Assembly: GCA_020251025.1 (NCBI GenBank)
Contig: JADCDI010000001.1
Span: forward strand, 62,001 to 126,000
Length of the DNA: 64,000 bases
DNA from: Rhodobacter sp.
GTDB lineage: Bacteria > Pseudomonadota > Alphaproteobacteria > Rhodobacterales > Rhodobacteraceae
Direction of reading: 5' to 3'
Under the pieces are notes generated by a model. It worked only from the letters and a program-made list of their open reading frames with translations, was not told where the DNA came from and did not search any database. Made by a program: the position numbers and the translations under genes. Below are positions 1-64,000 of this stretch, piece by piece (within the stretch, counting starts at the first letter, position 1; every line of letters begins with the position of its first letter).

Positions 1-99
1 CCCATCGTGCGACCCGCATCCCGCTGGCGATACGGGCATCAAGGCCGCCGACAGGGTTTGTCGCGATGTGATGAGCCGGGATGGCACACATTCAGCGCG

Positions 100-143
100 T
101 GCCCCAATCCGGATTCGAACCGAAGACCCCTTCATTACGAATG
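100..143 (-). tRNA. 3' half of a disrupted tRNA-Thr(CGT): anticodon loop to discriminator base
   Basis: Joining the reverse complements of 17082-17045 and 134-100 gives GCCCCAATAGCTCAGCTGGTAGAGCACTTCATTCGTAATGAAGGGGTCTTCGGTTCGAATCCGGATTGGGGCA, a complete 73-nt cloverleaf with anticodon CGT. Confidence 0.9.
135..143. repeat. Left attachment core TTACGAATG (att site), direct repeat of 17045-17053
   Basis: 9-bp exact direct repeat lying at the anticodon loop of both tRNA halves, flanking the integrase-bearing island. Confidence 0.85.
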
Positions 144-180
144 TTATAGACTGTTATCTAAAACAATACGTTAGGTGCAT

Positions 181-202
181 TTTTGTATAGTTTGTTGTAT
201 AG
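181..202 (+). promoter_or_regulatory. Left arm-type integrase sites: TTTTGTATAG (181-190) and TGTTGTATAG (193-202)
   Basis: TGTTGTATAG is identical to both arms of the inverted repeat upstream of the integrase (16955-16964 and 16971-16980). Confidence 0.6.
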
Positions 203-272
203 TGAAGTTCCAGAAATAGACTGCAAGTACCTGAATTCACTTACATACTTGCAGCCTATTTCACGAAGTACA

Positions 273-677
273 TCATGCCTTGCGCCCGACAGCAAGCAGT
301 TCGTCGAGCTCACCCGATTTGGTCGCAGCGATCAGCGTATCGATGACTTTGACCAAACCGTCTTTGCCGACAGCCGCGATTGCGGGCTTGCCCTTCTCGA
401 ACTCGATGGGCTTCGTACCGTAGCGGACAACGAGGACGTAGTTGTTGTCACCCGTTTCCTGCCACCAGCGCCGCAGGCGTTTCGGGGTTTCCTTGCGGAC
501 CTTGGCTCCGGCTTCATCCTTGGCCCACTTGACCTGCATGACCGTGAAGGCCGGGTCAGTCAGCATCTGCTTTTGTTGCTCAAGTTGAGCAGCCAACTTT
601 TGGCGACGTTGCTCGCGGGGATCGGCCTTGTTCAGATTGGGCGCTTCGATGAACTTGAGTGTCTTAAGTACCGTCAT
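273..677 (-). CDS. DUF6641-like small protein (MTVLKTLKFIEAP...)
   Basis: ORF with internal ATG at 677; resembles small 'LKTLKF...RRWW...VRYG' proteins found on mobile elements. Confidence 0.55.
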   Translation of the reverse strand: MTVLKTLKFIEAPNLNKADPREQRRQKLAAQLEQQKQMLTDPAFTVMQVKWAKDEAGAKVRKETPKRLRRWWQETGDNNYVLVVRYGTKPIEFEKGKPAIAAVGKDGLVKVIDTLIAATKSGELDELLAVGRKA

Positions 678-950
678 GTTTGCCTCTCGCTGCATGTCAC
701 GCACATGCTTTGCGGCCAAACATCTGTAATTCCTAGACAATTCTCATGATAGCTACCTGAAAATCTGTCCCAACCACGAACAGCACGTTCATCATCTTAA
801 TGCGGTTCGTTGACAGCGATGCGTCTTGCGCATGCACAGCGCCGAAATTGGCTAGTCGCACCATGAGTAGCGGCCCATCCCCTGACACCCACTGTAGGCG
901 CTGCTGCGTGCGTCGTTGACGCCAACACAGCAGCAGTGGTTGTTCTTCGA

Positions 951-1259
951 TCAGATCGCCAAATCGTCCGGGGTCTTACCTGCCGCGATAGCCGCCGCGA
1001 ACCATGCGGGCTTGCGGCCACGCCCGCTCCAGGTCTCAGCCGAGTTAGCGGGGTTCGCATACTTGGCAGCAGCAGGTGCACGTTTGCGCGGTGCTTCAAC
1101 GCCTACAAGTTCTGCGAGGCTAAAACCCATGGCGCGAGCTTGGGCTTCCAGTTCCGCACGGGCCTTGGATTTCACACGATCTTCGAAGTTGGCGATGGCC
1201 GCTGCCACATCCTTGTGCAGCTTTTTAAGTTCAGCCAGCGAAAGCGAATTCAGGTCCAT
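951..1259 (-). CDS. H-NS/HvrA family nucleoid-associated protein (island copy)
   Basis: MDLNSLSLAELKKLHKDVAAAIANFEDR...KYANPANSAETWSGRGRKPAWFAAAIAAGKTPDDLAI; C-terminal DNA-binding motif nearly identical to the chromosomal copy at 29069-29383. Confidence 0.9.
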   Translation of the reverse strand: MDLNSLSLAELKKLHKDVAAAIANFEDRVKSKARAELEAQARAMGFSLAELVGVEAPRKRAPAAAKYANPANSAETWSGRGRKPAWFAAAIAAGKTPDDLAI

Positions 1260-1391
1260 GTCGTCTCCAAAGCACCCATGGTGCGTTTCCTTGTCTTCCT
1301 TGGAACGACATCCAGCCCATGTACAGCGCCCGTCGTTCGCCTTCACGCAGAAGTGGGCGCACGTTATGCGGTGGCGCTGCGTGTCGCCAAG

Positions 1392-2459
1392 TTAATACAG
1401 ATCGTCGGCGTTGTCCGCTGCCAACACGCTGATCAGTTCCGGGCTCAATCGTGCATCATAGCCCGGTGCCAGTTCCGTAATTCCGCGAAGGCGCAGCAAG
1501 TCCACGATGTCACGACGATGGCGCAGACTGACGGGGCGGTTGTCATAACCGTGGATGCCTTGCAGAACCCAGATGGCTTTTCCTGCCATGCGATGCTGCA
1601 CAAGTTCCACGATCAGGTCCGGGTTATCTTTGACCAAGTAAAACGCCACGCGGCCCATCGCCGCCCGCAGGACATGCGAAGACAGGCAATTGCGGAACCT
1701 CTGCCCGATCTCGGCGAACTGCCTGGCATCGTTGAGGGGCTTAAAGTCCGGATGATCTTCCAGTGGCCCCGCTGGCAACAGGTCGGCCTTGCGGGCCACC
1801 AACTTCGCTGCCCACAGTTGAAACCGCATCGACCTTGCGCCCTTGGACACTTGGATCAGGTCATCTGTGGTGATCGGGGTTGAAGACAGCCGCTCGACAT
1901 AACGCAGGATGGCATTGGCGGTGTCCGCAGTTGCTTCGCCATCAAACAGCTTTGCCAAGATCGGATGCACCAACTCGCGGTCAAGTCTTGCCAGTGCCGT
2001 TACCAGATCGGAGTTCACGGTCGAAGAATGACGCAATGCCAAGGCACGTTGGCGCTGATCCTCAATCGCCCCCGGCGTCAGCAGGGTCAAAAGCACATCG
2101 TAATGGCCGGGGTCTTCGAAAGGGTCGCCGCCCATCTTGCCCAGAGCCGTAGCCAGGCCCGGCATAGACCCGAACACCTTGCGCAGCACGGATCGGATGT
2201 CGTCATGGAAGAGATGATGCATGGATTGTCGCTGGTCGCCAGCACCAAGGGCAGCTTGGATTTCATCGAGTGATTTCACCGTCAGCACTGCGATCACCAC
2301 GGAACGCCGGAAATCGGTTGCCTTATGCAGTGACACAACGATGGGGTAGCATGTTTCCGCATCCAAGTTCAGAGCCATCTGCAACACCCAGCCCGACAAG
2401 GGTTCGGCGCGATGTGACAGCAAATGCTGCAACTGCCGTTCAAACGCTGCTTCATCCAT
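1392..2459 (-). CDS. Hypothetical protein (~355 aa)
   Basis: Long ORF with ATG at 2459 (MDEAAFERQLQHLL...); contains FAEIGQRFRNCLSSHV...GKAIWVLQGIHGYDN; no family recognised. Confidence 0.65.
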   Translation of the reverse strand: MDEAAFERQLQHLLSHRAEPLSGWVLQMALNLDAETCYPIVVSLHKATDFRRSVVIAVLTVKSLDEIQAALGAGDQRQSMHHLFHDDIRSVLRKVFGSMPGLATALGKMGGDPFEDPGHYDVLLTLLTPGAIEDQRQRALALRHSSTVNSDLVTALARLDRELVHPILAKLFDGEATADTANAILRYVERLSSTPITTDDLIQVSKGARSMRFQLWAAKLVARKADLLPAGPLEDHPDFKPLNDARQFAEIGQRFRNCLSSHVLRAAMGRVAFYLVKDNPDLIVELVQHRMAGKAIWVLQGIHGYDNRPVSLRHRRDIVDLLRLRGITELAPGYDARLSPELISVLAADNADDLY

Positions 2460-2531
2460 GGCCGTACCCCCGTGAACACAAGTCAGCACAGCTATGGTCA
2501 ACGATTTCTAAGGCCAACCGAAACGACAGGC

Positions 2532-2909
2532 TCATGGCGACACCCGGAACATGCTGGCTTGCCGGAAACCATCAACGACACCGGGGATGTAGCCGTAGTA
2601 GGGCAAACCTTCGGCCTTGCGCAAAGCGGCGTAGGTCGCTTCGATCTGCACAAGGATCAGGTCGCTGTCGAAATCCTGACAGTGCCGATCATGCAGGAAC
2701 AACACCACGTCGCACTGATACTGCCCGGCCCAGATCACCGCATCTTCCACGCTGATGTCCGTCTCGACATCATAGAAGGGCGATGCGTCAGACATGCCAC
2801 TGAAATCAGGATAGTCGGTGGCCAAGGCATATTCGCTCTGCACGACGCTGGCCGCCACATGCGCCCCGACAAAGCGATGGTCCCGGCAGTCAATGATGTT
2901 GGTGATCAT
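2532..2909 (-). CDS. Hypothetical protein (125 aa)
   Basis: ORF on the same strand as its neighbours, overlapping the end of the upstream ORF by 20 bp. Confidence 0.55.
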   Translation of the reverse strand: MITNIIDCRDHRFVGAHVAASVVQSEYALATDYPDFSGMSDASPFYDVETDISVEDAVIWAGQYQCDVVLFLHDRHCQDFDSDLILVQIEATYAALRKAEGLPYYGYIPGVVDGFRQASMFRVSP

Positions 2910-3210
2910 GCCCGACCTCCCTATTGCGCAAGCCTTCAGTCAGCAGTTCGTCAAGGCAGCGATTGGCTAGCGAACGAAACATCATCCCGGCATCGGTTCG
3001 GGGCGCAGCGTTATCGTTGGCCGCAGCATCCGCAGCCCGTAACAGGCTGACAGCACAAGTGGCCCAGACGACACAGCTTGGCTTCCGGCGCTTGGCCTTC
3101 AGCACCGTCAGATAACTTCGCTCGCGTCCAAGCCATTTCTCGCTGAACTCGGATCGGGTGCGCACGGCTCCCAATTGATGCACCTGATCATAGACAAAAT
3201 AAATCTGCAT
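2890..3210 (-). CDS. Small DNA-binding-like protein (DUF6626-like)
   Basis: MQIYFVYDQVHQLGAVRTRSEFSEKWLGRERSYLTVLKAKRRKPS resembles a compact HTH-type N-terminus. Confidence 0.45.
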   Translation of the reverse strand: MQIYFVYDQVHQLGAVRTRSEFSEKWLGRERSYLTVLKAKRRKPSCVVWATCAVSLLRAADAAANDNAAPRTDAGMMFRSLANRCLDELLTEGLRNREVGHDHQHH

Positions 3211-3249
3211 ATTTCACCTCAATAAACAAATCGATTGGGGCGCAGTTGT

Positions 3250-3286
3250 ATAAATACAATCAGTGCGACAATCGCATTGTATTTAT
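3250..3286. promoter_or_regulatory. Perfect 11-bp inverted repeat ATAAATACAAT-N15-ATTGTATTTAT (candidate operator)
   Basis: Read directly; located in the divergent region between the 2890-3210 (-) and 3246/3285 (+) genes. Confidence 0.6.
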
Positions 3287-3881
3287 GCAAGGCAAAATCA
3301 TGCAGGGAAAAATTATCCAAGATAAGGATCAGAAGCTGAACGCTATTCGCGCAGCACTCCAACGGGAACAAGCCCGAGATAACCTAAACAAACCGATTGA
3401 AACGCAGCTGATGCAATGGGTAAACGCTGGGCCAAAATGGGACATCGCGTTGACTTTGCACACGCCGTTGAAATTGCGCTATGACCATCAAGGTTATGAT
3501 GAGCTTTGGTTGGAACAGCAGGTCGCTGTGCTTTTCAATGTCTTGTCGAAAGTAATCTTCGCAGACATTCCAAAGAGGCAACGCCCTATGCTGCGTCGCC
3601 TGATTACGCTTGAGAAGGACATCTATGTGGGCTGGCATGCACATGGTGTTATTTCTACGCCTGAACATCTCGACGATGAAATACTGATACAGGCAATCAA
3701 AGAGGTCTGGGGCGGCATGATGAACCGTCATGCGAAAGAAGAATTCAAAGATCGGTTAGTTTGGTGCGAGCCCGTAAACGGCAACTATCAGCAGTACTGT
3801 GTGAAGGCCGCTCTTTCAGCTCAAGGCCGAAACCCGGTCGGTCAGTTTGGCACAATATCACTTCGAAATACTCATTTATGA
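3285..3881 (+). CDS. HUH-type Rep-like endonuclease (putative replication/mobilisation protein)
   Basis: Motif-I-like WDIALTLHTPL, HUH-like YVGWHAHGVIST, Tyr motif NYQQYCVKAA. The ORF track starts at 3246 (TTG); an ATG at 3285 is more plausible. Confidence 0.45.
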   Translation: MQGKIMQGKIIQDKDQKLNAIRAALQREQARDNLNKPIETQLMQWVNAGPKWDIALTLHTPLKLRYDHQGYDELWLEQQVAVLFNVLSKVIFADIPKRQRPMLRRLITLEKDIYVGWHAHGVISTPEHLDDEILIQAIKEVWGGMMNRHAKEEFKDRLVWCEPVNGNYQQYCVKAALSAQGRNPVGQFGTISLRNTHL

Positions 3882-3915
3882 TAGTGGGCGGTTGGTCCCT
3901 GAATTCCAACACATT

Positions 3916-4022
3916 CCTCAGTTAGCAAGGCGTTGAGGTTGAAGCGCAGTCAAAGAAACGTGTGAAGACACCAAGGACTGCGCTTCGTAATTTATGCGTC
4001 CCCCAGTTAGCGAGGCGCTGGG
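3916..4022 (+). repeat. Structured repeat region: two hairpins sharing CAGTTAGCRAGGCGYTG flanking an 11-bp inverted repeat
   Basis: CCTCA/TGAGG (3916-3938), GAAGCGCAGTC-N24-GACTGCGCTTC (3941-3986), CCCAG/CTGGG (4002-4022). Confidence 0.55.
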
Positions 4023-4237
4023 ATAAGGCGTTCAAGGAGCGGCATTTAGATGCTGCTGTAGCTGAAGGTTTGACCAAAGCATAAGAAGATCAAACACATC
4101 AGCAACGTCACTGACACTTCGACCAACCAAACAGATGTTGAGTTGCTCAAGCAGGAAAACGCTAGTGCAGGCAAGTGAGCACGATGAGTGCGATACAGCC
4201 AAGCTAGCAGAACGTGCTGTCAGGCACGGGCTCATAA

Positions 4238-5275
4238 CTAAGACAAATCATTCAGTCTGCGGCGAGCAGCAATTTCGTGCAATGGCGGGCGAACGTCCTG
4301 CCGCACAGGGGATAAATCGCTGAAGTCTTTTCCAAATCTATCTATTTTCCGCAACCAAGAACTGCTGAAGCGCAAATAGCTTGATGTCTTTGGGAAGTAG
4401 CGAAGCTTTCCAAATTCATTCATGGCATCAAAATCTTGGTCTACTTCCGTCACGGGAAACCTGCCATAAACAACGTACTTAATTATATTGTCCGCTGCAA
4501 TAATCCCTTCCGAACCAGCTTTTCGCTTCCCGCCACTCTTATATGATTGACCTTCTGGCCTTATAAAAACATCGTCGCTTCCTGCGAAAACAACTCCCGC
4601 CAAATCAATCAGCTGTTCGTTAGTTGGCAGCTTGCCATTTTCATTGAGATACTTAATTTGCGCTTTCTTGATCGCGAGATACTTGGCAAGAGCCGTTAGC
4701 TTATGATGACGAGGTTGGTATAAAGCCTTCGACTTATTGGAGCTCGCCCCAGCTTGCTCGCTGGCTAATTGATTTAGATAATCCTTTACTTGTTTGTGAA
4801 GGAGCTTTGGGTCCATATCCCTCTGCATCGAGATATAAATCCGATCCCCAGTATCATCGTGGTCCGAGAAAGGTTTAGTCTGTATCTTTGCATCGGGTTC
4901 TTCGTTTGGCTCAGTGAACAGTAGCCATCCCCGACTAATCCACCAGAGCCTGAAACTTTCGTCCGGCGAGACGCTGTATTCGTGGATATTTCCAAAGTCC
5001 TTGTAGAGCTCACGGAGGTGCAAGTGTTTTGGGTCGTTGTCCGGATACAGGCCGTTTCGCTTGCAGCAATCCAAGTAATCCGGGCTGAGGCGCAAGAATT
5101 CCCACCAGTAGTAGTACACGGATGACGTGAACTGGCTGAGGGCGTCGGGGAACTTGGGACCGTATCCACGTTCATCGATGGGCTTCTTCTTGCCCGTTCT
5201 GTCGAGATTGGTCTGGGGCGGTGCAAAACGATACACCAGATCTTTGCCGTCTGAAGTGATCTTTGAGTAGCTCAA
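4238..5275 (-). CDS. Hypothetical protein (345 aa) with YYYWWEFLRLSPDYLDCC motif
   Basis: Long ORF; the WWEFLR..PDY motif resembles the N-terminus of mobile-element proteins of the DUF6499 type. Confidence 0.6.
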   Translation of the reverse strand: MSYSKITSDGKDLVYRFAPPQTNLDRTGKKKPIDERGYGPKFPDALSQFTSSVYYYWWEFLRLSPDYLDCCKRNGLYPDNDPKHLHLRELYKDFGNIHEYSVSPDESFRLWWISRGWLLFTEPNEEPDAKIQTKPFSDHDDTGDRIYISMQRDMDPKLLHKQVKDYLNQLASEQAGASSNKSKALYQPRHHKLTALAKYLAIKKAQIKYLNENGKLPTNEQLIDLAGVVFAGSDDVFIRPEGQSYKSGGKRKAGSEGIIAADNIIKYVVYGRFPVTEVDQDFDAMNEFGKLRYFPKTSSYLRFSSSWLRKIDRFGKDFSDLSPVRQDVRPPLHEIAARRRLNDLS

Positions 5276-5413
5276 CTGCCTTTACCCCGTAGTCGCTGCG
5301 CTGTGTCGGATCATGAAAACGTCTTTCAAGGTCCGACATCGAATCACCTTCCCAACTCCTAGCAGGCAAGGTGGCGGCACAGTTCCGTGTCGTCTTGCCA
5401 TACGGAGGTTACC

Positions 5414-7318
5414 ATGGCGGAACGCAAGATGAAGGCCAAGACCGTGGCCAATACGACGGTCAATCTGGACGCCATGATGGCGAACGCTCGCAACGAGCTG
5501 CGCACGTCCAAGGACCGCGCGATGCACGCGGCGGCCCAGTGCTACATGATCTGGGTTGAGACCCAGTCGACGGCTGGCAAGGCGTGGTTCGAAAAGCAGG
5601 TCAAGCACGCCAATGAAGTCATCGATGCCTACAACAAGGGCGTGGAAAAGGATCGCAAGGAGGTGCGCGACTACCGCGCTGGCGCCTTGGACTCCAAGCA
5701 TGATGCGCTTTACGAAGGCAACGATGCGCATGCTCTGCAACTGAAGACCGACGCCATCGCCCGGATCAATGCCCTGGGCAAGCTGATCGACGAGAAGCGT
5801 GCGCCGAAGAAGAAGGTGAAGATCGAGAAGCCCAAGATGGCCAACGAATTCACCATGGTCGTGAAGCTGGTGTTTGGCTTCGACGAATCGGCGGATGCTT
5901 CGCTGGTGTCGCGCTACGCCACCGTCTGCGAGTTCATCCACGGCAAGTGCAGCTCGGGGACGCCGGTCGATGTGCCTTCCATCGTTGCCGAGCTCGAAGC
6001 TGCGGGCGGCTACGAAGTGTCGCTCCGCCATCAGGTCAAGGCCAAGCAGGCCCGCAAGTCCGGGGGCAATGCGGAAGAGGTCAAGACGCTGACGGCGAAG
6101 GCTAAGGAAGAAAACGAAGCGGCTGTGAAGGCGATGTCGCCGCTCAGCACCTTCGCGATCCCGGTCAAGACTAAGGCCGACGGGTACGCGGTCTTCCTGG
6201 CTCGCACCGATGGCGACACCGTTGAGATCGTGGGGGAAGCGCCGGTGACGGCGGCTCAGATCACCAAGATGGTCTCCTCCTTCGAGCCCCCGGCGATCTC
6301 GGCGGACCCGGCGGCGGAATTCGTGCGCCGTGTTCTGAACCTGGGGACGCTGGTGGGTGGCTTCGTGGGCAAGCCCGTCGATGGCAAGAAGGAGCGCAAG
6401 CTGGTGATGCGCCCGGGTGAGGGCGGCAAGACCCTGATGCTGTTGTCGCAGCAGGGTGGTTCGGCGAACGTGGTGGTTCATGCTGCTCCCCATGAAACCA
6501 CCAAGATCGGCACCGTGCCGGCCATGGTCGCGCTGCCGCATGAGTATCTGCAGGTGCTGACCAACCGCCTTGACGATCCGCTGTATCGCCGCTTCACCGC
6601 TCTCGCGCCCGATGCTGCGCCGCGCAACGCTGGCGGAGCCCTCGCGCAGAGCGTTCTGGGATGGCATCTGGAGAACCGTGCGCTGGTGCAGGCGAATGGC
6701 GCTCAGCTGAAGGAAACGCTGTTCTGGTCGAAGGTCGGCCCGAACAGCGTCTACAAGACGGTTGATGTCGAGACCGTGAAGGTCAAGACCCGCCTGATCG
6801 TGGGCCGCGATGCCCTCCTCTACTTCTGGGAGAAGGTTCTGTCGGGGGCTAAGTCCGGCAAGGCCCCCAACAAGAACGCCAAGACGGCGACCCTGAAGTA
6901 TGAAGATGGGGTGCTTGTTCTGAATATGCCCGCAAAGGGCGACGTCGATCACGATGTCATGCCCGAAGTGAATGCTGCCATCGAACTGGAATTCCGCCCC
7001 GGTGATCTGATCGCTCTGGTGGAAAAGCTGATGGGTCTGATGGTGGATCAGTTCGTCTTCGAATTTGACGAAGATGGCCTGCTGGCGGTCACCTGGGCGG
7101 ATAAGCTGGGCACTTATTCCATCTTCCAGCCGACGGTGATGGAAGGCGGGATCCTGAACCCCAAGCGCCTCGCCAAAGCGGGCCCGAAGCCTGCGGTGAA
7201 TATCTTGGCGGCGCTGGCTGCGAAGAACCAAGCGGCCACGGTCAGCCGCGTTGCGGCGGCGCAGTTCGCTGCCGCGACCACCAAACGTGCCCCGACCAAG
7301 AAGATCAAGGCGGCCTAA
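5414..7318 (+). CDS. Hypothetical protein (634 aa), possibly with a sliding-clamp-like C-terminal region
   Basis: RBS (ggaggt) then ATG at 5414; C-terminus ELEFRPGDLIALVEKLMGLMVDQFVFEFDEDGLLAVTWADKLGTYSIFQPT loosely resembles the beta-clamp terminal domain. Confidence 0.65.
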   Translation: MAERKMKAKTVANTTVNLDAMMANARNELRTSKDRAMHAAAQCYMIWVETQSTAGKAWFEKQVKHANEVIDAYNKGVEKDRKEVRDYRAGALDSKHDALYEGNDAHALQLKTDAIARINALGKLIDEKRAPKKKVKIEKPKMANEFTMVVKLVFGFDESADASLVSRYATVCEFIHGKCSSGTPVDVPSIVAELEAAGGYEVSLRHQVKAKQARKSGGNAEEVKTLTAKAKEENEAAVKAMSPLSTFAIPVKTKADGYAVFLARTDGDTVEIVGEAPVTAAQITKMVSSFEPPAISADPAAEFVRRVLNLGTLVGGFVGKPVDGKKERKLVMRPGEGGKTLMLLSQQGGSANVVVHAAPHETTKIGTVPAMVALPHEYLQVLTNRLDDPLYRRFTALAPDAAPRNAGGALAQSVLGWHLENRALVQANGAQLKETLFWSKVGPNSVYKTVDVETVKVKTRLIVGRDALLYFWEKVLSGAKSGKAPNKNAKTATLKYEDGVLVLNMPAKGDVDHDVMPEVNAAIELEFRPGDLIALVEKLMGLMVDQFVFEFDEDGLLAVTWADKLGTYSIFQPTVMEGGILNPKRLAKAGPKPAVNILAALAAKNQAATVSRVAAAQFAAATTKRAPTKKIKAA

Positions 7319-7401
7319 TCAAGATGACGGGGGAGCCTCAGGTTCCCCCGTCCATTCGCCGACCCAATCCCCACAAATTGAGCAACTTAATGGAGGTCCC
7401 C

Positions 7402-8718
7402 ATGGACAACTCGCTCGTCAAACTCGCCTCGAAAACTACCGAAACCATCCCGGGCCCGAAAGTCATCCCCAACGATCCGACCCCGCTGGATCAGGCGGTT
7501 TACATCCTCAGCGTCAGCCCGAAGTATGCTACGGACATCCACTTCGGCAACTGGAAGCGTGAACTGCCCTATGGTCTGCGCAATGAGGACCTTAACTTCC
7601 TCGACCCCAACAACCGGGTCTTCTATGCGCCCCATGTGATGAGCAGCGCCGGGCAGGCTCTGCGGATTAAGGATACCGGCATCATCACCGAACGTGATCG
7701 CGCCAGCACGTGTCTCTTGACCGATAGCAGCGGTTGGCAAATCGCCCAGCAGACCGGCAAGATCGACGACATTCGTGATAGGGGGGCCATCCTCGACTGG
7801 ATCGAAAAGCGGGCGGACATGTCGATGACCCTCGACATTCCGTCGGGCAATGTTGGCAAGCCGGACTATCCCTTCAAGACCATTTCGGCCTGCCTTGACC
7901 GCACGCTGGACAACCTGCGCTTCTTCGAAAAGGAGCACGTGCGCGGCAAAGTGACGTGGCTCAATGTGGTGCAGGCCAACAGCCATGGTTCCGGCTATGA
8001 ATGGTATGAAGCCGTTAAGCCTTTCGATTTCTGCGAGGGTTGGGCCATCGCGGGCAAGATGCGCAAGACCTTCACCTACGTTATCTCGCTGCTGCTTCGC
8101 ATGATGGAAGACGGCACCATCCAAAACAAGAAATGGGTTCACGTGCTCGGCACCAATGAACTGTGGGTTGCCGTCCTGCTCACGGCGGTGCAGCGCGGCC
8201 TGAATGCGAATGGCTGCGATCTTCGGATCAGCTTCGACACCTCCACCCCGTGCACCCTGATCCGCACCAACGGCGTGTTCAGCCTGCCGAACTTCAACGA
8301 TAAGGCGCTCCTGCTCCCCACGGAATATGCGCCCGACCACAAGCGCATGTTCCGCAGCCCTGTGCAGTGGCCCTGGCCGAGTGCCATCGGTAACAAGCTG
8401 ACTTTGGGCGACATCAACGTCGCGTCTTGGGGTAAATCGCCGTATTGCCGCGACAACCTCAGCAACACGCTGATGATGCTGCACAACTATGCGTCCTTGC
8501 GCGAAACCATCCTGCTCGCCAATCGGATCATCGATGCGCAGCAGGCTAGCAAGGATCACATCATCGCCCCGAAGCTGTCCAAGTGCGTTGGCATCGTGCG
8601 CCAGATCTTCGATGCTGGCCCGAAGAAAGGGCGCGAAATCCTCGAACAGAACCGCACCAAGTTCAACGGGCTGATTGACCGTAACTTCTATGAACCCGAC
8701 CGCAGCGAAGAAGACTGA
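7402..8718 (+). CDS. TGT-superfamily / DpdA-like (7-deazaguanine) transglycosylase, divergent
   Basis: RBS ggaggt and ATG at 7402. TGT-type motifs in order: LLTDSSGWQ (cf. LTDSGGFQ), MTLDIPSG, LNVVQANSHG (cf. IVQGG), GWAIAG (cf. YAIGG), HVLGT, SFDTSTPC (nucleophile Asp region), MMLHNYASL (cf. IHNL.YY). CxCxxC zinc ligands not evident. Confidence 0.7.
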   Translation: MDNSLVKLASKTTETIPGPKVIPNDPTPLDQAVYILSVSPKYATDIHFGNWKRELPYGLRNEDLNFLDPNNRVFYAPHVMSSAGQALRIKDTGIITERDRASTCLLTDSSGWQIAQQTGKIDDIRDRGAILDWIEKRADMSMTLDIPSGNVGKPDYPFKTISACLDRTLDNLRFFEKEHVRGKVTWLNVVQANSHGSGYEWYEAVKPFDFCEGWAIAGKMRKTFTYVISLLLRMMEDGTIQNKKWVHVLGTNELWVAVLLTAVQRGLNANGCDLRISFDTSTPCTLIRTNGVFSLPNFNDKALLLPTEYAPDHKRMFRSPVQWPWPSAIGNKLTLGDINVASWGKSPYCRDNLSNTLMMLHNYASLRETILLANRIIDAQQASKDHIIAPKLSKCVGIVRQIFDAGPKKGREILEQNRTKFNGLIDRNFYEPDRSEED

Positions 8719-8743
8719 TCCCACGGCAAAGACGCAGCCCAGG

Positions 8744-8773
8744 GCCCCGCTGGAAACGGCGGGGCTTCTTTTT
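8744..8773 (+). terminator. Rho-independent terminator after the TGT-like gene
   Basis: GCCCCGC-TGGAAACG-GCGGGGC followed by TTCTTTTT. Confidence 0.75.
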
Positions 8774-8959
8774 GTGTTGTGGGTAACTTCAGCCACTTAA
8801 GGAGCTCTCGCAGAAGCAGTGGCGACAAAGATTGAAAGCTGAAGCAATCGGTCTTGCATTTCAGTCGCAACTCAACGCTTAAGTTGCTCAACAAGTCCTG
8901 AGCCCAAACCACCTTACTTCATTGATTGTTGTCAGATTTCTTTTAGGGCGGGTCTATCT

Positions 8960-9082
8960 TCAGGTTCCGGAAACCAAAGGCCTTTCATGCCATCGCAAGC
9001 CATGCTGACCCTCGCTGTAGCACACTAACCAGACCGCACATTCACGCAATTCCAAAGGAAACTTGTTCGTCACCTTGCTCAT
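8960..9082 (-). pseudogene. Remnant of an IS3-family OrfA transposase N-terminus
   Basis: Reverse-strand reading MSKVTNKFPLELRECAVWLVCYSEGQHGLRWHERPLVSGT* resembles IS3-type OrfA (M..K.NKFSPEVRERAVRLV...GQHGSRW) and is then truncated. Confidence 0.65.
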
Positions 9083-9151
9083 GGTGCTCAATCCCTTCGT
9101 CCGTTGTGTCCACCGTGGCGACGGTGTAGTTCAGAGCACTCTTGGAGATGA

Positions 9152-9379
9152 ATGATGCCTGACCAGACTGTTGATGCAACGAACGTCCTTTGCCCATTGC
9201 CGGTAATCAAAGCCAAAAAGGCTCTGAGGCAAATGTCAAAGGGCCAAACGCTTCTAGTTCGCACGACCGACCCAGTGGCACTGATAGACATTCCGCATAT
9301 GTGCAAACAGTTTGCCTTCGAACTCATCGAAACTAAGGAACTCGAGGTTAGCCACGAGTTCCTCATCAGGAAGTCTTAA
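9152..9379 (+). CDS. TusA/SirA-family sulfur carrier protein
   Basis: MMPDQTVDATNVLCPLPVIKAKKALRQMSKGQTLLVRTTDPVALIDIPHMCKQ... with the CPxP motif and TTDP strand typical of TusA; stop is 1 nt from the dndE-fusion stop on the opposite strand. Confidence 0.88.
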   Translation: MMPDQTVDATNVLCPLPVIKAKKALRQMSKGQTLLVRTTDPVALIDIPHMCKQFAFELIETKELEVSHEFLIRKS

Positions 9380-9380
9380 C

Positions 9381-10925
9381 TCACTTCGCAGACCACGACT
9401 GTACCTTTTTCGCGGCACCGTCGCCTCGCCGTTTCACAAATGCTTGCCCAGTCGATAGGGTAGCGAGGTTAGCGCCTTTCCCAAGAATACGTGCTGCATT
9501 TCTCGAAGGCGCATTAGTGGAAAATGCCGCCACAAGGCCCATTTCGCTGAGGAAGTCGTCTTCTTCGCCAGAAAAATCGTCTGGACTTTGGGAAATTAGC
9601 ATCACGGCGCCGCCTTTTGAACGACTCATTCTTACCAAGCTAGACAGAGACGGGAGTTTGCTTCCAAGGATCCGATGCGCTTCATCTACCATCGCAATGA
9701 TGCGCATGCCTCGGCTTCCGTCCGCCGCGACAGGGGCGTCAGGAAGACTGTTCAAATATTGGTCAAGTGCGTCGAGAACCAAGTTTACAACAATACTTCT
9801 GCTTTCCTCGACGACATGAGGCGGGAGTTTGATAATCCACGAACGCTTAAAGAATTCCTCCGGCGGCATGGTTGGGACGAAGAGAGGGAAGCGGCAGACC
9901 TCTCGCGCAGCGGCGATTGCGCCGTCCTCCTTCATCTCACGTTCGCCATAAACGTTAAGCAACTCCTCGCGGAAATTGTCCAGTTCACAGGGGACGTTGC
10001 TACGCAGTGCACGTTCAGCAGCCTCGTAAACAGCATCTCTTTGCTTATCGCCAAGTTTTGCACCCTTCAGTCGCGAGAAGGACTCCCTAAAGCGAGAAGC
10101 AGCTTGAGACACCTCGATGTCATCCCTCGACCGGAGTGAAAGGACATCCAAGGGAACTGGAGACTTTGGTGGCTCAATGACCGTCGCTTCGAAAAGCTGG
10201 TCCAAATGGTAGCCACCACCAGCCTCGTCAGTTGCAAGGTCGCCCTTAAAGTCAAAAGCAATTATAGGCAGAGGCGCTTGTTTTCTTATCGATTTGAGAA
10301 CTGCAACCGCAGTTCGCGTCTTGCCGGAACCAACGCCACCCATGATGGCGCTATGCGGCGAACATCCTGGACCGTTGAGTGTCCATTCGAGTTCAGCACC
10401 CGTGTTTGCTTCTTTAGAGATTTCGCCGACGGGAACCGATAGAAGCCCCTCGTTCACAAACACATCAAGGCCGCCACCTTGCTCCAAAGATTTGAATTTT
10501 CCAGACAGCGGCAGTTCAGCGTGATCGACAAGCCGCCTTACAAATTTGAAAACATCTTCTCCAGATTGTTTCCAATCGGCATCAAGCAGTTCAAGACCAC
10601 GTTTCCAATGCGCTGCGACATTACCTGTTAACACCTTAATATCATACTCATTGGACGGGGAATGTTGGACAACAAGGGATACCCAGGTCATTAGCTGTGT
10701 TCCAGTACCGAACAGCGTATCTCCCTTAATGGCCTTTCCCCATTCGGCCTCGGCAGCTATCGGGTTGGGACTGCTAGTAAGCCCAAGAGACCGCGAAAGG
10801 GCCAACCTTGCTGGCAAGTAGCGTTTTTTCATTCCAAGGCGGCGCATGAATTCCGTATTTAGTTCGTCGGCCTTTTCATCAGTGCGGAAGTTCGCCCCGG
10901 CAACATCAACGATGTTAAATGTCAT
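9381..10925 (-). CDS. DndE-HerA-like fusion: N-terminal DndE-like domain plus C-terminal P-loop ATPase
   Basis: N-term RRLGMKKRYLPARLALSRSLGL...GDTLFG (DndE-like); Walker A MGGVGSGKTRTAVAV; Walker B-like IIAMVDEAHRIL; directly follows dndD. Confidence 0.8.
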   Translation of the reverse strand: MTFNIVDVAGANFRTDEKADELNTEFMRRLGMKKRYLPARLALSRSLGLTSSPNPIAAEAEWGKAIKGDTLFGTGTQLMTWVSLVVQHSPSNEYDIKVLTGNVAAHWKRGLELLDADWKQSGEDVFKFVRRLVDHAELPLSGKFKSLEQGGGLDVFVNEGLLSVPVGEISKEANTGAELEWTLNGPGCSPHSAIMGGVGSGKTRTAVAVLKSIRKQAPLPIIAFDFKGDLATDEAGGGYHLDQLFEATVIEPPKSPVPLDVLSLRSRDDIEVSQAASRFRESFSRLKGAKLGDKQRDAVYEAAERALRSNVPCELDNFREELLNVYGEREMKEDGAIAAAREVCRFPLFVPTMPPEEFFKRSWIIKLPPHVVEESRSIVVNLVLDALDQYLNSLPDAPVAADGSRGMRIIAMVDEAHRILGSKLPSLSSLVRMSRSKGGAVMLISQSPDDFSGEEDDFLSEMGLVAAFSTNAPSRNAARILGKGANLATLSTGQAFVKRRGDGAAKKVQSWSAK

Positions 10926-13000
10926 CAGTTAGCCCCATTTGAAAAATAGCCCTCTTTTACCGAGGACACACCAATGTCTCCTTCGCGTTCGAAGGTCACG
11001 AGGTATTTTTTCTGAACGTAGGGTTCGATTTCCGAAAGGTACTCACCGACGACCTCAGTATTTGTCGAAAGCAGAATGACCTGATGTCCTCTCTGAACAA
11101 GGTGATTAAGTACACCCTTTCTGTGTGCAACATCGAGTCGACCCAATGGCGTATCGATGACCATCGGGAACGAACGCTTCGACACCGAAGCAACGGCCGA
11201 AATGAGTGCCTGCGTAAAGATCTGCTTTTCTCCCGCAGACAAGTCATAGTTTCGCAGATCGATGCCCTGTGCGCTGAGGAGCCTGACTTCGCAGTCCTCA
11301 TTAATGTCGATCCGGTCAACCAGATCTTTCTTGTGTGCCATCGAATGATGGGCATCTGTCATGGCCTTGGCTATGGCCGAAATCTGGCTTGGAACAGCCT
11401 GTGCGACAATTGAATCAACCATCGCAGCTACTTTCAAAGCTCTACTGGCTCGACGCAAAGACGGTTTAGCTTGGTCCCAATGTCCCGAGAGTTTGGCCAA
11501 CTCCGCATTCTTCTTGGAGATATCTGCGTCGAAGGATGCAACTTCCCTCCGAAGTGCACCCAATTCTTGGTCAACTTCGCTTAGCCGCGTGTTAAGTGAA
11601 TTTAGCTCCGTCTTCTTCTTCTCGATATGTGGGGTGATGCTTTCTGTTCGGGTGATCTCCTTTTGGAGCCGTGAGGCAGCTTCTTCACTGCTCGAAATCC
11701 GGTCCAAGAGTTCAACGACGGTAGGCGCACCAAGTTCGTCAAGGTCATCGAGGGCATCGATCACCTTGAGACGCTCCATTTCGTTCAGATACCGATGAAT
11801 AATGTCTTTCGACACGTTCTCCGGCGGTGGATACCAGAGAGACTCCCAGGCTTCAGACGCGATGGTTACGACGGCACTTTCCTGATCAGGATTCAGGTTG
11901 GGATGAACTTTTTGAAGGGATAGTCGCACGGTATCGAGGAACGTAGAGAGGTTCGCATCGCCTTGTTTGCGTCCTGCCAACCACTTCTCTCTCACGATCT
12001 CCCCGCGCAGCTCGTCCTTAAGAAGTTCCCGCAGACCTTTCCCAGAGAGGGCTATAGCGATGTCCTGCGAAAGAAGCCGTTCGAGATGGGATTTGCCATC
12101 CTCAACGTCACGCTGTAGACGGTTCAGCCGTTCGAACTGTTCTTGAAACTGGGCTTGGGAACCCGCCCCAAAGGAAGCTAGTTCTCTGGTCAGCTTCTCG
12201 CGCTGCTCTTTGAGAGTAACCTGTTCTGGTTCGAGTTCCTCGATGCGTTCTTTCCGCTTCTTGGACTGAAAGTTCAGGTTGTCGAGTTCAAGTTCAAGGC
12301 GTTCCAACGTGTTGTCGTTTACGTTATTTACCTCGCCCTTCCGAACCCGAGCGTACTGCCGCAGGTCCTGAGCCAACTCCTTAAGTATCGGAATACCCAG
12401 CAAACCTTCAATACCAGAGCGGACCTGTGCAGCCATCTCACGTTCCGCAAAAGCGCTGACTTGCTCGCCATCAAACAGGAAGAATGCCGCAAGATAGTAT
12501 GGCAAGAAGCGCCTGGCTATGTAATCGCGATACCATTCGAGGTCATCGCCATCATCACCTGGTCCCGGTCCGACAATGGTCTTCGTTGGGCCTTCGTATA
12601 TTCTTACTTCCTCATCAGCTGGCTTTAGCTGGCCCTTTTCGCTGAAGTGCCAGATGCGCTGGATCTCGATTTCCTCGCCCTCATCGACAAAGGCTAGCTT
12701 GACGGAACAAGATGAGCGGCCGACGTCAATGGCACCGCTGTGCAGCGCCTTCTCGAGAAAGTTCCGGTATGAAGTCGCAAGACGTTGCCTGTCGTCTCCG
12801 GCAAACGGAGACCGAGCGACAAGAGGCATGCCACTTTTTCCGAACATACACAGGACGATTGCCTCGAATAGCGAGGTTTTTCCGAAGCCGTTCTGGGCAC
12901 CAATCAAGACAATGTTCTTGCCATTGTCCGGCGCAGGAAAATCAAAGTTGGCAAGAGCGTAAGCTTTCCAGTCGCGCAGGGAGATACTCTTCAGATACAA
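10925..13000 (-). CDS. dndD: DNA phosphorothioation protein DndD (SMC/RecN-like ATPase)
   Basis: MYLKSISLRDWKAYALANFDFPA...GAQNGFGKTSLFEAI (Walker A), coiled coil, LSAGEKQIFTQALISAVA signature; between the dndC and dndE homologs. Confidence 0.9.
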   Translation of the reverse strand: MYLKSISLRDWKAYALANFDFPAPDNGKNIVLIGAQNGFGKTSLFEAIVLCMFGKSGMPLVARSPFAGDDRQRLATSYRNFLEKALHSGAIDVGRSSCSVKLAFVDEGEEIEIQRIWHFSEKGQLKPADEEVRIYEGPTKTIVGPGPGDDGDDLEWYRDYIARRFLPYYLAAFFLFDGEQVSAFAEREMAAQVRSGIEGLLGIPILKELAQDLRQYARVRKGEVNNVNDNTLERLELELDNLNFQSKKRKERIEELEPEQVTLKEQREKLTRELASFGAGSQAQFQEQFERLNRLQRDVEDGKSHLERLLSQDIAIALSGKGLRELLKDELRGEIVREKWLAGRKQGDANLSTFLDTVRLSLQKVHPNLNPDQESAVVTIASEAWESLWYPPPENVSKDIIHRYLNEMERLKVIDALDDLDELGAPTVVELLDRISSSEEAASRLQKEITRTESITPHIEKKKTELNSLNTRLSEVDQELGALRREVASFDADISKKNAELAKLSGHWDQAKPSLRRASRALKVAAMVDSIVAQAVPSQISAIAKAMTDAHHSMAHKKDLVDRIDINEDCEVRLLSAQGIDLRNYDLSAGEKQIFTQALISAVASVSKRSFPMVIDTPLGRLDVAHRKGVLNHLVQRGHQVILLSTNTEVVGEYLSEIEPYVQKKYLVTFEREGDIGVSSVKEGYFSNGAN

Positions 13001-13002
13001 GT

Positions 13003-13203
13003 TCAGTCCCCCAGTTCAATTCGGTCGAGGATATCGTCAAAGGAGTCAAAAAGTCCCCTTTTTCTCTGCTTTCCAGTTTGCTCCACCTCAGCTTGGATGA
13101 GTTCAACGAACTCCGGAAAGCTGATCTTGTTTTCGATGCATTCCTCACGGACGAGCGAACGACCCTCTGGATTATCGAGAAGAACTACGACGTTCTGTGC
13201 CAT
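13003..13203 (-). CDS. DNA modification system-associated small protein (66 aa)
   Basis: Small ORF adjoining dndC and dndD with near-overlapping ends. Confidence 0.7.
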   Translation of the reverse strand: MAQNVVVLLDNPEGRSLVREECIENKISFPEFVELIQAEVEQTGKQRKRGLFDSFDDILDRIELGD

Positions 13204-14354
13204 TACTTGCCCTTCTTGATCGTGTGAACTGTAGCTTCCCGTGATTCATTCATCAGTTCGGCGGCCCAAATTTTACGAATTTCTTCAATCTCTTCCGGCG
13301 CAATTAGTTCAACTTCCAACTCATCCTGCATACTAACCAGTTTATCCAGAATTTCGTGCCTGGTACCCAATGTAAACGGACCAGGCACATAGGTTCCTGT
13401 CGATGTAATAGTAATAGAACCGTTTCTACGGCGTGCTTGTCGTTTGTCCGGATTATTCCGGATAGTCACTAGCCAATCCCTGAAGTCGATCAATGCCCCA
13501 AATTCGGAGAAACCTGACTCAACGAAGCCTTCTAGGCTCCTATCTTTATCCACAACGGTACATGTCCAGCAACCAAATCTCGAAGAAGAGGACCCACACG
13601 AGGGTGCGTCAGATTTTTGAGTAACGACCGGGCACTCTCCTCCTCCAGCATCTCTGTAAAGCTTAATGAGCTTCCGATGGTCGCCGCCCCATGGCGCATC
13701 ATGCTCAGCAAGATACTCCCACACGTCCTCTGTGGTTAGCTCGACAATAGGTCGGAAAACAAGGCATCCAGCTAGGTCGTTGTGGCGGTTCAGTCGTTCA
13801 CCATTGTCGTACCGCTTTACTGAAGCGGCACGAGTGGCCGACTCTGATCGACGCACTCCCAACAACAGGATGACGTTCTCTGCCTCAGCAATCTTGGACT
13901 TGATATATGTACTGGTGGGCTGGATTTTCATCCGGTCCGTACACCACCGAAAAGTCCGGTTTGGGGACGGGTATCCCCTTCCAATCAAGTTTACCCAGAA
14001 AGTCTGCGTAACATCCGGCTTTGTGATATCGGTATGGATGGGAAGGCGTAGCGCAGTTGCCGCACTCATAATCTGATCCAAGCTTGTCTTTACGTGCTGG
14101 ATCACAAGCGGGCTTTCGACCAGGGTATCGTTCGAAACGATGTGAACAGGTCGCATGCGCTTGCTCTTCGGAAGCTCGAGCAGAACTTTGAAAACCAAAT
14201 GAGCTACAAGGGTGCTGTCTTTGCCCCCAGAGTACCCGATCACCCAAGGATAGGAGTGGTCCTGCAGGTACTCGTTGCGGATCTCGCTCTCGATAACCGC
14301 CACAGCTTCCGCTAGTGACAGGTCAGAGAAATCATGCAGCCGCAGATCATCCAT
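13203..14354 (-). CDS. dndC: DNA phosphorothioation protein DndC (PAPS-reductase-like)
   Basis: YSGGKDSTLVAHL PP-loop, FRWCTDRMKI, PSCGSSSSRFGCWTC cysteine motif. Confidence 0.92.
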   Translation of the reverse strand: MDDLRLHDFSDLSLAEAVAVIESEIRNEYLQDHSYPWVIGYSGGKDSTLVAHLVFKVLLELPKSKRMRPVHIVSNDTLVESPLVIQHVKTSLDQIMSAATALRLPIHTDITKPDVTQTFWVNLIGRGYPSPNRTFRWCTDRMKIQPTSTYIKSKIAEAENVILLLGVRRSESATRAASVKRYDNGERLNRHNDLAGCLVFRPIVELTTEDVWEYLAEHDAPWGGDHRKLIKLYRDAGGGECPVVTQKSDAPSCGSSSSRFGCWTCTVVDKDRSLEGFVESGFSEFGALIDFRDWLVTIRNNPDKRQARRRNGSITITSTGTYVPGPFTLGTRHEILDKLVSMQDELEVELIAPEEIEEIRKIWAAELMNESREATVHTIKKGK

Positions 14355-14571
14355 TGTTTTCAGTCACTTCGTCAACTTTCCGAGATGCGCCTACGGCATC
14401 AGTAGACAAGTGTCGCAAGGCTAGATCGCCGGGTCAATAGATGAACGTCACAAAGCACTTCTGGCGGTGTTGCAATCGGGACGCACAACTAGCAGATGCC
14501 GGCTGCGGTTCGTAATCTTGAAGGCAGCGGCGGCTAAGCCCTCGGTAACCTCCCGGTCGCGGGCATTATCG

Positions 14572-15144
14572 TCACATCATCTCGACGGCCGCTCGCAGGA
14601 TGTTATCGTTGAGGTCAATATATTTTTGAGTTGTTCCGATACTACGGTGGCCAGCCAAAGCAGCAAGTACCCTCACGTTGACCCCCTTATGGGCAAGCGT
14701 GGTAATAAACGTTCTTCGGGTGCTGTGTGATGTGGCGCGGTCAAGACCCGCATCGTCGTACAGTTTGAGCATCAGTTGGCACAACCCGTTCGCCGAAAAT
14801 AGTTTGCCAGATTTGCTAGTTATAAAAGGAGCTGCCGCAACTTTGGCAACTTCCGGCAACTTGTCTACGTAGGCGCCCAGCTCGGCCTGCAACTGCGCAT
14901 TCAGCAACACCGTCCGTGCCTCGTTGCCCTTAGTCTGCGCCGCAGCGAGTTGGATGCTTGCACGCACGTCGCCTTCCGCAGTGAGCACGTCACCGATCCT
15001 GAGGGCAGCAATTTCGCCAATGCGCATCCCAGCTAGGTAGCCCAGCATGAAAACGCAGCGGTTGCGATCAGGGAATGCCGTCTGCTTGCAGTAAAGGAGC
15101 ACCCGCTTCGCGTCGCGCTCTGTGAGGACCGGAGCCTGCTTCAT
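14572..15144 (-). CDS. Minimal tyrosine recombinase (190 aa, catalytic domain only)
   Basis: AGMRIGEIAAL (R), SHSTRRTFITTLAHKG (HxxR), LAGHRSIGTTQKYI (H...Y). Confidence 0.85.
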   Translation of the reverse strand: MKQAPVLTERDAKRVLLYCKQTAFPDRNRCVFMLGYLAGMRIGEIAALRIGDVLTAEGDVRASIQLAAAQTKGNEARTVLLNAQLQAELGAYVDKLPEVAKVAAAPFITSKSGKLFSANGLCQLMLKLYDDAGLDRATSHSTRRTFITTLAHKGVNVRVLAALAGHRSIGTTQKYIDLNDNILRAAVEMM

Positions 15145-15485
15145 CTTGCCCCTCTTGGTGCATGAAATGTTGTATTATAACATGTTTCCTGAACCAAAGG
15201 AGGACAACCGGAGATCTTCGAAAAAATCGCCCAATATCCTCAGTGACTTAAGCTCTTGGTTCAGAAAATGTTAATTATATGAGCCAGCGTCGTATTTTTG
15301 ATTTTCCGTCGCCGTGTGCACGCAACCTGTTTAGACCAGATCGGGCACCCTGGAAGACGCATTTTGCTAACTGATTTCAGCTCGACACGGGCTATCGCTA
15401 ACCAGACCTGCTGACTTTGCATAGAGGCCGCTCGAAATCAAAAAGGGTTAGCCGCAAACCGCCGCTAACCCTCTGAATTTACTGG

Positions 15486-15558
15486 TGCCGCTGAAGGGAC
15501 TCGAACCCCCGACCCCATCATTACGAATGACGTGCTCTACCAGCTGAGCTACAGCGGC
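15486..15558 (-). tRNA. tRNA-Thr(CGT), intact, island-borne, followed by an encoded CCA (15483-15485)
   Basis: Reverse complement GCCGCTGTAGCTCAGCTGGTAGAGCACGTCATTCGTAATGATGGGGTCGGGGGTTCGAGTCCCTTCAGCGGCA-CCA folds as a full cloverleaf; anticodon loop TTCGTAA. Confidence 0.95.
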
Positions 15559-15633
15559 GACGAGGCGTCTCCTACAACATGATGACGGCGATGCCTAGAC
15601 CTGTCATGCCTTCTCGGCGGCATTTTTCTTCGC

Positions 15634-16947
15634 TTAGGCGGCATCTTCCTCGTCATCGATGACGATCTTTGGCTCCTTTGCCTTGCGAGGCCGCCGAACG
15701 CTGTGCAGGAGGTCCACATTCATCTCTGCGGTCAGGGGCTTGGCGTAGAATCGGTCGATCATCTCCACCGAGGTGCGGGCGTTACGTGCCAGCGTCAGCG
15801 TGTCGAGGTTCTTGGCGTTCAGCAGTCGCAGCATGATCGATGTGTGCCGGAGGCTGTACAACGAACGTGTCTGTCCGTGCTCATCTGTCCGCAATCCGGC
15901 TTCAATCAGGACCTGCTCGAACTGCCGCTGGAGCGACCGCAAGGCATAGTCACGTTGCTTCTCGCCGCGTTCAGGCTGGAAGACATAATCATCCGGCTTG
16001 CCGTACCCTTCAGCGACCTGACGTGCCTTGATCTTCTCATATGTGTTCACCGCACTCGGTAGGGAGATCATCGGGTTGGAGTGCCCTTTAGTCTTTGCGT
16101 GCGTCAGCCGCAGGTAAGTTGCGTCCTTGCGAACGACGGCGACGTCTTTGTGTTTGAGCACCTTAATGTCCGTAGGGCGTATGAACGTGTTCGTCATGAA
16201 CAGGATCAGATCATACAGCTCCTGCGTCACTGGGATGTTACGCAGTGGAACACCTTTCTGGGTCTTCTGCTTGAACGACTTGCCGATGCATCGGCGGGCT
16301 GTGCGTTGAAGGGTATCGTATTGCTTGGAATTGAACCAAGGACGGGCGATGTCTTCCGTCTTAATCGTTGGAAACGCCGGAAGCGAAGCGATCACACCAA
16401 TCCGATGCCCGTGTTTGAACACGGTTTTCAGGTGCGACACATGCACCTTCAGGCTGCTCTTGGCCAGATTACGATCTTCCCTCAGCTTACTCACATAGGC
16501 TGACATGTCTGCATAGGTGATGTCCCCCAAGCGCATGTTGCCAAATGCTGGAATGAGATCTTTCTCAAGCCTAGCAGCGTCATAGTTGAACTTCGTGTGC
16601 GAGATTTCCGCCCTGACGAGCCTGGCCTTGTTGTCCTGCTGCAGACTGCGGGCAACCAGTTCAAAGCTGCTTTCGCGGTTCGCGGGCAGCATCTTCATCT
16701 TAAGTAACTGAACTTCGCCGAAGTACTTCTTGGCGAACCTAACAGCTTCCTGCTTGTGTGTCGTCTTTGTGCTGCGCCGGTAGATCTTCCCTTCTTCGTA
16801 CATGCGCACGTACCAGAACGGTGAGGCTTCCATCTGGTAGATAGTGAGTGTGTTATAGCCAGGTATCTTTGTCAGCGTGCCGGGCTTTGGGGCGGTCCGG
16901 TCCTGTTTTGTCATCTCGACCCTCACAGATGAGCCCAGTTTGTGCAC
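15634..16947 (-). CDS. Tyrosine-type site-specific integrase of the island
   Basis: C-terminal catalytic motifs (ITQELYDLILFMTNTFIRPTDIKVL, SLYSLRHTSIMLRLL, DRFYAKPL); adjacent to the right att core. Start may be 16914. Confidence 0.9.
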   Translation of the reverse strand: MHKLGSSVRVEMTKQDRTAPKPGTLTKIPGYNTLTIYQMEASPFWYVRMYEEGKIYRRSTKTTHKQEAVRFAKKYFGEVQLLKMKMLPANRESSFELVARSLQQDNKARLVRAEISHTKFNYDAARLEKDLIPAFGNMRLGDITYADMSAYVSKLREDRNLAKSSLKVHVSHLKTVFKHGHRIGVIASLPAFPTIKTEDIARPWFNSKQYDTLQRTARRCIGKSFKQKTQKGVPLRNIPVTQELYDLILFMTNTFIRPTDIKVLKHKDVAVVRKDATYLRLTHAKTKGHSNPMISLPSAVNTYEKIKARQVAEGYGKPDDYVFQPERGEKQRDYALRSLQRQFEQVLIEAGLRTDEHGQTRSLYSLRHTSIMLRLLNAKNLDTLTLARNARTSVEMIDRFYAKPLTAEMNVDLLHSVRRPRKAKEPKIVIDDEEDAA

Positions 16948-16954
16948 CAGAAGC

Positions 16955-16980
16955 TGTTGTATAGCGATTTCTATACAACA
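16955..16980. promoter_or_regulatory. Right arm-type integrase sites: inverted repeat TGTTGTATAG-N6-CTATACAACA
   Basis: Perfect 10-bp inverted repeat immediately upstream of the integrase; same decamer at the left end (193-202). Confidence 0.65.
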
Positions 16981-17044
16981 AATTTCTAAAAAATACCCAT
17001 ATTTTATTGGATATTTCTGCTATTTTTGGGATTTGCGCTGAGCT

Positions 17045-17053
17045 TTACGAATG
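17045..17053. repeat. Right attachment core TTACGAATG (att site)
   Basis: Direct repeat of 135-143. Confidence 0.85.
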
Positions 17054-17082
17054 AAGTGCTCTACCAGCTGAGCTATTGGGGC
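17045..17082 (-). tRNA. 5' half of the disrupted tRNA-Thr(CGT): acceptor 5' strand, D-arm, anticodon loop
   Basis: Reverse complement GCCCCAATAGCTCAGCTGGTAGAGCACTTCATTCGTAA; its acceptor strand GCCCCAA pairs with TTGGGGC at 101-107. Confidence 0.9.
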
Positions 17083-17154
17083 GACGCGTTGCCTCGCTTA
17101 AACGACGGAGCACCGGAACGCAAGGCAGAATCAGTGGCTTAGGATGGTGCTGCG

Positions 17155-17661
17155 CTACGACACATCCGGCGACTTCTCGCACTGGGCCAGTGGCAGTGCA
17201 TCGGCCATTTCCCTTGTCAGGGAACGAGACCAAGCTTCTCTTGCAAGGAGTTCGAGCAGCTTAAGTTCGCCTTCAGTGATGGCTTCAAGATCGGCCGGCA
17301 TCACGTCATAGATTCCCGCATGCGCGTCGTTACGGGGCACAGGAAGATACACTGCCCTCGGTGCCCTGCCGAACGTCGCGCCTGCCGCAGCCAAGTCATC
17401 GGTTCGGGCAACGCAAAAGCAGGCCTTCGGCTTCACGTTCATGCTGCTACGGATAGTCTCAATAGCGCACCGCAACTGGTGGTCAGGGTGACCTACAAAG
17501 TACTCGCACCAGGTCACTGACAACGAGTCGTCAGTCGCTCGGCCCTCGAACGCGGTCGGCAAAGGTCCGACTACGTTATCGCCGTAGTGCTCCATCTGGT
17601 TTAACCCGACGTACCGTACAACCGTGCTCGGGTTCGGAAGCTCATCGCCTTTACTGACCAA
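17155..17661 (-). CDS. Hypothetical protein (168 aa), third gene of TIGR04255-type cassette
   Basis: Overlaps the upstream ORF by 11 bp; same strand. Confidence 0.6.
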   Translation of the reverse strand: MVSKGDELPNPSTVVRYVGLNQMEHYGDNVVGPLPTAFEGRATDDSLSVTWCEYFVGHPDHQLRCAIETIRSSMNVKPKACFCVARTDDLAAAGATFGRAPRAVYLPVPRNDAHAGIYDVMPADLEAITEGELKLLELLAREAWSRSLTREMADALPLAQCEKSPDVS

Positions 17662-18235
17662 ACCAGACCTCGGGCCCGTAAGCGTTCAGCACTTCGCAGA
17701 GACGGTCCGGCTGGCACTCAGCCGCAGCCCGTTCAACCTCCCCCTTTGCGTTTACCCGGGTAAGGACCCAGCGCGTGTTTCCAGACGGCAAACAGTCAAT
17801 CGTGAGCCTGTTCTCACCATCGCGCCAGAATGCTGTGATGGACCCCCGACCATTGGTGCCAATCCCAGGCCGTTGCGTGGCCTTTGTGGAAAGCAGCATC
17901 AGCAGGAATGTTTCCAGTGAGTGCATGGACGGATAGGCATCCACCTCCTCCCAAGCGTCATCCGCCATCATGTTCGCGAACTGGCCGTTCAGGCCCACCG
18001 CGAAACCTTTTGGAAGGTGCATTGAGTTGCTGGAGATGAATCGCTGGATCTCCTCCAATCGCCTTTCGCGGTCCGTGCCCGGAGATATGGTTCGGTCAAC
18101 CTTGAGCACGACGCGACCAGCCTGGCCGGGACTCAGCATACGCCGAAAACCATCCACGACTGTGTCCGCAAAGGATGAGGACCCACCGCTTGCTTGGGTC
18201 CCGTAACCCAACCGTCCAGTATCGACGTAAGTCAT
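17651..18235 (-). CDS. Hypothetical protein (194 aa), second gene of TIGR04255-type cassette
   Basis: 4-bp overlap with the upstream ORF (start at 18235, upstream stop at 18232). Confidence 0.6.
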   Translation of the reverse strand: MTYVDTGRLGYGTQASGGSSSFADTVVDGFRRMLSPGQAGRVVLKVDRTISPGTDRERRLEEIQRFISSNSMHLPKGFAVGLNGQFANMMADDAWEEVDAYPSMHSLETFLLMLLSTKATQRPGIGTNGRGSITAFWRDGENRLTIDCLPSGNTRWVLTRVNAKGEVERAAAECQPDRLCEVLNAYGPEVWFGQ

Positions 18236-19017
18236 TCCTCAACCCCTCCAAACAGATCAACCGCTGGCTTCTTCAAGCAACTGTGGAATATCTCGTTCTT
18301 CTCGTCCCTCATCTCAGACAGGACCTTTGCAAAGACCCCGCCGGAGGCAGGAGTCGGCCCTTCGGTGAATACGTCGATATCCAGTATGATGCTGGTGTGG
18401 TCCGGCAGTAACGAACCGGAAGTGGCGACACCTAATCCGTAGGAGATGCCGTCTTTCAGGGTCGGCTTGACCACTCGCATCTGGAATTCATGCACCACAC
18501 CCTTGTCCGTCCGCGGCCCACTGAAACTGACCGTGATGTAGTCATCTGTGTTGACGTTTGCACCGCCGATCTGAGGAATGTCGATGCGGTTCACGAACCG
18601 AATTCCGATCCGGCTGAACTCGCTGACACCGAGGCTAGCGGCGACGGGTTCCAGAAGGCTTAGCGCCCGTTGCGAGAAGGTCTGCCACTGATCATATGGC
18701 GCGCGCTGGACAAACACGAACTTGTCCGACTCGATTATGACGATCTGCGAGCCGTCCTTTAGGGCAAGCTCGAAACCAACTTTCTTGCTCTCGTGACTGA
18801 TCTCGCCCCCTTGGAGGTCAAGCGTGGCGTGGACCAGCTTGCGCTCTTTCGGGGCTTCGAACTCCGAAAATGCGTGGAGTCCCGCAGAAGCACGAATGGC
18901 ATCCAGCGGCCTTTCCGGCTGCCACCGAAACTCAAGGGAAGCTTCAAGGATCGGCGCCTTCTTATACCGCACCGACACCCCCCCACGAGCCAAGCTGATG
19001 GCCGGAGATGCGCGCAA
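18232..19017 (-). CDS. TIGR04255 family protein
   Basis: KKAPILEASLEFRWQPE...RAPYDQWQTFSQRA...FSRIGIRFVNRIDIP resembles TIGR04255. Start codon uncertain. Confidence 0.7.
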   Translation of the reverse strand: MRASPAISLARGGVSVRYKKAPILEASLEFRWQPERPLDAIRASAGLHAFSEFEAPKERKLVHATLDLQGGEISHESKKVGFELALKDGSQIVIIESDKFVFVQRAPYDQWQTFSQRALSLLEPVAASLGVSEFSRIGIRFVNRIDIPQIGGANVNTDDYITVSFSGPRTDKGVVHEFQMRVVKPTLKDGISYGLGVATSGSLLPDHTSIILDIDVFTEGPTPASGGVFAKVLSEMRDEKNEIFHSCLKKPAVDLFGGVEE

Positions 19018-19381
19018 CCGTCAGCGACCTACGCGCCAAACTCTGGTGCAACTTCTCCATCGGCGAACGCTTCCTCCCCGTCGAATCGCAGTGTAACCCG
19101 CGCGCGAATCGGGGACAAGCGCGCAGGACTCCAAACGAATTCCGAGTCAATGCCTCTCTCACCTTTCCGGTGTGTTCGGCCACCGCGCGGTGGCATCGGG
19201 GCGAACCGGAGCCGATGCGGCTGCCTCCTGCGGGCCCCGGGTTCTTCTGCGGGCACGGCCGGGTGATCGCGCACCTTGTCCCGGCAGATCAGCGCCGCAT
19301 CAGCTTACCGCATGGCCCGAACGGGACCCGCGTTGTTGCAGGCGGTGTCCCGGTGCCGCTGCGGGCGGGCTTTGGCACCGG

Positions 19382-20806
19382 TCATGCGGGCCGGTCGGCA
19401 GGTTCCGCGTCGTCGGTCGCGGTCGGGGCGGGCGATCCGACAAGAAGGGGCAGAAGTTCTGTCTGGGTGGCGCTTGGCCCCACACCTTCCGCCGGTTCGC
19501 GCCAGCTCAGCGTGTCGAAGCCGCCGCAGTTGCTGCAGACAGGGGTCCATTCGCTGTGGATGTTCTGGCATTTGTCGCAGACCCATTGCGGCCCGCGCGG
19601 GGCGGTCAGGGTGCGGGCCAGCCAGCCGCGCACAACCGCCTCGTCCGCGCCTTCGCCGCGTTCGACCGCCGCCATGATGGCCAGGCTGCGGCGCGTCGGA
19701 TGGCGCGTGGGCAGATCGCCCAGCGCCCGGCGGGCGGCAGGAAAATCTTCGGCTGCCAGATTCAGTTCCGCCAGCAGCAGGCGCGTTTCCTCATCGTCGG
19801 GCCGCACCGATGTCAGGGTGCGGAACCGCCTGAGCCGTTCGGACGGCGTCTCATCAGGGACGATTTCGGCAAAAGCGGCGGCCAGATCAGGGTGGGGCGC
19901 GTTTTCCCAGGCTTTCTTCAGCAGGCGGGTCGCATTCCGGGTATCGCCATTGGCGATATAGCTGCGCGCCGCCATGGCGGCGGCCGGCACCAGGTCGGGC
20001 GAAAGCCGGTGCGCGGCGATTGCCGCTTCGCGCGCCTGGATGGTGGAGCCGTCATCGATGATCGCCCGCGCTTCCTGCAGGGCCAGCACGGCATCGCGCC
20101 GCCGGTGGATGTCTTTGGGGATGTGACCGGCCCGCAACTTGGCCCCCAGCGTGGCCCGTGCCCCGGTCCAATCGGAACTTTCCGCCTGCAGTTCCAGCAG
20201 CAGATCCTGCGTTTCCTTGTGCTTTGGCTTCAAGGCAAAGGCCTTTTCTGCCAGCTTCAGCGCGGTTTCCCGATCTCCTTCGGCCAGTTTCTGCTGGATC
20301 AGCCCGCGAATGCCGATGAAGCGGGACCTCGGGTTGGACAGAAGGGTTTTGTAGGCTTCGATGGCCTTGCGGGTATCGCCCGCCGCCTGCGCGGCCTGAG
20401 CGGTCAGGATGGTCGTCAGCTCCGGCTGCGCCAGCAGTCTTTCGGCCCGCGTGGCGCGCGACATGGCCGTGCGCGGCTCTCCGGAGGCCAGGGCAATCAT
20501 CCCTTCGGCAAAGGCCTGATAGCCTTTGCGCTCTCGGTTGCGGTCGAAGTAGCGCGAAATCGCGGTTTCGTCACCGTTCAGAAAGCGCATCACGGCCACG
20601 ACAAAGCCGATCACCTTCAGCACCAGCCAGATCACCCCAAGAAGAACAAGCGCCAGGATGACGGCCTGCAAAGGCCCAAGCGTGAATTCGTAGCCGCCAA
20701 CGGCCACACGGATGCCGCCACCGGTTTCAAGGAGGAAACTGGCCCCCAGGGTCAGGGCGGCAACCAGCGCAATGAAGACCAGAACCTTGATCAGTGACCA
20801 GAGCAT
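19382..20806 (-). CDS. hemY: HemY N-terminal domain/TPR protein
   Basis: MLWSLIKVLVFIALVAALTLGA... two TM segments plus TPR region; downstream of the hemD and mitofilin-like genes. Confidence 0.8.
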   Translation of the reverse strand: MLWSLIKVLVFIALVAALTLGASFLLETGGGIRVAVGGYEFTLGPLQAVILALVLLGVIWLVLKVIGFVVAVMRFLNGDETAISRYFDRNRERKGYQAFAEGMIALASGEPRTAMSRATRAERLLAQPELTTILTAQAAQAAGDTRKAIEAYKTLLSNPRSRFIGIRGLIQQKLAEGDRETALKLAEKAFALKPKHKETQDLLLELQAESSDWTGARATLGAKLRAGHIPKDIHRRRDAVLALQEARAIIDDGSTIQAREAAIAAHRLSPDLVPAAAMAARSYIANGDTRNATRLLKKAWENAPHPDLAAAFAEIVPDETPSERLRRFRTLTSVRPDDEETRLLLAELNLAAEDFPAARRALGDLPTRHPTRRSLAIMAAVERGEGADEAVVRGWLARTLTAPRGPQWVCDKCQNIHSEWTPVCSNCGGFDTLSWREPAEGVGPSATQTELLPLLVGSPAPTATDDAEPADRPA

Positions 20807-20817
20807 GAGGAATTTCC

Positions 20818-22122
20818 CTATTCCGCAGCGGCGGCTGACAGCAAAGACAGGGCCGCAATCGCCTTTAGCCGGGCCGTGGCATCTGCGACCCAGGGCGCAA
20901 GAATGTCCTTTGCCGGGGCGGGCAAGGTGCCAAGTTCGGCAAGGGCGGCGGGAATATCGCCATTTGCAAGCTGCCCCTCTGCGCGGGACAGAATTGCATC
21001 CGGATCATTCCCCTCGCGCGGGGAAAGTGACCTGGCACCGGTCTGGGTGCGCAGGAATGCCGCAATCCTGTCGCCCCAGCCGGTGGCTGTCTGCGCCCGC
21101 AGGGCCGCAGTCAGCGCATCCCGTGCGACGGCGGGAAAGCTGCGTTGCAGGTCCGTCAGGGTCGGCACGCCCGATCCGGCAAAGCCCGCGATATCTGCAG
21201 GAACCTGCACACCTGCGGCTGTCAGATCGTCAACAGCCCCGCTGTAGGGCCCGCCGGCTTCCAATGCGGCACGGATGCGGCCCAGCGCGGCGGCGATGGT
21301 GGCGGCGCGGGCTGTGGCCTGTGCCTCGGCCTTCAGGCGTTCCGCTTCCTGGGCTGCGGCGGCGAGCTGTGCTTTTGTTTCGGCGGCGATGGCCTCGATC
21401 CGGGCGGCGGCATCGCTTTTCTGCGCGCTTTGGGCTGCAATCTGGGCGCGCAGGTCCTGCAACTGGCGGTCATAGGCCGCCAGCGCGCTTGCCGATGCGG
21501 CCCCGCCAGCGCCGGCGGGACGCAGTTCGATCTGGGTCAGACGGCTGTCGAGGGCGGCGATCAAGGCCTCGATCCCCTCGGTCGCCCGGGCGATCAGAGG
21601 TGCGGGATCGGTCACGGCGGGCACGTCAGCCAGACGCTTTTCAAGGTCTGCCTTCAGGGCAGCAATGTCATCCGGGGCCGTCCCCACGGGACGCGCCGCC
21701 AGATCGGCAAGCTGCGCGTTCAAGGCTGCCAGCGCGTCCGCCTGTGCCTTGATCTGTGCCTCAAGCTGCGCAGTCATGGCTGCCAGCGTATCCGCCTGCG
21801 CCTTGATCTGTGCCTCAAGCGCAGAGTTGTCCTGAAGCGGCCAGCCGCCCGGAACCACCCGGGCCAGCCCAAAGCCTGCGGCTGCAGCCAGAATTCCGCC
21901 CAGAACCATACCCGGAAATGCGCTGCCCCCCACGCGCCGGCGCGGCGGCGGCGGCGGGGCCGCCCCGGACGCAGGCTCTGCCAGCGCGTCCGAGATCAGG
22001 TCCGCTTCTGCCCTGTCGTCCGCCCGGGTATTGTCGTCACGGGTGTCCTCATCGGAACGCTTCTCGTCGACTGGCATCGGGGTGTCCTTGTTGGCTGACC
22101 GGCCTTCAGGCCTGAACTTCAT
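20818..22122 (-). CDS. Mitofilin-like/COG4223 membrane protein
   Basis: Single TM, Ala-rich coiled coil, position between hemD and hemY. Confidence 0.7.
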   Translation of the reverse strand: MKFRPEGRSANKDTPMPVDEKRSDEDTRDDNTRADDRAEADLISDALAEPASGAAPPPPPRRRVGGSAFPGMVLGGILAAAAGFGLARVVPGGWPLQDNSALEAQIKAQADTLAAMTAQLEAQIKAQADALAALNAQLADLAARPVGTAPDDIAALKADLEKRLADVPAVTDPAPLIARATEGIEALIAALDSRLTQIELRPAGAGGAASASALAAYDRQLQDLRAQIAAQSAQKSDAAARIEAIAAETKAQLAAAAQEAERLKAEAQATARAATIAAALGRIRAALEAGGPYSGAVDDLTAAGVQVPADIAGFAGSGVPTLTDLQRSFPAVARDALTAALRAQTATGWGDRIAAFLRTQTGARSLSPREGNDPDAILSRAEGQLANGDIPAALAELGTLPAPAKDILAPWVADATARLKAIAALSLLSAAAAE

Positions 22123-22152
22123 CCAGACCTTACGCCCTGCACCATCCTGGCA

Positions 22153-22869
22153 TCAAGGCTGCGCGGCTGTGGCAAGAAGACTTCTGATCGCCTCCAGCAT
22201 GGCTTCGGCATCCGGACGGGTGGCGCAGACCGTCTGCTGCGCTTGCGCGGCGGTGCATGCAGCGGCAACCGCCGGGCTGAGGGCGGCGATCAAAAGGGGG
22301 GCAAGGCGGCGCTGCACCGGCGGTTCGGCGCAGAAGAGGGCGGCGGTGCGGGGCGAAAACAGCGGCGCAAGAACCGGTCTGTCATCCGCCAGAAGTGCTG
22401 TGGCCTCTGCTGTCAGGGGGGTGGCCTGTTGTTCGTAAACAACCATCTCCTTCACGGTGATGTTGAATGTTTTCATGATTTTGGACAGGCTTCCCGCCGT
22501 GTCCCGGCCCCTGGCATAAAGCAGGGGGCCTGTCACCCCCGCGCGCCGGATCGCTTCGGCCAGCGCCCCAAGATCGCCCGCCGCCGATCTGGTGACAAAG
22601 CCCGCCTCGCGCGCGGCGGCGGCGGTTCTGTCGCCCACGCACCAGGCGGGCAGATGCCTGTCGGCAGAGACTTGCCCAAACCCCGCAACACCGGTTTCCG
22701 ACGTGAAGACCAGCGCCGCGAAGGGCCCTGAGGGAATGGGCGGTGCCAGAAGCTTTGGCGTCAGCACAGGCGAGATGACGATGCGAATCCCCGATCCGAA
22801 GCGGGCGCGCAGCGACCGGGCAAAGCGGTCTGCCGCCGCTGCGGGCCGGGTCAGAAGGATGGAAGGCAT
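22153..22869 (-). CDS. hemD: Uroporphyrinogen-III synthase
   Basis: [20 protein letters not shown]...; typical HemD N-terminus and neighbourhood. Confidence 0.8.
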
Positions 22870-22942
22870 CTGGACCTGCCGGGATTGTCGGGCCATGCCA
22901 GCGGTGTTACCTGCGCGGGATCACACTGGCAATCGGCACGCG

Positions 22943-24040
22943 ATGCAGAAGACCCTGACCTTTCTTGGACTGGAAAGCAGCTGCGATGATACCGCAGCCG
23001 CCATCGTGCGCCATCGCGCGGATATGCCGCCTGAAATCCTGTCCTCTGTCATCCAGTCGCAGACGGCCCTTCATGCGCCCTTCGGCGGTGTCGTGCCGGA
23101 ACTGGCGGCGCGCGCGCATGTGGAACGGCTGGACCTGTGCATTGAAAAGGCCCTGGCCGAAGCCGGGCTTGGCCTTGGGCACCTGGATGCTGTCGCGGTG
23201 ACTGCCGGGCCGGGACTGATCGGTGGCGTGCTTTCGGGTGTCATGTGTGCCAAGGGGCTTTGTGCCGCAACGGGACTGCCGCTTGTCGGGGTGAACCATC
23301 TGGCGGGCCACGCGCTGACCCCGCGCCTGACCGATGGGTTGCGGTATCCCTATCTGATGCTTCTGGCCTCGGGCGGGCACTGCCAGTTTCTGATCGTCTG
23401 TGGTCCGCAGGCGTTCCGCAGGCTGGGCGGCACGATCGACGATGCCCCGGGAGAGGCCTTTGACAAAGCCGCCAGGCTTCTTGGCCTGCCACAGCCGGGC
23501 GGCCCGGCGGTAGAGGCCGAAGCGGCCCCCGGCGACCCGCGCCGCTTTGCCTTTCCCCGCCCGCTGCTGGACAGACCGGGGTGTGATCTTTCGTTTTCCG
23601 GCCTCAAGACCGCCCTGCTGCGCGCCCGCGATGCCCTGGTGGCGGAAAAGGGCGGGCTGACCGTTCAGGATCGCCGCGATCTGTGCGCCGGCTTTCAGGC
23701 GGCGGTGGCGGATGTGCTGGCGGAAAAGGCGCGTCGTGCGCTTGTTCTTTACCTGGCCGCCCGGCCCGGGGACGCTGTTCTTGCGGTCGCCGGCGGCGTT
23801 GCGGCCAATGCCGCGCTGCGCAGCGCCTTGATGCGGGTCTGCGATGCGGACGGGGTGCGCTTTGTTGCCCCGCCGCTTCGGCTGTGCACCGACAATGCCG
23901 CAATGATCGCCTGGGCCGGGATCGAGCAGTATCGCGACGGCCATGTCGATGGCCTTGATCTTGCAGCCCGCCCGCGCTGGCCGCTGGATCAGACCGCGCC
24001 CGCGTTGATCGGATCAGGCAAGCGGGGGTCAAAGGCGTGA
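22943..24040 (+). CDS. tsaD: tRNA N6-adenosine threonylcarbamoyltransferase
   Basis: [37 protein letters not shown] motifs. Confidence 0.95.
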
Positions 24041-24144
24041 TCGGCCTTTCTTGCGGCTGTGCATCTGCAACGGAACTGGCCGTTGCGCCGGTGCCTGACA
24101 GGTCCAACGTGCTGCTTTCCAGACCGCTGAAACAGGAGTGAGAC

Positions 24145-24417
24145 ATGCGTGTAGCCCTGATCTGTATCGACAAACCCGGCGCGCTTCAGACCCGGCTTGA
24201 GAACCGGGAGGCCCATCTTGCCCATATCGCCGCATCCGCCGTGGTGGAAATGGCCGGGCCCTTTCTGGACGAAACCGGCACCATGACCGGTTCCCTTGTC
24301 ATCCTGTCCGTCGCCTCACTGGACGAGGCAAGGGCATGGGCCGCAGCCGATCCCTATGCGAAAGCAGGGCTTTTCCAGTCTGTTGCGATCAGGGAATGGA
24401 AGAAGGTGATCGGTTGA
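24145..24417 (+). CDS. YciI family protein
   Basis: MRVALICIDKPGALQTRLENREAHLAHI... Confidence 0.8.
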   Translation: MRVALICIDKPGALQTRLENREAHLAHIAASAVVEMAGPFLDETGTMTGSLVILSVASLDEARAWAAADPYAKAGLFQSVAIREWKKVIG

Positions 24418-24836
24418 TGGCGTATTGGCTTTTCAAATACGAACCTGACACTTGGGGATGGGACCATCAGGTGGCGAAGGGCGACGCCGGGGAAGACTGG
24501 CAGGGTGTCAGGAACTATCAGGCGCGCAACCACATGCGCGCAATGAAGCGCGGCGATCTCGGCTTCTTCTATCATTCCAACATCGGAAAGGCGGTTGTCG
24601 GCATCGTTGAAGTGATCCGGGAAAGCGCACCCGACAGCAGCACAGATGATCCGCGCTGGGACTGCGTGAGGCTGCGCGCGCTGCGGCCGTTTCTGCGGCC
24701 CGTCACCCTGGACGCCTGCAAGGTGCAGCCGGGTCTTGAGGCCATGGTTCTGGTTCGCAACAGCCGCCTGTCGGTGCAGCCCGTGACAGAAGACGAATGG
24801 CAGATCATCTGCCGGATGGGCGGGGTGGATCCTTGA
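24417..24836 (+). CDS. EVE domain-containing protein
   Basis: MAYWLFKYEPDTWGWDHQ...GVRNYQARNHMRAMKRGDLGFFYHSN. Confidence 0.85.
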   Translation: MAYWLFKYEPDTWGWDHQVAKGDAGEDWQGVRNYQARNHMRAMKRGDLGFFYHSNIGKAVVGIVEVIRESAPDSSTDDPRWDCVRLRALRPFLRPVTLDACKVQPGLEAMVLVRNSRLSVQPVTEDEWQIICRMGGVDP

Positions 24837-25129
24837 GGGTTCCGATCCCGCTGCGGCCTGCGCAGGCCATCATCGGCGCTGCAAGAAAACCTAGCGGTCT
24901 TGTCCGACGCAATTGAACATGGAGGGCCCCGACCCCGACGGGACCCTCCATCCACCCCACGTGCTCCCTTCGCACCACACGTGTTCGATAAAGGTCCCGG
25001 GCGTCCTGCCCTGATGTCGTGAATTTACGGAACGGCCTTGCATCACGCAAACGGCAAGAACGGCGAATTTTACCAAAGCGCCCGCGCCCGCGCGTCCCCT
25101 GCACGGGCAAGGTGCGCCTTGCGGGACCG

Positions 25130-25471
25130 TCAGCCGTAAACGCCGTCTTTGCCAAAGTGCTTCACCAGCATGTAATAGATGACCGCGCGATACTTGTTGC
25201 GGTCGGACTTTCCATAGGTTTCGATGACAGCCCTGATTGCTTCCATCAGCTTCGGACTATCCGCAAGGCCAAGTTTCCTGATCAGAAAATTGGCCTTGAT
25301 GGTTTCAAGTTCCCAGGTTTCGGTACCGGCCACGGTCGAGGAATCGGCATCGTAAATCGCCGGGCCGCAACCGATTGTCACCTTGGTCAGCAGTGCCATG
25401 TCCGGTTCTATCCTGCATTTGGTGCGCAGATCTTCGGCATATCTTGAAATCAGTTCGTCTCTTTTGCTCAT
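25130..25471 (-). CDS. DUF2853 family protein
   Basis: MSKRDELISRYAEDLRTKC...GPAIYDADSSTVAGTETWELETIKANFL. Confidence 0.8.
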   Translation of the reverse strand: MSKRDELISRYAEDLRTKCRIEPDMALLTKVTIGCGPAIYDADSSTVAGTETWELETIKANFLIRKLGLADSPKLMEAIRAVIETYGKSDRNKYRAVIYYMLVKHFGKDGVYG

Positions 25472-25690
25472 GCGTTTCCCTCCTTTTGACCCGTCATGTC
25501 ACACAGCCATTGTGCACAATCGTGCCACCCGCATCAGCGTGATATGGATGCGCCTGCGAGGTCAAGCGGAATGCACAAGGCCACAAAGCGAAGTGCGAAA
25601 GCATGAACCTGCCCGCTACGGCCCGCGCCAGTGGCGTGACAGGATCGATCCGAAGCAGCCGCGCCCGGAAAGGTCCGGGTGCGGCGGGCA

Positions 25691-27082
25691 TCAGTAGCGG
25701 TAGTGATCGGATTTGAACGGGCCTTCGACGGACACGCCGATATAGGCGGCCTGATCCGGCTTCAGCTCGGTCAGCTTGACGCCGATCTTCTTCAGGTGCA
25801 GGCGCGCCACCTTTTCGTCCAGTTGCTTTGGCAGGATGTAGACGCCGGGCGCATAATCGGCACCCCTCGTCCAAAGCTCGATCTGCGCCAGGACCTGATT
25901 GGTAAAGCTGGCCGACATCACGAAAGACGGGTGACCCGTGGCATTGCCAAGGTTCAACAGACGCCCCTCGGACAGCAGGATGATCCGGTTGCCGGACGGC
26001 ATCTCGATCATGTCAACCTGATCCTTGATGTTCGTCCATTTGTGATTGCGCAGGGCGGCGACCTGGATTTCGTTGTCGAAATGGCCGATGTTGCCGACAA
26101 TGGCCATGTCCTTCATCTCGCGGATATGCTCCAGGCGGATGACATCCTTGTTGCCGGTCGTGGTGATGAAGATGTCGGCATCGCGCACCACATCTTCCAG
26201 CACCACCACCTCAAAGCCATCCATCGCCGCCTGCAGCGCGCAGATCGGATCAATCTCGGTCACTTTCACCCGCGCCCCGGCCCCGCGAAGAGAGGCGGCA
26301 GACCCCTTGCCCACGTCGCCATAGCCGCAGACCACCGCCACCTTTCCGGCCATCATCGTGTCGGTGGCGCGGCGGATGCCATCGACCAGCGATTCCTTGC
26401 AGCCATACTTGTTGTCGAACTTGGATTTCGTGACCGAATCATTCACGTTGATCGCCGGGAAGGGCAGCAGGCCCTTCTTGTGCAGGTCATACAGCCGGTG
26501 AACGCCGGTGGTCGTTTCCTCGGACACGCCGCGGATCGCATCGCGCTGCCGGGTGAACCAGCCGGGCGACGCCGCAAGGCGCTTGCGGATCTGGTTGAAC
26601 AGGCAGACCTCTTCATCACTGGTCGGAACGGCGATCAGATCGGTTTCGCCGGCCTCAACCCTTGCGCCCATCAGGATGTACAAGGTGGCATCGCCGCCAT
26701 CATCCAGGATCATGTTGCAGGTGCCTTCGGGGAACTGAAAGATCATGTCGGTATAGGCCCAGTAATCTTCCAGGGTTTCGCCCTTGATTGCGAAAACCGG
26801 CACGCCCGCCTCGGCAATGGCCGCCGCCGCATGATCCTGGGTCGAGAAGATGTTGCACGAGGCCCAGCGCACGTCAGCACCCAGCGCCGTCAGGGTTTCG
26901 ATCAGAACACCCGTCTGGATCGTCATGTGCAGGCTTCCGGCAATGCGGGCCCCTTTCAGCGGCCGGGATGTGCCGAATTCCTCGCGCAGCGCCATCAGGC
27001 CAGGCATTTCGGTTTCGGCGATGGTCAGCTCCTTGCGTCCGAAGGCGGCAAGTGCAGCATCCTTGACGATGAAGTCTTTCAT
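25691..27082 (-). CDS. ahcY: Adenosylhomocysteinase
   Basis: Full-length match in motif content ([22 protein letters not shown]-terminus). Confidence 0.97.
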
Positions 27083-27163
27083 GGCAGCCTCCGCTACGGG
27101 TTTGCTTTGGGCAGGTCACATAGCAGTTGCCCCGATGGCGGGCAACGCCGAAGAGCCTCAGGG

Positions 27164-27177
27164 TTGATCGATATCAA
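27164..27177. promoter_or_regulatory. FNR/FnrL-type box TTGAT-CGAT-ATCAA
   Basis: Perfect match to the TTGAT-N4-ATCAA consensus, ~57 bp upstream of adhP. Confidence 0.8.
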
Positions 27178-27233
27178 GGCACGCGCGCGGGCATTGGTGC
27201 AGGCTGCGCCGACAGGCAGAATGGAGGTGAAAG

Positions 27234-28262
27234 ATGTCACTGCCGAAAACGATGAAGGCTGCGGTTGTCACCCGGTTGGGCGCACCGCTGGAAATCCGTG
27301 AGGTGCCGGTGCCTGTGATTGGCCCGGGGCAGGTGTTGATGCGGGTGCGCGCATCGGGCGTGTGCCATACCGATCTGCACGCGGCCTGCGGCGACTGGCC
27401 GGTCAAGCCGCATCCGCCGTTCATTCCGGGGCACGAAGGCGTGGGCGAGGTTGCCGCCGTTGGCGCGGGTGTGACGCATCTGAAGGAAGGCGACCGCATC
27501 GGCGCGCCCTGGCTTCATACGGCCTGTGGCCGCTGTCCGCACTGCGTGGGCGGCTGGGAAACGCTGTGCGAAAGCCAGCAGATGACGGGCTATACGGTGG
27601 ATGGCGGCTATGCCGACTTTGTTCGGGCAGATGCAGATTATGTGGGGCTGCTTCCTGACGGGCTGGATTTCGGGGCGGCGGCACCGGTGCTTTGCGCGGG
27701 CGTCACCGTTTACAAAGGTCTGAAGGAAACCGAGGCAAAGCCAGGGCAGTGGGTGGCGATTTCCGGCATCGGCGGCTTGGGCCACATGGCCGTGCAATAT
27801 GCCAGGGCAATGGGCCTGCATGTGGTTGCAGTGGATGTTGCAGAAGACAAGCTGGCGCTGGCGCGCAGTCTTGGGGCCGACCTGACGCTGAATGCGGCAG
27901 AGATCGATGTTGCAGCCGAACTGCAAAGCCAGATCGGCGGCGTTCACGGGGTGTTGGTCACCGCCGTTTCCAATTCGGCCTTCGGGCAGGCGGTGGGCAT
28001 GCTTCGGCGGGGGGGATTCATGTCTCTTGTCGGGTTGCCGCCAGGGGATTTTCCGCTGCCGATATTCGAGATTGTGCTGAAGCGGATCACGGTGCGCGGA
28101 TCAATCGTGGGAACGCGCAACGACCTGCGCGAGGCGCTGGAATTCGCGGGTGAAGGCAAGGTTGCATCGCATTTCAGCTGGGACCGGCTGGAAAACATCA
28201 ACGCCATCTTCGACCGGATGAAGGCAGGCAAGATCGACGGGCGGATCGTTCTTCAGATGTGA
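27234..28262 (+). CDS. adhP: Zinc-dependent alcohol dehydrogenase (AdhP type)
   Basis: [44 protein letters not shown]. Confidence 0.9.
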
Positions 28263-28316
28263 CGGTGCTTGAGCAGGCGGCACAGAACCGCCATGTTGCC
28301 GCAAAACGGGGGCAGC

Positions 28317-28919
28317 ATGGCGAAGGCACCGGCACGCGCGTGGCAAAGAATGCTGTCGGGGCGCAGGCTTGATCTGCTGGATCCGACCCCGGTGGATATC
28401 GAGATAGAGGATATCGCGCATGGTCTGGCCTTTGTCGCGCGCTGGAACGGCCAGACCCTTGGCGACTGGCCCTATTCGGTCGCTGAACACTCGCTGCTTG
28501 TTGAACAGCTTTTCCGCCGGATGAATCCGCAGGCTCCGCTGAAGTGGTGTCTTGCCGCCCTTCTGCACGATGCCCCGGAATATGTGATCGGAGACATGAT
28601 CAGCCCCGTGAAAGCGGCAGTGGGGCCAGGGTATGGTGCCCTTGACGAGCGGCTTGCCGCAGCGGTTCACCTGCGCTTTGGCCTGCCCTCTGTGCTGCCC
28701 GGTCCGGTCAAGACAGCCATCAAGCGGGCAGACCGGATATCGGCCTGGATGGAGGCTGTCCACATTGCCGGTTTTCGCAAAGACGAGGCCGACCGTCTGT
28801 TCGGAATGCCAGAGGCGCAGGTTCTTTCGGGCCTGGCCATTCAGCTTCGCCCGCCAGCCCAGGTCAGGTCAGCGTTCCTGAAACGCCACGCAGCCCTGAC
28901 CAATGCGCCGGATGGATGA
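28317..28919 (+). CDS. HD-domain phosphohydrolase (YfbR-like)
   Basis: SVAEHSLLVEQL, ALLHDAPEYVIGDM. Confidence 0.8.
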   Translation: MAKAPARAWQRMLSGRRLDLLDPTPVDIEIEDIAHGLAFVARWNGQTLGDWPYSVAEHSLLVEQLFRRMNPQAPLKWCLAALLHDAPEYVIGDMISPVKAAVGPGYGALDERLAAAVHLRFGLPSVLPGPVKTAIKRADRISAWMEAVHIAGFRKDEADRLFGMPEAQVLSGLAIQLRPPAQVRSAFLKRHAALTNAPDG

Positions 28920-29068
28920 CACCCTTGGCGCCGCTGCGGTGCCCGCGCAAGACCGGGCCGGTCGGAAGCAGGACAGGGCACCGGCAGGGGCCATTCACCC
29001 CGCCTGAACTGTGCTTCGCACCCGGTTCGATCCGGTGTGGTGCCGCCGTTCAGGCAAGGGCAAAGTCT

Positions 29069-29383
29069 TCAGATCGCAAGATCTTCGGGTGTCTTTCCGG
29101 CATTCAGGGCCGCCTCGAACCAGCGGGGCTTGCGACCGCGTCCTGACCAGGTGTCGGACGGATTGGCAGGGTTGCCGTATTTTGCCGTCGCCGGGGCCCG
29201 CTTGCGGCTGACGGCGGCCCCCGTCAGCTCGGCCAGAGAGAAGCCAAGCGACCGTGCCCTGTCTTCAAGCTCTGCAAGGGCTTCCTTCTTTCTGCGGTCT
29301 TCGAATGTGGAAATCGCTTTCGTGACCTGGGACTGCAGATCTTTCAGGTCTTTCAGCGATAGCTCGTTAAGATTAATGTGCAT
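29069..29383 (-). CDS. hvrA: H-NS family regulator HvrA
   Basis: MHINLNELSLKDLKDLQSQV...TWSGRGRKPRWFEAALNAGKTPEDLAI; located downstream of regA as in Rhodobacter. Confidence 0.85.
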   Translation of the reverse strand: MHINLNELSLKDLKDLQSQVTKAISTFEDRRKKEALAELEDRARSLGFSLAELTGAAVSRKRAPATAKYGNPANPSDTWSGRGRKPRWFEAALNAGKTPEDLAI

Positions 29384-29487
29384 TCCTGTAATCCTCCTTG
29401 GGACAGAAGGACTGTTATGCAAATCGGATTGCCCTTTCAAGATTTAAATCGTCAAGACTGCGGAAGTCCGCCGAAGTCAATCAGCAG

Positions 29488-30042
29488 CTATTTCGGGCTT
29501 CGCTTGGCCAGAATGCGCTGCAAGGTTCTGCGATGCATGCTCAGTCGCCGGGCCGTCTCTGACACGTTCCGGTCACAAAGCTCATAAACGCGCTGAATGT
29601 GTTCCCAGCGCACACGATCTGCGGACATGGGGTTGTCCGGCGGCGCCGGCATGCCTTCGCCGTTTGAAAGCAGCGCGCGCGTGATGTCATTTGCATCGGC
29701 AGGCTTTGAAAGATAATCGATTGCGCCGATCTTTACTGCGGCCACGGCGGTGGCAATTGCGCCATAACCCGTCAGGACAACAATCCTGCAACCGGGCCTT
29801 TTGTCTCTCAGTGCCTCGACCACGTCAAGTCCGTTGCCGTCCTGCAGTCGCAGATCCACGACGGCATAGGCGGGCGGGCGGGCAAGCGCAATCGCCTTGC
29901 CTTTTGTAACGCTTTCTGCAGTTTCAGGCAGAAAACCGCGTTTCTCCATGGCCTTCGCAAGACGCTTCACGAAGGGTTCGTCATCGTCAACAAGAAGAAG
30001 CGAACGGTCTTCGTCCAGCTCGGCAGGGGCAAGGTCAGCCAT
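29488..30042 (-). CDS. regA: Response regulator RegA/PrrA
   Basis: LLVDDDEPFVKRLAKAMEKRGF...VVDLRLQDGNGL, Fis-type HTH C-terminus. Confidence 0.93.
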   Translation of the reverse strand: MADLAPAELDEDRSLLLVDDDEPFVKRLAKAMEKRGFLPETAESVTKGKAIALARPPAYAVVDLRLQDGNGLDVVEALRDKRPGCRIVVLTGYGAIATAVAAVKIGAIDYLSKPADANDITRALLSNGEGMPAPPDNPMSADRVRWEHIQRVYELCDRNVSETARRLSMHRRTLQRILAKRSPK

Positions 30043-30104
30043 TGTGCGCTCTTTCTGTTCGTGCGCCGGGGATGTAAGTCGTTTCGACGGCGGGTCAAAT
30101 CGAA

Positions 30105-30743
30105 CTACATCCTGCCAAGGAAACAGGCCACGCGATCGGCCATCTCATCCGGTGTGGTTTCACGGCGAAAGAATTCCACAAAGCCGATTTCGGGAAGGAC
30201 GAGGTAGGTAAATGTGGAATGATCCACCAGATAAAACTCGTCCTCTGCCGGCTGGACCCTGAAATAGGCCTTGTAGGCCCCGGCCGCAGCGCGGATCTGC
30301 CCGTCGGTTCCCGTCAGACCGATCATGCGGGGGTGCAGGTTCTCGGTGTAGCTTTTCAGCACCTCCGGCGTGTCCCGGGCGGGATCGACCGAGATGAAGA
30401 CGGGGATAACGTCCATGCCGCGTTCTTCAAGGATATCTGCGGCTTCGGCATTCCGTGCGTTGTCCAGCGGGCAAACATCGGGGCAGAAGGTGTAGCCGAA
30501 ATAGATCAGAACGGGCTGAGTTATGACATCGGCCTGCGTCACCGTATTGCCGTTCTGATCCGTCAGGGTGAACGGACCGCCTATGGCACCGGCACCGCCC
30601 GACACCCGGCTTTGCCGACACTCTGCAAAGCGGTCACCGGACCCGGCCGACCGGATGTACCAGGCGGACAGCCCGATACCGGTTACAACAGCAAGTCCTG
30701 CCAGCACAGCCGCCAGTCTTGTCATCCTTTGCCTTTTGTCCAT
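30105..30743 (-). CDS. senC: SCO/SenC (PrrC) copper-binding protein
   Basis: GYTFCPDVCPLD motif, adjacent to regA/regB. Confidence 0.9.
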   Translation of the reverse strand: MDKRQRMTRLAAVLAGLAVVTGIGLSAWYIRSAGSGDRFAECRQSRVSGGAGAIGGPFTLTDQNGNTVTQADVITQPVLIYFGYTFCPDVCPLDNARNAEAADILEERGMDVIPVFISVDPARDTPEVLKSYTENLHPRMIGLTGTDGQIRAAAGAYKAYFRVQPAEDEFYLVDHSTFTYLVLPEIGFVEFFRRETTPDEMADRVACFLGRM

Positions 30744-30820
30744 GGGTGCCCTGCCGGATTGCCCTGGCCCCTGCGGCGGCGTAACAGGAACCGGTCTCAG
30801 GAATATGGTACAGCCCGTTT

Positions 30821-32209
30821 ATGGCGCTTTCAGGCATTGGTCCAGCGAATCGCGATACCCGCAGCGAATGGATTCGTCTGCGCACGCTTGTCCTTTTGCG
30901 CTGGATGGCAATCGTCGGCCAGCTTGCCGCGCTGACCGTGGCAGATCGTGTCGTCGGAATGCAGCTTCCGCTTGGGCTTTGCTATCTGGTGGTTGGCGCG
31001 GCGGTGACCGGAAACCTCGTTGCCTCATTTGTCTTTCCGGGAAACAAACGCTTTTCCGAAGCGGGCGCGATGCTGACGCTGCTTTTCGACCTGTCGCAGC
31101 TTGCCATCCTGCTGGCCCTGACGGGCGGGCTGAACAACCCCTTCGCCCTGTTGATCCTTGTGCCCGTGACAATCTCGGCCGGCGCGCTGGAACTGCGCAC
31201 GACCATTCTGCTTGGTCTGGCTGCCATCTGCCTGATTTCGGTGATTTCCGTCTTCAACCTGCCGCTGCGCTTTGCGGACGGGACGATCCTGCAGGTTCCC
31301 GCCGTTTTCGAATTCGGCTTCTGGCTGTCCATCGTGATCGGGATCATGTTTCTGGCCCTGTATTCCCGGCGCGTCGCGACCGAGATCAGAAGCATGTCGG
31401 ACGCACTGCTTGCCACACAGATGGCCTTGGCGCGCGAACAGAAACTTACGGATCTGGGGGGCGTCGTTGCCGCAGCGGCCCATGAACTGGGGACGCCGCT
31501 TGCCACCATAAAGCTGGCAAGCACCGAACTTGTCGAGGAATTGGCAGACCGTCCCGACCTGCGCGCGGATGCCGAGCTGATCCGCGCCCAGGCAGACCGC
31601 TGCCGCGATATCCTGCGGTCGATGGGCCGTGCGGGGAAAGACGACCTTCACCTGCGGCAAGCTCCGCTTGGGGCGGTGCTGCGCGAAGCCGCCGAGCCGC
31701 ATCTTGGCCGGGGAAAGACCGTGGCCTTCGATGTCTTTCCCGGCACGAACGGCGGCGACAGGCAGCCCACCATCCTGCGCCGCCCCGAAGTGATCCACGG
31801 TTTGCGCAACCTGGTTCAGAACGCCGTGGACTTTGCCCGGACCCGGGTCTGGATCGATGCGACCTGGACAGACAGCTTCATCTCGGTGCGAATCATCGAT
31901 GACGGCGCGGGCTATCCTTCTTACATCCTTGGCCGGATCGGTGATCCTTTCGTCCGCAGCAGGCCCGCGGCGCAGGAAACCGGACAGCGGCCCGACTACG
32001 AAGGCATGGGCTTGGGTCTGTTCATCGCCAAAACGCTGCTGGAGCGGTCGGGGGCCGAGCTCAGCTTTGCGAACGGGTCGGATCCCTTCCTCAGGCGCGC
32101 CGAACAGCCGGACCGGTTCGGGGCGATCGTTGAAGTCAGATGGCCGAAGCGGGTGATCGTCGCCCCCGAAGCCGACGCGCTTGGACCAAACCGGCCACTT
32201 GACAGCTGA
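30821..32209 (+). CDS. regB: Redox sensor histidine kinase RegB/PrrB
   Basis: Six-TM N-terminus, AAAHELGTPLATIKLA H-box, GMGLGLFIAKTLLE G-box. Confidence 0.93.
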   Translation: MALSGIGPANRDTRSEWIRLRTLVLLRWMAIVGQLAALTVADRVVGMQLPLGLCYLVVGAAVTGNLVASFVFPGNKRFSEAGAMLTLLFDLSQLAILLALTGGLNNPFALLILVPVTISAGALELRTTILLGLAAICLISVISVFNLPLRFADGTILQVPAVFEFGFWLSIVIGIMFLALYSRRVATEIRSMSDALLATQMALAREQKLTDLGGVVAAAAHELGTPLATIKLASTELVEELADRPDLRADAELIRAQADRCRDILRSMGRAGKDDLHLRQAPLGAVLREAAEPHLGRGKTVAFDVFPGTNGGDRQPTILRRPEVIHGLRNLVQNAVDFARTRVWIDATWTDSFISVRIIDDGAGYPSYILGRIGDPFVRSRPAAQETGQRPDYEGMGLGLFIAKTLLERSGAELSFANGSDPFLRRAEQPDRFGAIVEVRWPKRVIVAPEADALGPNRPLDS

Positions 32210-32288
32210 AGCTGCCCGTTCATTTACCATCTGTTAATGGTTGAAGAAATAGCTTACCAAGATCAACCTTTGCGCGTAAGGTGAGGTC

Positions 32289-33863
32289 ATGGTGTTTGGT
32301 TGGGCGATGGCCCTTGCGATTGCCCTTACGGCTTTGGCGGCGGCGTTCATCGGCATTGGGACCCTGGCCCTTTTGTCCCCGCGGCGATCTGTCACCGCGC
32401 AGGGGCTGTTTGCTGATGCGCCTTCGGACACGGTCCTGCTGTTTGACGGCGAAACCCTGATCGACGCTTCGCCGGCGGCGCGTTCGATGCTGGCAGCGGC
32501 ACCCCTTCAAGGTTCGGCCTGGCAGCGCCTTATGTCCTTTCTTTCGGTGCGCTTTCCGCAGGTGGAAGACCGGATCGCCTCTCTTGCCCGCGAAGGCCGC
32601 TTTGTGATGGATTCCCTGCCATCCGAAAGCGAGGGCCGCCTGACCCTTCATGCCGAATGGCGGGGGGGCCTGACGCGGCTCAGTCTGAGCGGGCCAGAGG
32701 ACGATGGCAAGTTCGCCATGATCGACCCGATGACACAGCGCGCGATGGCGGCAGAGCTTTCGATGCTGCGCGACATCACGGCCAAGGCACCCTTTCCGAT
32801 CTGGCTGGAAAATGCCGAAGGCACACCGGTGTGGAGCAATCTGGATTACATGCTGCGCGCCAAAAGCCATTTTTCCGAAGAAGAGTCCCAGGGCTGGCCG
32901 ATGCCCAGGCTTGCGCCGGGGCCGGTCCTGGATGGGCAGCGCATTCAGATAGACACCGGCACCGACGGTACCGACTGGATCGAGGCAACCGTCAGTACGG
33001 CCCCCGCCGGCAGGATCGTTTTCGGTTTGCCCATCACCCCGCTGGTGCAGGCCGAAACATCGCTGCGCGAGTTCACCCAGACACTGACCAAGACCTTTGC
33101 GCATCTTCCGATCGGTCTTGCAATCTTTGACAGGCATCGGCGCCTGGCCCTGTTCAACCCGGCACTTCTGGACCTGACGACCCTTCCGATCGATTTCCTG
33201 ACAAGCCGCCCCATGCTGAGCGACTGTCTGGACCGCATGAGAGAGCTTCGGATGATCCCGGAGCCAAAAGATTACCGCCAATGGCGCAAGCGCATGGCCG
33301 AAATCGAAGAGGAAGCAAGTTCCGGCATCTACGAAGAGGTCTGGCATCTTCCCGGCGCACAGACATACCGGGTTCTGGGGCGTCCGCATCCGGACGGGGC
33401 GCTGGCACTTCTGTTCGAGGATATCACGACAGAAACCACCCGCACGCGGCGCTACCGCGCCGATGTCGAACTGGGCCAGTCCGTTCTGGATTCGGTGGGC
33501 GAAGCTGTTGCCGTTTTCTCGGCGGCGGGCCTGCTGGTGATGTCGAACGCGGCCTATGCCGAGCTTTGGGGCCATGATCCGTCCGGCTTCGTCGGGGCCG
33601 ACAGCAGCATCGTCGCGCTGGCGGCGCACTGGCGCGAGCAGACGGCACCTTCGAAACTGTGGTCGCAGGTTGAAACCTTTGTCGGAACGCTGGGGGATCG
33701 CCGGGAATGGTCCGCAACGGCGCGCCGTGTCGATGGCCGGTCCCTGACCTGCCGGTTCGTCCCGCTTCCCGGCGGGGCCACGATGATCGCGTTCCGCGTA
33801 TCGCCCGCCAGGGCGCGCAGGATCGCCCCGGAACCGAAGGCCCCCGCGCGGCGAAGTGCCTGA
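32289..33863 (+). CDS. PAS-domain-containing protein
   Basis: N-terminal TM and two PAS-like regions; between regB and tsaE. Confidence 0.7.
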   Translation: MVFGWAMALAIALTALAAAFIGIGTLALLSPRRSVTAQGLFADAPSDTVLLFDGETLIDASPAARSMLAAAPLQGSAWQRLMSFLSVRFPQVEDRIASLAREGRFVMDSLPSESEGRLTLHAEWRGGLTRLSLSGPEDDGKFAMIDPMTQRAMAAELSMLRDITAKAPFPIWLENAEGTPVWSNLDYMLRAKSHFSEEESQGWPMPRLAPGPVLDGQRIQIDTGTDGTDWIEATVSTAPAGRIVFGLPITPLVQAETSLREFTQTLTKTFAHLPIGLAIFDRHRRLALFNPALLDLTTLPIDFLTSRPMLSDCLDRMRELRMIPEPKDYRQWRKRMAEIEEEASSGIYEEVWHLPGAQTYRVLGRPHPDGALALLFEDITTETTRTRRYRADVELGQSVLDSVGEAVAVFSAAGLLVMSNAAYAELWGHDPSGFVGADSSIVALAAHWREQTAPSKLWSQVETFVGTLGDRREWSATARRVDGRSLTCRFVPLPGGATMIAFRVSPARARRIAPEPKAPARRSA

Positions 33864-33918
33864 CCCGGATCGTTCGTTGCCGCTTGCAGCGCGCCCGGCC
33901 ACCGCTAAGACTTGGGCC

Positions 33919-34401
33919 ATGTCCGATCACCGGCCCGAAACAAAGCTTCATCTTGCTGCGCCCGATGACACAGAGCGTTTGGGGCGCTGGCTGGCTGGCA
34001 ATCTTCGGCCCGGCGATACCGTGCTGCTGCAAGGCCCGATCGGGTCCGGCAAAACGCATCTGGCGCGATCTGTCATCCAGGCAAGGCTTGGCCGCCCCGA
34101 AGAGGTGCCTTCGCCCACCTTCACCCTGGTGCAAACCTATGGCGAAGGGGACAGCGAGATCTGGCATGCGGATCTTTACCGGCTGGGTCACCCGGACGAG
34201 GTGATCGAGCTTGGTCTTGATGATGCCTTCGGCCGCGCAATCTGTCTGATCGAATGGCCCGAGCGGCTTGGCCGCGCCGCGCCTGCCTCTGCCCTGCGCC
34301 TCAGCTTCTCGCAGGACGGCGAAGGGCGCAGCGTTCTTCTGACCGGAAGTGCCGACTGGGCCGGGCGGCTGTCGCGGATCGGCGGGTTTGCACATGCCTG
34401 A
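33919..34401 (+). CDS. tsaE: tRNA threonylcarbamoyladenosine biosynthesis ATPase TsaE
   Basis: LLQGPIGSGKTHLARS, PSPTFTLVQTY, HADLYRL. Confidence 0.92.
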   Translation: MSDHRPETKLHLAAPDDTERLGRWLAGNLRPGDTVLLQGPIGSGKTHLARSVIQARLGRPEEVPSPTFTLVQTYGEGDSEIWHADLYRLGHPDEVIELGLDDAFGRAICLIEWPERLGRAAPASALRLSFSQDGEGRSVLLTGSADWAGRLSRIGGFAHA

Positions 34402-35407
34402 CCGCGAAAACCGCAAGGCTGCCTTCCTGAGAAGGGCGGGCTGGGCCGGGGCCGAACGCCGCTTTCTGGCCGGCGATGCCTCGGCCCGCCGCTATGACCG
34501 GCTGACCGGCGCGGGCAAGACGGCCGTTCTGATGGATGCGCCCCCGGACCGGGGCGAGGATGTGGGGCCCTTTGTTGCCATTGCGCGGCATCTGACCGCC
34601 CTCGGGCTGTCGGCCCCCGGCATCATCGCGCAAGACCGCGATCGCGGCTTTCTGTTGCTGGAAGACCTTGGCGATGACCTCTTCGCCCGGTTGACCGATC
34701 AGGACCCATCCTGCGAGCCGGTGCTTTATGCCGCTGCGGTCGATGTGCTGATCCACCTGCAGTCGCACAGGCCCGCACCCGGTCTGCCCGATGCCGGGGC
34801 GGCAGACTGGGCCGGGGCGGCGGCGGTGGCGCTTGACTGGTACCGCTATGCCATCACGGCCGGGCGCATTGACACCGGCCTTTTCCGCCAGACCCTGCAG
34901 GCGGCACTGGAAGCACATGCCAATGGCCCGCGCGTGATGATCCTGCGCGATTACCACGCCGAGAACCTGCTGTGGCTGCCACAGCGGGCCGGGGTGGCGC
35001 GTGTCGGGCTGCTGGACTTTCAACTCGCCCAGCTTGGCCAGCCCGGCTATGATCTGGTGTCGCTGTGTCAGGACGCCCGGCGCGACGTAAGGCCCGATGT
35101 GCAGGCGGCGATGATCCGGCGGTTTGTTGACGCAAAGGGCCTGGACGAAGCAGGATTTGCTGCCAGCTATGCCGTGCTTGGGGCGCAGCGCGCGCTGCGT
35201 ATCCTTGGCGTGTTTGCCCGGCTGTGCCTTGATATGGGAAAGCCGGGCTATGTCGCGCTGATCCCCCGCGTCTGGACGCAGCTGCAACAGAACCTGTCAC
35301 ATCCGGCGCTTGCCGATCTGTCCCTGCTTTGCGCAGATCTTCTGCCGGACCCCACCGCAAGCCGCCTTGAAAGGATCCGCAGGCAATGCGCCAGACCCGC
35401 GCCCTGA
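34394..35407 (+). CDS. Aminoglycoside phosphotransferase-family kinase (AmgK-like)
   Basis: LRDYHAENLLWL...VGLLDFQLAQLGQPGYDLVSL. Confidence 0.8.
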   Translation: MPDRENRKAAFLRRAGWAGAERRFLAGDASARRYDRLTGAGKTAVLMDAPPDRGEDVGPFVAIARHLTALGLSAPGIIAQDRDRGFLLLEDLGDDLFARLTDQDPSCEPVLYAAAVDVLIHLQSHRPAPGLPDAGAADWAGAAAVALDWYRYAITAGRIDTGLFRQTLQAALEAHANGPRVMILRDYHAENLLWLPQRAGVARVGLLDFQLAQLGQPGYDLVSLCQDARRDVRPDVQAAMIRRFVDAKGLDEAGFAASYAVLGAQRALRILGVFARLCLDMGKPGYVALIPRVWTQLQQNLSHPALADLSLLCADLLPDPTASRLERIRRQCARPAP

Positions 35408-36093
35408 TGATCTTTGCCGCCGGGTTCGGGACGCGGATGGGGGCGCTGACGGCGACGCAGCCCAAACCGATGATCCGTGTTGCCGGGCGGCCCCTGATCG
35501 ATCATGCGCTGGATCAGGCCCTTGCGGCGGGGGCGGACCCGATCGTGGTCAATCTGCACTATCTGGGCGATCAGCTGGCCAGGCATCTGGCAGACCGCCC
35601 GGTTCTGCTTTCGTGGGAGCGCACGAAGATCCTCGAAACCGGCGGTGGCTTGCGGCACGCCTTGCCGCTGCTGGGGCCGGGTGCGGTTGGCACACTGAAC
35701 TCTGATGCCGTCTGGACCGGGGAAAACCCCCTGACGCAACTGGATGCCGCCTGGGACGACAGGCGGATGGATGCGCTGCTTTTGCTTGCGCCGGTCGCGA
35801 AGGCCACCGGGCATGGCCCTGGGGCGGACTTTGCGATGGATGGCGACGGCCGCCTTTCGCGCCACGCCGGGACGGGCAACGCCGGTCTTGTCTTTCTTGG
35901 GGCACAGATCATCGCGACAAAAGCGCTTGACGGCATTCCGGACGACGTCTTTTCGCTGAACCTGGTTTGGGACCGGATGATGTCTGCAGGGCGGCTGCAC
36001 GGCCTGATCCATCGCGGCGGATGGTGTGATGTCGGGCGGCCTTCATCGATTGCGCAGGCCGAACGGCTTTTGTCCGGACGCGCGGATGTTTGA
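35386..36093 (+). CDS. Nucleotidyltransferase (MurU-like)
   Basis: MIFAAGFGTRMGALTATQPKPMIRVAGRPLIDHAL. Confidence 0.85.
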   Translation: MRQTRALMIFAAGFGTRMGALTATQPKPMIRVAGRPLIDHALDQALAAGADPIVVNLHYLGDQLARHLADRPVLLSWERTKILETGGGLRHALPLLGPGAVGTLNSDAVWTGENPLTQLDAAWDDRRMDALLLLAPVAKATGHGPGADFAMDGDGRLSRHAGTGNAGLVFLGAQIIATKALDGIPDDVFSLNLVWDRMMSAGRLHGLIHRGGWCDVGRPSSIAQAERLLSGRADV

Positions 36094-38992
36094 AGGCCCC
36101 GGCCCCCGGGTTTTCGCCCTGCCGCCCGGTGCGGATTTTCCGGCCGCCCTGGTGGCCGGGTTGCAAGCCCGCATGGCGGGCCGCCCGCCCGAAGCGATGG
36201 CGCAGGTGACGCTGTATCTGAACACGACACGGATGCGCCGGGCGGTGCGCGATGTTCTGGCTGCGCACGGAGCGGCCTTTTTGCCCCGGCTGCGCCTGGT
36301 GACCGATCCGGTGGCAGGGCCGCCCGCGGTATCACCCTTGCGGCGCAGGCTGGAGCTTTCACAACTGATCCTGCGGCTGCTGGAGGCGCAGCCAGACCTT
36401 GCACCGCGAACCGCGCTTTATGATCTGTCAGACAGTCTTGCCCGGTTGATGGACGAAATGCAGGACGAAGGTGTTTCGCCGGATGCCCTGGCGGCGCTGG
36501 ACGTGTCGGATCACTCTGCCCACTGGAAGCGCACGCAGGATTTTCTGGGCATCATCGCCCCTTTTTTCGGTGCCTCTGATCCGGCCGATCAGATGGCTGC
36601 CCGGCGCCGCGCCGTGCTGGCGCTTGCGGCGGGCTGGGCAGCGGCCCCGCCGCCGCATCCGGTGATTGTTGCCGGATCGACCGGGTCGCGCGGGACAACG
36701 GCGCTGCTGATGCAGGCGGTCGCGTCGCTGCCGCAGGGTGCACTGGTCTTGCCGGGATTTGATTTCGACATGCCCCTGCATGTCTGGTCGGGCATGACGG
36801 ATGCCCTGACGGCGGAAGACCATCCGCAGTTCCGCTTCCGTCGCCTGCTGGATCATCTTGGCCTGGAACCAAGCGCCGTGCGCCTTTGGTCTGAACCCGC
36901 CCCAAGGCGGGCGGTTGACCGGCTTGTGTCGCTGTCCCTGCGCCCGGCCCCGGTCACCGACCAATGGCTGACCGAAGGGCAGTCCCTGCCCGACCTGCGC
37001 CAGGCCACATCCCATCTGACGCTGATCGAAGCGCCCGGGCCAAGGGCAGAAGCCTCGGCGATTGCACTGATCCTGCGTCAGGCTGCGCAACAGGGGCGGT
37101 CCGTGGCCCTGATCACGCCGGACAGGATGCTGACGCGTCAGGTGACGGCCACGCTGGACCGCTGGGGTATCGTCCCCGATGACAGCGCAGGCAAGCCCTT
37201 GGCGCTGTCGGCCCCGGGCCGCCTGTTGCGCCATGTGGCCGCGCTGTTCGGCCGCGCCCTAACGCCAGAGGCCTTGCTGACGCTGCTCAAGCATCCGCTG
37301 ACCGCCACCGGCGCAGACCGGGGCAACCATCTGCGCCTGACCCGCGATCTGGAACTGCGGCTGCGCCGCAGCGGGCCGGCCTTTCCCGATGGTGCGGCCC
37401 TGCGGGACTGGGCCGAAAGGCAACGCGATGCCGATGCCACCGCCTGGGCAGACTGGATCGCCGGGGTGATCGACACGACAGCGAACGTGGGCACGCGGCC
37501 CTTGCAGGACCATGTCGCCCATCACCTTGCCCTGACGGAACTGCTGGCCCGGGGCGCGGGCGGGTCCGGCACGGGCGGGCTGTGGCTGCGCGAGGCCGGG
37601 CAGGCGGCATGGGATGCCACACAGGCTCTGGCCCGCGAGGCGGCCCATGGCGGGCCGCTTTCCCCGACAGACTATGCCAATCTGTTCGCGGCGGTTCTTG
37701 CGCAGGGCGACGTGCGCGATTCTGTTCAGGGACATCCGGGCGTGAAGATTCTTGGTCCGCGCGAAGCCCGCGAATGCCAGGCAGACCTCGTGATCCTGGG
37801 CGGGTTGAACGACGGCACCTGGCCCGGCCTTCCGCAGCCGGACCCCTGGCTGAACCGGCAGATGCGAAAATCGGCGGGCCTTTTGCTGCCCGAACGGCAG
37901 ATCGGGCTGTCGGCACACGACTATCAGCAGGCCATCGCCGCCAAAGAGGTTGTTCTGAGCCGGTCGATCCGCAGCGCCGAGGCCGAGACCGTGCCCTCGC
38001 GCTGGATCAACCGGCTGGTCAATCTGATGGAAGGCCTGCCAGAGCGCAGCGGGCCGCTGGCCCTTGCCGCGATGAAAGCGCGCGGGGTGGCCTGGCTGGC
38101 CCTTGCCGCAGCCATCGACCGGCCTGCGGCCCCGGTGCCGGCGGCCCTGCGCCCGGCCCCCCGGCCCCCGGCGGCGGTTCGCCCCCGCGAACTGCCGGTC
38201 ACGGCCATAAGGACGCTGATCCGCGACCCCTATGCGATCTATGCCAGGTACATCCTGCGCCTGCGGCCGCTTGATCCGTTGTGGCCCACACCCGACGCCC
38301 TGATGCGCGGGTCTGTGCTGCATGCCATTCTGGAACGCTTCGTCACGGGGCGCGGGCCGGAAACACTGGCCGAGGCCAGGGCGCGGCTTATGTCGGTTGC
38401 CGACAGGGTCCTGGCCGAACAGGTTCCCTGGCCCGCTGCCCGCTGTCTGTGGCGCGCCCGGCTGGACCGTGCTGCGGGTGCCTTCCTGCTGCGCGAGGCC
38501 GGATCAGGCAGCCAGCCGGTGCTGATGGAAACAAAGGGCAGCATCACGCTGCCTGCGCTTGACTTCTGCCTGACTGCCAGGCCTGACCGCATCGATGAAT
38601 ACCCCGACGGCACCCTGCACATCCTTGATTACAAAACCGGCACGCCGCCCACGGCGAAGGAACAGAGGCTGTTCGAAAAGCAGCTTTTGCTGGAAGCCGC
38701 CATGGCGGAACGGGGTGCCTTCGAAACAATTGGCGCAAGGCGGGTCGCACGGATCAGCTACGTCGGGGTGAATGCGGCGGCAAAGGTGGAAAGCACGGAA
38801 ATCACGCCAGACCTGCTTGCCGGGGTGTGGGGCGACCTGCACCGGCTTGTCGGACAATACCTTTCGCCCCGGCAGGGCTATGCCTCGCGCCGGGCGGTCT
38901 TCAAGACCAGCTTCCCCGGCGACTATGATCACCTCGCGCGGTTCGGCGAATGGGACATGACAGACCGCCCCATGCCCGGGGATGTCGGATGA
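36086..38992 (+). CDS. addB: Double-strand break repair protein AddB
   Basis: Long ORF preceding addA; C-terminal PD-(D/E)XK region LHILDYKTGTPP. Confidence 0.9.
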   Translation: MFEGPGPRVFALPPGADFPAALVAGLQARMAGRPPEAMAQVTLYLNTTRMRRAVRDVLAAHGAAFLPRLRLVTDPVAGPPAVSPLRRRLELSQLILRLLEAQPDLAPRTALYDLSDSLARLMDEMQDEGVSPDALAALDVSDHSAHWKRTQDFLGIIAPFFGASDPADQMAARRRAVLALAAGWAAAPPPHPVIVAGSTGSRGTTALLMQAVASLPQGALVLPGFDFDMPLHVWSGMTDALTAEDHPQFRFRRLLDHLGLEPSAVRLWSEPAPRRAVDRLVSLSLRPAPVTDQWLTEGQSLPDLRQATSHLTLIEAPGPRAEASAIALILRQAAQQGRSVALITPDRMLTRQVTATLDRWGIVPDDSAGKPLALSAPGRLLRHVAALFGRALTPEALLTLLKHPLTATGADRGNHLRLTRDLELRLRRSGPAFPDGAALRDWAERQRDADATAWADWIAGVIDTTANVGTRPLQDHVAHHLALTELLARGAGGSGTGGLWLREAGQAAWDATQALAREAAHGGPLSPTDYANLFAAVLAQGDVRDSVQGHPGVKILGPREARECQADLVILGGLNDGTWPGLPQPDPWLNRQMRKSAGLLLPERQIGLSAHDYQQAIAAKEVVLSRSIRSAEAETVPSRWINRLVNLMEGLPERSGPLALAAMKARGVAWLALAAAIDRPAAPVPAALRPAPRPPAAVRPRELPVTAIRTLIRDPYAIYARYILRLRPLDPLWPTPDALMRGSVLHAILERFVTGRGPETLAEARARLMSVADRVLAEQVPWPAARCLWRARLDRAAGAFLLREAGSGSQPVLMETKGSITLPALDFCLTARPDRIDEYPDGTLHILDYKTGTPPTAKEQRLFEKQLLLEAAMAERGAFETIGARRVARISYVGVNAAAKVESTEITPDLLAGVWGDLHRLVGQYLSPRQGYASRRAVFKTSFPGDYDHLARFGEWDMTDRPMPGDVG

Positions 38993-41900
38993 AGCGCGAC
39001 GCGGCAAGCGAACGGCAGGTGCAGGCGGCCGATCCCGCCGCCTCGACCTGGCTGTCGGCGAATGCCGGGTCGGGCAAGACCCGTGTCCTGACCGACCGGG
39101 TGGCGCGGCTGCTGCTGAACGGGGCAGAGCCGCAGCGCATCCTGTGCCTGACCTATACCAAGGCCGCCGCGTCCGAGATGCAGAACCGTCTGTTCCGCCG
39201 CCTTGGAGGCTGGGCCATGCTGGATGAGGTTCCTTTGCGCGCCGCGCTGGGCGGGCTTGGCGTGGATGGCCCGGTCAGACGGGAGACCCTGTTGCAGGCG
39301 CGGCGCCTGTTTGCGCGCGCCCTTGAAACGCCGGGCGGATTGCGGATTCAGACGATCCATTCCTTCTGCGCCTCGCTTCTGCGGCGCTTTCCGCTGGAAG
39401 CGGGCGTTTCCCCGCAGTTCACCGAGATGGACGACCGCGCGGCAAAGCTGCTGCGCGCCGCGATTGTCGAGGAAATGGCGGATCATCTGGCCCCGGATGC
39501 CTTTGCAGACCTGGCCGGCCTGTTCACCGGCGAAGCGCTGGACAGGCTGACAGACGAAATCGCCCGGTCCCGCACCCTGCTGGCAGACCCGCTGGACAGG
39601 GCAGGTGCCCTGCGGCTGTTCGGACTGCCGCCGGATTTTTCGGTACAGACATTGCTCGCAGGGGTTTTTCTGGGCAGCGAGGGTGACCTGCTGGGGCAGC
39701 TTGTCCCTTGCCTTGCGGCCGGAAAAAGCACCGACATCGCTGCGGCCGCACGGTTGCGCCGGGTCGAACCCGACCTTCCGGGGCTTTGCGTTCTGGAGGA
39801 TCTGCTTCTTTTCGGCAAGGATACGAAGGCCCCCTTTGCGGCCAAGACCGATGCCTTCCCCACCAAGGAGCTGCGCAACGCTCTTGGCCCCCTTCGCGAT
39901 CCGCTTCAATCGCTGATGCTGCGGGTCGAGGCCGCCCGGCCCCGGCGGCTGGCCCTGATGGCGGCAGAGCGGACGCTGGCGCTGCACCGCTTTGCCGCGC
40001 TGTTCCTGCCGGAATATGACAGGCGAAAAGCAATGCGGGGCTGGCTTGATTTCGACGATCTGATCGGCAGGGCGCGCGCCTTGCTGACCGATCCTTCGGT
40101 GGCGCAATGGGTGCTGTTTCGGCTGGATGGCGGCATCGACCATATCCTTGTCGATGAAGCCCAGGACACCAGCCCGGAACAGTGGCGCGTGATCGAGCTT
40201 CTGGCGCAGGAGTTCACCGCCGGCCGGGGTGCGCGCGACACCGCGCGCACGATCTTTGTCGTCGGCGACAAGAAGCAGTCGATCTATTCGTTCCAGGGTG
40301 CCGACGTGACGGCATTCGATGCCATGAAGCAACAGTTCAGCACAAGGCTGGCCGAGGTTGAAACCCATCTGGCTGATCTGACACTGGATTATTCCTTTCG
40401 ATCCTCACCCGCGATCCTGTCGGTGGTGGACCTGACGTTTGACGCGCGCCGGGGCTGTGATCTGGGCGGCGGGGTCAGGCATATCGCCTTCAAGTCCGAC
40501 ATGCCGGGCCGGGTCGATCTTTGGCCCGCCCTTCCCGCCGGACAGGATCCCGAACCGGAAAACTGGTTTGACCCGACCGACCTGATTTCGCACGCACACC
40601 CCGTATCCGTTCTGGCGCGGCGCATCGCGTCTGAAATCAGCGGCATGATCACACGGGGCGAACAGATTCCGGCCGATGGCGGCACGCGCCCGGTTCGGGC
40701 GGGCGATGTGCTGATCCTGGTCCAGCGGCGTTCGGCCCTGTTTGCCGAGATCATCCGCGCCTGCAAGGCGGCGGGCCTGCCTGTCGCGGGGGCGGACCGG
40801 CTGAAGCTGGGGGCGGAACTGGCGGTGCGCGACCTTGCGGCCCTGCTTTCCTTTCTGGCAACGCCCGAAGACGATCTGTCGCTGGCGGCCGCGCTGAAAT
40901 CGCCGCTGTTCGGCTGGACCGAGGCGCAGCTTTACGATCTGGCGCAGGGCCGCAGCGGTTTTCTGTGGTCGGCGCTGCGCGACCGGCAGGCCGATCATCC
41001 GCAAACCCTGGCGATCCTGCATGACCTGCGCGATCAGGCCGATTTCCTGCGGCCTTTCGATCTGATCGAACGCGCCCTGACCCGGCATGATGGCCGACGC
41101 AGCCTGCTGGCCCGCCTTGGGGACGAGGCCGAGGACGGGATCGATGCTTTGCTGACGCAGGCCCTGGCCTATGAACGGACCGAGGTGCCAAGCCTGACCG
41201 GCTTTCTGGGCTGGCTTCAATCGGATGACGTGGATGTCAAGCGGCAGATGGATTCTGCCGGGGACCGCATCCGGGTGATGACGGTGCATGGTGCCAAGGG
41301 GCTGGAGGCCCCGGTCGTCTTCCTGCCCGAAACCCAGGACCGCAAGGCGAAACCGGGACCCGAGCTTTTGCCGCTGCCCGAAGGCCCCGTGGCCTGGCGC
41401 ATGCCGCCAGAGGAAAGCCCGGACCAGTTGGCCAGGGCAATGGCCGCCCGGCGCGAGAGAGAGGCGGCGGAAAGCCTGCGCCTGCTTTATGTGGCAATGA
41501 CCCGGGCGCAATCCTGGCTGATTGTGGCCGGTGCCGGTGACACAAGTGACAGGGCCTGCTGGCACAACATCGTCCGCGCCGGGATGGAGGCTGCCGGTGC
41601 GGTGGCCCTGCCGGACGGGACGCTGCGCCACAGTCATGGCCGCTGGCCCGACCCCGTGCCGGTGCCGCCTGTTCCCGTCGCCGGACCGGGGATCATTCCC
41701 GATTGGGTCCGGCACCCGGCCCCCGCTGCCGACCGGCCCCTGCCGCCGCTGTCGCCATCCGACCTTGGCGGCGCAAAGGTCTTGCCCGCCGAGGCGGACC
41801 CGGCGCTGGAGGCGCTGGCAAAACAGCGCGGCACCGACCTGCATCTGCTGCTGGAACATCTTCCCGCTTACCCCAGGCCAGACTGGCCCGGCATCGCCGC

Positions 41901-42333
41901 CGGGCTGGTGGCCGGGGAGCCCGCCTATGTCGGGCAGGTTCTGTCAGAGGCCACTGCGGTTCTTGGCGATCCGGCCCTGGCCGCGCTGTTTGCGCCGGAT
42001 GCTTTGGCGGAAGTGACCGTCACCGGGCATTTGGGCAGCCAGCGGGCGCTGGGCACAATCGACCGGCTGATTGTCTTGCCCGACCGTGTTCTTGCCGTGG
42101 ATTACAAATCGAACCGCCTGGTGCCGGACACCCCCGAAGCCGTGCCCGAAGGCCTTTTGCGGCAGATGGGGGCCTATGCGCTGCTGCTGGACCAGATCTA
42201 TCCGGACCGCAAGGCAGAGGTGGCCATCCTGTGGACAGCCACAGCACGGCTTATGCCCCTGCCCCGCGCGCTGGTCATGGCGGCCCTGCAGCGGGCCGGT
42301 TTCCCCGGGCCGGCTTCCCTTGACGGCGCATGA
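38989..42333 (+). CDS. addA: Double-strand break repair helicase AddA
   Basis: WLSANAGSGKTRVLTDRVARLL, LVDEAQDTSPEQW, VMTVHGAKGLEAPVVFLP. Confidence 0.95.
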   Translation: MKRDAASERQVQAADPAASTWLSANAGSGKTRVLTDRVARLLLNGAEPQRILCLTYTKAAASEMQNRLFRRLGGWAMLDEVPLRAALGGLGVDGPVRRETLLQARRLFARALETPGGLRIQTIHSFCASLLRRFPLEAGVSPQFTEMDDRAAKLLRAAIVEEMADHLAPDAFADLAGLFTGEALDRLTDEIARSRTLLADPLDRAGALRLFGLPPDFSVQTLLAGVFLGSEGDLLGQLVPCLAAGKSTDIAAAARLRRVEPDLPGLCVLEDLLLFGKDTKAPFAAKTDAFPTKELRNALGPLRDPLQSLMLRVEAARPRRLALMAAERTLALHRFAALFLPEYDRRKAMRGWLDFDDLIGRARALLTDPSVAQWVLFRLDGGIDHILVDEAQDTSPEQWRVIELLAQEFTAGRGARDTARTIFVVGDKKQSIYSFQGADVTAFDAMKQQFSTRLAEVETHLADLTLDYSFRSSPAILSVVDLTFDARRGCDLGGGVRHIAFKSDMPGRVDLWPALPAGQDPEPENWFDPTDLISHAHPVSVLARRIASEISGMITRGEQIPADGGTRPVRAGDVLILVQRRSALFAEIIRACKAAGLPVAGADRLKLGAELAVRDLAALLSFLATPEDDLSLAAALKSPLFGWTEAQLYDLAQGRSGFLWSALRDRQADHPQTLAILHDLRDQADFLRPFDLIERALTRHDGRRSLLARLGDEAEDGIDALLTQALAYERTEVPSLTGFLGWLQSDDVDVKRQMDSAGDRIRVMTVHGAKGLEAPVVFLPETQDRKAKPGPELLPLPEGPVAWRMPPEESPDQLARAMAARREREAAESLRLLYVAMTRAQSWLIVAGAGDTSDRACWHNIVRAGMEAAGAVALPDGTLRHSHGRWPDPVPVPPVPVAGPGIIPDWVRHPAPAADRPLPPLSPSDLGGAKVLPAEADPALEALAKQRGTDLHLLLEHLPAYPRPDWPGIAAGLVAGEPAYVGQVLSEATAVLGDPALAALFAPDALAEVTVTGHLGSQRALGTIDRLIVLPDRVLAVDYKSNRLVPDTPEAVPEGLLRQMGAYALLLDQIYPDRKAEVAILWTATARLMPLPRALVMAALQRAGFPGPASLDGA

Positions 42334-42378
42334 CCCCGTCCATAGGTTCAGACCAAGCTTTGTTTATTGGAGACCACC

Positions 42379-42699
42379 ATGGCAACCACGCATGTCACCG
42401 ACGCCACCTTTGATGTCGAAGTCCGCCAGTCCGAAATTCCGGTGGTTGTCGATTTCTGGGCCGAATGGTGCGGCCCCTGCCGCCAGATCGGGCCCGCGCT
42501 GGAGGAACTTTCCGCCGAATACCGCGGCAGGGTCAAGATCGTGAAGGTCAATGTCGACGAAAACCCCGACAGCCCGGCACAGCTTGGCGTGCGCGGAATT
42601 CCGGCACTGTTCCTGTTCAAGGATGGCCAGGTTGTGTCGAACAAGGTCGGCGCGGCACCCAAGGCGGCGCTTGCAAACTGGATCAATTCTGCGATCTGA
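42379..42699 (+). CDS. trxA: Thioredoxin
   Basis: [20 protein letters not shown]. Confidence 0.96.
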
Positions 42700-42771
42700 C
42701 CGCGCCGCGCCGCCTGCGGCGCGGGCCGTGGTGTGTGCGCCCAAGCCGGGCGGTGTGACGAAAGGGGCGCA

Positions 42772-43329
42772 ATGGCGGACCAAAGCTATCCGGGCTGGCA
42801 CGGCACGACCATCCTTGCGGTAAGGCGGGGCGGCATGGTTGTGGTCGCGGGCGATGGTCAGGTCAGCCTTGGGCAGACGGTGATCAAGGGCACGGCGCGC
42901 AAGGTGCGCCGCCTTTCCCCGGGCGGGCGCGATATCGTGGCGGGTTTCGCCGGGTCCACCGCCGATGCCTTTACCCTGCTGGAACGGCTGGAAAAGAAGC
43001 TGGAAGGCCTGCCGGGCCAGCTTGCGCGCGGCTGTGTGGAACTGGCGAAGGACTGGCGGATGGACAAGTACCTTCGCAACCTGGAGGCGATGCTGATCGT
43101 CACCGACGGGCGCGATCTGTTTGTCATCACCGGGGCGGGGGACGTTCTGGAACCCGAAAATGACGTGGCCGCCATCGGCTCGGGCGGCAATTTCGCGCTG
43201 GCGGCGGCGCGCGGCCTGATGACGACAGACCTGCCCGCCGAAGACATCGCCCGCCGCGCCATGGCGATTGCCGCCGAGATTTGCGTCTATACGAATGGCA
43301 ACCTGACGCTGGAGGCGATCACGGGATGA
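42772..43329 (+). CDS. hslV: ATP-dependent protease subunit HslV
   Basis: [30 protein letters not shown]. Confidence 0.96.
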
Positions 43330-43549
43330 GCAGGGCGCAGATGGTCCGGGACACTTCCTGTATCTTTCCGTCCGGAAAGAGCTGCTGCAACAGGCGTGGG
43401 TGGGGAAAGAATGCGGCTTTCCGGGTCTGCTTCGAGAACCTGGTTAACCTTTCCGCTGTCGATCCGGCACCGTCCTATGGTCAGGTGACTTTCCTTGAAA
43501 AGTCGTGCCGGACGGCATCGCCCCTGAATTTGGCTTACAGGACCCGGAA

Positions 43550-44851
43550 ATGACCACCCTGACCCCGCGCGAGATCGTTTCGGAGCTTGACCGCTTCATC
43601 ATCGGCCAGAACGATGCCAAGCGCGCCGTGGCGGTGGCCATGCGCAACCGCTGGCGGCGCAAGCAACTGGGTGATGATCTGCGCGACGAGGTCTATCCCA
43701 AGAACATCCTGATGATCGGGCCGACCGGGGTGGGCAAGACCGAAATCAGCCGCCGCCTGGCCAGGCTGGCAAAGGCGCCCTTCCTGAAGGTCGAGGCGAC
43801 GAAGTTCACCGAAGTTGGCTATGTCGGCCGCGATGTGGACAGCATCATCCGTGATCTGATGGATTCCGCCATTGTCGAGACCCGCGCCCAGATGCGCGAA
43901 GCGGTGCGCGCCCGCGCCCACAGCGCCGCAGAGGACCGGGTGATCGAGGCCCTGGCAGGCAAGGACGCCCGCGAGCAAACCCGCGAGATGTTCCGCGCCA
44001 GGCTGAAGCGGGGCGAGCTGGATGCAACGATGATCGAGCTGGAACTGGCCGAACCGTCGCCCGGCCTGCCGACCATGGGCGCGATACCCGGTATGGAACA
44101 GCAGATACAAGGCTTGCAGGACCTGTTCGGCAAGGCCTTTGGCGGACGCAAGCTGCGCCGCCGCCTGTCGGTGGCGGAAAGCTACGACCTGCTTATCGGC
44201 GAAGAGGCCGACAAGCTTCTGGATGATGACAGTGTCACGAAAGCGGCGCTGGCCGCCGTGCAGGACAGCGGGATTGTCTTTATCGACGAGATCGACAAGG
44301 TCTGTGCCCGGTCCGACATGCGGGGGGCCGATGTCAGCCGCGAAGGCGTGCAGCGCGACCTGCTGCCGCTGATCGAGGGCACGACGGTGTCCACCAGATA
44401 CGGGCCGGTCAGGACAGACCACATCCTGTTCATTGCCAGCGGGGCCTTCCATATCGCCAAACCGTCGGACCTGCTGCCGGAACTGCAGGGCCGCCTGCCG
44501 ATCCGCGTGGAATTGAAGCCCCTGACCGAAGAGGATTTCATCCGCATCCTGACAGAGACGGACAACGCGCTGACGCGCCAGTATTCCGCCCTGATGGCCA
44601 CAGAAACGGTGACGGTAACCTTCACGAAGGACGGGATTGCGGCGCTGGCCCATATCGCGGCAGAGGTGAATGCCTCGGTCGAAAACATCGGGGCGCGGCG
44701 GCTTTACACGGTGCTGGAGCGTGTCTTTGAAGAGCTGTCCTTCTCGGCCCCGGACCGGTCCGGCGATGCGGTGATTGTCGATGCCGCCTATGTCGAAAGG
44801 AACCTGGGCGCATTGGCCCGCTCTGCAGATCTCAGCCGCTATGTGCTTTGA
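43550..44851 (+). CDS. hslU: ATP-dependent protease ATPase HslU
   Basis: [34 protein letters not shown]. Confidence 0.97.
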
Positions 44852-44938
44852 CGGTGCTGCAGGCTTGACGACCTTTCTGCCGGACGGCCATGGTCTTGCC
44901 GGGCTGACGGACAAACCTGCGGCAGAAGGGGTGGCAAG

Positions 44939-46066
44939 ATGATGCGGAAGGTCGTTCTTCTGGTCGCGGCTTTGTGCGGCCTTGCCGCCTGTGGTCAGCG
45001 CGGCGTTGTAACGGTTGATCCCGCAGCCCGCGCTGTTGGAACGATAGAGCCGATCTTTGTCGGAACCACCCGCGCCTATGATCCGGCGACGGGATCGTTC
45101 GGGGCAGAAAGGTCTCCCATTCTGTCGCTGGCACGTTTTGACATTTCCGTGCCCCCGGTTCGCGCGCCCGGAGAAATCAGGTGGCCGCCAAAGGGGCGCG
45201 CACCGGACCCCTATACAGAGTTTGTGACGGCAGATGACGTGATCTACCCTTCAAGCGCCGACTTCCGCCGGGATCTTCATGTGGCGATGCGCGACGAAGA
45301 GGGGCCAAGGCGGCGCGCCCTGATCTTTGTGCATGGATTCAACAACACCTTCGCCGAAGGGCTGTACCGGCTTGCGCAGTTGTCCCACGACCTGGACCTT
45401 CCGCGCGTCACGGTTCACTATTCCTGGCCTTCGGCAGGCCATGCCCTTGGATACATCCATGACAGGGATTCCTCGCTGTATGCGCGCGACGGCTTTGAGA
45501 AATTGTTCAACGAGGTCGTGGCCGCAGGTGCCCAGGAAATCATAGTTGTAGGTCATTCGATGGGCGCGCAATTGCTGGTCGAATCGCTGCGTCAGATGGA
45601 CATCCGCGACGCCGGCAAACTGCGCCGTTATCTGGCGGGCGTTGTTCTTCTTTCGCCGGACATCGATATTGAGGTGTTCAAGTCGCAGGCGTCGACCTTT
45701 GGTGACCTGCCCCAGCCCTTTCTGATACTTTCCTCCAGCAGGGACAGGGCCTTGCGCCTGTCATCCTTCATCACCGGGCAGCCGAACCGACTGGGCAACA
45801 TCAGCGACATCGAACAGGTGTCCGACCTGGATGTGCGCGTGATAGATATTGCAGCCTATTCGACAGGATCAGGCCATTTCACCATCGGCGATTCTCCGGA
45901 ATTGATCACGCTTTTGAACAATATGGGCAGTGTGCAGGCTGCCCTTGACCAGGACAGGGCCGGGCGGGTGGGCCTGCTTCCCGGGCTGGTTCTGACCGCG
46001 CAAAAAGCCACCGCAATCGTCGTGTCCCCGGCCGTGGCGATCAACAACGAACTGACGCGGCCATAG
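44939..46066 (+). CDS. Alpha/beta hydrolase lipoprotein (DUF900-like)
   Basis: Lipobox LCGLAACG; RRALIFVHGFNNTFAEG; VVGHSMGAQLLVE. Confidence 0.8.
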   Translation: MMRKVVLLVAALCGLAACGQRGVVTVDPAARAVGTIEPIFVGTTRAYDPATGSFGAERSPILSLARFDISVPPVRAPGEIRWPPKGRAPDPYTEFVTADDVIYPSSADFRRDLHVAMRDEEGPRRRALIFVHGFNNTFAEGLYRLAQLSHDLDLPRVTVHYSWPSAGHALGYIHDRDSSLYARDGFEKLFNEVVAAGAQEIIVVGHSMGAQLLVESLRQMDIRDAGKLRRYLAGVVLLSPDIDIEVFKSQASTFGDLPQPFLILSSSRDRALRLSSFITGQPNRLGNISDIEQVSDLDVRVIDIAAYSTGSGHFTIGDSPELITLLNNMGSVQAALDQDRAGRVGLLPGLVLTAQKATAIVVSPAVAINNELTRP

Positions 46067-46071
46067 GCCCC

Positions 46072-46674
46072 CTACCGGGGGCGCCGCAGGTAGACGTAAA
46101 AGGCACCGCTGCCGCCGTGCCGAAAATGCGCCTCTGTCACTTGCAGAACGGCAGGTCCAAGCGGGGCCTGCATCAGCCATAGCGGCACCTGATGGCGCAG
46201 GATGCCATTGCGTCCGGGGACGGGGCCGTCATCGCTGGGTCGCCGCCCCTTGCCGGTGATGACAAGCAAAAGCCGCAGACCCCTGGCCTGCGCGCCCAGC
46301 ACGAATCCGATCAGCTGCGGATGCGCCGCCGCCAGCGTCAGCCCGTGCAGGTCGATCCGGGCTTGCGGGGACAGCTTTCCCCGCGACATCCGGGAGAAGG
46401 CCTTGGCGTCCATGCGCAGCGGGGCCGCAGGCGGACGGCCAAACGCATTCTGCCGCAGGTCATCGCCATGGGCCGTCCGGGCTTTCTCTCCGACCCGGAA
46501 TGTCGCCAGCGCGGGCTGGGCCGGCAGCACCTTTTCCTTTGCCAATACCGGCGGCAGGTCATCGCCGCCCGAACGCATACCCTGCCCCTTTCCGGGATGC
46601 ATCGGCTGCGCCGTGCGGGCCACCGCCTGCCAGAGGTCCTCCTCCTCGGGTCGCAAGGTCCGGCGACGCGCCAT
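46072..46674 (-). CDS. Smr domain endonuclease-like protein
   Basis: RIDLHGLTLAAAH...LLVITGKGRR. Confidence 0.85.
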   Translation of the reverse strand: MARRRTLRPEEEDLWQAVARTAQPMHPGKGQGMRSGGDDLPPVLAKEKVLPAQPALATFRVGEKARTAHGDDLRQNAFGRPPAAPLRMDAKAFSRMSRGKLSPQARIDLHGLTLAAAHPQLIGFVLGAQARGLRLLLVITGKGRRPSDDGPVPGRNGILRHQVPLWLMQAPLGPAVLQVTEAHFRHGGSGAFYVYLRRPR

Positions 46675-46837
46675 GTTTCAGGGGTCTTCAGGCGTTGCAC
46701 AGGCGCAACCTGCGGGCAGCGGCACGATCATCCGCCCCGCAGTGCTGACCGGGCGCGCGCCCGGGCGCCAATCCGCATTCATCGCGGCCAACATACCGTC
46801 ACAGACGAATTGCGCCGCAGCACGCATCGCAATCCTG

Positions 46838-47500
46838 TCACTCTCCGGTGGCGACAAGTTGCCAGTTCGGATCGTCTGCCCCCATCCGGCGGGCAAATGT
46901 CCACAGATCGCGCTGTCGCTTGATCGCCGTCGGACTGCCCTCAACCACCTCGCCCGCCTTGTTGCGCACAACCGATGTAAGTTCGCCGACAAAGCGCACG
47001 GTAATCTCGCCCTCCTTGGACTCCCGGTCGAAGGTTGCGCTTTGAAGCGCAAGCTCCCGCAGGCCGATGAAATGCGATTCGATGGTCAAGCCTTCGCGCT
47101 CGCGCGCTTCGACGACCTCGGTGAAGGTCGCAAAGACATCCTGTGACAGAAATGGCCGGATCCCGGCGAGATCGCCCTTCTCGAAGGCCATGAGGATCAT
47201 CTCGTAGGCGCTGCGGGCACCGGATAGAAACTCGCTGACCGAGAAGCTGGGCTCGGCCAGCTTCATCGCCGCCAGCGACCTGGCCGCTGCGCTGCCGTCC
47301 GGCACATGATCGACAATGTCGCGGTCCGGGCCGCCCTCGATCACTTCGAAGTCGCGTTTGGCCGGACGCGCGCGCAGGTCTTCAAGAGGTGCGGGCGGCC
47401 TTTCGAACCCTTCGCGTGTGCCAAGCACAGAGCGCAGCTTGAGTATCAGAAAGATGGCCACACCGGCCAGAACCAGCAGTTGAAGCACGGAATTGCCCAT
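46838..47500 (-). CDS. Tim44-like domain protein
   Basis: N-terminal TM, FSVSEFLSGARSAYEMILMAFEKGDLAGIRPFLS. Confidence 0.85.
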   Translation of the reverse strand: MGNSVLQLLVLAGVAIFLILKLRSVLGTREGFERPPAPLEDLRARPAKRDFEVIEGGPDRDIVDHVPDGSAAARSLAAMKLAEPSFSVSEFLSGARSAYEMILMAFEKGDLAGIRPFLSQDVFATFTEVVEAREREGLTIESHFIGLRELALQSATFDRESKEGEITVRFVGELTSVVRNKAGEVVEGSPTAIKRQRDLWTFARRMGADDPNWQLVATGE

Positions 47501-47610
47501 TCAGACCTCTGATCGCGTTGCTCGTGGGTTGTTAACCTGCCACATCCTGCCCTATGTAGGGAAGGGAAAGGCCCAAGTCCACCGCCAGACCCGGAAAGAG
47601 AACAGATGAG

Positions 47611-48108
47611 ATGTGGCTGCTTGCCCTGATCCTTGGTCTTCCACTGATCGAGATTTCGCTTTTCGTCACCGTCGGGGCCTGGCTTGGCCTTTGGCTGACA
47701 CTGGCGATTGTGATCGGAACGGGCGCGTTCGGCATCTGGTTGATCCGCAGTCAGGGAGAGCGCGCGCAACGCGACCTGAAAGTGGCGCTGCAGACCCGCA
47801 GCAACCCGGCCTATGCCCTTGCCTCGGACGTTCTGATCGTGGTGGCCGGTGCCCTGCTTGTCTTGCCCGGCTTTTTTACCGATGTCTGCGGGATTTTGCT
47901 GTTGCTTCCCCCGGTGCGGCACGCGGTGATGCGCCTTGCCCAGCGGCGGGCCCAGGCTGCGGTGACCGCACATCTGTATTCCGCCGCTAAGGCGGCAGCT
48001 TCGGGAATGGCGCAGCCACGCCCCAAGTCCGATATGGTGATTGATGCAACCTGGGAAGAGTTGCCCAACGACGGCGGCAAGCCACCCTCGGGCTGGACGC
48101 GGCATTGA
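47611..48108 (+). CDS. fxsA: FxsA family membrane protein
   Basis: LIEISLFVTVGAWLG...ALLVLPGFFTDVCGILLLLPPVR. Confidence 0.88.
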   Translation: MWLLALILGLPLIEISLFVTVGAWLGLWLTLAIVIGTGAFGIWLIRSQGERAQRDLKVALQTRSNPAYALASDVLIVVAGALLVLPGFFTDVCGILLLLPPVRHAVMRLAQRRAQAAVTAHLYSAAKAAASGMAQPRPKSDMVIDATWEELPNDGGKPPSGWTRH

Positions 48109-48171
48109 GCGCGCCGATCTGACCTGCTAGACAGCGTGCGAGCCGGAAGTGACCGCAAGCAGGAGACCTTG

Positions 48172-48672
48172 ATGACTGAAGCAAACGGCAGCGCCGCTGC
48201 GGAGACCCCCGCCCAGATACGGATGCAGGTTCTGGCGCAATATATCCGCGATCTGTCCTTTGAGAACGCCATCGCGCAGAAGGGGCTGATGAGCGGCGAA
48301 GTTCAGCCCGACGTCACGGTTCAGGTCAGCCTGGATGCCCGCACGCGCCCCCAGCCAAACCAGTACGAGGTGATCAACAAGTTCCGCATCACGTCGAAGA
48401 ACAAGGCGACGGGCGACAACCTGTTCCTGATGGAACTGGAATATGCCGGTATCTTTCTGGTCGAAGGCGTGCCGGGCGAGCAGCTTCATCCCTTTCTGCT
48501 GATCGAATGTCCGCGCATGTTGTTTCCCTTTGTGCGCCGCATCATTTCGGACGTGACCCGCGATGGGGGCTTCCCGGCGCTGAACGTGGACACGGTGGAC
48601 TACATGGCACTGTACCGCCAGGAGCTTGCCCGCCGCGCCGAGGCCAAGAAACCGCCTGCCTCCCAGGCCTGA
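48172..48672 (+). CDS. secB: Protein-export chaperone SecB
   Basis: QYIRDLSFEN...LFLMELEYAGIF...PFVRRIISDVTRDGGFP. Confidence 0.95.
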   Translation: MTEANGSAAAETPAQIRMQVLAQYIRDLSFENAIAQKGLMSGEVQPDVTVQVSLDARTRPQPNQYEVINKFRITSKNKATGDNLFLMELEYAGIFLVEGVPGEQLHPFLLIECPRMLFPFVRRIISDVTRDGGFPALNVDTVDYMALYRQELARRAEAKKPPASQA

Positions 48673-48675
48673 GGA

Positions 48676-49368
48676 TCAGACCCGTTCAGACCACAAGGCT
48701 GCTTGGCCCAAAGCTGCCACAAAGGCGGCGTGGGCGGCTTCTTCGGTCTGGGTGATGCGCGGCGAAAGCGGGCGCGGGCGCGGTCCTGGCCGCCAGGCGG
48801 TGCCGCTGGCGGTGTCCGGTTTTTCGCCTGCCGGCCCGGAAAGCACCAGATCGGGCTGCCTTCCGCCGACAAGTTCAAGATAGACCTCGGCAAGGATCCT
48901 GCTGTCGAGGAGCGCGCCGTGATATTCGCGCGAGGAGTTATCCACGCCGAAGCGCCGGCAAAGCGCATCAAGAGAGGCGGGTGCACCGGGGAACCTTTTG
49001 CGCGCGATCAGAAGGGTATCAACCGCCCGGTCCGCCGCCAGAACCGGAAGCCCGGCCCAGGCCAGTTCGGCATTCAGAAACTTCATATCGAAGGCCGCGT
49101 TGTGAATGACAAGGGTGGCATCTTCGATGAAGTCGAGAAAAGCCTGAGCGACTGCCTTGAACACAGGTTTGTCGCGCAGGAAATCGTCGCCCAGACCGTG
49201 AACCTCGAAGGCTTCCTTCGGCATCGGGCGCAGTGGATTGATATAGTGGTGAAATGTGCGCCCGGTGGGGACATGATTGAGAAGTTCCACCGCGCCGATT
49301 TCAACGATCCGATGGCCTTCGGCAGGCTCTAATCCGGTCGTTTCGGTATCCAGAACAATTTCACGCAT
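48676..49368 (-). CDS. dnaQ: DNA polymerase III epsilon subunit
   Basis: [28 protein letters not shown]. Confidence 0.95.
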
Positions 49369-49954
49369 GATGGGTTTCCCTTATGTACCGGATCAGGGCC
49401 TGCACACAGGCCCGGACCGAAGGAAGGCTGAGCGTTTCGATCAGATGCGTGCCGCGTGCCCGCTTTTCCCGGTCCGGCAACTGCTTTGCAAGCAGGGTCT
49501 GGAACAGCGCCTCTGTCATGCCGGGCCGGGCCATGACGCGGGCGCGCTGAAGTGCTGGTGGCGCGGTGACGACAAGGGATGCATCCACGCTTGCCTCTGC
49601 GCCGGTCTCGAACAGAAGCGGGATATCCAGAAGCAGGATATCCGCCGGGGTTCCGGCAACGAAGCGGGCGCGGTCTGCCACCAAAAGCGGATGAACGACA
49701 GCCTCTATCCTGGGCAATGCGCCGGGATCTTCTGCGATGGCGCGGCGCAGCTCATCGCGGCGGATCGCCCCCCGCACTTCGGCTTGCGGAAACAAAGCGG
49801 AAAGCGGTGCAACCGCCGCGCCGCCTTCGGCGTAAAGGCGGTGCACCGCCTCATCGGCATCCCAGACCGGCACGCCTTCTGCCGCGAAGAATGCGGCTGT
49901 GGTGGACTTGCCCATGCCGATGGAGCCGGTAAGCCCAAGCCGGAAGGCGGTCAT
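49361..49954 (-). CDS. coaE: Dephospho-CoA kinase
   Basis: [36 protein letters not shown]. Confidence 0.95.
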
Positions 49955-50790
49955 GAGGAAAGGACGGCGACCCGCGTTGCCGCATCAACTTCGGGCCGGG
50001 TTCCGAACCACCTTTCAAACCCCGGGGCCGCCTGGTGAAGAAGCATGCCCAGACCGTCGACGACCGTGCATCCGGCCTGCTCTGCCTGATCGAGAAAGGC
50101 GGTCCGCAGCGGTGTGTAAACCAGATCTGTCACCAGTGCCTTCGGATTGAGCGAGGCCTGCGGTACCCTGAGTTCGGGCTTGCCGGTCATTCCAAGCGCG
50201 GTGGTGTTTACGATTGTCGCAGCCCCCTCCAGAAAGAGTTCCGCCTGTGCCCAGTCGTAGACATGAATCTTTGCGCCGAAGTCGGATCTGAGCGCCTCTG
50301 CGCGGGCGCGGGTCCGGTTGGCAACCCGGATCTCCGGCACGCCGACCTCGGTCAGTGCCGCGACAATGGCCCTGGCTGCACCGCCGGCACCGAACACCAC
50401 GGCGGGGCCTGCGGACGGTGCCCATCCGGGCGCATGCTGGCGAAGGTTTGCGATGAAACCGGAGCCGTCGGTGTTGTCTGCGAAAACCCTGCCATCCTTG
50501 CGGAAAATCAGCGTATTGGCAGCACCGATCAGGGCGGCGCGATCAGTGACGATATCTGCCAGGGACAGGATGGTTTCCTTGTGCGGAATTGTCACATTCA
50601 AACCGACAAAGCCCAGCTTGGGCAGCACCGCCAAGGCTTCCTTAAGGTCTGCCTGACCCACGTCCATCGGAATGTAGAAGGCCTTGATCCCGTAGCGCTG
50701 CAGCCAATACCCGTGCAGCAGGGGGGACCGGCTGTGTGCGATGGGCGAGCCGATCACTCCGGCCAGAGGGATGCGAGGCGCGTCGGTCAT
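49951..50790 (-). CDS. aroE: Shikimate dehydrogenase
   Basis: IPLAGVIGSPIAHSRSPLLHGYWL; VVFGAGGAARAI. Confidence 0.95.
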   Translation of the reverse strand: MTDAPRIPLAGVIGSPIAHSRSPLLHGYWLQRYGIKAFYIPMDVGQADLKEALAVLPKLGFVGLNVTIPHKETILSLADIVTDRAALIGAANTLIFRKDGRVFADNTDGSGFIANLRQHAPGWAPSAGPAVVFGAGGAARAIVAALTEVGVPEIRVANRTRARAEALRSDFGAKIHVYDWAQAELFLEGAATIVNTTALGMTGKPELRVPQASLNPKALVTDLVYTPLRTAFLDQAEQAGCTVVDGLGMLLHQAAPGFERWFGTRPEVDAATRVAVLSS

Positions 50791-51404
50791 GCCGGTATGA
50801 TGCCACTGTCACAAAGGTGATTCAGAACGGGCAGCAAAGGGAACCCCAGAACGGTAAAATGATCGCCTTCGATATCCGAAAAGAGCCTGATCCCCTCATC
50901 CTCGATACGGTAGGTTCCAACACTGTGACGCGCTGCATCCCAGTTGCGGGCCAGATAGTCGTCAAGGAATGCCTCCGAGAACATCCTCATCTTCATCCGT
51001 GCCTTCCCGACATGCCGCCAGACCGGCCTGCCCCCGTCATATAGCACGGCAGCGGAATGAAGCAGGTGTGTCTGACCGCGAAGCCTTTGCAACTGTGCCC
51101 GTGCTGCATCAGCGGTTTCCGCCTTGGCCCAGGCCTGTCCGGCAAAATCCAGCACCTGATCGCATCCGATGACAATGGCCTCCGGGAACCGGGCGGCAAT
51201 CTTGCGCGCCTTCGCTTCGGCCAGGGCATCAGCAATGTCTCTTGGACTGGCACCTTCGGCTGACATTGACAGTCGTATGGCTTCTTCGTCGACCCGGGCC
51301 GTCACGACGGAAATCGCGAGCCCGGCGGCACGCAGCATCTGCGCGCGCGTAGCGGATGCGGAAGCCAGAACGATATCTCTGCTCTGTCGGGACGCTGTGA
51401 CCAT
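50787..51404 (-). CDS. maf: Maf-family nucleotide pyrophosphatase
   Basis: IVLASASATRAQMLRAAGL...VIGCDQVLDF. Confidence 0.92.
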   Translation of the reverse strand: MVTASRQSRDIVLASASATRAQMLRAAGLAISVVTARVDEEAIRLSMSAEGASPRDIADALAEAKARKIAARFPEAIVIGCDQVLDFAGQAWAKAETADAARAQLQRLRGQTHLLHSAAVLYDGGRPVWRHVGKARMKMRMFSEAFLDDYLARNWDAARHSVGTYRIEDEGIRLFSDIEGDHFTVLGFPLLPVLNHLCDSGIIPA

Positions 51405-51806
51405 GTGGATAATCGTGATATGTTCCTGTCAGATAGGCAAGGGATGGTTGCGCGGGTTCCGGGGATTGCGACCAGGTCCGAACCCACCGGCAGGGACCGC
51501 CTGCGGTTATCCACGGGCGGATAACGGATCGGCGCTGCGGCGGAATTTCTTGTTGCAAATTCGGCAATGACAAGATCGCCCACAGCGAAATGACATCACA
51601 TCATGCCTGCAAAACATTGATTATAAATGGTTTATTTGAAAAAGTCGGCCGGATTTCCTGTTTGTCCCGGTGTTGCGCACAGGGTTGTGCTTGTGGACAA
51701 AACGATGTGCAACCTTGGCAATCCTGTTATCCAGAACCGCTACTGCAACATTTTCCTTAAGATTCTTTTCCGGTTATGAAGAAGAAGTGAACCGGAGACA
51801 TGGCCG
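51404..51806. other. Predicted chromosomal replication origin (oriC)
   Basis: Intergenic; perfect DnaA box TGTGGATAA (51404-51412, reverse of TTATCCACA), near-boxes TTATCCACG (51507-51515), TGTGGACAA (51692-51700), TTATCCAGA (51727-51735), AT-rich stretch 51611-51644, between maf and hemJ-rho-mnmEG-rsmG-parAB. Confidence 0.78.
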
Positions 51807-52256
51807 ATGGGCAGTTTTCTTGCAGAGATGTACCTGTGGGTGAAGGCGTTCCACGTGATGGCGGTCATCGCCTGGATGGCGGGGCTGTTCTATTTGCCGC
51901 GCTTGTTTGTGTACCACGCGGAGAAGGCCGCGCCCGGGCGCGATATGGATGCGTTGTTCCAGACCATGGAACTGAAGCTTTATCGGGTGATCATGGGACC
52001 TGCGGCCATTGCTGCCTGGGTGTTCGGACTTGGTCTGGTGATGACGCCCGGAATCGTGGACTGGTCGCAGGTCTGGCCCTGGGCCAAGGCCGTATCTGTT
52101 CTTGCCATGACGTGGTTTCATTTCTGGCTTGGCACAAGACGCAAGGAGTTTTCCGCAGGCCACAACAGATTGACCGGTCGCCATTACCGGATGATGAACG
52201 AGGTGCCGACGCTGTTGATGGCGGTGATCGTGCTGTCGGTCATCGTCAGGTTCTGA
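51807..52256 (+). CDS. hemJ: Protoporphyrinogen oxidase HemJ
   Basis: LWVKAFHVMAVIAWMAGLFYLPRLFVYH. Confidence 0.92.
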   Translation: MGSFLAEMYLWVKAFHVMAVIAWMAGLFYLPRLFVYHAEKAAPGRDMDALFQTMELKLYRVIMGPAAIAAWVFGLGLVMTPGIVDWSQVWPWAKAVSVLAMTWFHFWLGTRRKEFSAGHNRLTGRHYRMMNEVPTLLMAVIVLSVIVRF

Positions 52257-52375
52257 TCCGTTGACTTCGCCATATCCGGGGCGTATCTGAAGTCGGCGGG
52301 ACCGTCCGGCCCAGGCATTTTCCCTGTCATGATCTTGGTGGCCCACCTTGGGGACATCCTTTTGCGAGCATTCCC

Positions 52376-53647
52376 ATGACCAATGAACGACTGAACCTGT
52401 CCGATCTCAAGGCCAAGACCCCGGCGGATCTGCTGGCGATGGCGGAGGAGTGGGAGATCGAGAACGCGCCCTCGATGCGCAAGGGCGAGATGATGTTCTC
52501 GATCCTGAAGGAACATGCCGAGGAAGGCTGGGAAATCGGGGGCGACGGTGTTCTGGAAGTGCTGCAGGACGGCTTTGGGTTTCTGCGCTCCAAAGAGGCG
52601 AATTATCTGCCTGGTCCGGACGATATCTATGTCTCTCCCGATATCCTGCGGCAGTTTTCGCTGAGAACGGGCGACACCATAGAAGGTGACATCGCCGCGC
52701 CGCGGGATACCGAACGCTACTTCTGCATGACGAAGGTGACGCGGATCAACTTTGACGATCCGGAAAAGGCGCGCCACAAGGTGCACTTCGATAACCTGAC
52801 GCCGCTTTACCCTGACGAGCGGCTGAAGATGGAGGTCGAGGATCCGACAATCCGGGACCGGTCAGCACGCATCATCGATCTTGTGGCGCCGATCGGGAAA
52901 GGCCAGCGCGGGCTGATTGTTGCGCCGCCGCGGACAGGCAAGACCGTGCTGTTGCAGAATATAGCGCATTCGATCGCGACCAATCACCCGGAATGCTATC
53001 TGATCGTTCTGCTGATTGACGAACGACCCGAGGAGGTGACCGACATGCAGAGGTCGGTCAAGGGAGAGGTGGTATCATCCACCTTTGACGAACCGGCAAC
53101 CCGCCATGTCGCCGTTGCTGAAATGGTCATTGAGAAAGCCAAGCGTCTGGTCGAGCACAAGCGCGATGTCGTCATCCTTCTGGATTCGATCACCCGGCTT
53201 GGCCGGGCCTTCAACACGGTTGTTCCGTCGTCCGGCAAGGTGCTGACGGGCGGGGTGGATGCCAACGCGCTGCAGCGGCCAAAGCGGTTTTTCGGTGCGG
53301 CCCGCAATATTGAAGAGGGCGGGTCGCTGACCATCATCGCCACGGCTTTGATCGACACGGGCAGCCGGATGGATGAAGTGATCTTCGAGGAATTCAAGGG
53401 AACGGGTAATTCCGAGATCGTGCTTGACCGCAAGGTGGCGGACAAGCGCGTGTTCCCGGCGATGGACATCCTGAAATCCGGCACCCGGAAAGAGGACCTT
53501 CTGGTGGACAAGGCAGACCTTCAGAAGACCTATGTCTTGCGGCGCATCCTGAATCCGATGGGCACAACCGATGCAATCGAGTTCCTGATTTCGAAGTTGA
53601 AGCAGACAAAAACGAATGCCGAATTCTTCGAGTCCATGAACACCTGA
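52376..53647 (+). CDS. rho: Transcription termination factor Rho
   Basis: [25 protein letters not shown]...[15 protein letters not shown]. Confidence 0.98.
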
Positions 53648-53675
53648 TCCATCTGTCCGGCCCGGATGCTATTCA

Positions 53676-54959
53676 ATGGATACGATTTTTGCTTTAGCCA
53701 CGGCCCGAGGGAAGGCGGGTGTGGCGATAATCCGGATTTCCGGCCCGGCTTCGCATGATGCTGTCCGTCATCTTGCGGGCGATGTTCCGGAGACGCGCCG
53801 GGCGGTTCTGCGGACATTGCGGTCTGGCGGCGAAGTGCTTGACCAGGGGCTTGTTCTGACGTTTTCTGATGGCTCCGGCTTTACCGGGGAATGTTCGGCT
53901 GAATTGCAGCTTCACGGCAGCACGGCCGTGACACGGGCTGTTTTGAGGGCGCTTTCCGGGTTGCCTGGCTTGCGACAGGCCGAGCCGGGGGAGTTCACCC
54001 GCCGCGCATTGGACAATAACCGGCTGGACCTGACCCAGGTTGAAGGGCTGGCCGATCTGATTGACGCTGAAACGGAGATTCAGCGCAAGCAGGCTCTGCG
54101 CGTTCTATCCGGTGCCATCGGGAAACGGGCTGGGCTGTGGCGCGGCAAGCTGATTCGCGCTGCGGCGTTGCTGGAAGCGACAATCGATTTCGCGGAAGAG
54201 GATGTTCCCGTTGATGTGACGCCCGAGGTCGTGGGTATTCTGGATGCCTTGCTCGGCGAATTCCGGGCTGAGATTGACGGCGCGCGCATCGCCGAGAGGG
54301 TCCGAGACGGCTTCGAGGTGGCGATCATAGGGCGGCCAAACAGCGGAAAGTCGTCTTTGATCAATATTCTGGCTGGTCGTGAGGCCGCTTTGACCTCTGA
54401 TATTCCGGGGACCACGCGCGATATCATCGAGGTTCGGATGGACCTGAAGGGTCTTGCGGTGACGATGCTGGATACGGCGGGTCTGCGCCAGACAGACGAT
54501 GCGATAGAGCAGCTTGGCATCATGCGGGCACGCGCGCGGGCCGAGGCGGCGGACCTGCGGGTTTTTCTGATGGATGAGGACGGATTGCCGGAGGGGATGA
54601 TTCCGGTGCCGGGCGATATCGTGGTCAGGGGCAAGGCCGACCTTGGGGCCAGCGGCCCCGCCGTTTCAGGCCTGACGGGTGAGGGCGTGCAGGAGCTTGT
54701 AGATCAAATCTCGGCCGAGTTGTCAGTCCGGGCGGTGGGATCCGGCACCTTGACGCGCGAACGGCACCGCGTGGCGTTGATGCGGGGAGTCGAGGCTTTG
54801 GAAGCCGCTCGAATCGAGTTAAGTAAGTCTGCAGTTCGGACCGAGATTGCTGCAGAGGATATCCGTACAGCGATTCGGGCGCTTGATGCCCTTGTTGGGG
54901 GAATTGACGTAGAGGCCGTTCTGGACGAGGTTTTTTCGCGCTTTTGTATAGGCAAGTGA
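53676..54959 (+). CDS. mnmE: tRNA modification GTPase MnmE
   Basis: [37 protein letters not shown]-terminal CIGK. Confidence 0.97.
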
Positions 54960-54961
54960 GG

Positions 54962-56833
54962 GTGTTTCACGTGAAACAATATGACGTCATCGTCATCGGA
55001 GGTGGCCATGCCGGCTGTGAAGCGGCGCATGCCGCAGCGCGGCAGGGTGCCGAGACGGCCCTGGTTACCTTGAGTTGGGCGGGCATTGGCCTTATGTCCT
55101 GCAACCCTGCGATTGGCGGCCTTGGGAAGGGTCACCTCGTTCGCGAGATTGATGCCCTGGATGGGGTGATGGGCCGTGTCGCCGATTTTGCCGCGATTCA
55201 GTTCCGCTTGCTCAACCGCCGCAAGGGTCCGGCGGTTCAAGGCCCGCGCGCCCAGGCTGATCGGAGGTTGTACCGGGATGCGATGCAGCGGGAGATCAAG
55301 GAAAGGCGCGGGTTGACCGTAATCGAGGGAGAGGTGGCAGATCTGCTGATAACAGGCGACCGGGTGGGCGGGGTGTGTCTGGCCGATGGGACGACGCTGG
55401 TGGGTCAGACGGTTGTCCTGACAGCCGGGACATTCTTGCGGGGCGTAATCCACATCGGGAATTTGATGACGCCTGGTGGGCGAATGGGTGAAAAACCCTC
55501 TGTCCGTTTGGCAGATCGTCTGGCGGAGTTGCGCCTTGGGATGGGCCGACTGAAAACCGGTACACCCCCACGCCTTGATGGACGCAGCATTGACTGGTCG
55601 AAGGCTGGCGTTCAGCACGGCGATGACGAGCCTGCAATGTTCTCGTTTCTTCACAAGGCGCCGTTTGTAAGGCAGGTCACCTGCGGGATCACTCAGACGA
55701 ATGATCGGACGCATGAAATTGTCCGGTCCAACCTTGCGCGTTCCGCGATGTATGGCGGACAGATCGAGGGGGTCGGGCCGCGTTACTGCCCGTCGCTGGA
55801 AGACAAGGTTGTGCGATTCGCAGATAAGCAGTCGCATCAGATCTTTCTTGAGCCCGAGGGCCTGGACGACCCAACAGTCTATCCGAACGGTATTTCGACA
55901 TCTTTGCCCGCGGCTGTCCAAGAAGACTATGTGCATACGATCACCGGGCTTGAAAGAGCAGTGATCACGCAGCCGGGATATGCGATTGAGTATGACTTCT
56001 TTGATCCTCGCTGCCTGCGTCCGACCCTTGAGGTCCGTGAGGTAGGCGGGCTTTACTTTGCCGGCCAGATCAATGGAACGACCGGGTATGAAGAGGCTGC
56101 GGCCCAGGGCCTGGTCGCCGGGCTTAATGCAGCGCGTCGTGCATCTGGACAGGACGAAGCGGTTTTTTCCCGGACATCCAGCTACATAGGCGTTATGGTG
56201 GATGACCTTACGACAAAGGGCGTAAGTGAGCCCTACCGAATGTTCACATCCAGGGCAGAATTCCGGCTGTCGCTCCGGGCTGACAATGCAGACCAGCGCC
56301 TGACACCATTCGGGCTGGCCCTGGGCTGTGTTGGTGGTGATCGCGCCGTCGCTTTTGACAGGAAGGTCGCTGCTTTGGAAAGAACAAGGGTTGCGTTGGA
56401 GTCCCATCTGCTGACACCTCAGGCGATCGCAGCGCTGGGAATTCATGTCAGTCACGATGGGGTGCGTCGATCTGCCTTTTCGCTTCTTTCGTTGCCGGAA
56501 ACCGATGCGACGCAAATCGCGTCGCTCTGTCCGGAGTTTGCTGGCGAATCCGCAGAGATACAGCGCCAAATTGCAATAGAGGCCCTTTACAGCCCGTATC
56601 TGGAGCGCCAAAGCGAAGATGCAGCATCCATCCGCCGTGATGAAGCCATCAGAATCCCCGAGGATTTCTCCTACAGTGCTTTGGGCGGTCTTTCGGGCGA
56701 ACTTCGCCTGAAGTTGGAGCGTATTCGCCCGGCTTCACTTGCGCAGGCAGCCGCAATCGAGGGTATGACGCCAGCAGCACTGACCTTGATTCTTGCAAGA
56801 TTGCGTCAGGCTGCGCGAAAAGTGGCATCATGA
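54962..56833 (+). CDS. mnmG: tRNA uridine-5-carboxymethylaminomethyl synthesis protein MnmG
   Basis: [27 protein letters not shown] start at 54962 or 54971. Confidence 0.96.
54963..54978. promoter_or_regulatory. parS: parS site TGTTTCACGTGAAACA overlapping the mnmG start
   Basis: Perfect 16-bp palindromic parS consensus, ~3.3 kb from parB. Confidence 0.93.
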
Positions 56834-57435
56834 CGGACCCGAATCTCTACGGTGATCTTGCCGCAGAACGGTTGCGGATTCTTGTCGCGTTGCTCACAAA
56901 GTGGAATGCCGCGATCAACCTGGTTTCCGCGACGAGTTTGCCTGATGTTTGGCAGCGTCATGTTGCAGACAGCGCGCAGCTTTTGCCGCTGGTCCCGCCC
57001 GGTCGCAAGCGTTGGGTCGACATGGGGGCAGGTGCGGGCTTTCCCGGGGTTGTCGTGGCCTTGATTACGGCCGATACACCAGATGCGGCAGACATGGTCT
57101 TGATCGAATCGGATCAGCGAAAGGCCGCGTTTCTCTCAGCTGTTTCACGTGAAACAGGGGTGCCAATGATGATCCACGCAGATCGCATCGAAAATGTGGA
57201 GCCTCAACAAGCAGATATCGTCTCCGCCCGTGCGCTTGCACCGCTGAGAAGGCTTTGTGACTTTGCGGATCGCCACCTGGCGGCGGGTGGGATGGCCCTG
57301 TTCCCGAAGGGCAGCCAGTATGACAGCGAAGTTTCTGAAGCCCGCAAGATTTGGGCATTTGACCTGGACCTTCACATCAGTGCTACGGACCCGGCGGGAG
57401 CCGTGCTCAAACTGAAAGATCTTTGCCGTGTCTGA
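56830..57435 (+). CDS. rsmG: 16S rRNA (guanine527-N7)-methyltransferase
   Basis: [39 protein letters not shown]. Confidence 0.96.
57141..57156. promoter_or_regulatory. parS: parS site TGTTTCACGTGAAACA inside rsmG
   Basis: Perfect 16-bp palindrome; encodes in-frame VSRET. Confidence 0.93.
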
Positions 57436-58237
57436 TCCGTTGCGCCCGCCTGGCGCCAGAATAATTGCAATTGTCAATCAGAAGGGTGGCGTGGGAAAGA
57501 CCACGACAGCAATCAACCTGGCTGCGGGTCTGACAGAAGGCGGCGCACGGGTTCTGCTGGTGGATCTGGATCCGCAAGGCAACGCATCTACCGGCCTTGG
57601 GGTAGAGCCGAACCAGCGCAATCGCACCAGTTATGATGTTCTGATCGAAGAAATGCCCGCGTCAGAGGCCATCCGACAGACGGCGATACCCCGGCTATTC
57701 ATCATTCCGGCGAATTCCGATCTGTCATCCACGGATATGGAGCTTGTGTCCAAAGAACGCCGCAGCTTTCTTCTGCGTGACGCGTTACGCCAGGTTTCAA
57801 TGGACGAACACCGTTTCGATTTTGTCATCATTGACTGCCCGCCGTCTCTTAACCTGCTGACAGTAAATGCAATGGTCGCGGCAGACTCGGTACTTGTGCC
57901 GCTGCAGAGCGAATTTTTTGCATTGGAGGGCCTGTCACAGCTCATGCTTACAATCCGCGAGGTTCGGCAAAGCGCGAACCCTGCTCTGCGCATTGAAGGC
58001 ATATTGCTGACCATGTTTGACGGGCGCAACAACCTGGCACAGCAGGTTGAAAGAGATGTGCGGGCGACATTGGGTGACCTGGTCTTTCCGGTCGTGATCC
58101 CGCGCAACGTCCGGGTCAGCGAAGCCCCATCCTATGCTCTTCCTGTGCTGTCATATGATCCCTCCTCGAAAGGAAGCGAAGCATACCGCGCTCTTGCGCA
58201 AGAGCTGCTCCTGCGGCATGGAGGCGGGCGGACATAA
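57428..58237 (+). CDS. parA: Chromosome partitioning protein ParA
   Basis: IAIVNQKGGVGKTTTAINLAAGL. Confidence 0.97.
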   Translation: MSDPLRPPGARIIAIVNQKGGVGKTTTAINLAAGLTEGGARVLLVDLDPQGNASTGLGVEPNQRNRTSYDVLIEEMPASEAIRQTAIPRLFIIPANSDLSSTDMELVSKERRSFLLRDALRQVSMDEHRFDFVIIDCPPSLNLLTVNAMVAADSVLVPLQSEFFALEGLSQLMLTIREVRQSANPALRIEGILLTMFDGRNNLAQQVERDVRATLGDLVFPVVIPRNVRVSEAPSYALPVLSYDPSSKGSEAYRALAQELLLRHGGGRT

Positions 58238-58254
58238 ACGCGCGGGGCGAACAG

Positions 58255-59166
58255 ATGGAAAAAAAGACCGAACGTCGGGGGCTGGGCCGCGGATTGTCAG
58301 CGCTTATGGCCGACGTCAGCGTGACCGCAGAGGGGGCCGGAGATACCGTATCCTCCCGGCAGGTGGATACTGTGGTGCCGGTCGAAAGTCTTTTCCCAAA
58401 CCCACACCAGCCGCGCCGTGATTTTGCGCCTGATGCGCTGGAAGATCTGGCAGCCTCGATCCGCATGAAGGGCGTGATCCAGCCCCTGATTGTTCGCAGA
58501 CGGGGCACAGAAGAGTACGAGATTGTCGCCGGAGAGCGGCGCTGGCGCGCCGCCCAGATGGCGCGGGTTCACGAACTGCCTATCATAATCAGAGATTTGT
58601 CAGACTCCGAGGTCTTGGAAATTGCGCTGATCGAGAATATTCAGCGCGCCGACCTGAATGCGATCGAAGAGGCGCTCGCCTATCGGCAGCTTATGGACCG
58701 ATTCGGCCACACGCAGGAAAGGATGGCCGAAGCGCTGTCCAAGAGCCGCAGCCACATTGCCAATCTGCTCCGTCTGCTGCAATTGCCTGAAGAGGTGCAA
58801 ACCTACATTCGCGAAGGCAAGCTGACCGCCGGTCATGCCCGTGCGCTGATCACCACAGCCAACCCGGCAGAATTGGCACGGATGATCATCGCAAAAGGGA
58901 TGACGGTCCGTCAGGCGGAAGACCTGGCGAAAAAGCAGGGCGCGGCTGTCGGAAAGCCAGGCCGGCCACAGTCGCGCAGGTTCGAAAAGGATGCAGATAC
59001 CCGCGCGCTTGAGGCTGATCTGTCGGCAAACCTTCGCATGACCGTTCAGATCATGCATGAGCCGGGCGGAGAGGCGGGGGTGCTGTCAATCCGGTACAAC
59101 AGCCTTGAAGACCTTGATCTCTTGTGTCGCGGACTGTCCGTTCTGCCCCGCGACGGGTCCGTTTAG
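58255..59166 (+). CDS. parB: Chromosome partitioning protein ParB
   Basis: RRGLGRGLSALM; GERRWRAAQMA; LIENIQRADLNAIEEA. Confidence 0.97.
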   Translation: MEKKTERRGLGRGLSALMADVSVTAEGAGDTVSSRQVDTVVPVESLFPNPHQPRRDFAPDALEDLAASIRMKGVIQPLIVRRRGTEEYEIVAGERRWRAAQMARVHELPIIIRDLSDSEVLEIALIENIQRADLNAIEEALAYRQLMDRFGHTQERMAEALSKSRSHIANLLRLLQLPEEVQTYIREGKLTAGHARALITTANPAELARMIIAKGMTVRQAEDLAKKQGAAVGKPGRPQSRRFEKDADTRALEADLSANLRMTVQIMHEPGGEAGVLSIRYNSLEDLDLLCRGLSVLPRDGSV

Positions 59167-60329
59167 GGTGCCAGTTCCTCGGTAAGCCTGCGAATCACCG
59201 CATTCAGTACCATGCGGCCCTGCGGCGTAGTGCGCACCCGGTCGTGGTCCGCCGTGATCAAACCCAACGCACGAAGATCCATGAGCGCAGCCGGGGGCAG
59301 CGAGAGACCCGAAATTGCCTCAAGCCGCACAGGATCCAGACCTTCATTCAGTCTCAGACTCATCAGGATATACTCCTGGGCCCTCTCAATTGGCGCGATC
59401 TCATCCCTCGGAAGCTCTCCCGTCCCGCATTTCTCGACCGCGTCAAGCCAGGCCCAGGGGTGTTTCATTCCTTCCGTTGCCCAGCGTCGCCCGTTCAGTG
59501 TCAGGCGGCCATGCGCACCCGGCCCCACGCCCGCATAGTCGCCGCCCCGCCAGCAGTTCAGGTTGTGCTGCGATTGCGCGCCATCCCGGGCATGGTTTGA
59601 CACCTCGTAGGCAGGAAGCCCGGCTGCCGCACAAAGGTCCTGGGTAATCTCGTACAGCGCCGCAGACCGGTCTTCGTCCGGCAGCCCCTTCAGGCCGCCC
59701 CTTGCATGCCTGTCACCAAAGGCCGTGCCATCCTCGATTGTAAGCTGATACAGGGAAAGATGATCCACAGCCATATCCAGGGCGCGGGTCAGCTCCTGCG
59801 CCCAGTCTTCAGGGGCCTGATCCTGCCGAGCATAGATAAGATCGAAGCTGACGCGATCATAGCAGGCTCTTGCGATATCAAAGGCAGCGATCGCATCAGC
59901 CGCAGAATGCAGCCTGCCCAGCCGCCTCAGATCTGCATCGTTCAGCGCCTGAACGCCCATTGAGAGCCGATTCACGCCCGCTGCCCGAAACGCCCGGAAC
60001 CGTCCGGCTTCGACAGACCCCGGATTCGCTTCCAGTGTCACCTCCCAGTCATTTGCCACCACCCATGTGGCACGGACCCTGTCCAAAATCGCACAAACAG
60101 CGTCCGGATCCATCAGCGACGGTGTACCCCCCCCAAAGAAGACCGACTGCAGGCGCAGCCCCGCAGTATTCCTGCCGACACGATCAATCTCTGCAAGATA
60201 GGCACGCAGCCAGCGCTCCTGATCAATCCGTTCGGCGACATGGCTGTTGAAGTCGCAATAGGGGCATTTCGACTGACAGAAAGGCCAATGGATATAAAGC
60301 CCAAGGCCCGCATCGGTTTCAGGACCCAT
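59163..60329 (-). CDS. hemW: Radical SAM heme chaperone HemW
   Basis: GLYIHWPFCQSKCPYCDFNSHV. Confidence 0.93.
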   Translation of the reverse strand: MGPETDAGLGLYIHWPFCQSKCPYCDFNSHVAERIDQERWLRAYLAEIDRVGRNTAGLRLQSVFFGGGTPSLMDPDAVCAILDRVRATWVVANDWEVTLEANPGSVEAGRFRAFRAAGVNRLSMGVQALNDADLRRLGRLHSAADAIAAFDIARACYDRVSFDLIYARQDQAPEDWAQELTRALDMAVDHLSLYQLTIEDGTAFGDRHARGGLKGLPDEDRSAALYEITQDLCAAAGLPAYEVSNHARDGAQSQHNLNCWRGGDYAGVGPGAHGRLTLNGRRWATEGMKHPWAWLDAVEKCGTGELPRDEIAPIERAQEYILMSLRLNEGLDPVRLEAISGLSLPPAALMDLRALGLITADHDRVRTTPQGRMVLNAVIRRLTEELAP

Positions 60330-60332
60330 CGC

Positions 60333-60707
60333 TCAGCCCTTGAATGCCGTGACTTCGATCTCGACCAGCATCTCGGGGCGAATCAGACCGGCAATCACCA
60401 TGGTCGCTGCCGGACGAACGTCCCCAAGGGCTTCGGCAACCACAGGCACCAAGGCATCGACCAAACCTGCCTCAACCACCGTATACTGAACGCGAACGAT
60501 GTCAGCCATCGAAAACCCTGCCTCATGAAGCACCTGGCGGATGGTCGTGAAGCAGGCCCGCCCCTGGGCCGCAATGTCCGGCTGGATTTGCATCGTGACA
60601 TAGTCATATCCCGTCACACCGGCGACGAAACACCAGCCACCCTTCACCACGGCCCTCGAATATCCCATCGCCGATTCAAAGGGCGATCCTGTGGAAAGAC
60701 GTTTCAT
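60333..60707 (-). CDS. RidA family protein
   Basis: SPFESAMGYSRAVVKGGWCFVAGVTGYD; start ATG overlaps the rdgB stop (ATGA). Confidence 0.88.
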   Translation of the reverse strand: MKRLSTGSPFESAMGYSRAVVKGGWCFVAGVTGYDYVTMQIQPDIAAQGRACFTTIRQVLHEAGFSMADIVRVQYTVVEAGLVDALVPVVAEALGDVRPAATMVIAGLIRPEMLVEIEVTAFKG

Positions 60708-60715
60708 GTGAAACA
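60700..60715. promoter_or_regulatory. Degenerate parS-like palindrome CGTTTCATGTGAAACA (2 mismatches)
   Basis: Read directly; overlaps the rdgB/ridA-like junction. Confidence 0.5.
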
Positions 60716-61312
60716 ACCCGCCACAAGCTTGCGGAATGCCTCCGCGCGGTGGCTGATCAGGTTCTTATCCCAGCGTTTCATTTCCCCGAACGTAAGGCTG
60801 TGGCCGTCAGGCTGAAACATCGGATCATACCCGTGGCCCCGTGTCCCGCGTGGTGGCCACACCAGGATACCGTCCGCAAACCCTTGAAATATAACGTCTT
60901 CCCCGTCTGGCCAGGCCAAAGCAAGGGTGCAGCAGAACCGTGCCCTCCGCGGATGATCCGCCCCGGCTTCCTCGACGGCGTCCCACGTCCGGCGCATTGC
61001 CATGCCGAAGTCGCGGCCTTGAGGCGTTTCTGCCCAATCGGCCGTGTAGACACCTGGTGCCCCGCCCAGCGCCTCAACCTCGATCCCGCTGTCATCGGCA
61101 AGGGCAGGCATACCGCTGGCACGCGCCGCGGCATGCGCCTTTATGCGTGCATTGCCGATGAAGCTGTCTTCGGTTTCGACCGGTTCGGGCAGCCCAAGCG
61201 CCGCCGCAGAGACAACATCGACATCAAAGGGCTGAAGCAGTCTCTCGATTTCTTCCCGTTTTCCGGCGTTGTGGCTGGCAATCACCAGCCGCGGCTCTGT
61301 GAACTTGCGCAT
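60704..61312 (-). CDS. rdgB: XTP/dITP pyrophosphatase RdgB
   Basis: LVIASHNAGKREEIERLL; ALADDSGIEVEALGGAPGVYTADWA. Confidence 0.95.
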   Translation of the reverse strand: MRKFTEPRLVIASHNAGKREEIERLLQPFDVDVVSAAALGLPEPVETEDSFIGNARIKAHAAARASGMPALADDSGIEVEALGGAPGVYTADWAETPQGRDFGMAMRRTWDAVEEAGADHPRRARFCCTLALAWPDGEDVIFQGFADGILVWPPRGTRGHGYDPMFQPDGHSLTFGEMKRWDKNLISHRAEAFRKLVAGCFT

Positions 61313-61321
61313 ATCGCCCCC

Positions 61322-62035
61322 TCAGGCCAGCGCGGCCCTCTGCGCTGCCACCAGCCGGCCAATTCCCGCGTCCGCAAGGTCAAGCAACTGGCCCATTTCG
61401 ACACGCGAAAACGTTGCACCCTCTGCCGACATCTGAACCTCAATGATCCGGCCCCGGCCCGTCAGAACGAAGTTCCCATCCGTCCCGGCAGCGCTGTCTT
61501 CGGCATAGTCAAGATCAAGCACGGCCTGACCGGCATAAATGCCGCAGGATACAGCCGCGACATGATCGATGATCGGATCAGACACGATTGCACCTGCTTT
61601 CAGCAGTTTATTGACAGCCAGGCGCAAGGCAACCCAGCCGCCGGTAATGGCAGCACAGCGGGTGCCGCCATCGGCCTGGATCACGTCGCAGTCGATCACG
61701 ATCTGGCGTTCGCCCAAGGCAACCCTGTCGACTCCCGCGCGAAGAGCCCGCCCGATCAGGCGCTGAATTTCCTGCGTGCGCCCTGATTGCTTGCCGGATG
61801 CCGCCTCTCTGCGGTTGCGCGTATTCGTCGCGCGGGGCAGCATGCCGTATTCGGCAGTAACCCAGCCAAGGCCGGTGTTCTTCAGGAAAGGTGGAGCCTT
61901 CTCTTCCAGAGAAGCCGAACATAGCACTTGGGTTTCGCCAATCCGGATCAGGCAGGACCCCTCGGCATGCTTCATGATCCCCGTCTCGATTGAAACCGGC
62001 CGAATTTCGCTTAAATCCCGTCCTGACGGTCGCAT
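61322..62035 (-). CDS. rph: Ribonuclease PH
   Basis: [39 protein letters not shown]. Confidence 0.97.
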
Positions 62036-62162
62036 GGGCTGGGCTCCTTTGATGCCGCAGTCAGATACCCGCCCCTGCCCCGGCGATGCAAGCCCGATTG
62101 ACGCAACCGGCCCCGGCCCCTTACCGTCGGGTCCCCCAGCAAAGACACGCCCCGTACCCGAT

Positions 62163-63233
62163 ATGGCAGATAACCCAAGCCTTCTTGCCGAAATGAACGA
62201 CCGCTCGCGCGAGGTTTTCCGCCGGGTCGTCGAGGGCTACCTTGCCTCAGGCGATCCTGTCGGATCCCGCACCCTGACACGCACGATGCAGGAGAAGATC
62301 AGCGCAGCAACAATCCGCAACGTGATGCAGGACCTCGAGTATCTGGGCCTGCTGGACAGCCCCCATGTTTCTGCCGGCCGGATACCCACACAGCTTGGTC
62401 TGCGCATGTTTGTCGATGGCCTTATGGAAATCGGTGTGGTCGCCGACGCAGACCGCGAAAAGATCGACGCCAGCCTTGCTGCAAATGACCGCGACATGCC
62501 CGCCTTGCTGGACAAGATCGGCGCGACCCTGTCCGGGCTTACCCAAGGTGCCAGTCTTGTGCTGACCCCGAAGCGGCAGGCACCGATCCGGCATATCGAG
62601 TTTCTGAGCTTGTCCCCCGACCGCGCCCTTGTCGTGCTGGTCTTCGCCGACGGTACGGTCGAAAACCGCATCTTTACCCCGCCCGCCGGCCAGACGCCTT
62701 CTTCGATGCGCGAGGCTGCGAACTTTGTGAATGCCTTGGCCGAAGGACGCACCCTGGGCGACCTGCGCCAGAAGATCAGCCAGGAAATCTCCCAGCGCCG
62801 GCAAGAGATTGACACGCTGGCGCGCGATCTTGTCGAAAGCGGTATGGCCCTTTGGGAAAACGCCGGAGAGCCGCACGAACGGCTGATCGTGCGCGGGCGG
62901 GCAAACCTGATCGACGAAACAGCCGAAGTGCAGGATGTGAACCGGATTCGCCGCCTTTTCGATGACCTCGAACGCAAACGCGACATCGCCGAGTTTCTTG
63001 ACCTCACCGAACAGGGCGAGGGGGTGCGGATCTTTATCGGCTCGGAGAACAAGCTTTTCTCGCTTTCGGGTTCCTCTCTGGTGGTCTCTCCCTATATGAA
63101 CGCAGACCGCAAGATCATCGGTGCGGTCGGGGTCATTGGCCCCACGCGGCTTAACTATGGCCGCATCGTGCCGATTGTCGATTATACGGCTCAGTTGGTC
63201 GGAAAGCTTGTTTCTGATCGCGGCAAGGGATGA
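62163..63233 (+). CDS. hrcA: Heat-inducible transcription repressor HrcA
   Basis: LNDRS-type N-terminus ([31 protein letters not shown]), [18 protein letters not shown]. Confidence 0.96.
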
Positions 63234-63240
63234 AGGACAG

Positions 63241-63795
63241 ATGACAAAAGACGGCAACATACCCCAGGATCAGCAATTGGCCGAAGATATCGCCGAAGAT
63301 ATGGCCGATTCCGTAGATGCCTTCACGGCAGAGCTGGAACAGCTTCGCGCAGAGCGCGACGAATTGAAGGAACGCTTCATCCGCGTCCTTGCCGATGCCG
63401 AGAACGCGCGCAAGCGCGGCGAGCGCGACCGGCGCGAAGCCGAACAATACGGCGGCTCGCGTCTGGCCCGTGACATGCTTCCCGTTTACGACAATTTGCG
63501 GCGCGCCCTCGATGCCGCCACCGACGATCAGCGCCTTCAGGCCGCCGCGCTGATCGAAGGGGTGGAATTGACGATGCGCGAGCTGACCAATGTCCTGACC
63601 AGGCATGGCGTCAAGCCGATCTCTCCGGCAATCGGTGACAGCTTCGATCCGCAACAGCATGAGGCGATGTTCGAGGCCCCGCTTCCGGGGACCCGGGCGG
63701 GCCAGATCATTCAGGTGATGACCGAAGGGTTCCTGCTGCATGATCGCCTGCTGCGCCCGGCTCAGGTGGGCGTTTCGTCAAATACCCAAGACTGA
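63241..63795 (+). CDS. grpE: Nucleotide exchange factor GrpE
   Basis: AERDELKERFIRVLADAENARKRGERDRREA. Confidence 0.96.
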   Translation: MTKDGNIPQDQQLAEDIAEDMADSVDAFTAELEQLRAERDELKERFIRVLADAENARKRGERDRREAEQYGGSRLARDMLPVYDNLRRALDAATDDQRLQAAALIEGVELTMRELTNVLTRHGVKPISPAIGDSFDPQQHEAMFEAPLPGTRAGQIIQVMTEGFLLHDRLLRPAQVGVSSNTQD

Positions 63796-63891
63796 CGCAG
63801 GCTTCAGGGCAACAAACGGGCCTATGCGCCGCCCTCTGCGCCTCTGGCGCGCATCTTCCGGCGGCGTTCTTGCAGGCACAAGCAGGCAGGA

Positions 63892-64000
63892 TCAGTGCCG
63901 GATCATGCTGCGCAGTTCGTAGATCAGGCGCAGGGCGTCCATCGGGGTCAGATCGTCCGGGTGAATTCCGCTCAGGCGCGCCTCGACCTCAGACGGTTCA
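63892..64000 (-). CDS. mutS: DNA mismatch repair protein MutS, C-terminal fragment (runs off the window)
   Basis: Reverse strand reads EPSEVEARLSGIHPDDLTPMDALRLIYELRSMIRH*, typical of a MutS C-terminus. Confidence 0.85.
   Translation of the reverse strand, partial: EPSEVEARLSGIHPDDLTPMDALRLIYELRSMIRH

Follow-up and report, generated by a model that had tools for sequence, protein, structure and literature searches.

A genomic island in Rhodobacter sp. splits the tRNA-Thr(CGT) gene of its host and carries a complete tRNA-Thr(CGT) beside its integrase

In the window, as we call the whole 64-kb stretch of Rhodobacter sp. DNA analysed here, a tRNA-Thr(CGT) gene is split by an integrated island, and a complete tRNA-Thr(CGT) stands next to the island's own integrase. 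What is this second tRNA for, and where did the two genes come from? The 5′ half of the split gene is found ~100 bp upstream of the integrase start and the 3′ half at the other end of the island (Table 1), and the two halves have only the 9-bp core TTACGAATG in common (CATTCGTAA on the minus strand), situated inside the anticodon loop. Joining the island flanks by script produced one 74-nt tRNA-Thr(CGT) that has no CCA (GGGGCA is followed by CGC). These joined flanks agree with the uninterrupted locus L050 of G004, a genome of the same genus without the island, at 720 of 733 bases and with no gap; thus, the island is 16,910 bp long and destroys its target. Neither junction (100–143 and 17045–17082) holds a complete tRNA, as checked with ARAGORN and Rfam, and the split gene together with the empty site identifies a tRNA gene as the recombination target of the integrase. 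The GC content is 0.54 for the island versus 0.63–0.65 for the chromosome. Both island ends also carry TTGTATAG repeats, with five matches in the window against 0.11 expected and four of these five at the island ends. Since their geometry recurs in two related elements, L169 and L170, and so at both ends of three elements in all, these repeats are probably arm-type integrase sites.

Table 1. Position of the island, its att sites, its tRNA and its annotated genes within the window
Feature	Position	Strand	Details	Basis
Integrated island	135..17044	.	16,910 bp including one core copy	att cores and empty site
attL, 3′ half of split tRNA-Thr(CGT)	100..143	−	core TTACGAATG at 135–143	sequence; joined-flank test vs L050
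Two direct TTGTATAG repeats near attL	183..202	+	at 183 and 195, 12 bp apart; putative arm-type integrase sites	
DndE domain, then HerA-like ATPase	9381..10925	−		Pfam DndE, DUF87
DndD/PbeC-like ATPase	10925..13000	−		PADLOC PbeC E=4e-284, DndD E=6e-93
DndC-like PAPS-reductase protein	13203..14354	−		PADLOC DndC E=2e-129
Terminator-like hairpin and T run	15438..15482	−	directly 3′ of island tRNA	fold −21.2 kcal/mol, z −5.2
Complete tRNA-Thr(CGT) of island	15483..15558	−	CCA encoded	ARAGORN; Rfam RF00005 67 bits, E=2.1e-12
Weak promoter-like site	15579..15607	−	ATGACA-17-CATCAT, upstream of island tRNA	1 found vs 0.9 expected
Tyrosine integrase P0001	15634..16947	−	437 aa; ~50–67% homologs at same kind of site	PHROG integrase E=2.3e-22
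Inverted TTGTATAG pair	16957..16978	.	at 16957 and 16971, between attR and integrase start; putative arm-type sites	
attR, 5′ half of split tRNA-Thr(CGT)	17045..17082	−	core TTACGAATG at 17045–17053	sequence; joined-flank test vs L050

The complete tRNA, hereafter the spare, is the only complete tRNA that ARAGORN finds in the window, and 75 bp separate it from the integrase stop (15634). An earlier note on this DNA had described an intact tRNA-Thr(CGT) at about this distance, which the ARAGORN and Rfam calls confirm, and had read it as a compensation module for an anticodon-loop att site, a proposal that is well supported by the spare being the only intact copy and by the pairing seen in 10 of 10 homologs (below). 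The differences between native and island tRNA that it had pointed out, in the acceptor stem, the T arm and the CCA (encoded in the island copy, absent from the native gene), are all seen, and the anticodon stem differs as well. The anticodon loop, TTCGTAA, is the same in the island tRNA and in the host type. By type, the spare is the tRNA-Thr(CGT) common in the family, and several relatives have exactly this sequence as their host gene. The promoter-like site upstream of it is not evidence by itself, since the number found hardly exceeds the number expected (Table 1).

A genome-wide count of tRNA-Thr(CGT) genes, chosen beforehand as a possible refuter, gave one intact gene among the 38 tRNA genes of the window genome (99.99% complete, 131 contigs), namely that of the island, which alone has the CGT anticodon. 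Exactly one intact tRNA-Thr(CGT) was found in each of the seven genus members (7/7). ACG had been supposed to be a frequent threonine codon, and it does account for 32.5% of the Thr codons in sampled chromosomal ORFs. tRNA-Thr(TGT) and tRNA-Thr(GGT) are also present in this genome; since tRNA-Thr(TGT) might read ACG by wobble without a CGT tRNA, compensation by the spare may raise fitness rather than being essential.

A scan of 85,488 species genomes for homologs of the integrase led to 20 loci. In every one of the 10 homologs that are ~50–67% identical and have readable downstream sequence, a complete tRNA-Thr(CGT) lies 19–118 bp downstream of the integrase gene on the same strand. The absence of a linked tRNA from homologs had been named as something that could overturn the compensation proposal, and at ~50% identity or more the linked gene was present in 10 of 10. 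The carriers are spread over Rhodobacteraceae, four Sphingorhabdus/Sphingomonadaceae, Porphyrobacter, two Erythrobacter, a betaproteobacterial MAG and a Bacteroidetes MAG. Upstream of the integrase, 9 of the 10 homologs have a tRNA-Thr(CGT) 5′ half that breaks off within the anticodon loop, as do 10 of 11 loci when Methylocystis L120 is included; the exception is the Bacteroidetes contig, which starts inside the integrase gene, and the L120 contig stops inside it. The tRNA-carrying integrases form a single clade (12 rows, support 98/98), the only unmarked member of which is the truncated L120. The tRNA-Thr(CGT) linked to the integrase in the Bacteroidetes contig (L129) stands apart from the other linked copies by its unusually high AT content and its reduced D arm.

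Could the tRNA instead be a passenger that aids translation of the island's genes, its place beside the integrase being incidental? Many mobile elements carry tRNAs and the GC content of the island is below that of the chromosome, but the island uses ACG no more heavily than the chromosome does (30.5% of its Thr codons, versus 32.5% in sampled chromosomal ORFs), the linked tRNA is the isoacceptor broken by the integrase in 10 of 10 cases, and the same isoacceptor match is found in a second integrase class described below. We therefore consider the passenger reading very unlikely.

Replacement of the broken gene by the spare is also in keeping with the far ends of the related elements. Five hosts (G623, G625, G626, G627 and G628) have a 3′ half that matches, located either at the far end or within the same genome, and where the tRNA types differ, these far 3′ halves match the 5′ half and not the spare. 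Complete related elements measure ~14.3 and 17.3 kb. Two observations count against replacement. In G623, the spare is a better pairing partner than the 5′ half for the acceptor stem of the 3′ half, and therefore this pair of halves has drifted or was converted. One homolog host, MAG G624, has an additional intact tRNA-Thr(CGT) on a small contig. Within the Sphingorhabdus group, 97%-identical integrases carry differing tRNA variants; thus, the tRNA is exchangeable while its pairing with the integrase stays.

The local order of 5′ half, integrase and full tRNA would also be expected from conventional restoration, with integrase and full tRNA as a small element, the full tRNA as the restored junction and the 5′ fragment displaced upstream, and islands of such a '5′ fragment' class do exist (n=159 in Islander, PMC4383910). 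Nevertheless, the full tRNA is unlike either half in its acceptor and anticodon stems and its T arm, the distant halves fit each other and rebuild a tRNA as at the empty site L050, and in the complete elements L169 and L170 the 3′ half lies 12.7–15.8 kb past the full tRNA, so that we give restoration hardly any credence. The empty site, together with the far-off 3′ halves, ruled out a mini-element consisting of integrase and full tRNA as the whole element.

Among the island ORFs scanned against PHROGs, the matches were confined to integrases and a single family whose function is unknown, with no phage structural gene, and on this evidence the island is not a temperate phage. Neither viral contigs nor phages nor plasmids contained a close relative of the window integrase, which thus has no known phage form, and an order-wide integrase search returned only the query itself at E<1e-40. 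A DNA-sulfur-modification-like gene set occupies 9381–14354; no DndB-like match was obtained among the island ORFs scanned. Beside the island tRNA, at 14572–15144, there is another ORF (190 aa) that resembles an integrase; it has a phage-integrase catalytic domain but lacks an N-terminal domain. The Dnd-like defence cargo would suit a further reading, in which the tRNA would serve as a decoy or reserve against anticodon nucleases of host or phage and not as a replacement, and phage tRNAs with altered anticodon loops do evade such nucleases (as cited in PMC10865867). However, the anticodon loop of the island tRNA is unchanged from the host type, and in all of the homologs the isoacceptor is that of attB, which leaves the decoy reading with next to no likelihood.

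As for the replacement mechanism, the tyrosine integrase would recombine the 9-bp core that the host tRNA-Thr(CGT) gene has in its anticodon loop. With so short a core, attP cannot restore the gene, and integration therefore destroys it, as the two halves and the empty site show. The spare would then supply the lost function in trans, as suggested by its being intact, the only copy and conserved beside the integrase. It may be transcribed from a promoter of its own or by read-through from the tRNA promoter that now lies upstream of the integrase gene, and would be charged with threonine, relieving the loss. An integrant that lost the spare would probably pay a cost, and this cost would stabilise the island. 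Since the spare retains the TTCGTAA anticodon-loop sequence, it would itself be the next potential integration target.

That a second kind of element uses the same gene became apparent in G028, from another genus of the same family, where the family-common type of tRNA-Thr(CGT) is split by a 15-kb element whose own complete tRNA, of the other type, is situated near the end opposite to its integrase. This integrase belongs to a different lineage than that of the window. Homologs of it at 50–97% identity in G150, G152 and G109 have the same split 5′ half, and in G152 and G109, whose contigs extend far enough, a complete tRNA-Thr(CGT) is located 100–130 bp from the 3′ half; splitting of tRNA-Thr(CGT) with a full copy at the other end is thus seen in G028, G109 and G152. 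For the second-class integrase, phages gave no match, and viral contigs a single relative at 41%. Three ~14–15-kb elements with terminase-like genes (L164, L165 and L089) sit in tRNA-Thr(CGT) together with a spare tRNA, and L164 has a portal gene. Because of these terminase-like genes and the one portal gene, the second-class elements look like a phage-satellite-like family that uses tRNA replacement. In the G028 element, the integrase frame is broken near the catalytic part by a short tandem duplication (L089:14726–15886), which reflects either true inactivation or a mistake in the assembly.

The second class bears directly on the origin of the gene that the window island has split. This gene (GCCCCAA..CTTCA-TTCGTAA-TGAAG) and the spare of the G109 element agree in all of their 74 nt. 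The other, common type (..GTCA-TTCGTAA-TGAT) is found in most family genomes and in the same-genus genomes G002 and G003, where it adjoins hemY; in G000, G001, G004 and G005, a CTTCA-type tRNA is located between glmS and hemY. Beside the CTTCA-type tRNA, a decayed common-type 3′ half has survived in G005 and, less clearly, in G001, and beyond this half the sequence aligns with the left end of second-class elements; for the G001 remnant, the tRNA part alone scores 16, slightly above the 14 of shuffles. From these sequence comparisons, the tRNA split in the window is most likely the spare brought by an earlier second-class element. The earlier note had called it the native gene; that it is a real gene and is split holds good, but it is probably not ancestral, being the spare of an earlier element. 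The decayed remnants in the sister genomes place the second class at this locus in the past, so that the host gene would have been replaced twice, and the most economical history runs from the common tRNA to the spare of a second-class element, of which hardly more than this tRNA was left after decay, and on to the spare of the window island.

It could also be that replacement is real but happened once, the split type having been vertically inherited and a copy of it captured by second-class elements, which would agree with G001, G004 and G005, none with a complete element, having the CTTCA type as their sole intact copy. The decayed common-type half and second-class left-end sequence directly beside it in G005 and G001, the common type adjoining hemY in G002 and G003, and the identical 74-nt gene on the G109 element all argue against a single replacement, and we regard it as unlikely. 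Taken together, we are highly confident that the gene is lost through recombination at the core, that the spare replaces it in trans and that the host gene has undergone two or more replacements. With a lesser degree of confidence, we favour a wider picture in which two unrelated element families compete for tRNA-Thr(CGT), each destroying the copy then present and putting its own in place, and hand the host gene from element to element, so that tRNAs turn over horizontally at a fixed locus. If this is true, the host would depend on the element through the spare, and after decay of the element only the tRNA would remain, as the next target. Between the split tRNA and hemY (17155–19017), there are three ORFs without a Pfam match that are also present in G004, and not at the same place in G001 or G005; they are possibly cargo left by the earlier element.

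The principle of tRNA replacement is already known. In the tRNA-dependent lysogeny of the actinobacteriophages Fionnbharth, cluster L, Gaia and BrutonGaster (Guerrero-Bustamante and Hatfull 2024, PMC10865867), the requirement for the phage tRNA (isotypes Lys, Ile2 and Leu) has been proven by deletion. As in the window island, a tyrosine integrase acts on an attB in a tRNA gene, the tRNA is not rebuilt at the junctions, the element encodes a tRNA of the disrupted isotype, and the common core is short (8–17 bp in the phages, PMC10865867, versus 9 bp here); in Gaia, the tRNA is also downstream of the integrase (PMC10865867). In contrast to these phages, the window island is a non-phage element with Dnd-like cargo and tRNA-Thr(CGT), its spare has a predicted role, and it shows a fixed integrase-tRNA cassette across bacterial classes and serial replacement at one locus. 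The same study cites Lj965 as a likely case and calls for further investigation outside Actinobacteriophages (PMC10865867). This Lactobacillus johnsonii prophage resembles the island in that the tRNA is not rebuilt and a cognate tRNA is present in the prophage, and differs in being a single case of a Firmicutes phage, as cited in that study (PMC10865867). For Sinorhizobium meliloti prophages like Mesorhizobium phage vB_MloP_Lo5R7ANS, the accessible text of PMC11476347 describes inactivation of tRNA-Leu(UAG) and its replacement by the same isoacceptor, again in Alphaproteobacteria and with an element tRNA of the same isoacceptor type, but it concerns a prophage and a different tRNA, and that text contains no integrase-family survey or repeated replacement (PMC11476347). 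Classical tDNA islands share the tyrosine integrase and the anticodon-loop site in a tRNA gene; there, the attP tDNA fragment restores the gene, whereas the window island has no restoration (Islander, PMC4383910).

What is new here is the non-phage island, the two convergent integrase lineages and the serial replacement; no earlier report of repeated replacement at one locus was found in the papers searched, which took in only a small part of the subscription literature. These findings would extend tRNA-dependent integration beyond phages to an island with defence cargo and to satellite-like proteobacterial elements, with the integrase-tRNA pair as a conserved cassette spanning several classes on which two integrase lineages converge, and would provide a concrete mechanism for repeated horizontal swapping of a bacterial tRNA gene. 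Any host dependence so created may work like a tRNA-based addiction system. Such islands also do not have the restored target gene, the signature needed by restoration-based island finders.

Beyond this clade, the tRNA partner changes. Among the nearest relatives of the clade (36–42% identity), L130, L131 and L135 are found beside a complete tRNA-Val(CAC), and L133 has a complete tRNA-Thr(CGT) together with a displaced 3′ half, which is the classical restoring arrangement. Family homologs at 29–34% mostly have tRNA-Phe, other complete tRNAs or none nearby, and the more distant homologs in the 85,488-genome scan show no conserved pairing of integrase and tRNA-Thr(CGT). In the second class, 44% homologs of the integrase adjoin a complete tRNA-Thr(TGT). 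One 39% homolog of the window integrase, L132 from Zwartia vadi, is located beside a tRNA-Val(CAC) that is split in the anticodon loop, on a contig that ends 4.4 kb further on, and the same genome has a complete tRNA-Val(CAC) on an unlinked 1.7-kb contig; L132 is possibly a tRNA-Val version of the same strategy.
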